Position numbers and translations under genes: made by a program
Origin: a virus
Virus record (IMG/VR): IMGVR_UViG_3300017773_000040
Coordinates: 1-37,531 of that record
Length of the DNA: 37,531 nt
Reading direction: 5' to 3' (one strand)
Shown here: positions 1 through 37,531 of the stretch, one piece after another
Numbering within the stretch: position 1 is the first letter of the stretch
Layout: each line of letters begins with the position of its first letter
Notes under the pieces: model-generated
The model's database searches: none
What the model was told of the DNA's origin: nothing
Seen by the model: the letters and a program-made list of their open reading frames with translations, nothing else

Positions 1-1
1 A

Positions 2-2280
2 ATTGGTGGTAGAGAAAACCAAGTATCATCATCTGATTATGCTGTAGCTGTTGGTGGAAGAGAAAATCAAGTTTTAAATGTAGCTTATAGTACTATTGGC
101 GGTGGGTATAATAATAAAATTCACCATCAAAATGGAAACACTAATTCTTATAATTTTATAGGTGGTGGTCAAGGAAATTCAATAACTGGTTCTGCTATAC
201 AATATTCAAGTTTACTTGGAACTCAAGATTCAACGATAAAAGAATCATCTAATTCTTCTATAGTAGGTGGTCTACAAAATAAAATAGAACTAAGTAGTAA
301 CTATTCTTTACTTGGTGGTGGTAATGCAAATACTATATCAAGGTCTTTATCATCTGTATTATTAGGTGGTCAATATAATGAAATTTTAGGATCTCCAGCA
401 GGTAGTGGAATTGATACTGTTGGAAACTTTCTTGGGGGTGGTGGACTAAATCAATTGATAGCATCAGATTATGGATTTATTGGTGGGGGTGCTTTGGGTA
501 GTCTTAGAGGAAAGTCTGATTATTCTGCAATTGTTGGTGGTTTAAGTAATGAAATTTCATCAAGTGAATATTCTTTTATTGGTGGTGGCAATAATAATAC
601 TATGACCGATTCAAATAATGCATTTTTAGGTGGTGGTGTATCCAATAAACTAACTCACGCTTCATCCTCAGTTATAGTTGGTGGTGAATCTAATCACATA
701 AAACTTACTAAATATGCTTTTGTAGCAGGTGGATTTAATAATTCCATAGGAAATGAAAAATACGGAACTCAAACTGATGAAGTTAGTGGATCAAATTTTT
801 CAGCAATTTTAGGTGGTAGTTTTAATGGCATAACGGGATCACATTCTAGTATAATTGTTGGTGGTTTTAAAAATGTGATAGAAGCTGATTTTAGTATCAC
901 TTGGGGAAAGTCAACTGGATCATTTATAGGTGGTGGTAATAGCAACTTAATTAATGATGGTTTTAATGCATCTGCTGGTGGCGGTGGTAATTTTTCTAAT
1001 TCTACTATAGTAGGTGGTACACAAAACGAAATAAGAGCAAATCAATCATCTTTTATTGGAGGAGGATCAGAAAATCAAATGTATGGTCCTGCTGAAAAAT
1101 TCAATACCATTGGTGGTGGTAGATTTAATTCAATTAGAAATTTTTCTACATCTAGTGTTATAGCTGGTGGTGAACTAAATGTAATACAAAATTCTTTTAA
1201 AAGTGCGATTGCTGGTGGTGCTTCTAATGATATATCATCATCTGTTAATTCTTTTATCGGTGGTGGTGAAAGTAATGACATATTTGCATCACCTAGATCA
1301 AGTATTTTATCTGGAAGAGTTTCATTAATACAAAATGCACCTGATTCAACAATACTCAATAGTGGTGCTAGTAATGGCGCTAAAATACTTAGTGGCTCTG
1401 ATGCATCATTAGCTGCTGGCGGTGGTACTTTAATTTATGACTCTAAAAATTCTATTGCATTTAATACTAGTACCATACTTTCTAAATCAAGGCATTCTAT
1501 TGCATTAGGTGGTGGTGAAATTAAAAATAGTCCATATGCCTTTTTAGGAACTGGAATCAATAATAAAATTCATGGTTCTACGCTCACCACACACGGTCTT
1601 TACAACACTATATTAAATGGAACTCAGAATCATATTGAAGCTAGTGAAAATTCTTTTATAGGATTTGGTGATTCTGTTATTATAAGTGGGAGTGATAATG
1701 CTGCTATATTATCTGGTGATGGTCAATCAAATGATAGAGTTCAAATTTTAAATTCTAATCACAGTTTTATTGGAGTTGTAGAACAATACACATATATTTA
1801 CGATAGTCCGAACTCTGTTATTCTTTCCGGTGGCACCAATATGATAAGTGCGAGTGTTTCTGTCGGTAGTTCAAATGGACAGAATGTAATTATAGGCGGT
1901 TCAGGAAATGATATGATACCTGTCGCTTTTAACGGCAAACCACCTGAATATAACCTTATGGGTGTTGGATATCAAAATAAAATGTATGGTGCTACTTATT
2001 CAGTTATAATGGGTGGATATGAAAATGAAATATCATCATCATCAGTTGTTGCTCTTAACAATTATAATAGAGCAACAGGAAATTTTATAGGTAGTGGTTT
2101 TTACAATTGTATAAAAAATGGTGTAAATTCTTATTCTAGTATAGTGGGTGGGTATGAAAATGTTATTAACTCTTCCCCCTCTTCTTTTTCATATACTTTT
2201 ATTGGTGGTGGTCGATATAATCATATTAAGGATAGTCAATATTCTTCAATTCTTGGTGGTAGATATAATCAAATACCAGA
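2..2280 (+). repeat. IGGGxxNxI coding repeat array
   Basis: There are roughly 38 coding units of about 45 to 75 bp, each recognisable as (a/t)t(a/t)-ggtggtgg followed by a codon for Asn and then one for Ile, Leu or Met. The units are degenerate in DNA and vary in spacing, so this looks like an old protein repeat rather than a recent microsatellite. The array is incomplete at the left edge. Between about 1300 and 1900 the units are weak, with GGG replaced by SG, GT or GD. Confidence 0.75.
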
Positions 2281-3148
2281 TGATATTGATGATGTTTTTA
2301 TTATTGGAAGTAACATAACTGCTTCAGCAGCTAATACAACTCATGTAGAAAATTTATACTCATTGGGTAATATAAGTGGTTCATCAACCTCAACTGGTTC
2401 GTTTGGAAACCTAAAAGTTACTGGACCAGGTCAATCTATATTTGATGGTAGTGTTGGTATAAATTCCAGCACTGCTAATTACGCTGATTTAACAGTTGGG
2501 GGAACTGGTGATATACTAGCCTTACGAGCAAGTAGTGGAGCTGCTGGATTCACAATGTACGAAGCTGGAACTGGTAGATTTAATATGACCACTTTAAATG
2601 GTTCAAATGGAATTGCTTTTAAAGTTCCATCAACTACTGCTCTTACCATAAATTCTTCTGGCAATGCTTCATTTTCTGGAGATGTATCAGCTGCCAATGG
2701 ATTTTATCCTGATGCTGATAATGGAGCACAATTAGGAAATGCAAGTCTAAGATTTTCAGAACTGTTTGCCGTACGGACAATAACTGGTGGTGTATTTGAA
2801 ACTGGTTTAAGAACACAAAAAATTGGAGACAATCCAACGGGTACAGTTGTTGTTTGGACAGAAGATGGTTTAGTTCCTTGTGACTCGAATGAGGACGAAC
2901 TCGTAATGGGTGTAATTGAAAAAGGGAAAGATGAGCCAATCATAATGGGTGCTGAACCAGTATTGGTGACTGGTAAAGTGGATATTGGAGACTACATTGT
3001 AACCTCTGATAAAATAGGTCATGGAAAATCTGTAAAAAGAGGATATTTATTGAAGAAGGATTTATTTGGAAAAGTTATAGCTCAAGCATTAGAAAAAAGT
3101 GATGATAGTGATTCATGTTTGATTAAGTGTATGATTAGGAAAATGTAA
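2..3148 (+). CDS. Giant IGGG-repeat tail fibre/adhesin, 5' end outside window
   Basis: The frame is open from base 2 with no stop, so the true start lies upstream of the window; the TTG at 455 is only an internal codon. About 1048 codons are visible. Residues 1 to about 760 are close to 40 irregular units of roughly 20 residues with the pattern hydrophobic-GG(G)-xx-N-x-(I/L/M), for example IGGGRYNHI and VGGYENVI. Regular Gly and Asn turns of this kind suggest a beta-roll or beta-helix stalk comparable with YadA-type adhesin heads; that fold is inference. One ISGSSTSTGSFG module follows, then a C-terminal region with PVLVTGKVDIGDYIVTS and GHGK, which resembles phage intramolecular-chaperone (peptidase G2-like) domains. 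The stop overlaps the next start by 1 nt (TAATG), so translation is probably coupled. Likely role: host-contact fibre. The receptor is unknown. Confidence 0.8.
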   Translation: MGGRENQVSSSDYAVAVGGRENQVLNVAYSTIGGGYNNKIHHQNGNTNSYNFIGGGQGNSITGSAIQYSSLLGTQDSTIKESSNSSIVGGLQNKIELSSNYSLLGGGNANTISRSLSSVLLGGQYNEILGSPAGSGIDTVGNFLGGGGLNQLIASDYGFIGGGALGSLRGKSDYSAIVGGLSNEISSSEYSFIGGGNNNTMTDSNNAFLGGGVSNKLTHASSSVIVGGESNHIKLTKYAFVAGGFNNSIGNEKYGTQTDEVSGSNFSAILGGSFNGITGSHSSIIVGGFKNVIEADFSITWGKSTGSFIGGGNSNLINDGFNASAGGGGNFSNSTIVGGTQNEIRANQSSFIGGGSENQMYGPAEKFNTIGGGRFNSIRNFSTSSVIAGGELNVIQNSFKSAIAGGASNDISSSVNSFIGGGESNDIFASPRSSILSGRVSLIQNAPDSTILNSGASNGAKILSGSDASLAAGGGTLIYDSKNSIAFNTSTILSKSRHSIALGGGEIKNSPYAFLGTGINNKIHGSTLTTHGLYNTILNGTQNHIEASENSFIGFGDSVIISGSDNAAILSGDGQSNDRVQILNSNHSFIGVVEQYTYIYDSPNSVILSGGTNMISASVSVGSSNGQNVIIGGSGNDMIPVAFNGKPPEYNLMGVGYQNKMYGATYSVIMGGYENEISSSSVVALNNYNRATGNFIGSGFYNCIKNGVNSYSSIVGGYENVINSSPSSFSYTFIGGGRYNHIKDSQYSSILGGRYNQIPDDIDDVFIIGSNITASAANTTHVENLYSLGNISGSSTSTGSFGNLKVTGPGQSIFDGSVGINSSTANYADLTVGGTGDILALRASSGAAGFTMYEAGTGRFNMTTLNGSNGIAFKVPSTTALTINSSGNASFSGDVSAANGFYPDADNGAQLGNASLRFSELFAVRTITGGVFETGLRTQKIGDNPTGTVVVWTEDGLVPCDSNEDELVMGVIEKGKDEPIIMGAEPVLVTGKVDIGDYIVTSDKIGHGKSVKRGYLLKKDLFGKVIAQALEKSDDSDSCLIKCMIRKM

Positions 3149-6100
3149 TGGGAAAAATTCACATAGAAAATGGTATTATAAGTTCATCAGCTGATTATGG
3201 ATTATATCGTGGAACATCTAAAATAGCAAATATACAAGATGGTGAATTTAGAGTATTAGGTGATTTAATTGCTGAAAACTATATTGTTAGTTCATCTGTT
3301 ACTGCTTTAACTTTTCAGTCTCTTAGTGGTTCAACAATATTTGGTGATAGTTCTGATGATACTCATCAGTTTACTGGTAATGTCGGCATCAACGAATCAA
3401 CTCCTACTGCCAAACTTCATATAGAAGCTGGTTCTGATAATGCAACTGGTGGTATCAGGCTAACCAACGATGACTCAGGCCAGGGTTCAACTGATGGAAC
3501 TGCTATATTCATAGAACAAAACACTACAGATTTCTTTATTAGAAATTATGAAAATGCTGGTATAAGATTAAGAACAAATGATACTGATGCTCTCTATATA
3601 AGTAATGGTCAAAAGGTTGGCATCGGCACCACAGTTCCGTCACAAAAATTAGAAGTAAGTGCTGGAAATATAATGATTTCTGGTAGTGGTGGAGCTGGTG
3701 TTATCTTTAAAGGAACTGGTGATGGTTCAAACAAAAATGCTCTATACTTTAAGAATGCCTCAAATACTGAAAAGTTTAGAATAATACACGATCCAAGTGC
3801 TAATGGAACTGATGATTTACAATTTAAAGCAAATGCAAATAGTGTAACTGTAATGACAATGTTACAGAATGGAAATGTCGGCATCGGGATTACAACGCCA
3901 ATGGCAAGTAGTGATGGAATTGCTGGATTAGAAATAGGTGGATCAGCTACTCCAGGTTTGACAATTAAAAGTACATCTTCTTCTCAAATTTACAGTTTAT
4001 GGGCAGATGCAAGTGACAATTTAAACATTCAAGACAACACTAATAATGTAACAAGGCTGAGTATTTCTTCTGGTGGAAATGTATTATTTCCTAGTGCAAA
4101 TGCAAAAATAAGTGGCTCATCAACCTCAACTGGTTCGTTTGGTAGAGTTAATGCTTCAAGAGTTTATAATGTTAATAGAATAGAGGATGATGGCAGTGAA
4201 CTCACAATCAGGTCTGATGATTTAAAAACTGTTGGTGATGCAATTACAATAAAGGATTCAAGTGGTTCAGATAAGATTACATTTGCTCTTGATTCAACTC
4301 TTGCAGAAATCGGTGGTGCCATACAGTTTAATAATGCATTACAATTTGCTAGTGACTTAGGAACAAAAATAAGTGGTTCAGCAACCTCGACTGGTTCGTT
4401 TGGTAGGTTACACACGAACCTAGCAGAAATAGTAGATTCAGGTGGTTATCCATTACTAAGAGGTGCTTCAGGAGTCACAGATTTATTCATTGGTGGTGAT
4501 GTAAGTAATGTTCAGATACTTACTGCTCATTTACTACCTGGTGCTGATAGTAATAGAGATTTAGGTAGTCCTACGAGAAGATGGCAAGATGGATTTTTTA
4601 CAAACATTCACAGCACCACTAAAATAAGTGGTTCAGCAACCTCAACAGGTTCGTTTGGTAAAGTATCTATCGGTGGAACTGGTTTTGGTCTTGCTTTTCA
4701 TGAAGACCCTGATACTGGAATAAGGTATGGGGGAACGAATACATTTGAAATTCATACTAATGGTACAAAAGGAATAGAAATAAATGGTTCTCAAACAGTA
4801 TTCATTCCAAATGGTGATGTAACTATAGGAACTACTGGAAACAATGGGTTTATAAATCTTAACAGAAGTAGTGATGGTGTTACTGTTGGTGGAATGGGAC
4901 TTTCATCTACTAATGTTTTAGACCTTTCAGTTTCGGGTGGTTCATTTCCATCAGTAAGACTTCTCACTAGTGGCACCGAGCGTCTGAAGGCTGACCAAGA
5001 TGGAAACATAATATTTGCAACTGCTAACGCAAAAATAAGTGGTTCAGCATCCTCAACTGGTTCGTTTGGTAGAGTTCATGTTGCTGATAAACTTGCTGTT
5101 GGGACTACAGGTCCTACTGGTACTATAACAGTATCGAAAGGATTAGCATCAGCTCCTTTAGGTATCTCTGCAAATGGTTCGTATTTACAATTAGGTACTA
5201 ATGATTATGGTAGTGGTGCTACAGGTAAATTTATGATTGGGTTTGGTTATACTGATAATTATATCAATACTCACTCTCCAGCGTATATAGGATTTGAAGA
5301 AACATCTACATCAGGTGACACAAAGGGTGATTTAACTTTTTATACAAGAAATGTAACTACCGATACTGCACCTACTAGAAGAATGACCATTGATGAAGAT
5401 GGAAATGTCGGCATCGGCACGGATAGCCCATCACAAAAACTTCATATACACGGTGGTGGTATGTATTTGCAAACTGGTCAAGTTATCACATGGAATAATG
5501 GAGATGCTCAAATAGGTGCTGTAAGTGGTTATCACTTTAAAATAGATACATATGATGGTGCTTCATTGACAGAAAAATTGCGTGTCACAAGTGAAGGAAA
5601 TATATTATTCCAAGCTGCTAACGCAAAAATAAGTGGTTCAGCAACCTCAACTGGTTCGTTTGGTATGGTTACTGCTGGAGTAAACGCCGCTCAAGCAGGT
5701 GGAAAATTTCATGTTAAGGGTAGTGGTCTTGGAAATGCTTTAGGTATAATAGAAGATACTGTTGGTAATGCAAACTTTTTACTTAAAGCAACTGCTGCTA
5801 ACAAAAATTCACTACTTTTATTTGGTGATGCTGCAAGTGATGAAATAGGAAGAATAGATTACGACCATGCTGATAATAGTTTGGATTTTGTTGTAAATAA
5901 TGGAACTGCAGTAAGTATAAACTCCAGTCAACAAACCACATTCAATGGAAACATTAATCTTCCAGATGATATAGCATTGTCTCTTGGTAGTGGTACAGAT
6001 GGTCAAATATGGAATAATGGAAGTCAAACCAACTTTAGAAATAATACATCTAACCAAGATTTTGTTTTTATGGTAAATGATGGTGGTTCAACCAATACAG

Positions 6101-8493
6101 AGGTGATGAGAATTGACGCCTCTGTATCAAGTGTCGGCATCGGCACAACAATTCCATCCAGAAAGCTTTCTGTGGGAGGAACACTTCATGTTTCAAGAAG
6201 TGATGCCTCTACTGCATACACAACTGATGGTTGGGCTAGATACATTGAGATAGATACATTTACAACTGGTGGTGGTGGAATCATATGGACAAAACAAGCA
6301 AATAACATCAGTAGAGGTATATTTGCAAATCTAGGTGATATGTATTTTGCTAGAAGCACAGCAAATGATAATTCTGCTGCTGCTACTTACGATATGTTTA
6401 TAAAAAGAACTGGTGAAGTCGGCATCGGCACGACAAGTCCTGATACTAATTTACACATTCATAAAGCAAGTGCTGGTTCAGTAACAACAAACACCAATTC
6501 ACAATTTACTATAGAAAACAATAGTCATGCTTCTATGCAATTCTTATCACCAAATAATGCAAATAGTATTATATACTTTGGTGATGTAGATGATAATGAT
6601 ATAGGATATATAAATTATGTTCATAGTACAAATACTATGAATTTTCAAACAAATACTGCTATTAGGATGACCATTTCAGGTTCAGGAAATGTCGGCATCG
6701 GAGAAACAAGTCCTTCATCAACTCTGCATGTAAAAACTGATACTGGTGTAACAATTAAAACTGCTGGAACAAACAACACACCAGGTAGATTAAATCTATG
6801 GTCTGCTGATACCTCAATAGCAGCTGGTGATACAATAGCAGCTATATATGCTTTAGGAACTGATAGCACTTCTACTGCAAACACAGGTTCAAAAATAGAA
6901 TTTGAAGCTGATGCAACTTGGGATGCAGGTAGTGCTAATTATCAAGCAACTAACATCCTTTTTTACACACAAGACAATAGTGGAACAAACAGACTAACTT
7001 CCCCAAGAATGAGAATTGGCTCAGACGGAACTGTTGGAATATTAACAGAAACAGCACCAGAAGCATTAACCGTAAACGGAAACATAAGTGGAAGTGGAAC
7101 TGGTTATTTTGGTAATATAATACTTGGTGGAACAGAACAGATTGCTGTCAATAATGGAAACCTATATTATACAGGTGGAAATTTAGGCATTGGCACCACA
7201 GATCCGGGAGAAGATTTAGATATTGTAAAGACTGGTAATGCTGACCTTAGAGTTAAATCTACTAGTAATGGTGATGATGCAAGAATATTTATCAACAGAG
7301 CTAATGCCAATGGTAGAGCATATTTAGCCTTTCAAGATGAAGCTAATAGTTACGCTTGGTATACTGGTTTATTAAGAAGTAGTGGTGATGTATATGCTAT
7401 TGGTGAGGGTGATGACTATGGCACTAATACATATTTTGTTGTTAATACTGGAGGAAATGTCGGCATCGGCACCTCAAGTCCAGGCCAAGAGTTAGAAGTA
7501 ATTGGAGAAATAAGTGCAAGTGGTACTATCTATGCTGGAGGTAGGGTTTATGTTAATAACGACCTTGCTTTGTTTCATGATGGAACAAGTACATTATCAC
7601 TTGGATTTGATACTGACATCACCAAAATACGATATGGAAAAGAAGCAGGTGATGTACATGAATTTTTCGGCGATACAATAAGTGGTTCAGCATCCTCAAC
7701 TGGTTCGTTTGGAACAATAAATATTAATGGTAATGAAAATGCAAGACCTCTTTTTGTTAGGGAAGGTAATAATGCAGTTGGTATGGGAACATCGTCACCT
7801 ACGGCAACTAGACTTCACGCTTATGGTGGCACGGCAACTAGTACCGGATTGGTAAAATTTGAAGCTGGTGAAGCAACTGTTGATACTAATGATGTAATAT
7901 TAATCTTGGATTTTTCTGGTGATTCTTCTATAAACACTAATAACGATTATATTCAATTTCAAAATAGCGATGGTGAAGTTGGTCGTATTCATAGTGAAGT
8001 ATCTTATGGTACATTTACCGGTACTCATGTTTCACAAAGACCAAGTGGTTCATCCTATGGTGATTGGAAACCTGGTATGATAGTAAAATCAACTGGTAAT
8101 ATCTTAGCAACTGGTAGTTCGATGGCACTTGCTTGGCCAGAAGTTGAATTAACAACAACACAAAAAGACAAAGCAGTTATGGGTGTTTGGGACTCAAATA
8201 ATCCATCTGGTAGTCACAACGATAAATATTTAGACAGAACACTTCCAAGAATAAACTACAACGCTGTTGGTGAAGGAATGATTAGGATTACGGATACGGG
8301 TGGAAACATAGAAACCGGTGATTATATCTGTTCTTCAGTTAGAACAGGACATGGTGAAAAACAAGATGATGATTTATTACATAACTACACCGTAGCAAAA
8401 GCCACTCAACCTTATAATTTTACATCAGCCAGTAATGATTCTGATTTGGGATACAAATCAGTATTAATTGCTTGTACTTATCATTGTGGATAA
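3148..8493 (+). CDS. 1781-aa VGIGT-repeat tail fibre with C-terminal chaperone-like domain
   Basis: A long structural fibre protein built from alternating modules. The N-terminus (MGKIHIENGIISSSADYG) leads into a VSSSVTALTFQSLSGST / DDTHQFTG block also present in two other fibres of the window. It then alternates six ISGSxxSTGSFG modules with about nine NVGIGTxxPxxxLHV-type segments, the latter typical of phage and bacterial fibre or adhesin stalks. From about residue 1560 a different domain follows (GRIHSEVSYGTFTGTH, then a VMGVWDS segment, GEGMIRITD, GDYICSS and GHGE, then NYTVAKATQ), resembling C-terminal intramolecular-chaperone domains that trimerise and may self-cleave. Start: ATG overlapping the previous stop by 1 nt. 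Likely a trimeric side or tail fibre; self-cleavage is not shown. Confidence 0.8.
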   Translation: MGKIHIENGIISSSADYGLYRGTSKIANIQDGEFRVLGDLIAENYIVSSSVTALTFQSLSGSTIFGDSSDDTHQFTGNVGINESTPTAKLHIEAGSDNATGGIRLTNDDSGQGSTDGTAIFIEQNTTDFFIRNYENAGIRLRTNDTDALYISNGQKVGIGTTVPSQKLEVSAGNIMISGSGGAGVIFKGTGDGSNKNALYFKNASNTEKFRIIHDPSANGTDDLQFKANANSVTVMTMLQNGNVGIGITTPMASSDGIAGLEIGGSATPGLTIKSTSSSQIYSLWADASDNLNIQDNTNNVTRLSISSGGNVLFPSANAKISGSSTSTGSFGRVNASRVYNVNRIEDDGSELTIRSDDLKTVGDAITIKDSSGSDKITFALDSTLAEIGGAIQFNNALQFASDLGTKISGSATSTGSFGRLHTNLAEIVDSGGYPLLRGASGVTDLFIGGDVSNVQILTAHLLPGADSNRDLGSPTRRWQDGFFTNIHSTTKISGSATSTGSFGKVSIGGTGFGLAFHEDPDTGIRYGGTNTFEIHTNGTKGIEINGSQTVFIPNGDVTIGTTGNNGFINLNRSSDGVTVGGMGLSSTNVLDLSVSGGSFPSVRLLTSGTERLKADQDGNIIFATANAKISGSASSTGSFGRVHVADKLAVGTTGPTGTITVSKGLASAPLGISANGSYLQLGTNDYGSGATGKFMIGFGYTDNYINTHSPAYIGFEETSTSGDTKGDLTFYTRNVTTDTAPTRRMTIDEDGNVGIGTDSPSQKLHIHGGGMYLQTGQVITWNNGDAQIGAVSGYHFKIDTYDGASLTEKLRVTSEGNILFQAANAKISGSATSTGSFGMVTAGVNAAQAGGKFHVKGSGLGNALGIIEDTVGNANFLLKATAANKNSLLLFGDAASDEIGRIDYDHADNSLDFVVNNGTAVSINSSQQTTFNGNINLPDDIALSLGSGTDGQIWNNGSQTNFRNNTSNQDFVFMVNDGGSTNTEVMRIDASVSSVGIGTTIPSRKLSVGGTLHVSRSDASTAYTTDGWARYIEIDTFTTGGGGIIWTKQANNISRGIFANLGDMYFARSTANDNSAAATYDMFIKRTGEVGIGTTSPDTNLHIHKASAGSVTTNTNSQFTIENNSHASMQFLSPNNANSIIYFGDVDDNDIGYINYVHSTNTMNFQTNTAIRMTISGSGNVGIGETSPSSTLHVKTDTGVTIKTAGTNNTPGRLNLWSADTSIAAGDTIAAIYALGTDSTSTANTGSKIEFEADATWDAGSANYQATNILFYTQDNSGTNRLTSPRMRIGSDGTVGILTETAPEALTVNGNISGSGTGYFGNIILGGTEQIAVNNGNLYYTGGNLGIGTTDPGEDLDIVKTGNADLRVKSTSNGDDARIFINRANANGRAYLAFQDEANSYAWYTGLLRSSGDVYAIGEGDDYGTNTYFVVNTGGNVGIGTSSPGQELEVIGEISASGTIYAGGRVYVNNDLALFHDGTSTLSLGFDTDITKIRYGKEAGDVHEFFGDTISGSASSTGSFGTININGNENARPLFVREGNNAVGMGTSSPTATRLHAYGGTATSTGLVKFEAGEATVDTNDVILILDFSGDSSINTNNDYIQFQNSDGEVGRIHSEVSYGTFTGTHVSQRPSGSSYGDWKPGMIVKSTGNILATGSSMALAWPEVELTTTQKDKAVMGVWDSNNPSGSHNDKYLDRTLPRINYNAVGEGMIRITDTGGNIETGDYICSSVRTGHGEKQDDDLLHNYTVAKATQPYNFTSASNDSDLGYKSVLIACTYHCG
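3382..7473 (+). repeat. Dispersed GC-rich gtcggcatcggcac coding repeat (VGIGT)
   Basis: Copies or close variants of gtcggcatcggcac(c/g/a) begin at 3382, 3616, 3877, 5407, 6133, 6418, 6691 and 7459, with a diverged copy (ttaggcattggcacc) at 7183. They encode the VGIGT turn. The codons GTC-GGC-ATC-GGC are uncommon in this AT-rich gene, where Gly and Val are mostly GGT/GGA and GTT/GTA, yet they are kept in nearly every copy while flanking codons differ. Confidence 0.75.
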
Positions 8494-8503
8494 CAAAATA
8501 ACT

Positions 8504-8525
8504 TTATATTTATATATGAATAATT
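8504..8525 (+). promoter_or_regulatory. Putative phage promoter motif (TATATTTATATATGAATAATT)
   Basis: This 22-bp AT-rich block fills the gap before the gene at 8537 and is repeated exactly at 30271-30292, also in a short intergenic gap. Its core TATTTATA sits 23 nt before the start codon. The reverse complement of the core is TATAAATA, the T4 late-promoter box, but every gene lies on the + strand. A phage-specific + strand promoter is the simplest reading. Function is inferred from position and repetition only. Confidence 0.4.
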
Positions 8526-8536
8526 AGGATAATTTT

Positions 8537-8851
8537 ATGCCAACCACATTTGGACAAGCTAATATAGAATTTGGAGCAGCCCAATTTACATTTGGCGAGT
8601 TTAGTGTTGCTTATGAATTATCTTTAATACAAGATGTTGGTGGACGATATAGTAGAAAAGAATTATTTGATGATTTTTTTCAAAAATATCCTGAAAAGAA
8701 AAAGAAAGTCATTGGTCTTGTGTTGAAAGTTAAGGGGAAAACAATTAAAGATAATGTTAAAATACCTAACAATGTTAATATTTCTTTATCTAATATTGAT
8801 TTGGTAATACAAGAAGTCTTAAATAAACCAACGGCGAGAATATATGCTTAA
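8537..8851 (+). CDS. Small structural-region protein of unknown function (104 aa)
   Basis: I do not recognise a named family. The protein starts MPTTFGQANIEFGAAQFTFGEF, followed by a helical basic middle (about residues 45-70, rich in EKKKK) and a C-terminal half that looks beta-rich. No signal peptide, membrane segment or metal motif is seen. It is the first gene after the repeated TATTTATA motif and overlaps the next start by 8 nt, so it is probably cotranscribed and translationally coupled with it. Position between fibre genes suggests a virion or fibre-assembly role; this is inference. Confidence 0.65.
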   Translation: MPTTFGQANIEFGAAQFTFGEFSVAYELSLIQDVGGRYSRKELFDDFFQKYPEKKKKVIGLVLKVKGKTIKDNVKIPNNVNISLSNIDLVIQEVLNKPTARIYA

Positions 8852-9359
8852 ACTTTATACAGATAAAAAAGAATTATTTGAGTGTAATGTAGCACTTGAA
8901 GGTGTTGATATAAAAGACTCAAAGATTAGAGCTATTCTAAAGTTTGACGATAAAAATCTTATGATTGAAGGTAAAATAAAATCTGGTGGTAAGGGTGAAA
9001 TTATCTTTCCTAAATTAAAAGGATTAACCGAAGAAGGTCAAAGGGGAACTATGGAATTAGAAGTTATTGCAGAAGACGCTTACTTCCAACCATACGAAGA
9101 AGATTTTGAAATAAAGGTTAGTAAGAAAGTTACTGTTGAGGTTTTAAGTAAAGAAGAAAAGAAACCACAAATCGTTGTTGAAAGGATAACACCAGAAACA
9201 GAGTTGATGAAAATGTTAAAAGAAAACGGAATTACCAAAAAGATGTTGGTAAAAAACAAGTCTCGTTTCAGTCCTGTTCTACATAATTATTATAAGGAAG
9301 CAAACATTCAAGAAGGTTTTAATGTCTTTTTATCAAAGGTTTTAAAAAGGTTAAATTAA
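8844..9359 (+). CDS. Unknown 171-aa protein between fibre genes
   Basis: An acidic N-terminal half with alternating beta-type residues contains the segment GTMELEVIAEDAYFQPYEEDFEI (about residues 70-95). I associate this loosely with conserved hypothetical proteins of T4-like marine phages, but cannot name a family. The C-terminal 50 residues look helical (ELMKMLKENGITKKMLVKNK) and end in basic residues. It overlaps the 104-aa gene by 8 nt and is followed after 1 nt by the next gene. A two-domain structural or assembly protein is plausible; no enzymatic motif is visible. Confidence 0.65.
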   Translation: MLKLYTDKKELFECNVALEGVDIKDSKIRAILKFDDKNLMIEGKIKSGGKGEIIFPKLKGLTEEGQRGTMELEVIAEDAYFQPYEEDFEIKVSKKVTVEVLSKEEKKPQIVVERITPETELMKMLKENGITKKMLVKNKSRFSPVLHNYYKEANIQEGFNVFLSKVLKRLN

Positions 9360-9360
9360 A

Positions 9361-9951
9361 ATGTCATTTGATTTAACTAACATATTAGTATCAGAGGGTT
9401 TTCAAAATCTATTACAAGTTCGTGCTGATGATAAGACTATTTTTGATGGTCTAGGTAATACATTAGACGACTTTCGTCTTTCTGGTTCTTTTACTACAAG
9501 TGAATTTTTAGAAATAGAAAACGGAATATCTCAAACTGGTAATAAATTACACAGTCGAGGTGGAACTCTTTATTGGGGTGGAACAAATTTAGAATCATAT
9601 GGTGGTGGTGGTTTATCAAACATGGTTGAGGATACCACACCACAACTTGGTGGTAATTTAGATTTAAACTCTAAAGATATAGGTGGAACAGGAAATTTTC
9701 TTATACAAGGAACTGGTTCTTTAGATCAATTTAATGTTGGTGATAATTCTTTTGATTCTTATTTATCAATAACACCAACATCTGTTGAAAAAGACCTTTT
9801 CTTGGTTAAATCAGGAAGTTTTTCTGCATTTGAAGTTAATGATAAGGGAGTGGTAAATTTTGGTGGGTTTTCAAATGAACCTGATGTTGTTGAAGGTGGT
9901 TTTTATTATAATACAGATGAAAATGAATTTTATCTTGGAATAGGGGAATAG
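9361..9951 (+). CDS. Short fibre/virion protein with VSEGF anchor (196 aa)
   Basis: The N-terminus MSFDLTNILVSEGFQNLL is related to the (V/L)SDGF starts of the proteins at 16231, 20715 and 21596, suggesting a common attachment domain. Residues about 85-115 contain the fibre segment MVEDTTPQLGGNLDLNSKDI, of which a close copy occurs in the 1382-aa protein (VDDTSPQLGGDLDLNSNDI). The C-terminus has a beta-type segment ending YYNTDENEFYLGIGE. It looks like a minimal version of the larger fibres, an anchor plus one stalk motif and a small tip. It ends 1 nt before the next start. Confidence 0.7.
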   Translation: MSFDLTNILVSEGFQNLLQVRADDKTIFDGLGNTLDDFRLSGSFTTSEFLEIENGISQTGNKLHSRGGTLYWGGTNLESYGGGGLSNMVEDTTPQLGGNLDLNSKDIGGTGNFLIQGTGSLDQFNVGDNSFDSYLSITPTSVEKDLFLVKSGSFSAFEVNDKGVVNFGGFSNEPDVVEGGFYYNTDENEFYLGIGE

Positions 9952-9952
9952 A

Positions 9953-11413
9953 ATGCCTAGTTGGAAGAAGATTATAACAAGTGGTAGTAATGCTGTATTA
10001 AATCAAATAACTGCCTCAGTTGGATTTAAAGGAGATGGTAGTGGAATTACCAATGTAACTGCTGCTAGTGTAACTTTTGATAATGTAAGTAGTAAACCAA
10101 CTGGATTAGTAAGTGGTAGTTCTCAAATATCTACTGATATAAGTGGTTCATTTACATCTGTTAGTTCTTCTTTAGCAAGTAGATTAACAACTGCTGAATC
10201 CGAATTATCAAACACATTAATTAGTAGTAGTGCTCAAATTGCTACAGAAGTAAGTGGTGCTTTTACAGAAGTAAGTAGTTCTCTAAGTTCAAGAACAAGT
10301 ACATTAGAAACTACATTAACTTCTGAACAAGGTAATATTGATACATTAGAAAGTAGAGTAAATCAATCGGTAAAAACTGATGCTAGTCCAGTTTTTGCTG
10401 GATTAACTACAACTGGTAATGTTATAGTTCAAGGTGATATTACTGCTGAAAGAATGATAGTAAGTTCATCTGTTTCTATTATAACACAATCATTTTCTAG
10501 TGGTTCAACTATCTTTGGTGATGATAGTGATGATACTCATCAGTTTACAGGTTCATTAACAATTTCAGGTGCTTTTGAATTAAATGGAGATTCTTTTTCA
10601 ACAGCAGTTTCTTCATCAGCTGCAGCTGCTGGATTTGGTGGTGGTGGTAGTGGTGTTTCAAGCTATGATGATTTAACAAATGTTCCAGCTGGTATAATAT
10701 CAAGTTCAAATCAACTACCAAGTGGTATTATTAGTGCATCAGCTCAGATATCAACAACAATAAGTGGTTCTGTAACTTCTCTAAGTTCATCACTTGCTAG
10801 TAGACTATCAACTACTGAATTAGAATTAGAAAATACATTAATTAGTGGGAGTGCTCAAATTGCTACAGCAGTGAGTGGAGCTTTTGCTGATGTATCATCT
10901 AGTATAACATCAAGAGTAACAACTCTTGAAGGAACTGGAACAACACAAGGAGTTGGGCAAAGCAATAATGTAACATTTAATAAAATAACAACTACATCAG
11001 GACCAGATGTATTTGGTGGAAATGTTACTATTGCTGGAAACTTAACATTACAAGGATCACAAAGTTCTGCTGATACTTTAGTTATTGCTGACCAATTTGG
11101 GTTCTTTGCTTCTGGTTCAGAAGGCTCTAATCTTGATGCTGGTGTTTTGGTTCAAAGCGGTAGTATTGCTAATACAGGTAGTGCTATATACCACGATGTT
11201 ACTACTGCTTCTAATACAAATCCAAAAGGAGGCAGATGGTCTGTTGCTAAAGAGGTAAAGGTGGATGATAATGCAGTAACTCCAGGTGCTTATGTGGGGA
11301 CTGTTACTGTTGGTGGAGATGCTACAGAACCTGATGATGGTGATGTTCAATATGGTGTTGGGGAAATGTATATTACAAGTGATGGTGAAATATACATTTA
11401 TACAGGAAGTTAA
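9953..11413 (+). CDS. Fibre protein with MPSWKKI anchor and coiled Ser-rich stalk (486 aa)
   Basis: It begins MPSWKKIITSGSNAVLNQ, nearly the same start as the 112-aa protein at 11729. Residues about 50-150 and 245-315 are Ser/Thr-rich heptad-like repeats (SSSAQIATEVSGAF, SSLASRLTTAESELSNTL) that are duplicated within the gene and again in the 1382-aa protein. A VSSSVSIITQSFSSGST / DDTHQFTG block lies at about 165-200. The C-terminal 110 residues (from FGFFASGSEGSNLDAG) form a separate beta-rich tip ending in GEMYITSDGEIYIYTGS. Repetitive low-complexity fibre stalk with a distinct tip; a baseplate- or neck-attached fibre is likely. Confidence 0.75.
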   Translation: MPSWKKIITSGSNAVLNQITASVGFKGDGSGITNVTAASVTFDNVSSKPTGLVSGSSQISTDISGSFTSVSSSLASRLTTAESELSNTLISSSAQIATEVSGAFTEVSSSLSSRTSTLETTLTSEQGNIDTLESRVNQSVKTDASPVFAGLTTTGNVIVQGDITAERMIVSSSVSIITQSFSSGSTIFGDDSDDTHQFTGSLTISGAFELNGDSFSTAVSSSAAAAGFGGGGSGVSSYDDLTNVPAGIISSSNQLPSGIISASAQISTTISGSVTSLSSSLASRLSTTELELENTLISGSAQIATAVSGAFADVSSSITSRVTTLEGTGTTQGVGQSNNVTFNKITTTSGPDVFGGNVTIAGNLTLQGSQSSADTLVIADQFGFFASGSEGSNLDAGVLVQSGSIANTGSAIYHDVTTASNTNPKGGRWSVAKEVKVDDNAVTPGAYVGTVTVGGDATEPDDGDVQYGVGEMYITSDGEIYIYTGS

Positions 11414-11435
11414 AAATTAAAATGAGAGGTTACAT

Positions 11436-11657
11436 ATGCCAGCTAAGTCTTTAAGTCAAGCTGTATCGGAACAAAGTGTTTCGAGAGATAATAAACAACC
11501 AAATGTGGTTGATGAAAAAAAATTTAATTTGAGTGTTGACGAAGTTAAATTTATTTTAGCTAAGTTAGCTCAAATAGAGTTTAAGGGAGTAGAAATTGAG
11601 TTTACTTATAACTTAATTGTAAAACTTCAAGAATACTATAAAAGTTTAAATAAATAA
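11436..11657 (+). CDS. Small helical protein of unknown function (73 aa)
   Basis: A gagg ribosome-binding site lies 9 nt before the ATG. The first 25 residues are polar; residues about 30-70 (FNLSVDEVKFILAKLAQIEF, then ELTYNLIVKLQEYYKSL-like) are predicted helical with a hydrophobic face. It lacks fibre motifs although it sits between two fibre genes that share the same MPSWKKI start. It could be a fibre-assembly chaperone, as T4 encodes near its fibres, but nothing in the sequence proves that. Confidence 0.6.
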   Translation: MPAKSLSQAVSEQSVSRDNKQPNVVDEKKFNLSVDEVKFILAKLAQIEFKGVEIEFTYNLIVKLQEYYKSLNK

Positions 11658-11663
11658 TTTTTA

Positions 11664-11700
11664 TTGTTGGCTTCTGAAATAGAAGAAGTGGGCTCAACAA
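11664..11700 (+). other. Hairpin-forming leader in a 71-bp gap
   Basis: In the gap between 11657 and 11729, ttgttg (11664-11669) can pair with caacaa (11695-11700), and inside it cttct (11671-11675) with agaag (11681-11685) around a 5-nt loop. There is no T tract, so it is not a typical terminator. The cttct arm can also pair, with one G-U, with the aggag ribosome-binding site just upstream of the ATG at 11729, so alternative folds might control that gene. This is by-eye folding only. Confidence 0.35.
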
Positions 11701-11728
11701 TGAGTAACCAACCGCGATAGGAGTTGAA

Positions 11729-12067
11729 ATGCCAAGTTGGAAAAAAATAATAGTTTCTGGCTCAGAAGCCAGTTTATCTACACTTAGTGTGGATGGTGCT
11801 GTAACAGCAACATCGTTTACTGGTGATGGTAGTAATTTAACTAATGTTACTTCTACTGTATCTCCATTACAATTTAATAGTTTAGTTAGTGATGGTTTTG
11901 ATTTTGACGATAATGGTGATTTCCAACCTGTGGATTCTGAAGTTAAATATATTATTGATCCATCTTGGGAAGTAGATTCAAATGGTGATTTTAGTCCTAG
12001 AAGTAGAACTTTATTTGGATTGGTTTCTTCTTCAATGGAACACTGGCCAAACTACTTAGAGGAATAA
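11729..12067 (+). CDS. Short MPSWKKI-type virion protein (112 aa)
   Basis: The N-terminus MPSWKKIIVSGSEASLSTL followed by FTGDGSNLTNV matches the start of the 486-aa protein, so the two share an anchor domain. Here it is joined to only a short C-terminal part rich in Asp and aromatic residues (SDGFDFDDNGDFQPVDSEV), including a VSDGF segment like the anchor of the other fibre group. It ends 1 nt before the 1382-aa fibre gene, which itself lacks an anchor of this type, so the two might form one fibre as separate parts. Start chosen at ATG with aggag upstream. Confidence 0.7.
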   Translation: MPSWKKIIVSGSEASLSTLSVDGAVTATSFTGDGSNLTNVTSTVSPLQFNSLVSDGFDFDDNGDFQPVDSEVKYIIDPSWEVDSNGDFSPRSRTLFGLVSSSMEHWPNYLEE

Positions 12068-12068
12068 C

Positions 12069-15000
12069 ATGGCAACTAAAAATATAGTACCAAGAGGTAA
12101 TAATGAAGGTCAACTCGGAACAGAGTCAAAAAAATGGAATAAGCATATTGCTACCACTGGTTCTTTTGATTATATAAGTGGTTCGTTAAGATCAGAGGAT
12201 GTTCTAAATTCATTACCTTCTAATTTAATATCAAGTTCAGCCCAATTATCCACTCGAATAAGTGGTTCATTTACTTCTGTTAGTTCAAGTTTTTCAACTC
12301 GTGTAACTACTGTAGAGTCTGAATTAGAAAATACCTTGATTAGTGCATCGGCTCAGTTAGCTGATGAGATAAGTGGTTCATTTAATAACGGATTTGAATT
12401 TAATGGAACAATAAGTGGTTCAGCAACTTCAACTGGTTCATTTGGTAGAGTAGAATCTACATCAATTTCAATAACATCAACTGGTTCATTTGGAAGAATA
12501 GAAGCAACATCAATATCAGCTAGTTTAGTAGAAGTAGATGCTGATACTTTACGAGTTGGTGGTGAGCCAATGAACAAGACTCTACTTCAAAATATAAAAA
12601 GAGCCCACTCATCTACAATAGCTTCTCCTGTTGGTAAACATAACCTTTCTGGTGACATAAGTGGTTCAATAACATCAACTGGTTCATTTGGACAACTTTT
12701 AGTAAAAGGAGCAGAAACAAGTGGAACTAACACCGGTGATGTGACAATAGCATCTGGTAGAGATTATATTGCAGTATCAAATCAAGAATTAACATTAGGT
12801 CAGGTTGATTTAACAACCGATGTTACAGGTGTCTTACCTTCAGCAAATTTAGACGCTGATACGGCACATTTAAGTGGGACACAAACATTTAGTGGAGCTA
12901 AAACATTTAGTAGTGCTCTAACAACTGCTGCTATAAATTCAAGTGGAGATATAACTACTACTGGCGATATAACTGCTCAAAATTTTATTGTTAGTTCATC
13001 TGTAACTAATCTTCAAATAGCAACTCTTAGTGGTTCAACTGAATTTGGTGACGATATAACTGATACTCATTTATTTACAGGATCACTTTTTGTTAGTGGT
13101 AATTTAGATGCTGTAAATCTAACTTCTGATAGCGGCAGTTTTTCAACAAGAGTTACTTCGCTTGAATCCAATGGTGTTTTTACATCAGCTGGAATAAGTG
13201 GTTCTTTTATAGCACCAAGTGCTTCATTTTCTACAAGATTAACTGTTGCTGAATCAGAATTATCAAATACTTTGATAAGTAGTTCAGCACAGATTTCAAC
13301 AGAAATTAGTGGTGCTTTTACCTCTAATTCTGCTTCATTTTCAACAAGGCTAACAACAGAAGAAGGAAATATAGACACATTACAGGCAAGAAGAGTGCTT
13401 GCTGGAGATGGTTTAACTGGCGGTGGTGATTTAACGGCAGATAGAACTTTTGCTGTAGGAGCTGGAACCGGTGTTACTGTAAATTCAGGTGATGTAGCTA
13501 TAGGTCAAGATATCGGAACAACATCAAAACCATTATTTGCTGCTATATCTTCAAGTGGTGACATAAGTGGTTCATCAACTTCAACTGGTTCGTTTGGTGC
13601 CGTTGTCACTCCGACTTATGGTAGAACAATTAGTAACATTACTGAAATAATAGAAGTAACTGTAGTAGACGATGGTGGAAACCATTACGCTTTTGAAGGA
13701 GCTACAACTCCTAACTTAGTAGTAAGTGAGGGAAAAACATATAGATTTGACCAATCTGATAGTACAAACGATACTCATCCATTTAGATTTAGTTTAACAG
13801 AAGATGGTTCTACTTACTCTACTGGTGTCACCACAGTTGGAACACCTGGTGAGGGTGGAGCTTATACAGAAATAAAGGTAACGAAAGCTACTGCAAATCG
13901 TTTATTTTATAAGTGCACTGCTCATAGTGGTATGGGTAACCAAGGTAACATTCTTAAAAATGATTTAACAAATTTTGGTGGAAACATAAGCGGTTCAGCA
14001 ATCTCGACTGGTTCGTTTGGTCATATTTTAGTTGACGGTACTAACATAGAAACATTTATTTCTTCATCTGCATCTACTTTTGGATTTAGTGGTGGGGGTA
14101 CTTCCGATTATGAAACATTAGATAATATACCAGAAGATATTATTAGTGGTAGTTCACAAATAGCAACAGCAATTAGTGGAGCTTTTGCAAACACTTCTTC
14201 AAGTTTAGCTAGTAGAATAACATTAGCTGAATCCGAGTTGGGCAATACTTTAATTAGTTCATCAGCACAGATAGCAACTAATATAAGTGGTGCTTTTGCA
14301 AATGGTTTTGAATTTGATGGAACGATAAGTGGTTCGGTAACATCAACTGGTTCATATGGTAGGGTGGTTGCAACTAAGTTTGTAGGAGATGGAAGTGGAC
14401 TTACTGGATTATCATCAGCTGCCATAGCTACATATAACACATCTGGTGATAACAGAATTATAACATCTGTAAATTCATCTACAGTTCAAGGTGAAGCTAA
14501 TCTTAGTTTTGATGGTACAATATTAAGTAGTTCGTTAGCTTCAACTGCTTCATTTGGTCACTATATAGTTGGTGGAAATAATTTTACAACTGCTGTTTCA
14601 GAATCAGCAGCTGCAAGTGGTTTTGGTAGTGGTGGTGGAGCTGGTGGTGGTGACATGAGTGATCTTGTTGATGATACATCTCCACAACTTGGAGGAGATT
14701 TAGACCTCAATTCTAACGATATTACAGGAACTGGTAATATTACTATTAGTGGAAACATAAGTGGTTCATCAACTTCAACTGGTTCGTTTGAAAGAGTTCA
14801 TATTATCGATAAATTAGGCATTGGAACTAAAACTCCTTTTAATAATCTTCACATTGTAACTTCAGGAGATAATATTGCTAAATTTAAAAGTAGTGATGCT
14901 ACTGCGAGGATAATATTAGAAGATAATAATTCAGAAAACAACGGCAATTACATTGAAGTAAAAAATGATGTTATGACTTTAGCTACTAATGGTGGTAACG

Positions 15001-16217
15001 ATGGTTTGGTTATAGGCACTAATCAATCTATAACAGCAAGTGGAGATTTTAGTTCATCTTTAGCATCAACTGGTTCATTTGGACATCTTATGGTTGGTGG
15101 AAATAATTTTACAACTGCTGTTTCTTCATCTGCTGCTTCTGCTGGATTTGGTGGTGGAAGTGGTGGAAGTCAAAATGTTTTTTCTACTGTGGCTGTTGCT
15201 GGACAATCAAATGTTGTTGCTGATGCTACAACAGATACATTAACTTTAGTTGCTGGTGATAATATGACTATCACTACAAATGCTGGTAGTGACTCAGTAA
15301 CATTTGCTTCTTCCGGTGAAGGTGGTAGTGGTGGAGCATCAACTTCAAGAAGTACAACTAGATCAGTAGCTACTGCTAATCAAACTACATTTAATGTTAA
15401 TTATACTGCTAGTTTACTTGATGTATATCAAAATGGTATAAAATTAGATTCATCTGAAGTAACCGCAACAAACGGAACTTCTGTTGTTTTATCATCTGGT
15501 GCAACTGTAAATGATGTTTTAGAATTTGTTGCTTTTTCAACTATATCAACTGGTACTCATTTAAATATAACAGGTGATACTGCTACTACATCTTCTTTAT
15601 TTCCAATGTTTACATCTGATCCTAATTTTACAAGTGGTAATTTAGTAAGTGCTAGTATTAATACAGATGACTTATCTTTTACACCATCAACCGGTAAACT
15701 ATATGTTGATGGTGGAGTAAGTGGTTCTGCAAATTCTACTGCTTCTTTTGGTCAAATTTTATTAGGTGGAGAAGAACTTTCTGCTGGTGGTGGTGGTGGA
15801 ATACTTGCAACACAAGGAACTGACTACTCAGACGGTGGTGTTGATGCATCATATACATTAACTACGAGTTATGTTGCTTTTGACTCTACTTATTATAGAG
15901 TTGCTTTTACTGCACCAGCTAGTGGTAAGGTTTTACTTCATGCTCAAGTAACTGTTGATCCTTCTAGCAGCAGTAGAACTGTATCCTTTAAGTGGGATGT
16001 ACAAGGGGCAAGTCCAAGTACAAGTTATGCTGACTTTTACTATAATTATGATGAAAGTGATCATAATACGGTTCATCCTGAAAGGATAATAACTGGTTTA
16101 ACTCCTGGTCAATCATATACTTATGATTTATTTGCTAGAACTAGTAGCACTACTGTGTATTTAAAATGGGGACAAGAGTGGTGTGCTCCTCTTGCTTACG
16201 CTTTAGAACTCCCATAG
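12069..16217 (+). CDS. 1382-aa modular tail fibre with embedded cupredoxin-like domain
   Basis: Modules in order: a start domain (MATKNIVPRGNNEGQLGTES); Ser/Thr-rich stalk repeats (SSSAQLSTRISGSFTSVSSS) recurring through the protein; several ISGSxTSTGSFG modules; a cupredoxin-like domain at about residues 513-635 with His570 (DTHPFRF) and Cys616-x2-His619-x2-Met622 (CTAHSGM); more stalk, with VDDTSPQLGGDLDLNS and one GIGTKTP segment; a domain with LLDVYQNGIKLD and TNGTSVVLSSGA (about 1115-1165) typical of phage fibre beta-sandwich modules; and a C-terminal 125-residue beta-sandwich ending LAYALELP, likely the receptor-binding tip. The start has gagg 6 nt upstream. Long host-recognition fibre; the copper-type motif is visible, metal binding is unproven. 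Confidence 0.8.
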   Translation: MATKNIVPRGNNEGQLGTESKKWNKHIATTGSFDYISGSLRSEDVLNSLPSNLISSSAQLSTRISGSFTSVSSSFSTRVTTVESELENTLISASAQLADEISGSFNNGFEFNGTISGSATSTGSFGRVESTSISITSTGSFGRIEATSISASLVEVDADTLRVGGEPMNKTLLQNIKRAHSSTIASPVGKHNLSGDISGSITSTGSFGQLLVKGAETSGTNTGDVTIASGRDYIAVSNQELTLGQVDLTTDVTGVLPSANLDADTAHLSGTQTFSGAKTFSSALTTAAINSSGDITTTGDITAQNFIVSSSVTNLQIATLSGSTEFGDDITDTHLFTGSLFVSGNLDAVNLTSDSGSFSTRVTSLESNGVFTSAGISGSFIAPSASFSTRLTVAESELSNTLISSSAQISTEISGAFTSNSASFSTRLTTEEGNIDTLQARRVLAGDGLTGGGDLTADRTFAVGAGTGVTVNSGDVAIGQDIGTTSKPLFAAISSSGDISGSSTSTGSFGAVVTPTYGRTISNITEIIEVTVVDDGGNHYAFEGATTPNLVVSEGKTYRFDQSDSTNDTHPFRFSLTEDGSTYSTGVTTVGTPGEGGAYTEIKVTKATANRLFYKCTAHSGMGNQGNILKNDLTNFGGNISGSAISTGSFGHILVDGTNIETFISSSASTFGFSGGGTSDYETLDNIPEDIISGSSQIATAISGAFANTSSSLASRITLAESELGNTLISSSAQIATNISGAFANGFEFDGTISGSVTSTGSYGRVVATKFVGDGSGLTGLSSAAIATYNTSGDNRIITSVNSSTVQGEANLSFDGTILSSSLASTASFGHYIVGGNNFTTAVSESAAASGFGSGGGAGGGDMSDLVDDTSPQLGGDLDLNSNDITGTGNITISGNISGSSTSTGSFERVHIIDKLGIGTKTPFNNLHIVTSGDNIAKFKSSDATARIILEDNNSENNGNYIEVKNDVMTLATNGGNDGLVIGTNQSITASGDFSSSLASTGSFGHLMVGGNNFTTAVSSSAASAGFGGGSGGSQNVFSTVAVAGQSNVVADATTDTLTLVAGDNMTITTNAGSDSVTFASSGEGGSGGASTSRSTTRSVATANQTTFNVNYTASLLDVYQNGIKLDSSEVTATNGTSVVLSSGATVNDVLEFVAFSTISTGTHLNITGDTATTSSLFPMFTSDPNFTSGNLVSASINTDDLSFTPSTGKLYVDGGVSGSANSTASFGQILLGGEELSAGGGGGILATQGTDYSDGGVDASYTLTTSYVAFDSTYYRVAFTAPASGKVLLHAQVTVDPSSSSRTVSFKWDVQGASPSTSYADFYYNYDESDHNTVHPERIITGLTPGQSYTYDLFARTSSTTVYLKWGQEWCAPLAYALELP

Positions 16218-16230
16218 GATATAGGGTTAT

Positions 16231-19200
16231 ATGGGCAAAACACGACAACAGGCAAATTTAGTTTCTGATGGTTTTCTTACAACAGATTTATCCAACACTA
16301 AAATAAATCATACTGGAAGTCTTTTAGTTAGTGCCAGCTTTAGTGGAAGTGGGCTTAAAGTTGATGGAAACATAGACATAACAAGTGGTGATTTAAATGT
16401 AACATCTGAAGGTTCTTTTGGTAAGATTGTTGGTGATGGCAGTGGACTAACAAATATGACATTTGAAATGTCAGATGATTCTACTCCAAAATTGTCTGCT
16501 AATTTAGACTTAAATGAAAATCAAATTTTTACTACTAGTAGTGTTGATAAAACTTTAGAAACATCTCAAACAGCTAATTTAAATTTTAAAGCTATTTCTG
16601 GTGGTGGATGGGATATAAGAAATTTAAAAGATGGAAGTGCTGTATCATCAGGTCAAACTGTAGTTAGAGGTACAACTGTCTCTTTAGCTAATTATGACTC
16701 AACCACTTACCAATGGAAAATATTAGCACCTCTTCAAAGAAATGGAAGATTTGGATTGTTATATGCCAGATCACCTCATAGAATTGGAATATCTACTGAT
16801 TATGATTATAATAATTATGGTAACAAATGGGATATAAGAGGTTTCTCAGGTGATGGTGGAACTCAAATTTTTACTAGCCAAGCTACTACCAGTAGATCTT
16901 ATACTTATAGTCGATCACTTGGTGGAAATGGTCTAGCTGAAGATTTTAATATTGTAGTGGATAAAGCAAAAGGAAAAGTTTATGGGGTGTTTCATTTTAG
17001 AGGTCAAGGTACTAACTATTATGAACCTAGTTTAGAATTTTATAGTGCTAGTTCAGATTACAATTATAATTCTGAAAGTATTTTTAGTCCAGATGGTACA
17101 ACTGATAGACATATAGGAAGTTTAACTAATTTTTTTAGAAGTCAAACTGATGGTGTTGATGATTCTAACCAAGATAGTGATAATTATAAAGGTACATTTT
17201 TAGATGACAGAACCATAATCAATCATGACTACAACTCAAGATATAACAAAAGATGGTCTAATATGATTATGAAACCAGATGGACTAACACAAATAGGTGC
17301 AGCTAGACCGGATTATAGTCGAACCAGTGACTATAGTGATATGTGGCAACTTCATTTTGAAGATCCTTTTTATGAATCTCAAATTCAACAAGAAGATAAA
17401 AAAATATTTTGGACTGTTACTAGGATAGATAACTTTATACAAGACACATTAGGTGGTGATAATGCTCCGTGGGCTGATTTTAATGCTGATGATTTAGAAA
17501 ATATACCAAGTAGTAATAATTGGTATGTAAATGCTGGATTTCAAATTGTCAATAACGGTAGAAGAGTTATTTATAGTGTACAAGAATACGATAATTATAG
17601 TGGTGCTTTAGGTTCAAGTAACCCAAGATTACAAACAATGTTATTTCAAACAGACCTTTATATTCCTTGGGAAATAAGAACAATGATGGCAAAAACAACA
17701 GTTTCAAAGTCTCTTTTTGATTTTTTTCCAGATGATACTCAAAGTCAAATTTTAAATGATGTTAGAACAACAAGACCGGGCAGTTACTATGGTAGATTTA
17801 TAGATAACATGCATATACTACAAAACGGAGATTTTCTTTTCTCAATGGGATCAGGTTCAGGCGATACACCAAACTACATTCAAGTTTCATATGATGAGAG
17901 TAAAGGATATTCGGCTGAGACTATTGGTTCTGGACCACAACCAGTAAATTCTAAACGACATGATTTAATTGCACATAAATTAAGATTTAAAAATGAAGTA
18001 ACTGCAAGTTCACATATAAATGTTTCTAATGAATTATCAGTAGAAACCGCTTCACTTGATGTAGTAACATTTAAAGGAGATACTTTTTCCTCACTTATAG
18101 AAATACCTTTAAAAAACGATACAGGTCATTATGTTGCTAGTCCATTGTATAGAAGTTCTTTAGTTTATAGAAATCCAAGTACAGATAAATTAGAATCAGT
18201 ATTATCTGGACATCATCATGGTGGTCAAAATATAACATGTTATGGGTTCAATCCCAAACTTTTTATTTCGCAATATGCTGAATTGCCATCATCTTTACCA
18301 TCATCAAACATACCTCATTTTGGTCAATTAGACACAACCAATAATACCACAGTCGATGCAAATGATTATTTTGGTCTTGATTACAGACTTAGACAATCCA
18401 GATATACATCTCAACATGGACAACTATCTTTTGGGTTTGGTTTAACAAATGCTAATAAATACATTTACTTGTATCCATCTCAATTTCCAAAATTTGGTTG
18501 TTATAAAATAGACTTTTATTCGTACACTACTGCTAGTTACGATAGTGAACAAATGAAAGTTACTCCTGAAGAACTTTATATTTCAAGGTCAAATGCGGCT
18601 GATTTATATCAACAAGAAATACCACATTCTGGTTCGATAGGAGTAGGATATTCATTAGGTCAAGTTTTAACAACTGATACTGCAAGTATGTATTATGCTA
18701 ATGTCAAAAAATTTGATGGAATAAATAAATTTGTAATAACATATTTAAGCGGTAGCACATCAGGACCACTTCACGCTAAAATATTTGATGTTGATGAAAC
18801 AAATGACACTTGGAGTGTTGGTAATGATTATCGATTAAGTTATGGAGCACAATCATCTTCTTTACAAGATTATGGTTGTATACAAGGAGGACCAGGTCTT
18901 TGTACAAGTGGTTCAAATGCTTTTGTTAATGTTTGGCAAAATTATCTTTCTGGTGTTGAATCGTACCAACCAAATGATGATGGTGATGTTAGAAAATATA
19001 ATGTTTGTTTTGTTGATGGAACAACAATAACTTCTGGTTCTGATATGATTATAACAGGAAGTATAGGTTCAGCACCAAGTCCATACACAGGTTCAGTATC
19101 AGGAACTTTTGATTATGGTATAAGTGCTTCTTTTGATGTAGATGCTTATGGTAGTTCTAGAACATACTATAATTTTCCTGGATTGTGTCAATATGGCTCA

Positions 19201-20715
19201 GGCCAATACAATAATCGAAATGATAGTTATACTGCATATGGCAGAAAATATCATGATTTTACTCGTAGGTTAAATAAAGTAGCATATGATAAAACAACAG
19301 ATAGATTTGTATTTGTATTAGGTGGTGGTGGATATAATAATAGTGCAATAAGAGCTCAGGGCTGGAAATATGCATTAGCATCATCAAACGGAAATACATT
19401 AAATATGCAATCAGTTTTAAGAATAAGTGCTGATGTTCCTGGATCAACATTAAACGATAGTTTATTTTCTGTTAGAGTAAGAGTTAGTAATGGTGTGGTT
19501 TATGTAACTGGATTAATAAGAAATAATACTACTAGTAGCAATAATTATTCCTATGTATTTTCAAATTGGGGTTTTATAGAAAAAGAAAGAGAAGTAATTA
19601 GTTTTATTGCTCCTAAATCTAATCCATCTCATTTTGGATATACAGATAGCAATCGGAGAACAAACTTTGCAAATTCAATTACAAGCACAGGCATTCCTAT
19701 GGAGCTCAGTCCTACTGTAAAAAAATGGAATGGAACAACTTGTATTTTTCTTCATATGATTGTTCCTATAAGAAATGATAGCTCTCCCAATAAACTCCAA
19801 CAAAACCTAGTAACTTATAGGATATTTTTAGACCATCCAAAACAAAGTGGTTATCACTTAAATGAAGGTTATAATAATGACTCATATCGTGCAGAATATC
19901 CTCCGTATGTAGCGGCAATCAACGAAGGTGGTGATGAATATGACTCAAATATGTTTAGATATGTACCTGGCCAGCAACAGCTAAGCCCTTCAGATGATTC
20001 CGGTCACACCCATGAACTAACTGGTGTTTATTGGGCAATGGATAAAACCTCTGCAGGAGACATGCTAGGTGATTCTGATAATGAAGATGCTCTTGGTAAG
20101 ATACAACATCCAAGCTCAGCTCATGATGGGCATAAAGAAGGTGTTACACCAGCCATAGACAATTATATAGACACCGAAATCCAAACATACAGACCAAATT
20201 CACTGGTTCCAATATACTCTGATGATGGTAATACACTTATATTTCATTCTTGGGGAAGTGATGAGAAACAATTTTTACCAAGTGACCTTTCAACTGATGT
20301 AGGTCAAGATAATCATTATAGAGCTTATATAACAAGTATGATAGACGATCCTAGAACAAATGATGATTTTAAAGACAAAATTATAGGAGCAACAGACTCT
20401 ATTAATACTGAAATTCCTGAATATATGCAATCTGGAAGTAGAGTGTCATTAAAATTTGAAGGTCAAAAACTTGAAGTGACAAGTAGTTTAATAAGTGGTT
20501 CAGGAAATAGATTGATACCTATACAAACAGGAGTTTTTACTTCAGGTTCAGGACCAACTCATCAAGCTGATGTAACCAACACTCCAAATACATTTACTCC
20601 TGGTAAAAGAGTATTTATAGAAGATGGTACTGGAATTTATACTCACAATTCTTCTTCATTAGAAGTAGGTATTGCTACAAGTGAAACTGAATTATTATTA
20701 CAAATAAAAAGATAA
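16231..20715 (+). CDS. 1494-aa VSDGFLTT-anchored fibre/tip protein
   Basis: The N-terminus (QQANLVSDGFLTTDLSNTKI) matches the anchor of the 294-aa protein and, less closely, the 366-aa one. About 90 residues of stalk follow. From about residue 110 to 1380 the character changes to Tyr-, Asp- and Asn-rich sequence with recurring beta-strand pairs (YDKTTDRFVFVLGGGGYNN, KFDGINKFVITYLSG), which could be a beta-propeller or similar large globular tip. A HHHGG segment lies near residue 658. The last 75 residues (GNRLIPIQTGVFTSGSG, PGKRVFIEDGTGIYT) look like the compact C-terminal domains of the smaller paralogues. I recognise no named family for the large central region. Stop and next start overlap by 1 nt. 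Confidence 0.7.
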   Translation: MGKTRQQANLVSDGFLTTDLSNTKINHTGSLLVSASFSGSGLKVDGNIDITSGDLNVTSEGSFGKIVGDGSGLTNMTFEMSDDSTPKLSANLDLNENQIFTTSSVDKTLETSQTANLNFKAISGGGWDIRNLKDGSAVSSGQTVVRGTTVSLANYDSTTYQWKILAPLQRNGRFGLLYARSPHRIGISTDYDYNNYGNKWDIRGFSGDGGTQIFTSQATTSRSYTYSRSLGGNGLAEDFNIVVDKAKGKVYGVFHFRGQGTNYYEPSLEFYSASSDYNYNSESIFSPDGTTDRHIGSLTNFFRSQTDGVDDSNQDSDNYKGTFLDDRTIINHDYNSRYNKRWSNMIMKPDGLTQIGAARPDYSRTSDYSDMWQLHFEDPFYESQIQQEDKKIFWTVTRIDNFIQDTLGGDNAPWADFNADDLENIPSSNNWYVNAGFQIVNNGRRVIYSVQEYDNYSGALGSSNPRLQTMLFQTDLYIPWEIRTMMAKTTVSKSLFDFFPDDTQSQILNDVRTTRPGSYYGRFIDNMHILQNGDFLFSMGSGSGDTPNYIQVSYDESKGYSAETIGSGPQPVNSKRHDLIAHKLRFKNEVTASSHINVSNELSVETASLDVVTFKGDTFSSLIEIPLKNDTGHYVASPLYRSSLVYRNPSTDKLESVLSGHHHGGQNITCYGFNPKLFISQYAELPSSLPSSNIPHFGQLDTTNNTTVDANDYFGLDYRLRQSRYTSQHGQLSFGFGLTNANKYIYLYPSQFPKFGCYKIDFYSYTTASYDSEQMKVTPEELYISRSNAADLYQQEIPHSGSIGVGYSLGQVLTTDTASMYYANVKKFDGINKFVITYLSGSTSGPLHAKIFDVDETNDTWSVGNDYRLSYGAQSSSLQDYGCIQGGPGLCTSGSNAFVNVWQNYLSGVESYQPNDDGDVRKYNVCFVDGTTITSGSDMIITGSIGSAPSPYTGSVSGTFDYGISASFDVDAYGSSRTYYNFPGLCQYGSGQYNNRNDSYTAYGRKYHDFTRRLNKVAYDKTTDRFVFVLGGGGYNNSAIRAQGWKYALASSNGNTLNMQSVLRISADVPGSTLNDSLFSVRVRVSNGVVYVTGLIRNNTTSSNNYSYVFSNWGFIEKEREVISFIAPKSNPSHFGYTDSNRRTNFANSITSTGIPMELSPTVKKWNGTTCIFLHMIVPIRNDSSPNKLQQNLVTYRIFLDHPKQSGYHLNEGYNNDSYRAEYPPYVAAINEGGDEYDSNMFRYVPGQQQLSPSDDSGHTHELTGVYWAMDKTSAGDMLGDSDNEDALGKIQHPSSAHDGHKEGVTPAIDNYIDTEIQTYRPNSLVPIYSDDGNTLIFHSWGSDEKQFLPSDLSTDVGQDNHYRAYITSMIDDPRTNDDFKDKIIGATDSINTEIPEYMQSGSRVSLKFEGQKLEVTSSLISGSGNRLIPIQTGVFTSGSGPTHQADVTNTPNTFTPGKRVFIEDGTGIYTHNSSSLEVGIATSETELLLQIKR

Positions 20716-21599
20716 TGAGTAAACAACAAGACAGAGTAAAAATAGTTAGTGATGGTTTTTTAACAACCAACATTGCTAATGATATGCTTACATCAACTAG
20801 TAGTATAAAAACAACTCTTAATATTAGTGCTAGTGGTAACTTTATCAGTAACAATGACATTACTATAGGAACAAATATTTCTGGATCTCTTAGGTCTACT
20901 GCTTCTTTTGGTATGTTGATAGGTAATGGGAGTAATATTACAACTGATGCTGTAGCTACTAGTGATGATTCATCACCACAGTTAGGTGGTCATTTAGATA
21001 TTGGTAATTTTGAATTATCTGGATCTTTTAATTTAGATGTACCATCGGGTAGTGTTTATTTTAAAGAAATAAGCGGAAGTGATTACATAAATATTTGGAA
21101 AAGAGCACACATATATGATGAGGTTTTTGCAAAAGATTTTCATGCTAAAGAATTTAAGAAAATGAATCTTAAAAGTAAAGAAAGTTTAAAATTAGAAGCT
21201 CAGTTTATTAAACTAGAAGAAGGAAATTTACAAACGATACTTGACGAAGTAAAACAATTTAATTTTACAACAAATGATGCTTTAGTAAAAGGAGATCCAG
21301 TAAAAATAAACTCAGATGGTACAGTTTCAAAATTAGGTAATGGTTTAACAAAAACATTCGTAGGAGTTTCAAGTGCTGATTATGCTAGTTCTGCAACTGC
21401 TACAATAGTTTTAAGGGGATTTACAACAAAAATAACTGGAAGTTTAACTCCTGATGGTGCTGGGTTTATAACTGGTAGTAGGTATTTTATTAAAAGTGAC
21501 GGAGGTTATCAAACGGCATCCATAGACTTAGCATCTGGACCAGTTCTTGCTGGAAATGCGATTGACGGAGAAACCATAACATTGAGGCCTATAGAATGA
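20715..21599 (+). CDS. VSDGFLTT-anchored virion protein (294 aa)
   Basis: It begins with KIVSDGFLTTNIANDM, the same anchor as the 1494-aa protein. A stalk with ISGSLRSTASFG and DDSSPQLGGHLDI follows, then a helical, Lys-rich middle (about residues 135-180, KEFKKMNLKSKESLKLEAQF). The C-terminal 110 residues (LVKGDPVKINSDGTVSKLG, FVGVSSADYASS, TITLRPIE) form a compact beta domain paired in sequence with the end of the 366-aa protein. It overlaps its neighbours by 1 nt upstream and 4 nt (ATGA) downstream, so translation is tightly coupled. Probably one of several alternative fibre or spike proteins. Confidence 0.7.
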   Translation: MSKQQDRVKIVSDGFLTTNIANDMLTSTSSIKTTLNISASGNFISNNDITIGTNISGSLRSTASFGMLIGNGSNITTDAVATSDDSSPQLGGHLDIGNFELSGSFNLDVPSGSVYFKEISGSDYINIWKRAHIYDEVFAKDFHAKEFKKMNLKSKESLKLEAQFIKLEEGNLQTILDEVKQFNFTTNDALVKGDPVKINSDGTVSKLGNGLTKTFVGVSSADYASSATATIVLRGFTTKITGSLTPDGAGFITGSRYFIKSDGGYQTASIDLASGPVLAGNAIDGETITLRPIE

Positions 21600-22696
21600 G
21601 TAAAGTAAAAAATAATGCTAGTTTATTGTCCGATGGTTTTGTTTCAATGTCAATTGACCAAATTACTTTACCTTTGGAAAACATTGGTGCTAATTTAACT
21701 TCTAGTTTTGGGATAAATTTATCAGGTGACATTGATTTTTCTAGTGGAAATTACAATATAAGTGGTTCAGCAACCTCAACTGGTTCATTTGGAACATTAG
21801 TAGGAGATGGATCAGGTGGATCTATTACAGGATTTTCAAAAGATGTGGTGACTGATGCGAGTCCAAAACTTGGTGCAAATATAGATTTAGCTGGATATAC
21901 TTTAACAGATACTTCTTTTGCTACTGTAGGAGATGGAAATGTTGATTATAGGGGAATATTTCAAGCAATAAATTTACCTAATACTAAATTAGTGGTAACA
22001 AGTAATAACTTACCAAGTGGTTCTAGTTTACTAGGTGAAACTTTAGATATACAGACTTCCTTAACAGGTTCTGATTTACAAATATCTGCTAGTAGTATAA
22101 GTTTTGCTTCTTTGCTTATTTCCAGCACTGCAGTAGATCCTAGAGTAGATTTTACTTCTATTGATGGGGGATATGGTTTAGTTGACAATTATAAAAGTGG
22201 CGTATCCGATTCAGCTTTAGAAAGTCCAGCTGAATGGGCAGGTGAAGAAACTTCAACAGGACTAAATTATAGAATTTTAACAAAATCAGCATCTTTTGGT
22301 TCAAATGTAACAGTCAATGGTAAACTAGTATCAAATAGTGTTAATTTTAAAGCTATTAGTTATCCTGCAGCAGAAAATCTTGATGCTTATGTTCCTGTTC
22401 AACTTTCTTCAAGTGGTAAAATTTTTGCTTGGCAAGATGAAAGTGAATTAATTGGTATAACTTCAGAAGCCATATCTCAAAATTCAACGGGTAGTATTAC
22501 ATTAAAAGGTGGGGTAGTAAAAAACATACCTTCTAGTTTAGTTACACCCACTGGTGGTGCTGATGATGAATTAGCTACTGCAAAAGAAATATATTGGCTA
22601 ACCGGTTCGGCTCAATATACAGATGAAGATTATTCTACTACCGGTTTTAAAGTAGGATTAGCGTTAAATTCAACAACAATCTTAATGAGAGGTTAA
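21596..22696 (+). CDS. Fibre/spike paralogue with LSDGF anchor (366 aa)
   Basis: It begins MSKVKNNASLLSDGFVSM, related to the anchors at 16231 and 20715. A complete ISGSATSTGSFGTLVGDGSG module lies at residues about 54-73, then TDASPKLGANIDLAGYTL, a variant of the PQLGGxLDL motif. The C-terminal half contains the domain AYVPVQLSSSGKIFAWQ, LIGITSEAISQ and STTILMRG, parallel in layout to the C-terminal domain of the 294-aa protein. It is the last gene of the fibre block, ending 2 nt before the lysozyme gene. Structural protein by context; function as receptor binder or decoration is inference. Confidence 0.7.
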   Translation: MSKVKNNASLLSDGFVSMSIDQITLPLENIGANLTSSFGINLSGDIDFSSGNYNISGSATSTGSFGTLVGDGSGGSITGFSKDVVTDASPKLGANIDLAGYTLTDTSFATVGDGNVDYRGIFQAINLPNTKLVVTSNNLPSGSSLLGETLDIQTSLTGSDLQISASSISFASLLISSTAVDPRVDFTSIDGGYGLVDNYKSGVSDSALESPAEWAGEETSTGLNYRILTKSASFGSNVTVNGKLVSNSVNFKAISYPAAENLDAYVPVQLSSSGKIFAWQDESELIGITSEAISQNSTGSITLKGGVVKNIPSSLVTPTGGADDELATAKEIYWLTGSAQYTDEDYSTTGFKVGLALNSTTILMRG

Positions 22697-22698
22697 AT

Positions 22699-23175
22699 AT
22701 GTTAGTTAAATTCGATGAAATAATAGAAGTAGTATTACACCACGAGGGTGGATATGTAAACGATCCTGATGATCCAGGAGGAGAGACTAATTTTGGTATA
22801 GCTAAGAGAAGTCATCCTGATGTAGATATTGCCAACTTAACAAAAGATGGTGCTAAAGAAATCTACAAAGAACATTATTGGGATAGAAATAAAGTAGAGT
22901 CTTTATCAGAAGACTTACGACATATTTATTTTGATATGTGTGTAAATCAAGGTAGAGGAAGAGCAGTAAAAATTCTTCAACAAGCGGCTAACGCTAAAGG
23001 TGCTGGTTTAAAGGTAGATGGTGGAATGGGACCAAAAACGATAGCGGCTATGGATGGTGTTGAGTTAGACAGAGTTCGTGCTTATCGTGTGAAATATTAT
23101 GCTGATTTAGTGACTCGTAAACCAGACTTAGAAAAGTTTTACTTTGGTTGGTTTCGAAGAGCATTAGAAGTTTAG
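22699..23175 (+). CDS. GH108-type endolysin (phage lysozyme)
   Basis: A cell-wall hydrolase of glycoside hydrolase family 108, expected to cut peptidoglycan at the end of infection. The family signature HHEGGYVNDPDDPGGETNFGI is at residues 14-34, with Glu16 of the EGGY segment as the likely catalytic acid. The C-terminal part (GLKVDGGMGPKTIAAM, then a Trp/Phe-rich end GWFRRALE) matches the peptidoglycan-binding domain usually fused to GH108. At 158 aa it is close to the usual family length. No signal peptide, so it needs a holin; the holin gene is 11 kb downstream at 34362. It ends a translationally packed run of genes and is followed by a 42-bp gap with a promoter-like motif. Confidence 0.9.
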   Translation: MLVKFDEIIEVVLHHEGGYVNDPDDPGGETNFGIAKRSHPDVDIANLTKDGAKEIYKEHYWDRNKVESLSEDLRHIYFDMCVNQGRGRAVKILQQAANAKGAGLKVDGGMGPKTIAAMDGVELDRVRAYRVKYYADLVTRKPDLEKFYFGWFRRALEV

Positions 23176-23187
23176 TTCTTTTGAAAC

Positions 23188-23204
23188 TTATATATTTATA
23201 GATG
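23188..23204 (+). promoter_or_regulatory. Putative phage promoter motif (TTATATATTTATAGATG)
   Basis: This lies in the 42-bp gap between the lysozyme and Nudix genes. It shares the TATTTATA core and the following ATG-like bases with the blocks at 8504 and 30271; the core ends 17 nt before the Nudix start, with an aggag ribosome-binding site between. It probably starts a transcript for the Nudix and ligase-fusion genes. Function is inferred. Confidence 0.35.
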
Positions 23205-23217
23205 TAGGAGAATATCT

Positions 23218-23658
23218 ATGTCTATACCAAAACTAAAAGATTTACTAAACGAAAGAGACTACCATTTAACAAAACCACCGAGAAATGTTGCTGGGGTAGC
23301 AGTTATATCTGAAGGTCAAGTTCTTTGTGTAAAGCGTTCAGAGACTCAAGGTAAGTTTCCAAACTTTTGGTCACTTCCAATGGGTGGTGTTGAAAAGGGA
23401 GAGACTTTTGAAGAAGCTGGTGCTCGTGAATTAAAAGAAGAAACAATGCTTGACATTAACCCTAAAGATTTAGTATATTTAGGTACGATAAAAGACGGAG
23501 TGCATAATCGTCTATGTAAAGTTTATAAAGCAGAGATGGATGGTAAACCTGAACCTACATTAGACCACGAACATACTGATTGGGGTTACTATGATAAAGA
23601 TAGTTTACCAAGACCTTTTGAAGATAGAATGAGACAAGTGTTGGAATTAAACTTATGA
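23218..23658 (+). CDS. Nudix hydrolase
   Basis: A nucleoside-diphosphate-linked hydrolase (146 aa). The Nudix box is at residues 56-78 (GGVEKGETFEEAGARELKEE, then TML), matching Gx5Ex7REUxEExGU except that the final Gly is Met77. The substrate cannot be read from the sequence; ADP-ribose, NADH, Ap4A or capped RNA ends are possible. Residues 1-12 (MSIPKLKDLLNE) resemble the starts of two other proteins here and a T4-type capsid-targeting peptide (see findings). A strong aggag site precedes the ATG. It overlaps the next gene by 4 nt (ATGA). That neighbour is an NMN-adenylyltransferase-like enzyme, and the pairing recalls NadM-Nudix fusions known in other phages and bacteria, which supports an NAD/ADP-ribose substrate. 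Confidence 0.88.
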   Translation: MSIPKLKDLLNERDYHLTKPPRNVAGVAVISEGQVLCVKRSETQGKFPNFWSLPMGGVEKGETFEEAGARELKEETMLDINPKDLVYLGTIKDGVHNRLCKVYKAEMDGKPEPTLDHEHTDWGYYDKDSLPRPFEDRMRQVLELNL

Positions 23659-26408
23659 GTTTAAAAAAGTTAGTAGAAGAAATAACCAAACCCGTTATTG
23701 ATGAGATGGGAATAGTTGCTGGTGATGGAACTATCAAAGGTGGTTCTAAACTTTCTAAGATAAAGAAGATGAAAAAGAAAGGACACACTTCAGTTCCTTA
23801 TGGTAGTGGTTACAAAAAAGTAGATGAAGCACAAGCTGTAAAAGGTAGTAAAGTAGAAAAGTTTATTACAGGTCACAATCTTACTATGAAGGGTAAGAAA
23901 TATAAAGAAATAGAATTTGAGACATTAGGTGTTGATAATAGTTCAAAGATGGTTAATCTAAAAATATTAAAACCAAAAAACTTATTTGGTATGAAGACAC
24001 CTGTAAAATTCCAAACATTAAGAAGAGGACCTTTTACAAAAACTGATACTAGTAAAAAATTAAAAGAACAAAAACAAATCAAAAAAACTATCGGTGTATT
24101 CGGTGGTAGATTTCAACCATTTCATTCAGGTCATCTTGCTACATATAAGTGGTTGTCCAAACAAGTTGATGAAGCTTACATAACCACATCTAATATTAAG
24201 AAACCACCAAGACACCCTATGAACTTCAAAGAGAAAGTTCGTCATATGGTAAAGGTGGGTATTCCTAAGAATCGTATCATTGAAGAAAAGACACCTTATG
24301 TGGCAACTAACTTACTTAAAAAGTTTGATTCTGAAACCACGGCAGTAGTTTATGCTTTCGGTCAAAAAGATGCTGGTCGTTTAAAAGCTGGAACTAAAAA
24401 GGGTGGTGGTAAAACTTATTATCAAGATTACAAAAAAAGTAAAGGTGATATACGAGGATTTGAAGAACATGGATATTTTGTTACTGCTCCACAATTTGGA
24501 AATATAAGTGGAACAAAAACAAGAGATATGTTGGGAAATCCAAAAGTAGATGATAAAGAAAAATTAAAGTTTTTCAAAAAAACATTTGGATATTACGATA
24601 AAGGTTTGTATAATATGATGACGAATAAGTTTAGAAAGTTATACGAAGTTTATCTTGGATTATTAGAAAGTACAAGCACCCAATCTGATGGAGTAGATGA
24701 TGGTCCTGGTTTTTTATCAAGTTTAAAATCTTACTTACTTAGGGGTGAAAAAGAAGCTGGTAGATTAGGTTGGGAGATTGCTAAAAACATAATTGATGAT
24801 GAAAACTATTATAGTCAAGAATTTGACATTCCAAAATACCCAAACGGCCCAATAGGTTCAGTATCATACGGACCTGCTGGAGTAGCTGAGCCAAGTGCAG
24901 CTAATGATATGGATTTAGTTGGAAGTAAATTATGGAATCATTGGTTAGACCATATTGATATGATTTTAAAAAATCAAGATTATGAATATACAGACAAACT
25001 AAAAAAATCAAGAAAGTCAGTTATTAAACATAGTAAAAATACATTAAATCAATTAGAAAAAGAAGAGCCAACTAATACAGATCAAGATAGAGGAAATGAA
25101 CAACATGATGAATATGATATAGTAAAAGAGGTTTATTCACTTACAAGTAATTTAGAAAAAAATGGAAAGGAGTTATTATTAATGGGAGGAGCTTACGGAC
25201 ACATGAGTCATCCTTTTGATGACAAGGATTTAACATTCGGTGATTTGAAAAAAATCATCACATTAGGATTGAGTGGTCAATTAAACAGAGAAGACAATGT
25301 TACTGAAAAAACAGACGGACAAAACCTAATGGTGAGTTTTAAAAATGGTAAATTAATTGCTGCTCGTAACAAAGGACATTTGAAAAACAAAGGTGAAACA
25401 GCTTTAACTATTAAAGATGTTGAGAAAAAATTTAAAGGACGAGGAGCAATCAGAGATGCTTTTGTTTACGCCATGAGGGATTTGACAAAGGCAATCGGTG
25501 CTCTTTCTAAAAAACAACAAGACAAGATATTTGGTAATGGTAGTAAGTTCATGAGTTTAGAAGTCATGTGGCCTGCTAGTGAGAATGTCGTAAACTATGA
25601 TATTACAGAATTGGTTTTTCATGGGGCGATGGAATATGATGATAGTGGTAGGGTAATAGGACAAGCAAAGGATAGTGCTAGAATGCTACAAGGTATGATA
25701 AAACAAGTCAATCAACACATTCAAAAACACTACAAGATATCAAAACCAAACTTTGTCAATGTTCCAAAACATCAAGACTTTGGGAAAATGAAAAAGAAAT
25801 ACATTGGTAGATTACAAAAATTACAAAACATATATTCGTTAAAAGACAATGACACCTTTGCACTATATCATCAGATGTATTGGCAAGAATTTATTTTTAA
25901 TGCAAGTAAACAATTTAAATTTAAAATCACAAATGAAATGTTGGTTAAGTTAACTAAACGATGGGCATTTTTTGACAAATCATATACTATACCTATGATG
26001 AAAAAAGATATGAAAGACAATCCAAAGTTTTTAGATTGGGCATTGACCACCGATAAGATTGATAAAAACAGAATGGTCAAGGATAACATGAAACCATTTG
26101 AAGAATTATTCTTTGAGGTCGGTGCTGAGATAATGAAAAACATGGATGGTTGGATGGCTGTTAATCCAGCAAAGTCAGTACAGAATATGAGAAAGAAACT
26201 CAAGAAAGCAGTTTCGGATGTGAGAGCTGGTGGTGATTTGAAAAAATTAAACAGATTAAAGGTTCAGTTAGATAGATTAAATGCTATCGGTGGATTTGAT
26301 TCTATTGTTCCATCAGAGGGAATCGTGTTTAAGTATAATGGAAACACATATAAGTTCACAGGTGCATTTGCTCCTATAAATCAAATAACAGGTTTGATGT
26401 TTTTTTAA
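23655..26408 (+). CDS. Fusion of NMN-adenylyltransferase-like and KxDG ligase-like domains (917 aa)
   Basis: N-terminal segment MSLKKLVEEI plus a Lys-rich linker (1-145). Then an HxGH nucleotidyltransferase: GVFGGRFQPFHSGH ends at 160 and ISGTKTR is at 284-290, the two signatures of the NMN/pantetheine adenylyltransferase superfamily. Residues about 335-530 are unassigned. A covalent nucleotidyltransferase (DNA/RNA ligase-like) domain follows: motif I KTDG at 552-555 (Lys552 the expected AMP-carrying residue), an RNKG segment at 571-574, a motif III-like FMSLEVMWP with Glu636, and motif IV EGIVFK at 888-893 with YKFTG just after. A helical stretch of about 200 residues (690-880) separates motifs III and IV, much longer than usual. 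Coupled to the Nudix gene by ATGA. Possible roles: NAD synthesis plus strand sealing. Ligase activity and substrate (DNA or RNA) are unproven. Confidence 0.8.
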   Translation: MSLKKLVEEITKPVIDEMGIVAGDGTIKGGSKLSKIKKMKKKGHTSVPYGSGYKKVDEAQAVKGSKVEKFITGHNLTMKGKKYKEIEFETLGVDNSSKMVNLKILKPKNLFGMKTPVKFQTLRRGPFTKTDTSKKLKEQKQIKKTIGVFGGRFQPFHSGHLATYKWLSKQVDEAYITTSNIKKPPRHPMNFKEKVRHMVKVGIPKNRIIEEKTPYVATNLLKKFDSETTAVVYAFGQKDAGRLKAGTKKGGGKTYYQDYKKSKGDIRGFEEHGYFVTAPQFGNISGTKTRDMLGNPKVDDKEKLKFFKKTFGYYDKGLYNMMTNKFRKLYEVYLGLLESTSTQSDGVDDGPGFLSSLKSYLLRGEKEAGRLGWEIAKNIIDDENYYSQEFDIPKYPNGPIGSVSYGPAGVAEPSAANDMDLVGSKLWNHWLDHIDMILKNQDYEYTDKLKKSRKSVIKHSKNTLNQLEKEEPTNTDQDRGNEQHDEYDIVKEVYSLTSNLEKNGKELLLMGGAYGHMSHPFDDKDLTFGDLKKIITLGLSGQLNREDNVTEKTDGQNLMVSFKNGKLIAARNKGHLKNKGETALTIKDVEKKFKGRGAIRDAFVYAMRDLTKAIGALSKKQQDKIFGNGSKFMSLEVMWPASENVVNYDITELVFHGAMEYDDSGRVIGQAKDSARMLQGMIKQVNQHIQKHYKISKPNFVNVPKHQDFGKMKKKYIGRLQKLQNIYSLKDNDTFALYHQMYWQEFIFNASKQFKFKITNEMLVKLTKRWAFFDKSYTIPMMKKDMKDNPKFLDWALTTDKIDKNRMVKDNMKPFEELFFEVGAEIMKNMDGWMAVNPAKSVQNMRKKLKKAVSDVRAGGDLKKLNRLKVQLDRLNAIGGFDSIVPSEGIVFKYNGNTYKFTGAFAPINQITGLMFF

Positions 26409-26423
26409 AATAGAGGTTATACT

Positions 26424-26900
26424 ATGGGTAGAAATATAGAGAAAGTAAAAAAGTTAATAGCTGGTGTTGGTGGTAAAGGAACTCCACGAATTGGATATAC
26501 AGGAAAAACTATTGAAATGAGAAAAGAGGGTGAGGTTTGGGAAGAGGCAAGTGGTAGAAAATTTACTAAAGTAGATGGTAAAAGAAAACAAATTACTAAG
26601 ATACCACCAAAAGGATTTGACAAATGTGATGATTGTGAAAAACTAATCCTTAAAACTATTGACCAACAAACTTATAATAGATTTAAAAAGTGTAAGTATT
26701 GTCAGATAGATTTTGAGATGAAATTAAAAAGAGAAGGTAAGTGGGAAGATTGGGTAAAAGAAATGGAAGAAAAAAGATGGGAAAAGGTTCTTGCTGAGTA
26801 TGAATCCGAAATGATGGGAATAAAAGATGCGGATAGTCCGTTTGATGAAACAGTAGCAAAAGCTATTGGAAATCACGAACAAAATCAAAGTAAAATATGA
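26424..26900 (+). CDS. Zinc-ribbon protein just upstream of terminase (158 aa)
   Basis: The protein has two CxxC pairs, Cys68/Cys71 (CDDC) and Cys90/Cys93 (CKYC), a likely zinc ribbon. A basic, Gly-containing N-terminus (KKLIAGVGGKGTPRIGYTGK) precedes it and a long charged helix (about 95-140, rich in E, K and W) follows. It occupies the position of the small terminase subunit (T4 gp16) directly before the large subunit, overlapping it by 4 nt (ATGA). A DNA-binding packaging role is therefore possible, but the sequence shows no clear gp16-type signature and phage zinc ribbons have many roles. gaggt precedes the ATG. Confidence 0.7.
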   Translation: MGRNIEKVKKLIAGVGGKGTPRIGYTGKTIEMRKEGEVWEEASGRKFTKVDGKRKQITKIPPKGFDKCDDCEKLILKTIDQQTYNRFKKCKYCQIDFEMKLKREGKWEDWVKEMEEKRWEKVLAEYESEMMGIKDADSPFDETVAKAIGNHEQNQSKI

Positions 26901-28480
26901 GTAACTTAAAACAAGCAATAAAACAAAACTATTTAAAGTGTGCTAAAGATCCTTCATACTTTATAAACGAGTTTTGTGTTATACAACATCCTCAAAGGGG
27001 TAAGATAAAATTTAAACTTTATCCATATCAGTTTGATGTATTAAAAGAGTATGAAAACCATGACTATAATGTTGTATTAAAATCTCGTCAATTAGGTATA
27101 TCTACTTTAACGGCTGCTTATTCACTTTGGATGATGTTATTTCACGCTGATAAAAATATTTTATGTATTGCTACAGCAAAAGATACTGCTAAAAACTTGG
27201 TAACTAAAGTTCGTATTATGTACGAAGGATTGCCACAATGGTTGAAAACTGCCATTGTCGAAAATAATAAACTTTCACTTATCTTTAAAAATGGTTCACA
27301 GATAAAAGCTATTGCTTCTAATGAATCTGCTGGTCGTTCTGAGGCACTATCTCTACTAATCTTAGACGAGGCTGCTTTCATCGACAAGATTGATACCATA
27401 TGGACTGCTGCTCAACAGACATTGGCTACTGGTGGACAATGTATTGGTATATCAACTCCAAATGGTGTAGGAAATTGGTTTCATAAAACTTGGATGGATG
27501 CTACTGATGGTCTTAATAAATTTAATACTATTAAACTTCATTGGACAGATCATCCAGAAAGAGATCAAAATTGGAGAACAGAACAAGATAGAATATTAGG
27601 TCCAAGTAAGGCTGCTCAAGAATGTGATGCTGACTTTTTAAGTTCTGGTCGTTCTGTTGTAGATCCTGCTATTTTAGAATGGTATAAAGAAAAGATGTGT
27701 TGTGAACCAAATGAAAAAAGTGGATTTGATAGAAACCTTTGGATATGGGATTATCCAAATTATGATAAGAATTATTTAATAAGTGCTGATGTAGCTCGTG
27801 GGGATGGAACAGACTATTCAACTGCTCAAGTATTTGATATAGAAGAGATGGAACAAGTAGCAGAATACAAAGGTCAGCTAGGAACAACCGAGTTTGGAAA
27901 CTTTTTAATTGAATTAGCTACAAAATATAACGATGCTCTACTTGTTGTGGAAAATAACAACATAGGGTGGGCAACTTTACAAACTATCATTGATAGAGGA
28001 TATGAAAATCTCTTTTATCAAGAAAAAAATCATCTCATCGTGGATGAGGACATTCAGCATACAAACAAATATAGAAGTATAGATAGAAACAAGATACCAG
28101 GTTTTACTACAACAATGAAATCAAAACCATTAATTATTGCTAAGATGGAAGAATATACTAGAGAAAAGATGGTAAAGATAAAATCAACACGATTAATTGA
28201 TGAACTTTTTGTATTTATATATAAGAATAGTAAAACTGAAGCATTAGATGGATATAATGATGACCTTGTTATGTCGTATTCTATTTTGTTATGGATTAGA
28301 GATACTGCGATTCGTATTCAATCGGAAAGAAACGAATTTCAAAGTAGTTTAGTTGGTGCAATTGGAAACCTAAATGGTAATACAACTGTAATGACACCAA
28401 ATAGTGTTCCAAAAAATAATCCATATAAAGTAAAAATTAATGAAAATGAAGAAGAAGATTTAACTTGGCTATTGGGGTAA
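26897..28480 (+). CDS. Terminase large subunit (T4 gp17-like)
   Basis: The DNA-packaging motor ATPase and headful nuclease that docks on the portal. ATPase domain: Walker A-type SRQLGIST at 63-70, Walker B LLILDEAA with Asp157/Glu158, and coupling motif STPNG at 186-190. RNase H-like nuclease domain: Asp298 in SADVARGDG, Glu352 in VVENNN and Asp455/Asp456 in YNDDL, the expected acidic triad. Length 527 aa is somewhat shorter than T4 gp17 (about 610). The Walker A lysine seen in T4 (SRQLGKT) is replaced by Ile, while Lys62 lies just before the motif. It is followed by the portal after 3 nt. Confidence 0.95.
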   Translation: MSNLKQAIKQNYLKCAKDPSYFINEFCVIQHPQRGKIKFKLYPYQFDVLKEYENHDYNVVLKSRQLGISTLTAAYSLWMMLFHADKNILCIATAKDTAKNLVTKVRIMYEGLPQWLKTAIVENNKLSLIFKNGSQIKAIASNESAGRSEALSLLILDEAAFIDKIDTIWTAAQQTLATGGQCIGISTPNGVGNWFHKTWMDATDGLNKFNTIKLHWTDHPERDQNWRTEQDRILGPSKAAQECDADFLSSGRSVVDPAILEWYKEKMCCEPNEKSGFDRNLWIWDYPNYDKNYLISADVARGDGTDYSTAQVFDIEEMEQVAEYKGQLGTTEFGNFLIELATKYNDALLVVENNNIGWATLQTIIDRGYENLFYQEKNHLIVDEDIQHTNKYRSIDRNKIPGFTTTMKSKPLIIAKMEEYTREKMVKIKSTRLIDELFVFIYKNSKTEALDGYNDDLVMSYSILLWIRDTAIRIQSERNEFQSSLVGAIGNLNGNTTVMTPNSVPKNNPYKVKINENEEEDLTWLLG

Positions 28481-28483
28481 AAC

Positions 28484-30247
28484 ATGGCAGACAATTTATT
28501 TACAAGACTTGGTAGATTATTTCAATCTAATGTAATAATTAGAAAGACAGATGATAATCGTTTAGTGGTAAAGGATTTAGACTTTACACAAACAAGTTTA
28601 CAATCAAATTTTATAGATCGATATCAGAGGTTGATACAAAATACATATTCAAATCCATATTCGGTTGCTCAAAACAGACGAGCTGCTTATGAGATAAGAA
28701 AACATGATTTATTTAGAGATTATGAGTTAATGGATCAAGACCCGATTATTGCTTCTGCTCTTGACATATATTCAGACGAAAGTACGGTTACAAATATTGA
28801 GGGTGAAATTTTAAAAGTAAAAAGTGAAAATACAAAAGTACAAAAGATTTTACATAATTTATTTTACGATGTTTTAAACATAGAATTTAATTTGTGGAGT
28901 TGGATTCGTAATATGACAAAGTATGGTGATTTTTATTTACAATTAGATATTGTGGATAAATTTGGAGTAGTAAATGTAAAACCTGTTTCTGCTTATGACA
29001 TTACAAGATTAGAAGACCATGATCCTGCTAATCCACAATTAATTCAATTTGAGATAAATAGTGAAAAAAAAGAAATGAAAGAAAACTATGAAGTTGCTCA
29101 CTTTCGTGTTTTATCCGACACAAACTTTTTACCATATGGGCGCTCAATGTTAGAGAACGGAAGAAAGATATTCAAACAATTGACTTTGATGGAAGACGCT
29201 ATGTTGATACACCGTATTATGAGAGCGCCTGAAAAACGAATCTTTAAGATTGATGTTGGAAATATACCACCAAGAGAAGTTGAACAATTTATGCAAAAAA
29301 TCATTAATAAGATGAAGAAGACTCCTGTGATTGACCAAGCTACTGGTGAATATAATTTAAAATATAATGTGGAATCTGTAACTGAAGATTACTTTCTACC
29401 TGTACGAGGTGGAGATAGTGGAACTGAAATAGATACTTTACCTGGCTTGTCCAACAATGACCAAATAGACGACATAGAATATCTACGAAACAAACTTATG
29501 GCATCCTTGAGAATACCAAAGGCTTTCTTAGGATATGAAGAAGGTTTAAGTGGTGGTAAAGCTACACTTGCTGCTGAAGATGTTCGTTTTGCTCGTACAA
29601 TTGAAAGGTTACAAAAGATTATTGTTAGTGAATTAACTAAAATTGGTATTGTACACCTTTACTCACAAGGATTTAATGATTCTGATTTAATTGATTTTCA
29701 GTTAGAGTTACAGAATCCATCAATGATTCATGAGCAAGAAAAATTAGAATTGATGAGTCAACAACTTGATATTGCTGAAAAAGCTATAGATTCAAAGTTG
29801 TTTAGTCGTAAGTGGATATATGACAATGTTTTTGATTTAAGTGACCAGCAAAAACTTGATATTTACGAAGCTATAGTAGAAGATACTAAACAAAAATTTC
29901 GTTTAGAGCAAATAGAAACAGAAGGAAGTGATCCTGCTAAAGAACCACCACCAAGTGAAGATGAAGATGACGATGATAATTTTGAAGTAAGCAGAAAAGG
30001 TAAATGGGGTGGAAGTGAAAAAGATCCTTTTAAAGACCAAGAAGATATGAAAGATAAATATGGACATGAAAGTCTAAAAGATGTCGATAGATCATATGGA
30101 AAAAGGGAATTTAAAGGTAAATCACCTCTTGCCACATCAAAAGCTAGTACAGTTGTTGCTCGTGAAGGTATATTAGATCAACTTAAAGAAAAGTTTCCTA
30201 AAGACAAATCTTCTATGTTGAGTGAAGATAATATAATAAAAGAGTAA
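28484..30247 (+). CDS. Portal protein (T4 gp20-like)
   Basis: The dodecameric ring at the head vertex through which DNA enters and leaves. The region around residues 62-105 (YEIRKHDLFRDYELMDQDPI, ASALDIYSDEST) and the later SGGKATLAAEDVRFARTIERLQ (about 355-377) are typical of T4-type portals. 587 aa is close to the usual 520-560. The last 100 residues are acidic then basic (EPPPSEDEDDDDNFEV, SRKGKWGGSEKD) and probably disordered, an extension beyond the core. Placed right after terminase, as in T4-type genomes apart from the missing sheath and tube genes. A 69-bp gap with a promoter-like motif follows. Confidence 0.93.
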   Translation: MADNLFTRLGRLFQSNVIIRKTDDNRLVVKDLDFTQTSLQSNFIDRYQRLIQNTYSNPYSVAQNRRAAYEIRKHDLFRDYELMDQDPIIASALDIYSDESTVTNIEGEILKVKSENTKVQKILHNLFYDVLNIEFNLWSWIRNMTKYGDFYLQLDIVDKFGVVNVKPVSAYDITRLEDHDPANPQLIQFEINSEKKEMKENYEVAHFRVLSDTNFLPYGRSMLENGRKIFKQLTLMEDAMLIHRIMRAPEKRIFKIDVGNIPPREVEQFMQKIINKMKKTPVIDQATGEYNLKYNVESVTEDYFLPVRGGDSGTEIDTLPGLSNNDQIDDIEYLRNKLMASLRIPKAFLGYEEGLSGGKATLAAEDVRFARTIERLQKIIVSELTKIGIVHLYSQGFNDSDLIDFQLELQNPSMIHEQEKLELMSQQLDIAEKAIDSKLFSRKWIYDNVFDLSDQQKLDIYEAIVEDTKQKFRLEQIETEGSDPAKEPPPSEDEDDDDNFEVSRKGKWGGSEKDPFKDQEDMKDKYGHESLKDVDRSYGKREFKGKSPLATSKASTVVAREGILDQLKEKFPKDKSSMLSEDNIIKE

Positions 30248-30270
30248 TTTACCACTTTATCTAAATTCTG

Positions 30271-30292
30271 TTATATTTATATATGAATAATT
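30271..30292 (+). promoter_or_regulatory. Putative phage promoter motif, exact copy of 8504-8525
   Basis: Twenty-two bases identical to those at 8504-8525, in the 69-bp gap between the portal gene and the gene at 30317. The TATTTATA core is 35 nt before that start codon. Exact repetition in two unrelated intergenic gaps 22 kb apart, inside a genome with almost no spacer DNA, argues for function; a promoter is most likely. Confidence 0.45.
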
Positions 30293-30316
30293 GTATCAAA
30301 ATCTTTGGAATAATAT

Positions 30317-31162
30317 ATGAGCAAATTTAAGCATAGTAAACTAAGAAATACGGGATTACTCTTTGAGTTCCTTTTAAGACAAGTCACCGTAGATGTTTTG
30401 AACAAGAAAAAGGAATCACCAGCTCTTAAAATTATTAAAAGTCAATTTAATGAACACACCGAGTTAGGTAAGGAGTTGGCTTTATATAATCTTATCATGA
30501 CAAAGAAATTTAAATCAGATAAGAAAGCAGATTTCTTTTTATCAGAAGTGATTAGACAAAGGGGGAAGTTAAATAACATGAATCTTCGTAGAGAGAAGTA
30601 TAATGTTATTGCTACTATAAAAGAGTCTTATGATGTAAATCAGTTGTTTAGTTCCAAAGTTCCAAATTATAAAACCTTTGCTTCTGTATATAAGTTGTTT
30701 GAGGGTATAAACGAAATGGGTGCTGACGAAAAAACAGAAAGTTATTTTATAATAATTGAAAATGTAACAACTTTAAAACACACAAAAAATAAATCTTATA
30801 TACCTGAAGAGTTTAAAGATAAAGATTTAAGAATACTTTCTTATAAAACACTTTTGGAAAAGTTCAATAAAAAATATACTAATCTTTCTGATCAACAAAA
30901 GAAAGTTCTTAAAGAGTACATTAGTAATATTTCTAATACAAACAACTTTTCTATATTTGTAGAAACTCAAATACCAAAACTTAAAAGAAAGTTGAATGGT
31001 AAAGTTAAGAAAGTAAAAGATAAAGTATTAAAAATTAAATTACAAGAAGCAATTAATTGTGTTGATAAATTTTGCTTAAATGAATCAAAACAAACAGATG
31101 ATAATTCTGTTATACAATTGTTGAGATATTATGAACTCGATAAAGAACTCGACAAAGTTTGA
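30317..31162 (+). CDS. Unknown 281-aa protein in the gp67/gp68 position
   Basis: I do not recognise a family. It is basic and largely helical (LRNTGLLFEFLLRQVTVDVL at 10-29, KLKRKLNGKVKKVKDKVLKI about 223-242), with no membrane segment. It sits between portal and prohead protease, where T4 encodes the small head-core proteins gp67 and gp68, so a scaffold or head-core role is reasonable by position. It is the first gene after the exact-repeat promoter motif. Its last 32 nt overlap the next gene in another frame. Confidence 0.7.
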   Translation: MSKFKHSKLRNTGLLFEFLLRQVTVDVLNKKKESPALKIIKSQFNEHTELGKELALYNLIMTKKFKSDKKADFFLSEVIRQRGKLNNMNLRREKYNVIATIKESYDVNQLFSSKVPNYKTFASVYKLFEGINEMGADEKTESYFIIIENVTTLKHTKNKSYIPEEFKDKDLRILSYKTLLEKFNKKYTNLSDQQKKVLKEYISNISNTNNFSIFVETQIPKLKRKLNGKVKKVKDKVLKIKLQEAINCVDKFCLNESKQTDDNSVIQLLRYYELDKELDKV

Positions 31163-31442
31163 TTCCATAGTTAAGGAACTTGCAAGTAGTTTATTTCGTA
31201 ATAAATTAAAAGAAATAACTACAACAGCAAGTATAGACACTTATCAGACTCCTTATGCTTTTAGTAAAAAAGGAATGAAAAAGAAGAGGAAGAAAAATAT
31301 TGAAAAACAAACTGGATATAAGTTTGTCGATGAGGCTTTATCCAATGATGATTTAAAAAAGATAAAGAAAGAAATAAGAAAAGAAGTATCCGATATCTTA
31401 TTTGATATTTGGGTAAAACGAAGCTCTTGGGGGGGTAAATAA
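31131..31442 (+). CDS. Small basic head-region protein (103 aa)
   Basis: A short, very basic protein (KKGMKKKRKKNIEKQTGYKF at about 44-63, IKKIKKEIRKEV-like stretch near 80) with helical ends. The start at 31131 lies inside the previous gene, a 32-nt overlap longer than others here; a later start would lose the N-terminal helix KFDSIVKELASSLF, and there is no better-placed ATG. It ends directly before the next ATG. Possible head-core or DNA-binding role by position; no family recognised. Confidence 0.6.
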   Translation: MNSIKNSTKFDSIVKELASSLFRNKLKEITTTASIDTYQTPYAFSKKGMKKKRKKNIEKQTGYKFVDEALSNDDLKKIKKEIRKEVSDILFDIWVKRSSWGGK

Positions 31443-31760
31443 ATGTCAAGATATCAAGCAGATCCTAATAATTCAAAAAAAATGATACCAAAGGCTGTTC
31501 CAACTAGTGCTTTTGGAAAAGCTACCACTCCGGCTCCTTATCCTGCTAGACATGAAAGACCTAATTACATTTTAATTAATAAAGTGGGAAATTATTCTTT
31601 TGCATATGAATCAGGAAGTCTTAACAGTTATGTAAGTGGCTCACAAGTAACTAATGCTGCTGCTGGTCCAGTTAGATTGGATATTAATCCAATTGCTTGG
31701 GTAAGTAAAAATGGTGCTGCTGGTGATGTAACTTTTGTATACACAGGAAACATAGGGTAA
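31443..31760 (+). CDS. Small beta-rich head-region protein (105 aa)
   Basis: It begins MSRYQADPNNSKKMIPKAVP and a Pro-rich stretch, then a beta-type C-terminal half (YILINKVGNYSFAYESG, VRLDINPIAWV, DVTFVYTGNIG). No membrane segment or catalytic motif. It lies immediately upstream of the prohead protease and might be a head decoration or core protein, but this is only positional. It starts at the base after the previous stop. Confidence 0.6.
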   Translation: MSRYQADPNNSKKMIPKAVPTSAFGKATTPAPYPARHERPNYILINKVGNYSFAYESGSLNSYVSGSQVTNAAAGPVRLDINPIAWVSKNGAAGDVTFVYTGNIG

Positions 31761-31764
31761 AAAA

Positions 31765-32367
31765 ATGAATAAAAAATTATTAGTAGATGTAAGACCATTT
31801 GAAATATCTCGTCAGAAAATTGATGAGAGTATTAAAGAAAATGATGGTCGTTTAATAGTAAAGGGTGTCCTACAGAGAGCCGAATCTAAAAATCAAAATG
31901 GTAGAGTTTACCCACGAGAAGTATTATTGAAAGAAGTTTCTAAATATTTAGAAGAACAAGTTAGTGAGAGACGAGCACTCGGAGAACTCGACCATCCAGA
32001 ATCATCTGTAGTTAATTTGAACAATGCGTCACATAATGTTATTGAAATGCATTGGGATGGCGATGACCTTTTAGGAACTGTAGAAGTTCTATCCACACCA
32101 AGTGGGAACATATTGAAAGAATTATTTAAATCAGGTATCAAACTTGGTATTTCATCAAGAGGATTGGGTTCGGTAGAACCGATGAGAGAATCTGAAGGTG
32201 AGGATGGAACTGTTGAGGTTCAACCTGACTTTGAACTTATTGCATTTGATTTCGTATCAAATCCATCTACACATGGTGCTTTCATGAGACCTGTTAACGA
32301 AGGTGTAGAAAAACAAAAACCTGAAACAAGAATCGAATCTATTATTAACTCTATAATGAGGGGATAA
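31765..32367 (+). CDS. Prohead core protease (T4 gp21-like)
   Basis: A serine protease that matures the head by cutting scaffold and targeting peptides, in T4 after (L/I)xE. Seen here: ELDHPESS with His77, and KLGISSRGLGSV with Ser130/Ser131, the conserved His- and Ser-bearing segments of the gp21/herpesvirus assemblin-like family, followed by FELIAFDFVSNPSTHGAFM. At 200 aa it is close to the T4 length (about 212). It lies after the portal as in T4. Its presence is important for the targeting-peptide idea about the Nudix, ligase and small proteins nearby. Confidence 0.93.
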   Translation: MNKKLLVDVRPFEISRQKIDESIKENDGRLIVKGVLQRAESKNQNGRVYPREVLLKEVSKYLEEQVSERRALGELDHPESSVVNLNNASHNVIEMHWDGDDLLGTVEVLSTPSGNILKELFKSGIKLGISSRGLGSVEPMRESEGEDGTVEVQPDFELIAFDFVSNPSTHGAFMRPVNEGVEKQKPETRIESIINSIMRG

Positions 32368-32368
32368 T

Positions 32369-34024
32369 ATGCCTTCGGTTTCCAAGAAACAACAAAAGTT
32401 TATGGGAATAGTTCGGTCAATCCAAAAGGGTGAACAACCCGCAAGTAAATTTTCCAAAGATGCTCAAGATGCTGCTAAGAAGATGAAGAAGAGTAGCGTA
32501 AAGAAATATGCTAAAACCAAACACGATGACTTACCTATCAAAAAAGAATCCTTATCAAAATCACAGATTAAAAAAATGAGAGATGAATTTGATAAAACCG
32601 GCGAACTACCACCTCATTTAAAAAAGATATCAAAAGCTAAAAAAGAATTTGAGAAAAAATTTAAAGTAAAGGATGTTGAAATACCTGGTTTAGAATGGAT
32701 GAGTAAGTTAGGTGAGGCTGCTGATAGAGATTATAAAGCAGAATACAAAAAATTTCAATCATCAACAAAAGCTAAAAAATACAGAGCTGAGTTGAATAAA
32801 TATAACCGACAAAAAGGCACTTATGGGAATGGTGATGGTAAAGATGCTTCTCATAAGGGAGGAAAAATCGTGGGGTTTGAAAAAGAGTCAACAAACAGAG
32901 GACGAGCTGAAAAGAGTCGTTTGAAAAAAGAAGATGCCCAACAAGAAATAGATGAGTATCTTGATAATATTTTAGAAGATTTATGTTTATGTGAAGCTTG
33001 TCAAAAAGGATATATGACACATCCTACTCGTAAAACAAAAACTATGTTTGGTAAAAGATACAGAAATTGTGTTAAGAAAGAATCTGTAAATGAACAATCT
33101 AAAACAATTAAAAAAATTGAAAAGTTAGCAAAAGCAAATAAGTATGGAGATATCGATGGAACAAAAATGAATGGTAAAACTGCTAATTTAATTATGAAAA
33201 TTTACAATCATCCAAAGATGAAGAGTTATAAAAAGAAATTCGATACATATAAATCACACGAGTTGGTTGATATGACTATTAACATGTCAAAGATTTTGAA
33301 GATAAAAGAAGCAGATTTAGGACTCACATATAAAAGAGGTAAAACAGTAAAAGTCAAACATAAGAAATCCGGTAAAACACTTGTCATTGTAGATAAACCA
33401 GTCGTAAGAAAAGAATATGAAAAAATAGGATATTTTGCTGAGTCCGTAAATGAAAAAGTAGATTCTGAAATGAAGAAGATATATCAACTTCTTATCAAGT
33501 ATGGAAATAATGCAAAAGATGCTGCGGCTATGATTAAAAAGAATTTAAAGTATGTAAACAAAACATACAGAAATTCAACTCCGAGAGGTAAGGCTGTAGC
33601 ACTTGTAGGACTTCAAAGTTTAGGTGAGGGAACCTGTGGATACGGTATAGATGGAAAGATTGGTGAAGAACCAGCAGGTCCTAACTTGATAAAGAAAATC
33701 AAAAAAATATCGAAATCAAAAATAAAAGATGAAAAAATTAAATTAAAAAGTAAATCAGGTATGGGTACTATAAGTCATGTTGGTATGCCAAAAGCATCAA
33801 AGGGTGTTGAAAAATTATTTAAGATTGCTGATAGTGGATATGGTAAAGTAGGTGGAGTAACTGTTGATAGTATGTCTGCTAATCTATTTAAACAAATTTA
33901 CAACAAAGCAAATGATGATATCAAAAAAAAATTAAATACAAAGAATGAGAAACAATTAGTAAAAATTCTTGGTGGAATGTGGAAAAAATTTGGAAAAAAT
34001 GTTAGTATAGGGAGTAGTTTATAA
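32369..34024 (+). CDS. Lysine-rich multidomain head-region protein (551 aa)
   Basis: It sits directly after the protease, where T4 encodes scaffold gp22. Domains in order: MPSVSKKQQKFMGIVRSIQKG (1-50, like DUF3008-type proteins); a segment at about 115-185 containing RQKGTYGNGDGKDASHKGG and STNRGRAEKSR, which looks like a degraded or HNH-like fold; CEACQKGYMTHPTRKTK and a later Cys (about 209-233), possibly metal-binding; then two related domains, about 245-310 (GTKMNGKTANLIMKIYN) and 477-548 (GVTVDSMSANLFKQIYN). The linkers ESVNE occur at 238-242 and 358-362. Very Lys-rich. It may be a core protein or polyprotein cut by the protease. Domain limits are visible; function is inferred. Confidence 0.7.
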   Translation: MPSVSKKQQKFMGIVRSIQKGEQPASKFSKDAQDAAKKMKKSSVKKYAKTKHDDLPIKKESLSKSQIKKMRDEFDKTGELPPHLKKISKAKKEFEKKFKVKDVEIPGLEWMSKLGEAADRDYKAEYKKFQSSTKAKKYRAELNKYNRQKGTYGNGDGKDASHKGGKIVGFEKESTNRGRAEKSRLKKEDAQQEIDEYLDNILEDLCLCEACQKGYMTHPTRKTKTMFGKRYRNCVKKESVNEQSKTIKKIEKLAKANKYGDIDGTKMNGKTANLIMKIYNHPKMKSYKKKFDTYKSHELVDMTINMSKILKIKEADLGLTYKRGKTVKVKHKKSGKTLVIVDKPVVRKEYEKIGYFAESVNEKVDSEMKKIYQLLIKYGNNAKDAAAMIKKNLKYVNKTYRNSTPRGKAVALVGLQSLGEGTCGYGIDGKIGEEPAGPNLIKKIKKISKSKIKDEKIKLKSKSGMGTISHVGMPKASKGVEKLFKIADSGYGKVGGVTVDSMSANLFKQIYNKANDDIKKKLNTKNEKQLVKILGGMWKKFGKNVSIGSSL

Positions 34025-34350
34025 TGGCTGAACTAAAGAAAAGTAATTTAGATACACCTGAAATGCATGTTCAGGATCAAAAACACGAAATCAACACAGA
34101 GTTGATTGGAATAATAAAATTTAGACAAAACAAAAAATGGTTAATCAGCATAGCTGTTGTATCATTATTTTCTGCTATATTAGGACTTATGATTTGGTTT
34201 ATGAGTAGTGGTGTTGATGTCATGGGTGGTTGGAAGGAGATTCTACTACTGATGTTAGGTGGATTCGTAGGTTCGTTTGCCAAAGTCATTGACTTTTGGT
34301 TCAACAACGCTGAAGATGATGTTAAACTATTAGAACACGCGGATGATTAA
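34024..34350 (+). CDS. Two-helix membrane protein, possible second holin component (108 aa)
   Basis: Residues about 39-60 (WLISIAVVSLFSAILGLMIW) and 68-88 (WKEILLLMLGGFVGSFAKVI) are hydrophobic membrane segments separated by a short Met/Ser/Gly loop. Both ends are charged and hydrophilic (N-terminus about 38 residues, C-terminus FNNAEDDVKLLEHADD), so both likely face the cytoplasm. It lies just before the 3TM-family holin gene, so an antiholin or accessory lysis role is plausible, but a structural membrane role cannot be excluded. It overlaps the previous stop by 1 nt (TAATG). Confidence 0.65.
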   Translation: MAELKKSNLDTPEMHVQDQKHEINTELIGIIKFRQNKKWLISIAVVSLFSAILGLMIWFMSSGVDVMGGWKEILLLMLGGFVGSFAKVIDFWFNNAEDDVKLLEHADD

Positions 34351-34361
34351 GGGGTAAGGTT

Positions 34362-34775
34362 ATGAGTTTTTTAGCAACATTAGGAAAAGCCGCTGGTAGT
34401 TTACTTGGTGGTGATGCAATTAAAGACATCGGAAATATTGTAGATGATTTACATACTTCAGGTGAAGAGAAAGCAGAAGCTAAACAAAAGATTACACAGA
34501 TATTAGCACAAGCCGAACAAGCGGCTCAAGCTCAAGTATCTGCTCGTTGGGAAGCTGATTTAAAACATGGTAGTTGGTTAAGTAAAAATATTAGACCAAT
34601 TACATTAATCTTCCTTACTGGTGTATTTGTAATACTAAGTGTATTTGATGGCAACATGGGTGAGTTCACAATTGGTGAAGCTTATGTTCCAGTTTATCAA
34701 ACTCTATTGATGACTGTATATGCGGCTTATTTTGCTGGTCGTTCAATTGAAAAAGTAAAGAAGGTAACTAAGTAG
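34362..34775 (+). CDS. Holin of the 3TM family (137 aa)
   Basis: The sequence ARWEADLKHGSWLSKNIRPITLIF (about 61-84) and the closing VYAAYFAGRSIEKVKKV are characteristic of the 3TM holin family first noted in gene-transfer agents. The N-terminus is amphipathic (FLATLGKAAGSLLGG); an Ala/Gln-rich helix (about 30-60) leads to hydrophobic segments at about 78-97 and 108-130. It would form membrane holes releasing the GH108 lysozyme (22699). It is translated together with the next gene, whose GTG start overlaps this stop by 1 nt. A ggggtaagg ribosome-binding region precedes the ATG. Confidence 0.8.
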   Translation: MSFLATLGKAAGSLLGGDAIKDIGNIVDDLHTSGEEKAEAKQKITQILAQAEQAAQAQVSARWEADLKHGSWLSKNIRPITLIFLTGVFVILSVFDGNMGEFTIGEAYVPVYQTLLMTVYAAYFAGRSIEKVKKVTK

Positions 34776-35011
34776 TGGCATATAGAGTATTAATGGAAGT
34801 AGTTCCAAGACCCGATGACACCGAAGAGTGGATTTGGAATGAAACAAATGCTAATAGTGTTTCTTCTACTGGTGGAAAGGGTTGGACTGCTAAACTTAAC
34901 TCAAGTGATTCTGTTTGGGAATATTCCACTCAAAGTGATGCTAATGTAAAAATGAATGAATTATTTGAAGCCGACTCAACTAACAGACGATATAAAATTA
35001 TAGAGGTATAA
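34775..35011 (+). CDS. Small protein with GTG start (78 aa)
   Basis: The GTG overlaps the holin TAG by 1 nt (TAGTG), the same coupling seen elsewhere in the window, which supports this start over the internal ATG seven codons later. The protein begins VAYRVLMEVVPRPDDTEEW and has Trp at several places (EWIWNET, GWTAKL, VWEYST). It looks like a small beta-sheet domain. I recognise no family. It could belong to the lysis cluster or be a small virion protein. Confidence 0.6.
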   Translation: MAYRVLMEVVPRPDDTEEWIWNETNANSVSSTGGKGWTAKLNSSDSVWEYSTQSDANVKMNELFEADSTNRRYKIIEV

Positions 35012-35012
35012 A

Positions 35013-35246
35013 ATGATTAAATTAAAAGATTTTTTAAATGAAGGGATTCCAAACTATTTTAGAGGATATTTTGATAATGTAAATAATAATCTTGATAGAC
35101 TAGAAAAAAATGTTAAACTATTGATAAAAGATTTGGGAAAAGATGGTTTAAAAAAAGAGTCATTAGAAGTTGCTTCTCTTTATAAAAAACACATAATAGA
35201 GTTTAAAGTTAAACTCAAAAACTTTGAGAAGAAAAATCGTGATTAA
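35013..35246 (+). CDS. Small helical protein with KLKDFLNE start (77 aa)
   Basis: It begins MIKLKDFLNEGIPNYF; the first ten residues are nearly the same as the start of the next gene and close to that of the Nudix protein. In T4 such a leader (MKTYQEFIAE) targets internal proteins to the head and is cut by gp21 after (L/I)xE; LNE-Gly would fit. The rest is a charged helical protein (LDRLEKNVKLLIKDLGKDGL, LKKFEKKNRD-like end), the size expected of a small internal protein. A gaggt site precedes the start. Packaging is inference. Confidence 0.65.
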   Translation: MIKLKDFLNEGIPNYFRGYFDNVNNNLDRLEKNVKLLIKDLGKDGLKKESLEVASLYKKHIIEFKVKLKNFEKKNRD

Positions 35247-35541
35247 GTTAAAAGAATTATTAAATGAAAAAACTGTATCAATGGGACAAGTTCATTCTAA
35301 CCCATATGCTTCATCGTTTAAGTCACCTAAACAAATAGAAGAAGATGGACATACTGATGTTCCATCTGCTATAAGAAAATTAAAAACATCTATTGAAGAT
35401 GCCAACGAAATAATGGATAAACTCAATAGTATGTCAGAAGAAGAATCATTACCAAGTTGGTGGACAGATAAAATAACTCTTTCTGCTAATTACTTAAACA
35501 AAGCTAGAGATTACATATTAAACTCAAAGGAAACCAAATAA
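35239..35541 (+). CDS. Small protein with KLKELLNE start (100 aa)
   Basis: I place the start at GTG 35239 rather than TTG 35224, because it gives (M)IKLKELLNE, matching MIKLKDFLNE of the upstream gene; the overlap is then 8 nt. After the leader comes a segment GHTDVPSAIRKLKTSIEDAN and a closing ESLPSWWTDKITLSANYLNK, which I associate loosely with conserved hypothetical proteins of T4-like marine phages. A related GHTSVPYGSGYKKV string occurs in the N-terminal linker of the ligase fusion. Possible head-internal protein; function unknown. Confidence 0.65.
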   Translation: MIKLKELLNEKTVSMGQVHSNPYASSFKSPKQIEEDGHTDVPSAIRKLKTSIEDANEIMDKLNSMSEEESLPSWWTDKITLSANYLNKARDYILNSKETK

Positions 35542-35543
35542 GA

Positions 35544-35557
35544 TAATATTTATTATT
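35544..35557 (+). promoter_or_regulatory. Weak TATTTATT motif directly before the gene at 35558
   Basis: The short gap before 35558 reads aatatttattatt up to the ATG, a partial match to the TATTTATA core at 8504, 23188 and 30271. No Shine-Dalgarno sequence is visible before this start. It may be a coincidence of AT-rich DNA. Confidence 0.2.
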
Positions 35558-36550
35558 ATGAAAGACCAAATTACATATAACGGAAAAAAATACCAACGAG
35601 TAAATGAAGCTAGTATGGAACTCAAAAAATTAGAAGATGCTATTAAGATGTTTCAAAAGAAAATTAAGAAACAAGGTAGAGTTACTAATGCTAGAGATGA
35701 AGACCACCTTGAAAATCTAATAAAGATTTATAAACAAATGGGTGGTAAAAAAATAAAAGAATCTGTAAGTGAAAATCTTGATAGAAGAGTAACTGTAAAA
35801 GAAGTTCGCTCTTGGTTAAAAAAATTAGAAGAGTTTCGTTATAGAAAAATAAGAAATGTTGATGCTAGAAGAGTTACTTCTTTTATCAATAGTAATTTAA
35901 GTGAAACAGATTTACCTAATTCTTTACAGAAGAAATGGGAACATGCCAAATACGGTAGAGAAAAACATTTGGCAGACAAATTCATCAAAGAAAAAATTAG
36001 TCAGAAGTGGAGCGAGATTGCTCAAAATGAGGGTGTTGAAATGAAAAATATTAGTTTATTAGGAATAGTAGAAGACCTTGTGCCAGTTAAGGAACGAGAG
36101 CAAGGGGTAAACAAGTTCGAGGTCATTGAGGCTGTAAAAAACTATCAGATGATAGGTGGACAACTTTTCAAAGACAATGGTATTATCGAAGTTGCTAAAC
36201 AACTTGTCGGTATTGCTGAATCTGCTCAAAATCATGTTTTAAGTGAAACTGATGATTGGTTTGATTCTGTTTCTGTAAAAAGAAATATGAAGGAATTAAA
36301 AGGTTTAACGGGTCAATTTAAAAAAGCTGCTCTTGAAGCCAATGCCGTAAACGAAAGATTAAATGCTCTATATGAGGATATGGGAAATATTTTAAATAGA
36401 TACTATGACATTGAAGAAGCTATGGATCCTGTTGGTAAAGAGGATGGTGATATAGATAATGACGGTGATAAAGATGATAGTGATGAGTATCTAGCAAAAC
36501 GCCGTAAAGCTATTTCTAAGGCAATAAAAAAACAAAATGGAGATAAGTAG
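35558..36550 (+). CDS. Helical protein with EF-hand-like Ca-binding loop (330 aa)
   Basis: A mostly helical charged protein. It starts MKDQITYNGKKYQRVNEASM; an ESVSE segment at 68-72 resembles the ESVNE linkers of the 551-aa protein. Near the C-terminus (about 292-315) lies DGDIDNDGDKDDSDEYLAKR, a DxDxDGDxxDSD loop like EF-hand or dockerin calcium sites, which also occurs in scaffold-type proteins of T4-like marine phages as I recall. This might be the functional counterpart of a head-core scaffold. No ribosome-binding site is obvious. It overlaps the next gene by 14 nt. Confidence 0.65.
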   Translation: MKDQITYNGKKYQRVNEASMELKKLEDAIKMFQKKIKKQGRVTNARDEDHLENLIKIYKQMGGKKIKESVSENLDRRVTVKEVRSWLKKLEEFRYRKIRNVDARRVTSFINSNLSETDLPNSLQKKWEHAKYGREKHLADKFIKEKISQKWSEIAQNEGVEMKNISLLGIVEDLVPVKEREQGVNKFEVIEAVKNYQMIGGQLFKDNGIIEVAKQLVGIAESAQNHVLSETDDWFDSVSVKRNMKELKGLTGQFKKAALEANAVNERLNALYEDMGNILNRYYDIEEAMDPVGKEDGDIDNDGDKDDSDEYLAKRRKAISKAIKKQNGDK

Positions 36551-36845
36551 TACATTTATTTATGTCTCATTGACATTATGGCAAATCGGTTTTATTATAG
36601 GAATATTATTAAAGTTATTTTACAAAAATGATAAAGCTAAAAAGGTTTTTACGAATACATCAACACCAAAAGCTGTTGAGGTCGTACTTCCAAAAAAAAC
36701 AAAAGAAGTCGGACATATTGAAATCGAGATGAAAAAAAATATAGCACTACAAAAACCAACAAAGTCATCTATTAAATCGGATGAAGTGATAAAAGGTAAA
36801 GTAGTGACACAGAAAGAAAAACTTAAACAACTTAGAAGAGGTTAG
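36537..36845 (+). CDS. Single-pass membrane protein (102 aa)
   Basis: One N-terminal hydrophobic segment (about residues 6-28, FIYVSLTLWQIGFIIGILLKLF) is followed by a Lys-rich soluble tail of about 70 residues (KKTKEVGHIEIEMKKN, VTQKEKLKQLRRG). No cleavage site is apparent, so it is probably a membrane anchor with a cytoplasmic tail. It lies 2 nt before the actin-like gene and is likely cotranscribed, so it could be a membrane partner of that filament protein; this is a guess from position. The start is inside the previous gene, 14-nt overlap. Confidence 0.6.
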   Translation: MEISSTFIYVSLTLWQIGFIIGILLKLFYKNDKAKKVFTNTSTPKAVEVVLPKKTKEVGHIEIEMKKNIALQKPTKSSIKSDEVIKGKVVTQKEKLKQLRRG

Positions 36846-36847
36846 AT

Positions 36848-37531
36848 ATGGCAAAAGGTTTAGATTGTGGTACATCATTCTATATTGCTGCTACAGAAGA
36901 GCTAGTTAAAAAACAAAGAAATGCATTCTTAACTGTCGATGGGGAGGTGAACCAAGTCAAGAGAATGTTAAAACGGCAAGGAATTCCCTTTGTCGAAAAA
37001 GCTAGTAAGGTTCATATAGTTGGACAACACGCTTTCAATTATGCTCAAATATTCTCTACAGCAGAACTTAAAAGACCAATGAAAAGTGGTCTATTAAATC
37101 CTACAGAGAAAGATGCTCTACCAGTTCTAAACGCAATAATCGGAGAGTTGTTGGGTGATGCTAAAGATGGAGAAACTTGTGTTTATTGCATTCCATCTAA
37201 ACCTATCGATGTCGAAAGGGAAGTATCATATCACGAAGATGTGTTGAGAACGATAATAGAACAATACGGATACAATGTGAAAAAGATAGAGGAGGCAGTT
37301 GCGATTGGATATGAAGGATTGGTTGATACTCAGCTAACTGGTGTAGCCATCTCGATGGGTGCTGGTATGTGTAACATAGCAGTTATGTATCAAGGGATGA
37401 CTGCCCTATCTTTTAGTGTCAGTCGTGGTGGAGATTGGGTAGATGAAAATGTTTCTATGGACACAGGAGTATCAAAAGCTAAGGTAACTAATATTAAAGA
37501 AACATCAACTACACTTGATTTATCTGCTGCT
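36848..37531 (+). CDS. Actin/MreB-like protein, 3' end outside window
   Basis: The frame stays open for 228 codons to the window edge. The order of motifs follows actin/MreB proteins: phosphate-1 loop GLDCGTS at 4-10; a KRPMKSGLLNPTEKDA segment (compare MreB RPxxDGVI); VYCIPSKPIDVEREV (compare VPxxxTxVERRA); KKIEEAVAIGYEG (compare EPxAAAIG); then the phosphate-2 position SMGAGMCNIAVM and SRGGDWVDENV (compare GGDxxDE). The phosphate-2 segment lacks the usual Asp (DIGGGT), so nucleotide hydrolysis may be altered. The adenosine motif would be downstream. A filament role in DNA positioning or head assembly is inference. agaggt precedes the ATG; the gene starts 2 nt after the membrane protein. Confidence 0.75.
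   Translation, partial: MAKGLDCGTSFYIAATEELVKKQRNAFLTVDGEVNQVKRMLKRQGIPFVEKASKVHIVGQHAFNYAQIFSTAELKRPMKSGLLNPTEKDALPVLNAIIGELLGDAKDGETCVYCIPSKPIDVEREVSYHEDVLRTIIEQYGYNVKKIEEAVAIGYEGLVDTQLTGVAISMGAGMCNIAVMYQGMTALSFSVSRGGDWVDENVSMDTGVSKAKVTNIKETSTTLDLSAA

Follow-up and report, generated by a model that had tools for sequence, protein, structure and literature searches.

A T4-type capsid-targeting leader predicted on diverse enzymes of a marine T4-like phage group

Results

A shared leader in the window

An N-terminal peptide common to unrelated proteins of a marine T4-like phage group is, with a probability that we put at roughly 0.8, a T4-type capsid-targeting leader serving diverse enzyme cargo. 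The leader, its spread, its behavior as a module and the protease gene were observed; packaging, cutting and injection are inferred. This reading is supported, indirectly, because the testable T4 sequence features are met and because leader-bearing enzymes, among them cytidylyltransferase/NMNAT proteins, are found by published mass spectrometry in virions of T4-like cyanophages. The stretch analyzed (the window) comprises 37,531 nucleotides, positions 1 to 37,531 of the IMG/VR record IMGVR_UViG_3300017773_000040. The leaders, carriers and head genes are as follows:

23218..23253, + strand: Nudix leader MSIPKLKDLLNE, capsid-targeting-like (ORF list and motif search)
23218..23658, + strand: Nudix hydrolase, 146 aa, Pfam NUDIX at residues 22-143; predicted head cargo
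28484..30247, + strand: T4-type portal protein, gp20-like (PF07230, E 5.4e-77)
31765..32367, + strand: prohead protease, gp21-like (Peptidase_S77; PF03420, E 2.9e-31; phrog_207, E 5.8e-56)
35013..35042, + strand: leader MIKLKDFLNE, start of the 77-aa protein 35013-35246
35239..35268, + strand: leader MIKLKELLNE, start of the 100-aa protein 35239-35541 (GTG start)

The near-identical start noticed by the first-pass annotation in the Nudix, 35013 and 35239 proteins is real: all three ORFs carry the leader and open with M-x-K-L-K-[DE]-[LF]-L-x-E, and the degenerate peptide occurs three times in the window, its reversed pattern never. The two 10-residue leaders have L4, L7 or F7, L8 and E10; the Nudix protein has these positions two residues later, and its leader lies outside the NUDIX domain (Pfam profile search, E 1.7e-19, 70.6 bits against a curated cut-off of 21.1). 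For the 35239 protein, the GTG at 35239 was taken as the start; the longest ORF would open at the TTG at 35224. The pairing of leaders ending in L-x-E with a gp21-like protease at 31765, as originally proposed, was confirmed by the Peptidase_S77 match of the latter.

In T4, according to the available part of PMC9026906, the first 10 residues of IPIII suffice as a capsid-targeting sequence (CTS), in which residues 4 and 7 target and residues 8 and 10 are for processing, and gp21 cuts after L/I-x-E. The conserved positions of the leader (hydrophobic 4, 7 and 8; Glu10) are those mapped by T4 genetics, an agreement partly demanded by our search pattern. The asserted likeness to the T4 leader holds for every sequence feature open to testing: like the CTS of IPI, IPII, IPIII and Alt, which is cut by gp21, the leader is N-terminal, 10 residues long, hydrophobic at 4, 7 and 8, carries Glu10 within L/I-x-E, precedes diverged mature parts of unrelated carriers, and goes with a gp21-family protease and at least one enzyme cargo (Alt in T4). 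The letters differ (MIKLKDLLNE here, MKTYQEFIAE in T4, the latter as given by the first-pass annotation), and the phage group of the window has dozens of cargo families with several enzymes, long leader variants and predicted inter-module sites. That a CTS allows T4-like phages to package various proteins has already been published (PMC9026906, available in part).

Spread among relatives

Could so short a peptide recur by chance, or because proteins of AT-rich phages generally begin with an amphipathic stretch? K, L, E and N are common in such genomes, and the loose ending [LIVMF]xE falls on 1.8% of positions. The exact leader peptide was found in at least 120 IMG/VR stretches, against none for a permutation of the same composition and six for another K/E/L-rich peptide. 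The strict leader opened 92 of 1,287 ORFs, compared with a mean of 0.68 when N-termini were shuffled (maximum 3 in 50 rounds), and occurred 39 times in 245,340 internal positions; the broader motif opened 132 ORFs versus 12.1 in the shuffles. These ORFs came from 156 loci and were dereplicated by identical residues 13-42, so that homologues remain, and the patterns were written with the window and T4 tags already known. Chance and composition are ruled out by the two control peptides and the shuffles, and we regard such an origin as scarcely credible. Among 122 leader matches in the 120 stretches read, 119 lay no more than 40 codons from a stop, 103 had no upstream start codon, and only four pattern matches opened frames shorter than 40 aa.

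The search of relatives called for at first pass yielded 319 distinct leader sequences in 82 families, far more carriers than were visible in the window. This set counts the window itself and, for some proteins, alternative starts or truncated copies; it excludes ORFs shorter than 45 aa and those that open more than 40 codons after a stop. No BLASTP similarity (1e-4) was found between the families behind the leader, and when 68 of the 82 families were aligned by one representative each, only the leader was conserved as a block. In superoxide dismutase carriers, the enzyme models begin at residues 16-20, the leader being additional; one leader protein of this set matches Pfam ART-PolyVal. In Flavobacterium phage immuto, a culturable relative, MIKLIDLLTE begins the protein at 24977-25402, and MGNLADLLLE is found close to the start of the NT5C protein. 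The first-pass annotation would have been refuted by leaders on replication proteins; none of the replication and nucleotide genes located by tblastn in two relatives (eight in G026 and four in G037) was among the leader ORFs there, and the prediction survived for these 12 genes.

The shared start might instead have no sorting role and merely reflect gene shuffling, with genes recombining through a 5' end in common, or a role of the 5' coding DNA in translation. Leaders are indeed exchanged between cargo and can stand in tandem arrays, as in one relative (G016). However, the 45 copies of MIKLKDLLNE are written in 37 different DNA spellings, and therefore it is the peptide that is conserved and not the DNA; this codon variety rules out a DNA-level element. 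In addition, a distant cyanophage version (MKxFxxFLxE) retains the pattern and not the letters, and marks virion proteins of S-CREM2. We consider this explanation very improbable.

T4-type head genes were common among leader records: a T4-type protease, portal or gp23 gene was present in 31 of the first 50, to which this search was confined, and the remaining 19, many of them short fragments, had none of the three. A phrog_207 search of 24 records lacking a Peptidase_S77 match turned up one more protease fragment.

Leader-bearing proteins in cyanophage virions

Published virion proteomes of T4-like cyanophages, the sources of which were available in part, bear on whether such proteins enter particles. 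Six non-structural enzymes were detected by mass spectrometry in S-CREM2 virions, and we found a leader of this kind in four of them, the exceptions being two endolysins. In S-CREM2 the motif ends at residue 10 in five CDS, all of which encode virion proteins, compared with 52 of 219 CDS overall (P 6.5e-4); when Glu may fall anywhere from 9 to 12 (broad motif), only five of eight CDS are in the virion (P 0.02). The residue-10 restriction was chosen post hoc, though the T4 tag and two window tags are 10 residues long. In Cas9, also a virion protein, PLRFASFMAE occupies residues 16-25. The S-CREM2 authors state that virion contamination cannot be excluded.

The virion NMNAT/cytidylyltransferase starts with MKSFLQFLKE in S-SCSM1 and with MRFRQFIIE, one residue shorter, in S-SZBM1. 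Three annotated S-SCSM1 CDS fit the residue-10 motif, RecA counted, and one of them (NMNAT) is in the virion; 13 of 16 motif starts were excluded by eye as not being annotated CDS starts, and gp30 (MKTFKQFMSE) is not marked as a virion protein. In the 59 kb of S-SZBM1 examined, one of three leader proteins is in the virion, RecA not counted; proteins 191 and 192, with clear leaders, are absent from its 30-protein virion list.

RecA of S-SCSM1 (MDFLKDVVKE) and of S-SZBM1 fits the loose motif, which we take as chance.

The cyanophages S-CREM2, S-SCSM1, S-SZBM1 and S-CRM01 resemble the window's group in leader spacing (MK-x-F-x-x-F-L-x-E and similar) and have NMNAT/cytidylyltransferase or a kinase in their virions, whereas the NMNAT-like fusion of the window is a different, much longer protein. 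The available parts of the source papers mention no leader, and among the open-licence PMC articles listed none connects cyanophage NMNAT or Nudix proteins to a capsid-targeting leader. We also drew on the available parts of PMC3012670, PMC5694885, PMC9602691, PMC9964418, PMC10665884 and PMC9146016.

A large fusion protein with predicted protease sites at module joints

A fourth carrier in the window is a long fusion protein:

23655..23705, + strand: fusion leader MSLKKLVEEITKPVIDE, long variant; P-loop kinase domain directly behind this position in relatives
23655..26408, + strand: 917-aa fusion, NMNAT-like nucleotidyltransferase plus C-terminal part with KTDG motif; predicted multi-module head cargo
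23820..23828, + strand: predicted internal protease site VDE/A, residue 58; module joint in relatives
24060..24068, + strand: predicted internal protease site LKE/Q, residue 138; joint immediately preceding the NMNAT-like domain

The leader-like start ascribed to this protein is present, but the LKKLVEE first proposed is too short; 17 residues ending in I-D-E fit better, because relatives place another domain directly behind that position (...ITKPILQE/GVNDPGILK). Its description as an adenylyltransferase-ligase is borne out only as far as an NMNAT-like nucleotidyltransferase domain. The nucleotidyltransferase domain (Pfam match at residues 148-232) exceeds its cut-off (CTP_transf_like, 35.5 bits against 21), NMNAT equivalog models score far under theirs, and the best hits of the fold and PDB profile searches, though weak, are to NMNAT/NadM. 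"Ligase" is supported solely by the KTDG motif at 552-555 (K552, D554 and G555 are shared by 90% or more of 24 sequences), KxDG being the motif of the nucleic-acid ligase superfamily; no ligase appeared among the family or structure matches listed for the fusion. The AlphaFold2 model is poor (pLDDT 56.6), and the KTDG part was therefore left without a name.

Across relatives, the fusion proteins are mosaics of interchangeable modules, and predicted gp21 sites coincide with the joints between them. In the accompanying HSP-boundary test, pairs were dereplicated and are not independent, so the result represents a strong enrichment and not a probability. This coincidence, the new element here, suggests capsid polyproteins. 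It is possible, though we hold it only tentatively, that the large fusions carry one leader and are cut by the prohead protease at L/I/V-x-E joints, several enzymes being delivered per late gene and modules being shuffled at protease sites. On this view the window's fusion would give rise to an NMNAT-like enzyme and a KTDG-motif part, along with small modules; fusions of relatives would add a P-loop kinase resembling zeta toxin. Polyvalent proteins (Iyer et al. 2017, PMC5512222, available in part) are likewise multi-domain mosaics predicted to be packaged and injected, in which ART, kinase and GNAT recur; their processing is ascribed there to built-in peptidase domains, whereas here prohead-protease sites are predicted at the joints. 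Family profile searches found no polyvalent-specific domain in the window's own fusion.

The same sites bear on whether the leader is cut at all, or is an uncut virion docking helix or a signal for another part of the particle (portal, tail tube, neck). Whole-virion mass spectrometry does not distinguish head from tail, and Asp at position 10 of the T4 leader prevents cutting and not targeting (PMC9026906, available in part). Moreover, some Nudix orthologues retain the hydrophobic pattern with the Glu lost or shifted: among the matches listed, window included, five of 23 Nudix proteins with an N-terminus have an altered tag, four with LLE, in which Glu stands one residue earlier, and one (L214) without Glu there. 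Against an uncut helix, none of the 75 families with a 10-residue leader lacks Glu10, but the pattern demanded it. Stronger evidence comes from the P-loop domain: in all 24 contexts examined, the sequence upstream of it ends in [LIVMF]xE, a feature that the search did not demand, although not all contexts are independent. A site of this kind is also conserved in gp23, where all 43 IMG/VR matches of relatives that reach the region keep L-[ILV]-x-E, as NQA-x-[QE]-L-[ILV]-x-E. We therefore judge an uncut or differently targeted leader unlikely.

Discussion

As a cleavable capsid-targeting leader, the peptide would act as follows. Leader-bearing proteins would be made late; the leader, a putative short helix, would bind the prohead scaffold core through hydrophobic residues 4, 7 and 8; and the gp21-family protease would cut after L/I-x-E, at Glu10 or, in longer forms, at Glu12 or ~Glu17. 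Once freed, the enzymes would stay inside the head until they pass with the DNA into the next host. Because ten residues are enough, the tag could be placed on dozens of unrelated proteins, here the Nudix hydrolase, the NMNAT-like fusion and two small proteins. The window virus thus probably carries ready-made enzymes that are injected with its DNA, an inference for which support is indirect, as virion data exist neither for this phage nor for any close relative. We further infer that these enzymes play an early part in NAD/ADP-ribose or nucleotide metabolism.

There are precedents for parts of this scheme in sources available in part. Phage Nudix and ART proteins have already been predicted to be packaged (PMC9503650). 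In phage P1, an N-terminal signal of DarB brings a reporter into the capsid, whereas the Dar proteins have no common N-terminal sequence according to the authors (PMC9024508); the P1 scaffold is not T4-like.

If the capsid-targeting reading is right, part of the protein payload that ocean T4-like phages inject could be read from sequence, any tagged gene being predicted head cargo, and the leader offers one reason for the presence of NMNAT, kinases, SAM hydrolase and even Cas9 in cyanophage virions, enzymes that the cyanophage authors, in the available parts of their papers, regard as likely cargo not separable from contamination. Unexpected payloads are indicated as well, including superoxide dismutase, ADP-ribosyltransferases and zeta-like kinases. 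If the fusions are indeed polyproteins, evolution could freely edit which cargo a phage head carries. The first-minute activity of a phage would become testable protein by protein, and new packaging tags would be on offer.

Leader peptides and head genes of the window

The virus record (37,531 bases) includes a head region of the T4 type. Four of the encoded proteins open with related N-terminal peptides (leaders), and the gp21-like protease reported in the first-pass annotation was recovered by a Pfam match.

Leader-bearing proteins and head genes of the window
23218-23658 (+), Nudix protein, leader MSIPKLKDLLNE
23655-26408 (+), 917-aa fusion, leader MSLKKLVEEITKPVIDE
28484-30247, portal (PF07230, E 5.4e-77)
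31765-32367, gp21-like prohead protease (PF03420, E 2.9e-31)
35013-35246, 77-aa protein, leader MIKLKDFLNE
35239-35541, 100-aa protein, GTG start at 35239, leader MIKLKELLNE

Frequency of the leader

Is such a start commoner than chance? A search of relatives for the leader, proposed as a check in the first-pass annotation, returned at least 120 IMG/VR stretches for M-x-K-[LF]-K-[DE]-[LF]-[LF]-N-E, versus none for a permuted peptide of the same residues and six for a second K/E/L-rich control peptide. Among the 122 matches listed, the preceding stop lay no more than 40 codons away in 119, an upstream start codon was lacking in 103, and frames shorter than 40 aa were opened by 4. In a set of 1,287 ORFs from 156 loci, with copies identical at residues 13-42 dropped, the strict leader stood at 92 N-termini (shuffles average 0.68) and at 39 of 245,340 internal positions; for the broader motif, 132 were observed versus 12.1 expected. 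MIKLKDLLNE occurred in 37 DNA versions among 45 copies. The peptide is kept while its codons vary.

Likeness to the T4 targeting tag

According to the available part of PMC9026906, the first 10 residues of T4 IPIII are enough for packaging, targeting depends on residues 4 and 7 and processing on 8 and 10, and gp21 cleaves after L/I-x-E. Asp at position 10 is described in the same paper as stopping cutting while leaving targeting unaffected. The leader of the window group is like the T4 sequence in its length of 10, in residues 4, 7 and 8, and in Glu10: 75 of 82 families have L or F at 4, L/I/F/M at 7, L/I/F/V/M at 8 and E at 10 of a 10-residue leader, part of these positions being required by the search pattern itself. 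The letters of the T4 tag, MKTYQEFIAE, are those given in the first-pass annotation.

The major capsid protein (gp23) of relatives carries NQA-x-[QE]-L-[ILV]-x-E in all 43 IMG/VR matches reaching the region (two further matches, both fragments, are not counted), in 14 distinct forms, with A, N, S, T or F as the next residue. The L-[ILV]-x-E region is presumably the gp23 maturation site, as inferred from T4. It reads QIVSE before A in immuto and QLISE before A in Mel-JY01, and the region takes other forms in S-SSM7 and Melnitz. Among 24 Nudix proteins compared, including that of the window (one is truncated N-terminally), Glu stands one residue earlier (LLE) in 4, and the protein at locus L214 has a leader without Glu. 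Since Asp10 in T4 blocks cutting and not targeting, such proteins may, by analogy, be uncut cargo.

Virion proteomes of cyanophages

In S-CREM2, 52 of 219 CDS were detected in virions (PMC10665884, available in part). The broad motif (Glu at residues 9-12) picked out 8 CDS, 5 of them virion proteins (P 0.02), and with Glu at residue 10 all 5 CDS were virion proteins (P 6.5e-4); the latter limit, which matches the T4 tag and two window tags in length, was set after the broad result. Leaders were found on the virion SAM hydrolase (MKDFDSFLEE), kinase (VKRFDAFLTE), cytidylyltransferase (MKNFSSFLTE) and two unnamed virion proteins (MKDLHSFLTE and MQTFSMFFSE); in virion Cas9, PLRFASFMAE occupies residues 16-25, and the endolysins, the two other non-structural virion enzymes, are without such a leader. 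The S-CREM2 authors considered that virion enzymes might be contaminants, and leaders go unmentioned in the proteome sections of the available text (PMC10665884).

The virion NMNAT of S-SCSM1 opens with MKSFLQFLKE, the virion cytidylyltransferase of S-SZBM1 with MRFRQFIIE, and the S-CRM01 kinase, present in virions as given in the accessible part of PMC10665884, with MISFDQFLSE. Counter-evidence comes from S-SCSM1 gp30 (MKTFKQFMSE) and S-SZBM1 191 and 192, which bear leaders and are absent from the virion lists, and from RecA of both phages, which matches the loose motif.

Behind the leader comes a further common stretch, around LxxDGHG(G/S), in cyanophage proteins that are otherwise unrelated and include two virion enzymes: S-CREM2 gp12 (locus L350), S-CRM01_128 (L362), the S-SCSM1 NMNAT (L352) and the P-SSM2 cytidyltransferase (L358).

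Proteins behind the leader

From the window and the loci retrieved from IMG/VR before this count, 319 distinct leader sequences with a length of 45 aa or more were collected, including some alternative starts and truncated copies. Compared only behind the leader (BLASTP 1e-4), they formed 82 families, 56 of them singletons. Alignment of 68 family representatives gave the consensus MIKLKDLLxE followed by a few isolated letters, with no conserved block beyond the leader. At most 25 of the 68 had a Pfam match at E 0.01; the matches include NUDIX, AAA_33/Zeta_toxin, GNAT, HD, Mom, GP88, DUF6267, ART-PolyVal (4.2e-12) and Fe/Mn superoxide dismutase (1.3e-33). In the superoxide dismutases at L056:12711-13376 and L184:14331-14966, which score above Pfam and below NCBIfam equivalog cut-offs, full-length enzyme models start at residues 16-20, which leaves the leader as an extra stretch ahead of an enzyme that is complete without it.

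With the leader ahead of these complete dismutases, an oxidative-stress enzyme may ride in the phage head. In record G016 (loci L313-L314, 14.6-24.8 kb), 11 leader genes, mostly of one family whose members look leucine-rich by eye, are clustered, possibly as an expanded payload cluster; one is a KptA/ART-like candidate (weak Pfam match).

In the window, the Nudix domain is clear. The 917-aa fusion had been read as an adenylyltransferase-ligase. A CTP_transf_like domain is present. When a profile of 24 relatives was run against the PDB, all its hits, 10 sequences with a best E of 2.3e-4, were NMN adenylyltransferases or NadM, and they were weak; NadM also gave the best fold matches (E 3e-4), poorly supported at a model pLDDT of 56.6. 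No ligase family matched the fusion, and no ligase appeared among the listed fold matches; KTDG at residues 552-555 is conserved. The adjacent NMNAT-like and Nudix genes of the window recall NadM, which unites NMNAT and Nudix in one protein. The role may be to counteract ADP-ribose signals or the depletion of host NAD, but this is a guess. Packaging of phage Nudix and ART proteins has already been predicted (PMC9503650, available in part).

At 36434-36547, the C-terminal DIDNDGDKDDSDEYLxKRRKAI of a 330-aa protein recurs in P-RSM4_192; it can also be aligned to the phrog_764 cytidyltransferase profile, close to the N-terminal end of that profile. The protein at 36848-37531, running past the window end, looks by eye like an actin-fold (ParM-like) ATPase, without search support; PHROGs gave no match.

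Modules and the joints between them

The P-loop kinase domain GVxDPGIFKAVFLAGGPGSGK was found behind MIKLKDLLNE, MSLKKLVEEITKPILQE, MNKLTEFLTKPFLEE and several internal stretches, and all 24 distinct upstream contexts, not all independent, terminate with [LIVMF]xE, a motif that fits 1.8% of positions in the background. Because this domain stands behind both kinds of leader, the fusion leader is equivalent to the short one and ends at residue 17; the fusion does carry a version of the leader, as first annotated, with an extent other than the proposed LKKLVEE. Behind SGYKKVxE (residue 58 of the window fusion), relatives show 28 continuations distinct in their first 8 residues, several being variants of one module, and with Glu not demanded, 31 of 37 contexts at this joint have [LIVMF]xE. 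Of 589 cases in which homology between two proteins starts behind unrelated sequence, 234 have an [LIVMF]xE site on both sides at a distance of at most 4 residues (protein pairs not independent); for random positions the share is 5.3%. A simple reading of the sequences is that the fusions are perhaps polyproteins that the prohead protease would separate at [LIVMF]xE joints; on a rival reading, these joints are merely the spots where shuffling harms least.

The 551-aa window protein starts (32369-32545) with VSKxQQ+FMGxV, like the virion protein S-SCSM1_93 and S-SZBM1_194; a relative at locus L147 contains the P-loop kinase module within the same protein.

Phages carrying the leader

Among the first 50 listed records with the exact leader, Peptidase_S77 was found in 26, T4 portal in 23 and gp23 in 20; 31 had at least one of the three, and none was found in 19, partly short fragments. 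Homologues of proteins from phage immuto or Mel-JY01 are present in each of eight larger leader records, though in record G018 they are limited to weak portal and protease matches. Judged by the protease, Microcystis phage Mel-JY01 (58%) and the Flavobacterium phages immuto (52%) come closest among named relatives.

The observation of a shared start is confirmed, and the proposal that it is a T4-type capsid-targeting leader is supported by indirect but converging evidence. Packaging, cutting after LxE and injection with the DNA, as first envisaged, are still to be shown in any phage of the group and are only predicted. The tag is of a type known from T4, here widened to a broad cargo that includes several enzymes and, perhaps, polyproteins.

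Follow-up and report, generated by a model that had tools for sequence, protein, structure and literature searches.

The window, a stretch of 37,531 nucleotides of viral DNA (IMG/VR record IMGVR_UViG_3300017773_000040), ends within an actin gene, which lies downstream of terminase, portal and head maturation protease genes (Table 1). With the major head protein gene present in contig L001, these genes confirm the T4-type structural region described in the initial annotation. The one-helix membrane protein reported directly upstream of the actin is likewise borne out (mean hydropathy 2.08 over 19 residues), its gene ending 2 nt ahead of the actin start. The complete actin gene, including the stop-terminated 3' part, is found in L001 (7396-8415, 339 aa), where the part shared with the window is identical. 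Directly behind it is a gene for ribosomal protein bS21 (L001:8405-8665; PF01165, E 6e-12), followed by an acidic protein at the scaffold position and then by the major head protein (phrog_138). The acidic protein is a putative scaffold by position and composition, and is without a family match. RpsU is also encoded in the corresponding region of Microcystis phage Mel-JY01, from which the actin is absent.

Table 1. Features of the actin locus in the window, and the genes adjoining archaeal volactins.
Feature	Position	Strand	Evidence or remark
Terminase large subunit	26897..28480	+	phrog_2 E 1.4e-48; 54-55% identity to Flavobacterium phage immuto, Microcystis phage Mel-JY01
Portal protein	28484..30247	+	phrog_213 E 1.3e-73
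Putative late promoter ATATTTATA, of the unit running through the protease to the actin	30273..30281	+	motif confined to spacers
Prohead (head maturation) protease, bounding the actin slot upstream	31765..32367	+	phrog_207 E 5.8e-56
Holin-like gene, 2 kb upstream of the actin	34362-34775		phrog_3427
330-aa protein	35558..36550	+	helical part WFD...NRYYDIEE conserved at this slot in related phages that lack the actin
102-aa one-helix membrane protein, candidate actin anchor	36537..36845	+	conserved tail SDEVIKGKVVTQKEKLKQLRRG
Actin gene of the Volactin family, codons 1-228 of 339, truncated at the window end	36848..37531	+	PF25216 E 6.2e-53 (fragment), 4.5e-71 (full protein)
Phosphate-1 motif GLDCGT, residues 4-9	36857..36874	+	Asp6, Gly8, Thr9 invariant alignment columns
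IEEA segment, residues 147-150	37286..37297	+	invariant Glu149 aligned with the MreB catalytic Glu/Gln (alignments)
Phosphate-2 loop SMGAGMC, residues 169-175	37352..37372	+	Ser169 replaces the Asp of DIGGGT; Ser family-wide
DUF7139 (PF23600) genes adjoining archaeal volactins	L176:3878-4834, L177:3980-4903, L168:2527-3483, L167:448-1386		

The sequence ATATTTATA occurs at window positions 8506, 23192 and 30273, each time in an intergenic spacer on the coding strand and never in window coding sequence, and it is also present before head genes in L001 and L072. Its core, TATTTATA, is the reverse complement of the T4 late promoter TATAAATA. The T4 sequence itself is absent from the window coding strand, where it is TATTTATA that is enriched in spacers instead, with three copies in the window spacers, a number that none of 2000 spacer shuffles reached. 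This would suggest that ATATTTATA is probably the late promoter of this phage group. There is no copy between the protease and the actin, and the actin therefore appears to be part of a transcription unit starting near 30273.

Two other regions of the window can be described. A long ORF at 2-3148 is made up of IGGGxxNxIxxS-type repeats with a tail-fibre-like end domain, and resembles the head repeats of trimeric autotransporter adhesins. Between the endolysin and the terminase, at 23218-26408, a NUDIX-like ORF is followed by a nucleotidyltransferase-like ORF of 917 residues.

The actin belongs, with very little room for doubt, to the Volactin family (PF25216), against which the full protein scores 240.4 bits for a cut-off of 35, covering profile positions 1-321 of 321. 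The E value of this match to the full profile, 4.5e-71, excludes a chance resemblance. The Pfam family MreB_Mbl (PF06723) is passed marginally, at 33 bits for a cut-off of 27, while the NCBIfam cut-offs are not reached for either MreB (25.1 bits, cut-off 293) or MamK (23 bits, cut-off 400). These curated scores, with a loop of SMGAGM and not DIGGGT, exclude an aberrant MreB. No ParM or Alp family is found among the Pfam and NCBIfam matches, and a search of PHROGs gave no credible match.

An AlphaFold model based on 31 aligned relatives (pLDDT 88, pTM 0.86) has MreB and the MamK filament as its best matches among solved structures (E 3.5e-13 to 6.3e-13, TM 0.66-0.69). The identity to MreB in these matches is about 16-18%, and such values do not in themselves prove polymerisation. 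The 50 best solved matches are to MreB, MamK, Mbl and BeeR, then to actin, Arp2/3 and FtsA entries; neither Hsp70 nor sugar kinases appear in this list. Predicted viral proteins in BFVD give remote fold matches only, for example Gp506 of phage G and plant-virus Hsp70 homologues. Profile and predicted model together identify a Volactin-family protein with an actin fold. The original description as an actin/MreB-like protein thus stands as to actin homology, with neither a non-actin fold nor a closer relationship to Hsp70 or sugar kinases emerging, and is revised as to family, which is Volactin and not MreB.

The motifs of the nucleotide site follow the order seen in actin and MreB, with phosphate 1 (GLDCGT) and phosphate 2 (SMGAGMC) as first described, and extension of the gene past the window adds the adenosine motif, VIGGGTSLVKGF, in L001. 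Asp6, Thr9, Glu149 and the adenosine GG are invariant in an alignment of 31 phage, bacterial and archaeal sequences. The phosphate-2 loop of MreB is DIGGGT, and its alteration to SMGAGMC had been taken as the mark of a special, perhaps non-hydrolysing, actin. The substitution itself is present, but it is not peculiar to this gene. Indeed, the Asp position is occupied by Ser in the archaeal, planctomycete and phage Volactin members surveyed. The archaeal loops are SMGAGM, SFGAGM or SVGAGM, and that of the archaeal member L164 is exactly the SMGAGM of the window actin; those of Planctomycetota are S[FC]GGGM and those of huge phages S[FYC]G[AGS]GM. The exception is a remote planctomycete protein, L174, with a degenerate Ala-containing loop. 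One odd string returned by the survey looks like a mismatch of the search pattern, and the haloarchaeal loops were taken from Haloarcula and Natrinema members, standing in for HVO_2015 of Haloferax volcanii.

The Haloferax volactin forms dynamic filaments in vivo, the tips of which bind the membrane (PMC10869688), and an SMGAGM loop is therefore no sign of an inactive protein. Nor does the loop point to a dead scaffold, since the Ser is family-wide and the catalytic Glu and phosphate-1 Asp are kept. The argument from the loop to a non-hydrolysing actin was accordingly dropped.

The actin is present in at least 124 IMG/VR contigs, or 182 by profile search, and its presence among head genes in at least 124 viral contigs excludes a cellular gene in a mis-binned contig. 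In one uncultured marine T4-type clade of about 180 contigs, it occupies a slot with the prohead protease gene on one side and the scaffold and capsid genes on the other. Of 80 distinct loci, 65 show both the actin and the major capsid gene, always with the actin first, and in 26 out of 26 the protease comes before the actin. Ranked by terminase and capsid, the closest isolated phages are Flavobacterium phage immuto, Microcystis phage Mel-JY01 and Rhodothermus phage RM378. The huge phage LR756508, like immuto and Mel-JY01, has no actin in the interval from the protease (or the helical WFD protein) to the capsid gene. Of these three, Mel-JY01 and LR756508 retain the WFD-type protein, S21 and a scaffold-type gene.

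When viral contigs are ranked by their capsid protein, the actin is present in each of the ten that reach 58% identity and extend more than 2.5 kb upstream, although in L349 and L351 it was recognised only by tblastn. At 55% capsid identity the actin is carried by one contig of two. No actin was found by motif in the approximately 30 remaining contigs at 51-55% capsid identity, and tblastn gave no credible actin match in most of these or in immuto, Mel-JY01 and LR756508. The marine phage volactins form one group in the tree, with 97/100 support. On this distribution the actin is a lineage-specific addition to the marine T4-type clade. A sequence filed under Candidatus Pelagibacter (L084) groups with the marine phage volactins.

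The one-helix membrane protein has its hydrophobic helix near the N terminus, with a WQ motif within the helix, and a strongly conserved C-terminal consensus of SDEvIKGKVkTQK.KLK.LRG. It is found ahead of the actin in 70 of the 80 distinct loci (64 recognised by pattern, a further 6 by inspection), and the other 10 loci have no more than 1.1 kb of upstream sequence. A reverse search with the one-helix protein recovered 80 loci, with the actin downstream in all 77 that could be tested and the other three ending too early. The two genes abut within about 3 nt in 48 loci and are elsewhere up to 3.4 kb apart. In the case of L349 the order of the two genes is swapped and both are retained. That both have been kept through rearrangement argues for a functional pair, though all of these loci share descent, and co-occurrence inside one clade is in part the result of shared descent and linkage. 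The one-helix protein has no match in 50,697 phage records, and neither a Pfam family above cut-off nor a DNA-binding domain was found in it.

Volactins are present in two further groups of phages, in both cases in structural regions. In a small group around LR745208 (485 kb) the actin is near a tail-sheath-like gene. A larger group, centred on LR756511 (595 kb), numbers at least 108 contigs and has the actin between baseplate-type genes and the terminase. This larger group includes L083:15001-16017 and L256-L335, some of its contigs being over 500 kb, and the most constant neighbour adjoining the actin is a soluble protein of 78 residues, with no constant membrane protein. In the tree, the volactins of huge phages are placed apart from those of the marine clade, and the archaeal and planctomycete volactins also form separate groups, though L083 is on a very long branch and its placement is unsure. 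One sequence filed under an Actinomycetota genome, L116, is a huge-phage fragment with the same order of actin and tail-sheath-like gene as LR745208.

Volactins are common in cellular genomes, with scores above cut-off in 59 of the 149 Planctomycetota and 10 of the 97 Thermoplasmatota genomes. All eight of the Thermoplasmatota genomes with strong volactin matches have a gene for a DUF7139 membrane protein within about 0.7 kb, and this multi-helix protein is also encoded beside the volactin genes of two haloarchaeal plasmids, from Haloarcula and Natrinema. DUF7139 is thus a candidate membrane partner of the cellular volactin. The phage partner has no DUF7139 match above cut-off. Given that DUF7139 adjoins the archaeal volactins, pairing with a membrane protein recurs across volactins, with unrelated partners. 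In a bacterial gas vesicle cluster (L118:2980-16846), which includes GvpL/GvpF twice, GvpK, a gas vesicle protein, a CDC48-type AAA protein and an ArsA-type ATPase, there is a Volactin-family actin (9890-10999), with an FtsZ gene after it.

The reading that we prefer, and hold tentatively, is that the actin is made late and forms a membrane-anchored filament by which head assembly is organised at the membrane. The late, membrane-linked use suggested for this gene at the outset is a reasonable inference, and is strengthened by the strict co-occurrence with the one-helix protein. The actin would bind ATP and polymerise, and the conserved cytoplasmic tail of the one-helix protein would bind the filament or its tip, fixing it to the inner membrane. 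The anchored filament might then serve as a platform or track on which portal, scaffold and capsid protein are brought together at the membrane for prohead assembly, or might alternatively position the growing heads. Since T4 proheads begin on the inner membrane, assisted by the viral chaperone gp40 and host YidC (PMC9958956), a membrane platform is plausible. The lack of a constant membrane-protein neighbour in the larger group of huge-phage volactins speaks against this reading, and the position of the actin gene alone is no proof that its product acts on heads. Indeed, immuto, Mel-JY01 and LR756508 make the same type of head without an actin, which means that it is dispensable for T4-type head assembly as such.

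Other uses of the actin have to be weighed against this. AlpC, a well-studied phage actin, acts on replicating phage DNA (PMC4446434), and the haloarchaeal actin salactin affects DNA distribution (PMC10746226). By analogy with AlpC or PhuZ, the protein might position or segregate the phage DNA or the replication site, in which case the location among head genes would be incidental or would reflect delivery of DNA to the packaging site. This is unlikely, however, in that AlpC is early and is paired with a DNA-binding adaptor (PMC4446434), whereas the partner here is a membrane protein in which no DNA-binding domain was found, and the actin is within the head-gene run in all of the loci where this can be tested. 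A membrane partner would also fit an actin that interferes with or rebuilds the host cell by displacing MreB-type filaments and altering shape, envelope growth or lysis, as would the holin-like gene upstream. MreB is the nearest solved relative, and cell shape is affected by the Haloferax volactin (PMC10869688). Against this, identity to MreB is only about 16-18% and the protein is nearer to the archaeal and planctomycete volactins, which makes copolymerisation with MreB unlikely and host remodelling as a whole improbable.

In T4, small core proteins are encoded between the protease and the scaffold. The same slot here, and the family-wide absence of the phosphate-2 Asp, could be accounted for by an actin-fold protein that does not form filaments, being either an ATP-dependent chaperone of assembly or a structural component of the prohead core. 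That the catalytic Glu is kept, that a member of the family forms dynamic filaments in vivo (PMC10869688) and that the strict partner is a membrane protein all make this quite unlikely.

Several known systems come close to this one. The actin belongs over its full length to the family of Volactin VolA (HVO_2015, PF25216) of Haloferax volcanii, and shares with the archaeal volactins that were read (Haloarcula, Natrinema and Thermoplasmatota) the nucleotide motifs, including the phosphate-2 Ser, and an adjoining membrane protein. It differs from them in being phage-encoded within a head-gene operon, in having a one-helix partner unrelated to DUF7139 and in forming its own clade (97/100). The AlpC/AlpA pair of the CGP3 prophage of Corynebacterium glutamicum similarly combines, in one operon, the genes of a phage-encoded actin and its dedicated partner. 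AlpC is, however, of prophage origin and acts on DNA, and AlpA is a DNA-binding adaptor that functions early, in replication (PMC4446434), while here there is a membrane partner and a head-gene operon. MreB and MamK, the best solved matches, share the actin fold with an RP[ML]..G segment, but the window actin lacks the phosphate-2 Asp and scores far below their NCBIfam cut-offs. If the proposal is right, the likeness to the PhuZ spindle of jumbo phages would be that of a phage-made filament organising the infected cell, although PhuZ is a tubulin and the protein here is an actin.

The literature covered on volactin, salactin and jumbo and huge phages makes no mention of volactin-type actins in phages; subscription papers and preprints were outside this scope, and an earlier mention is possible. 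A broader proposal would be that volactin-type actins are spread over several tailed-phage lineages and that in the marine T4-type clade the actin, together with the one-helix protein as its dedicated anchor, makes a viral filament, attached to the membrane, on which proheads are begun or positioned, as an actin-based counterpart in head assembly of the PhuZ spindle. Taken as a whole this is possible, though doubtful.

A known actin family, described to date from haloarchaea, is thus found in a new genetic, and probably functional, setting, with an archaeal-type actin in the head-gene operon of a T4-type phage. The short conserved tail of the one-helix partner is a directly testable candidate ligand of actin. 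There are also handles here on the cellular volactin, namely DUF7139, which may be its membrane partner in archaea, and the volactin within a gas vesicle cluster. If the preferred reading is true, it would mean that phages use membrane actin filaments to organise the assembly of their virions.
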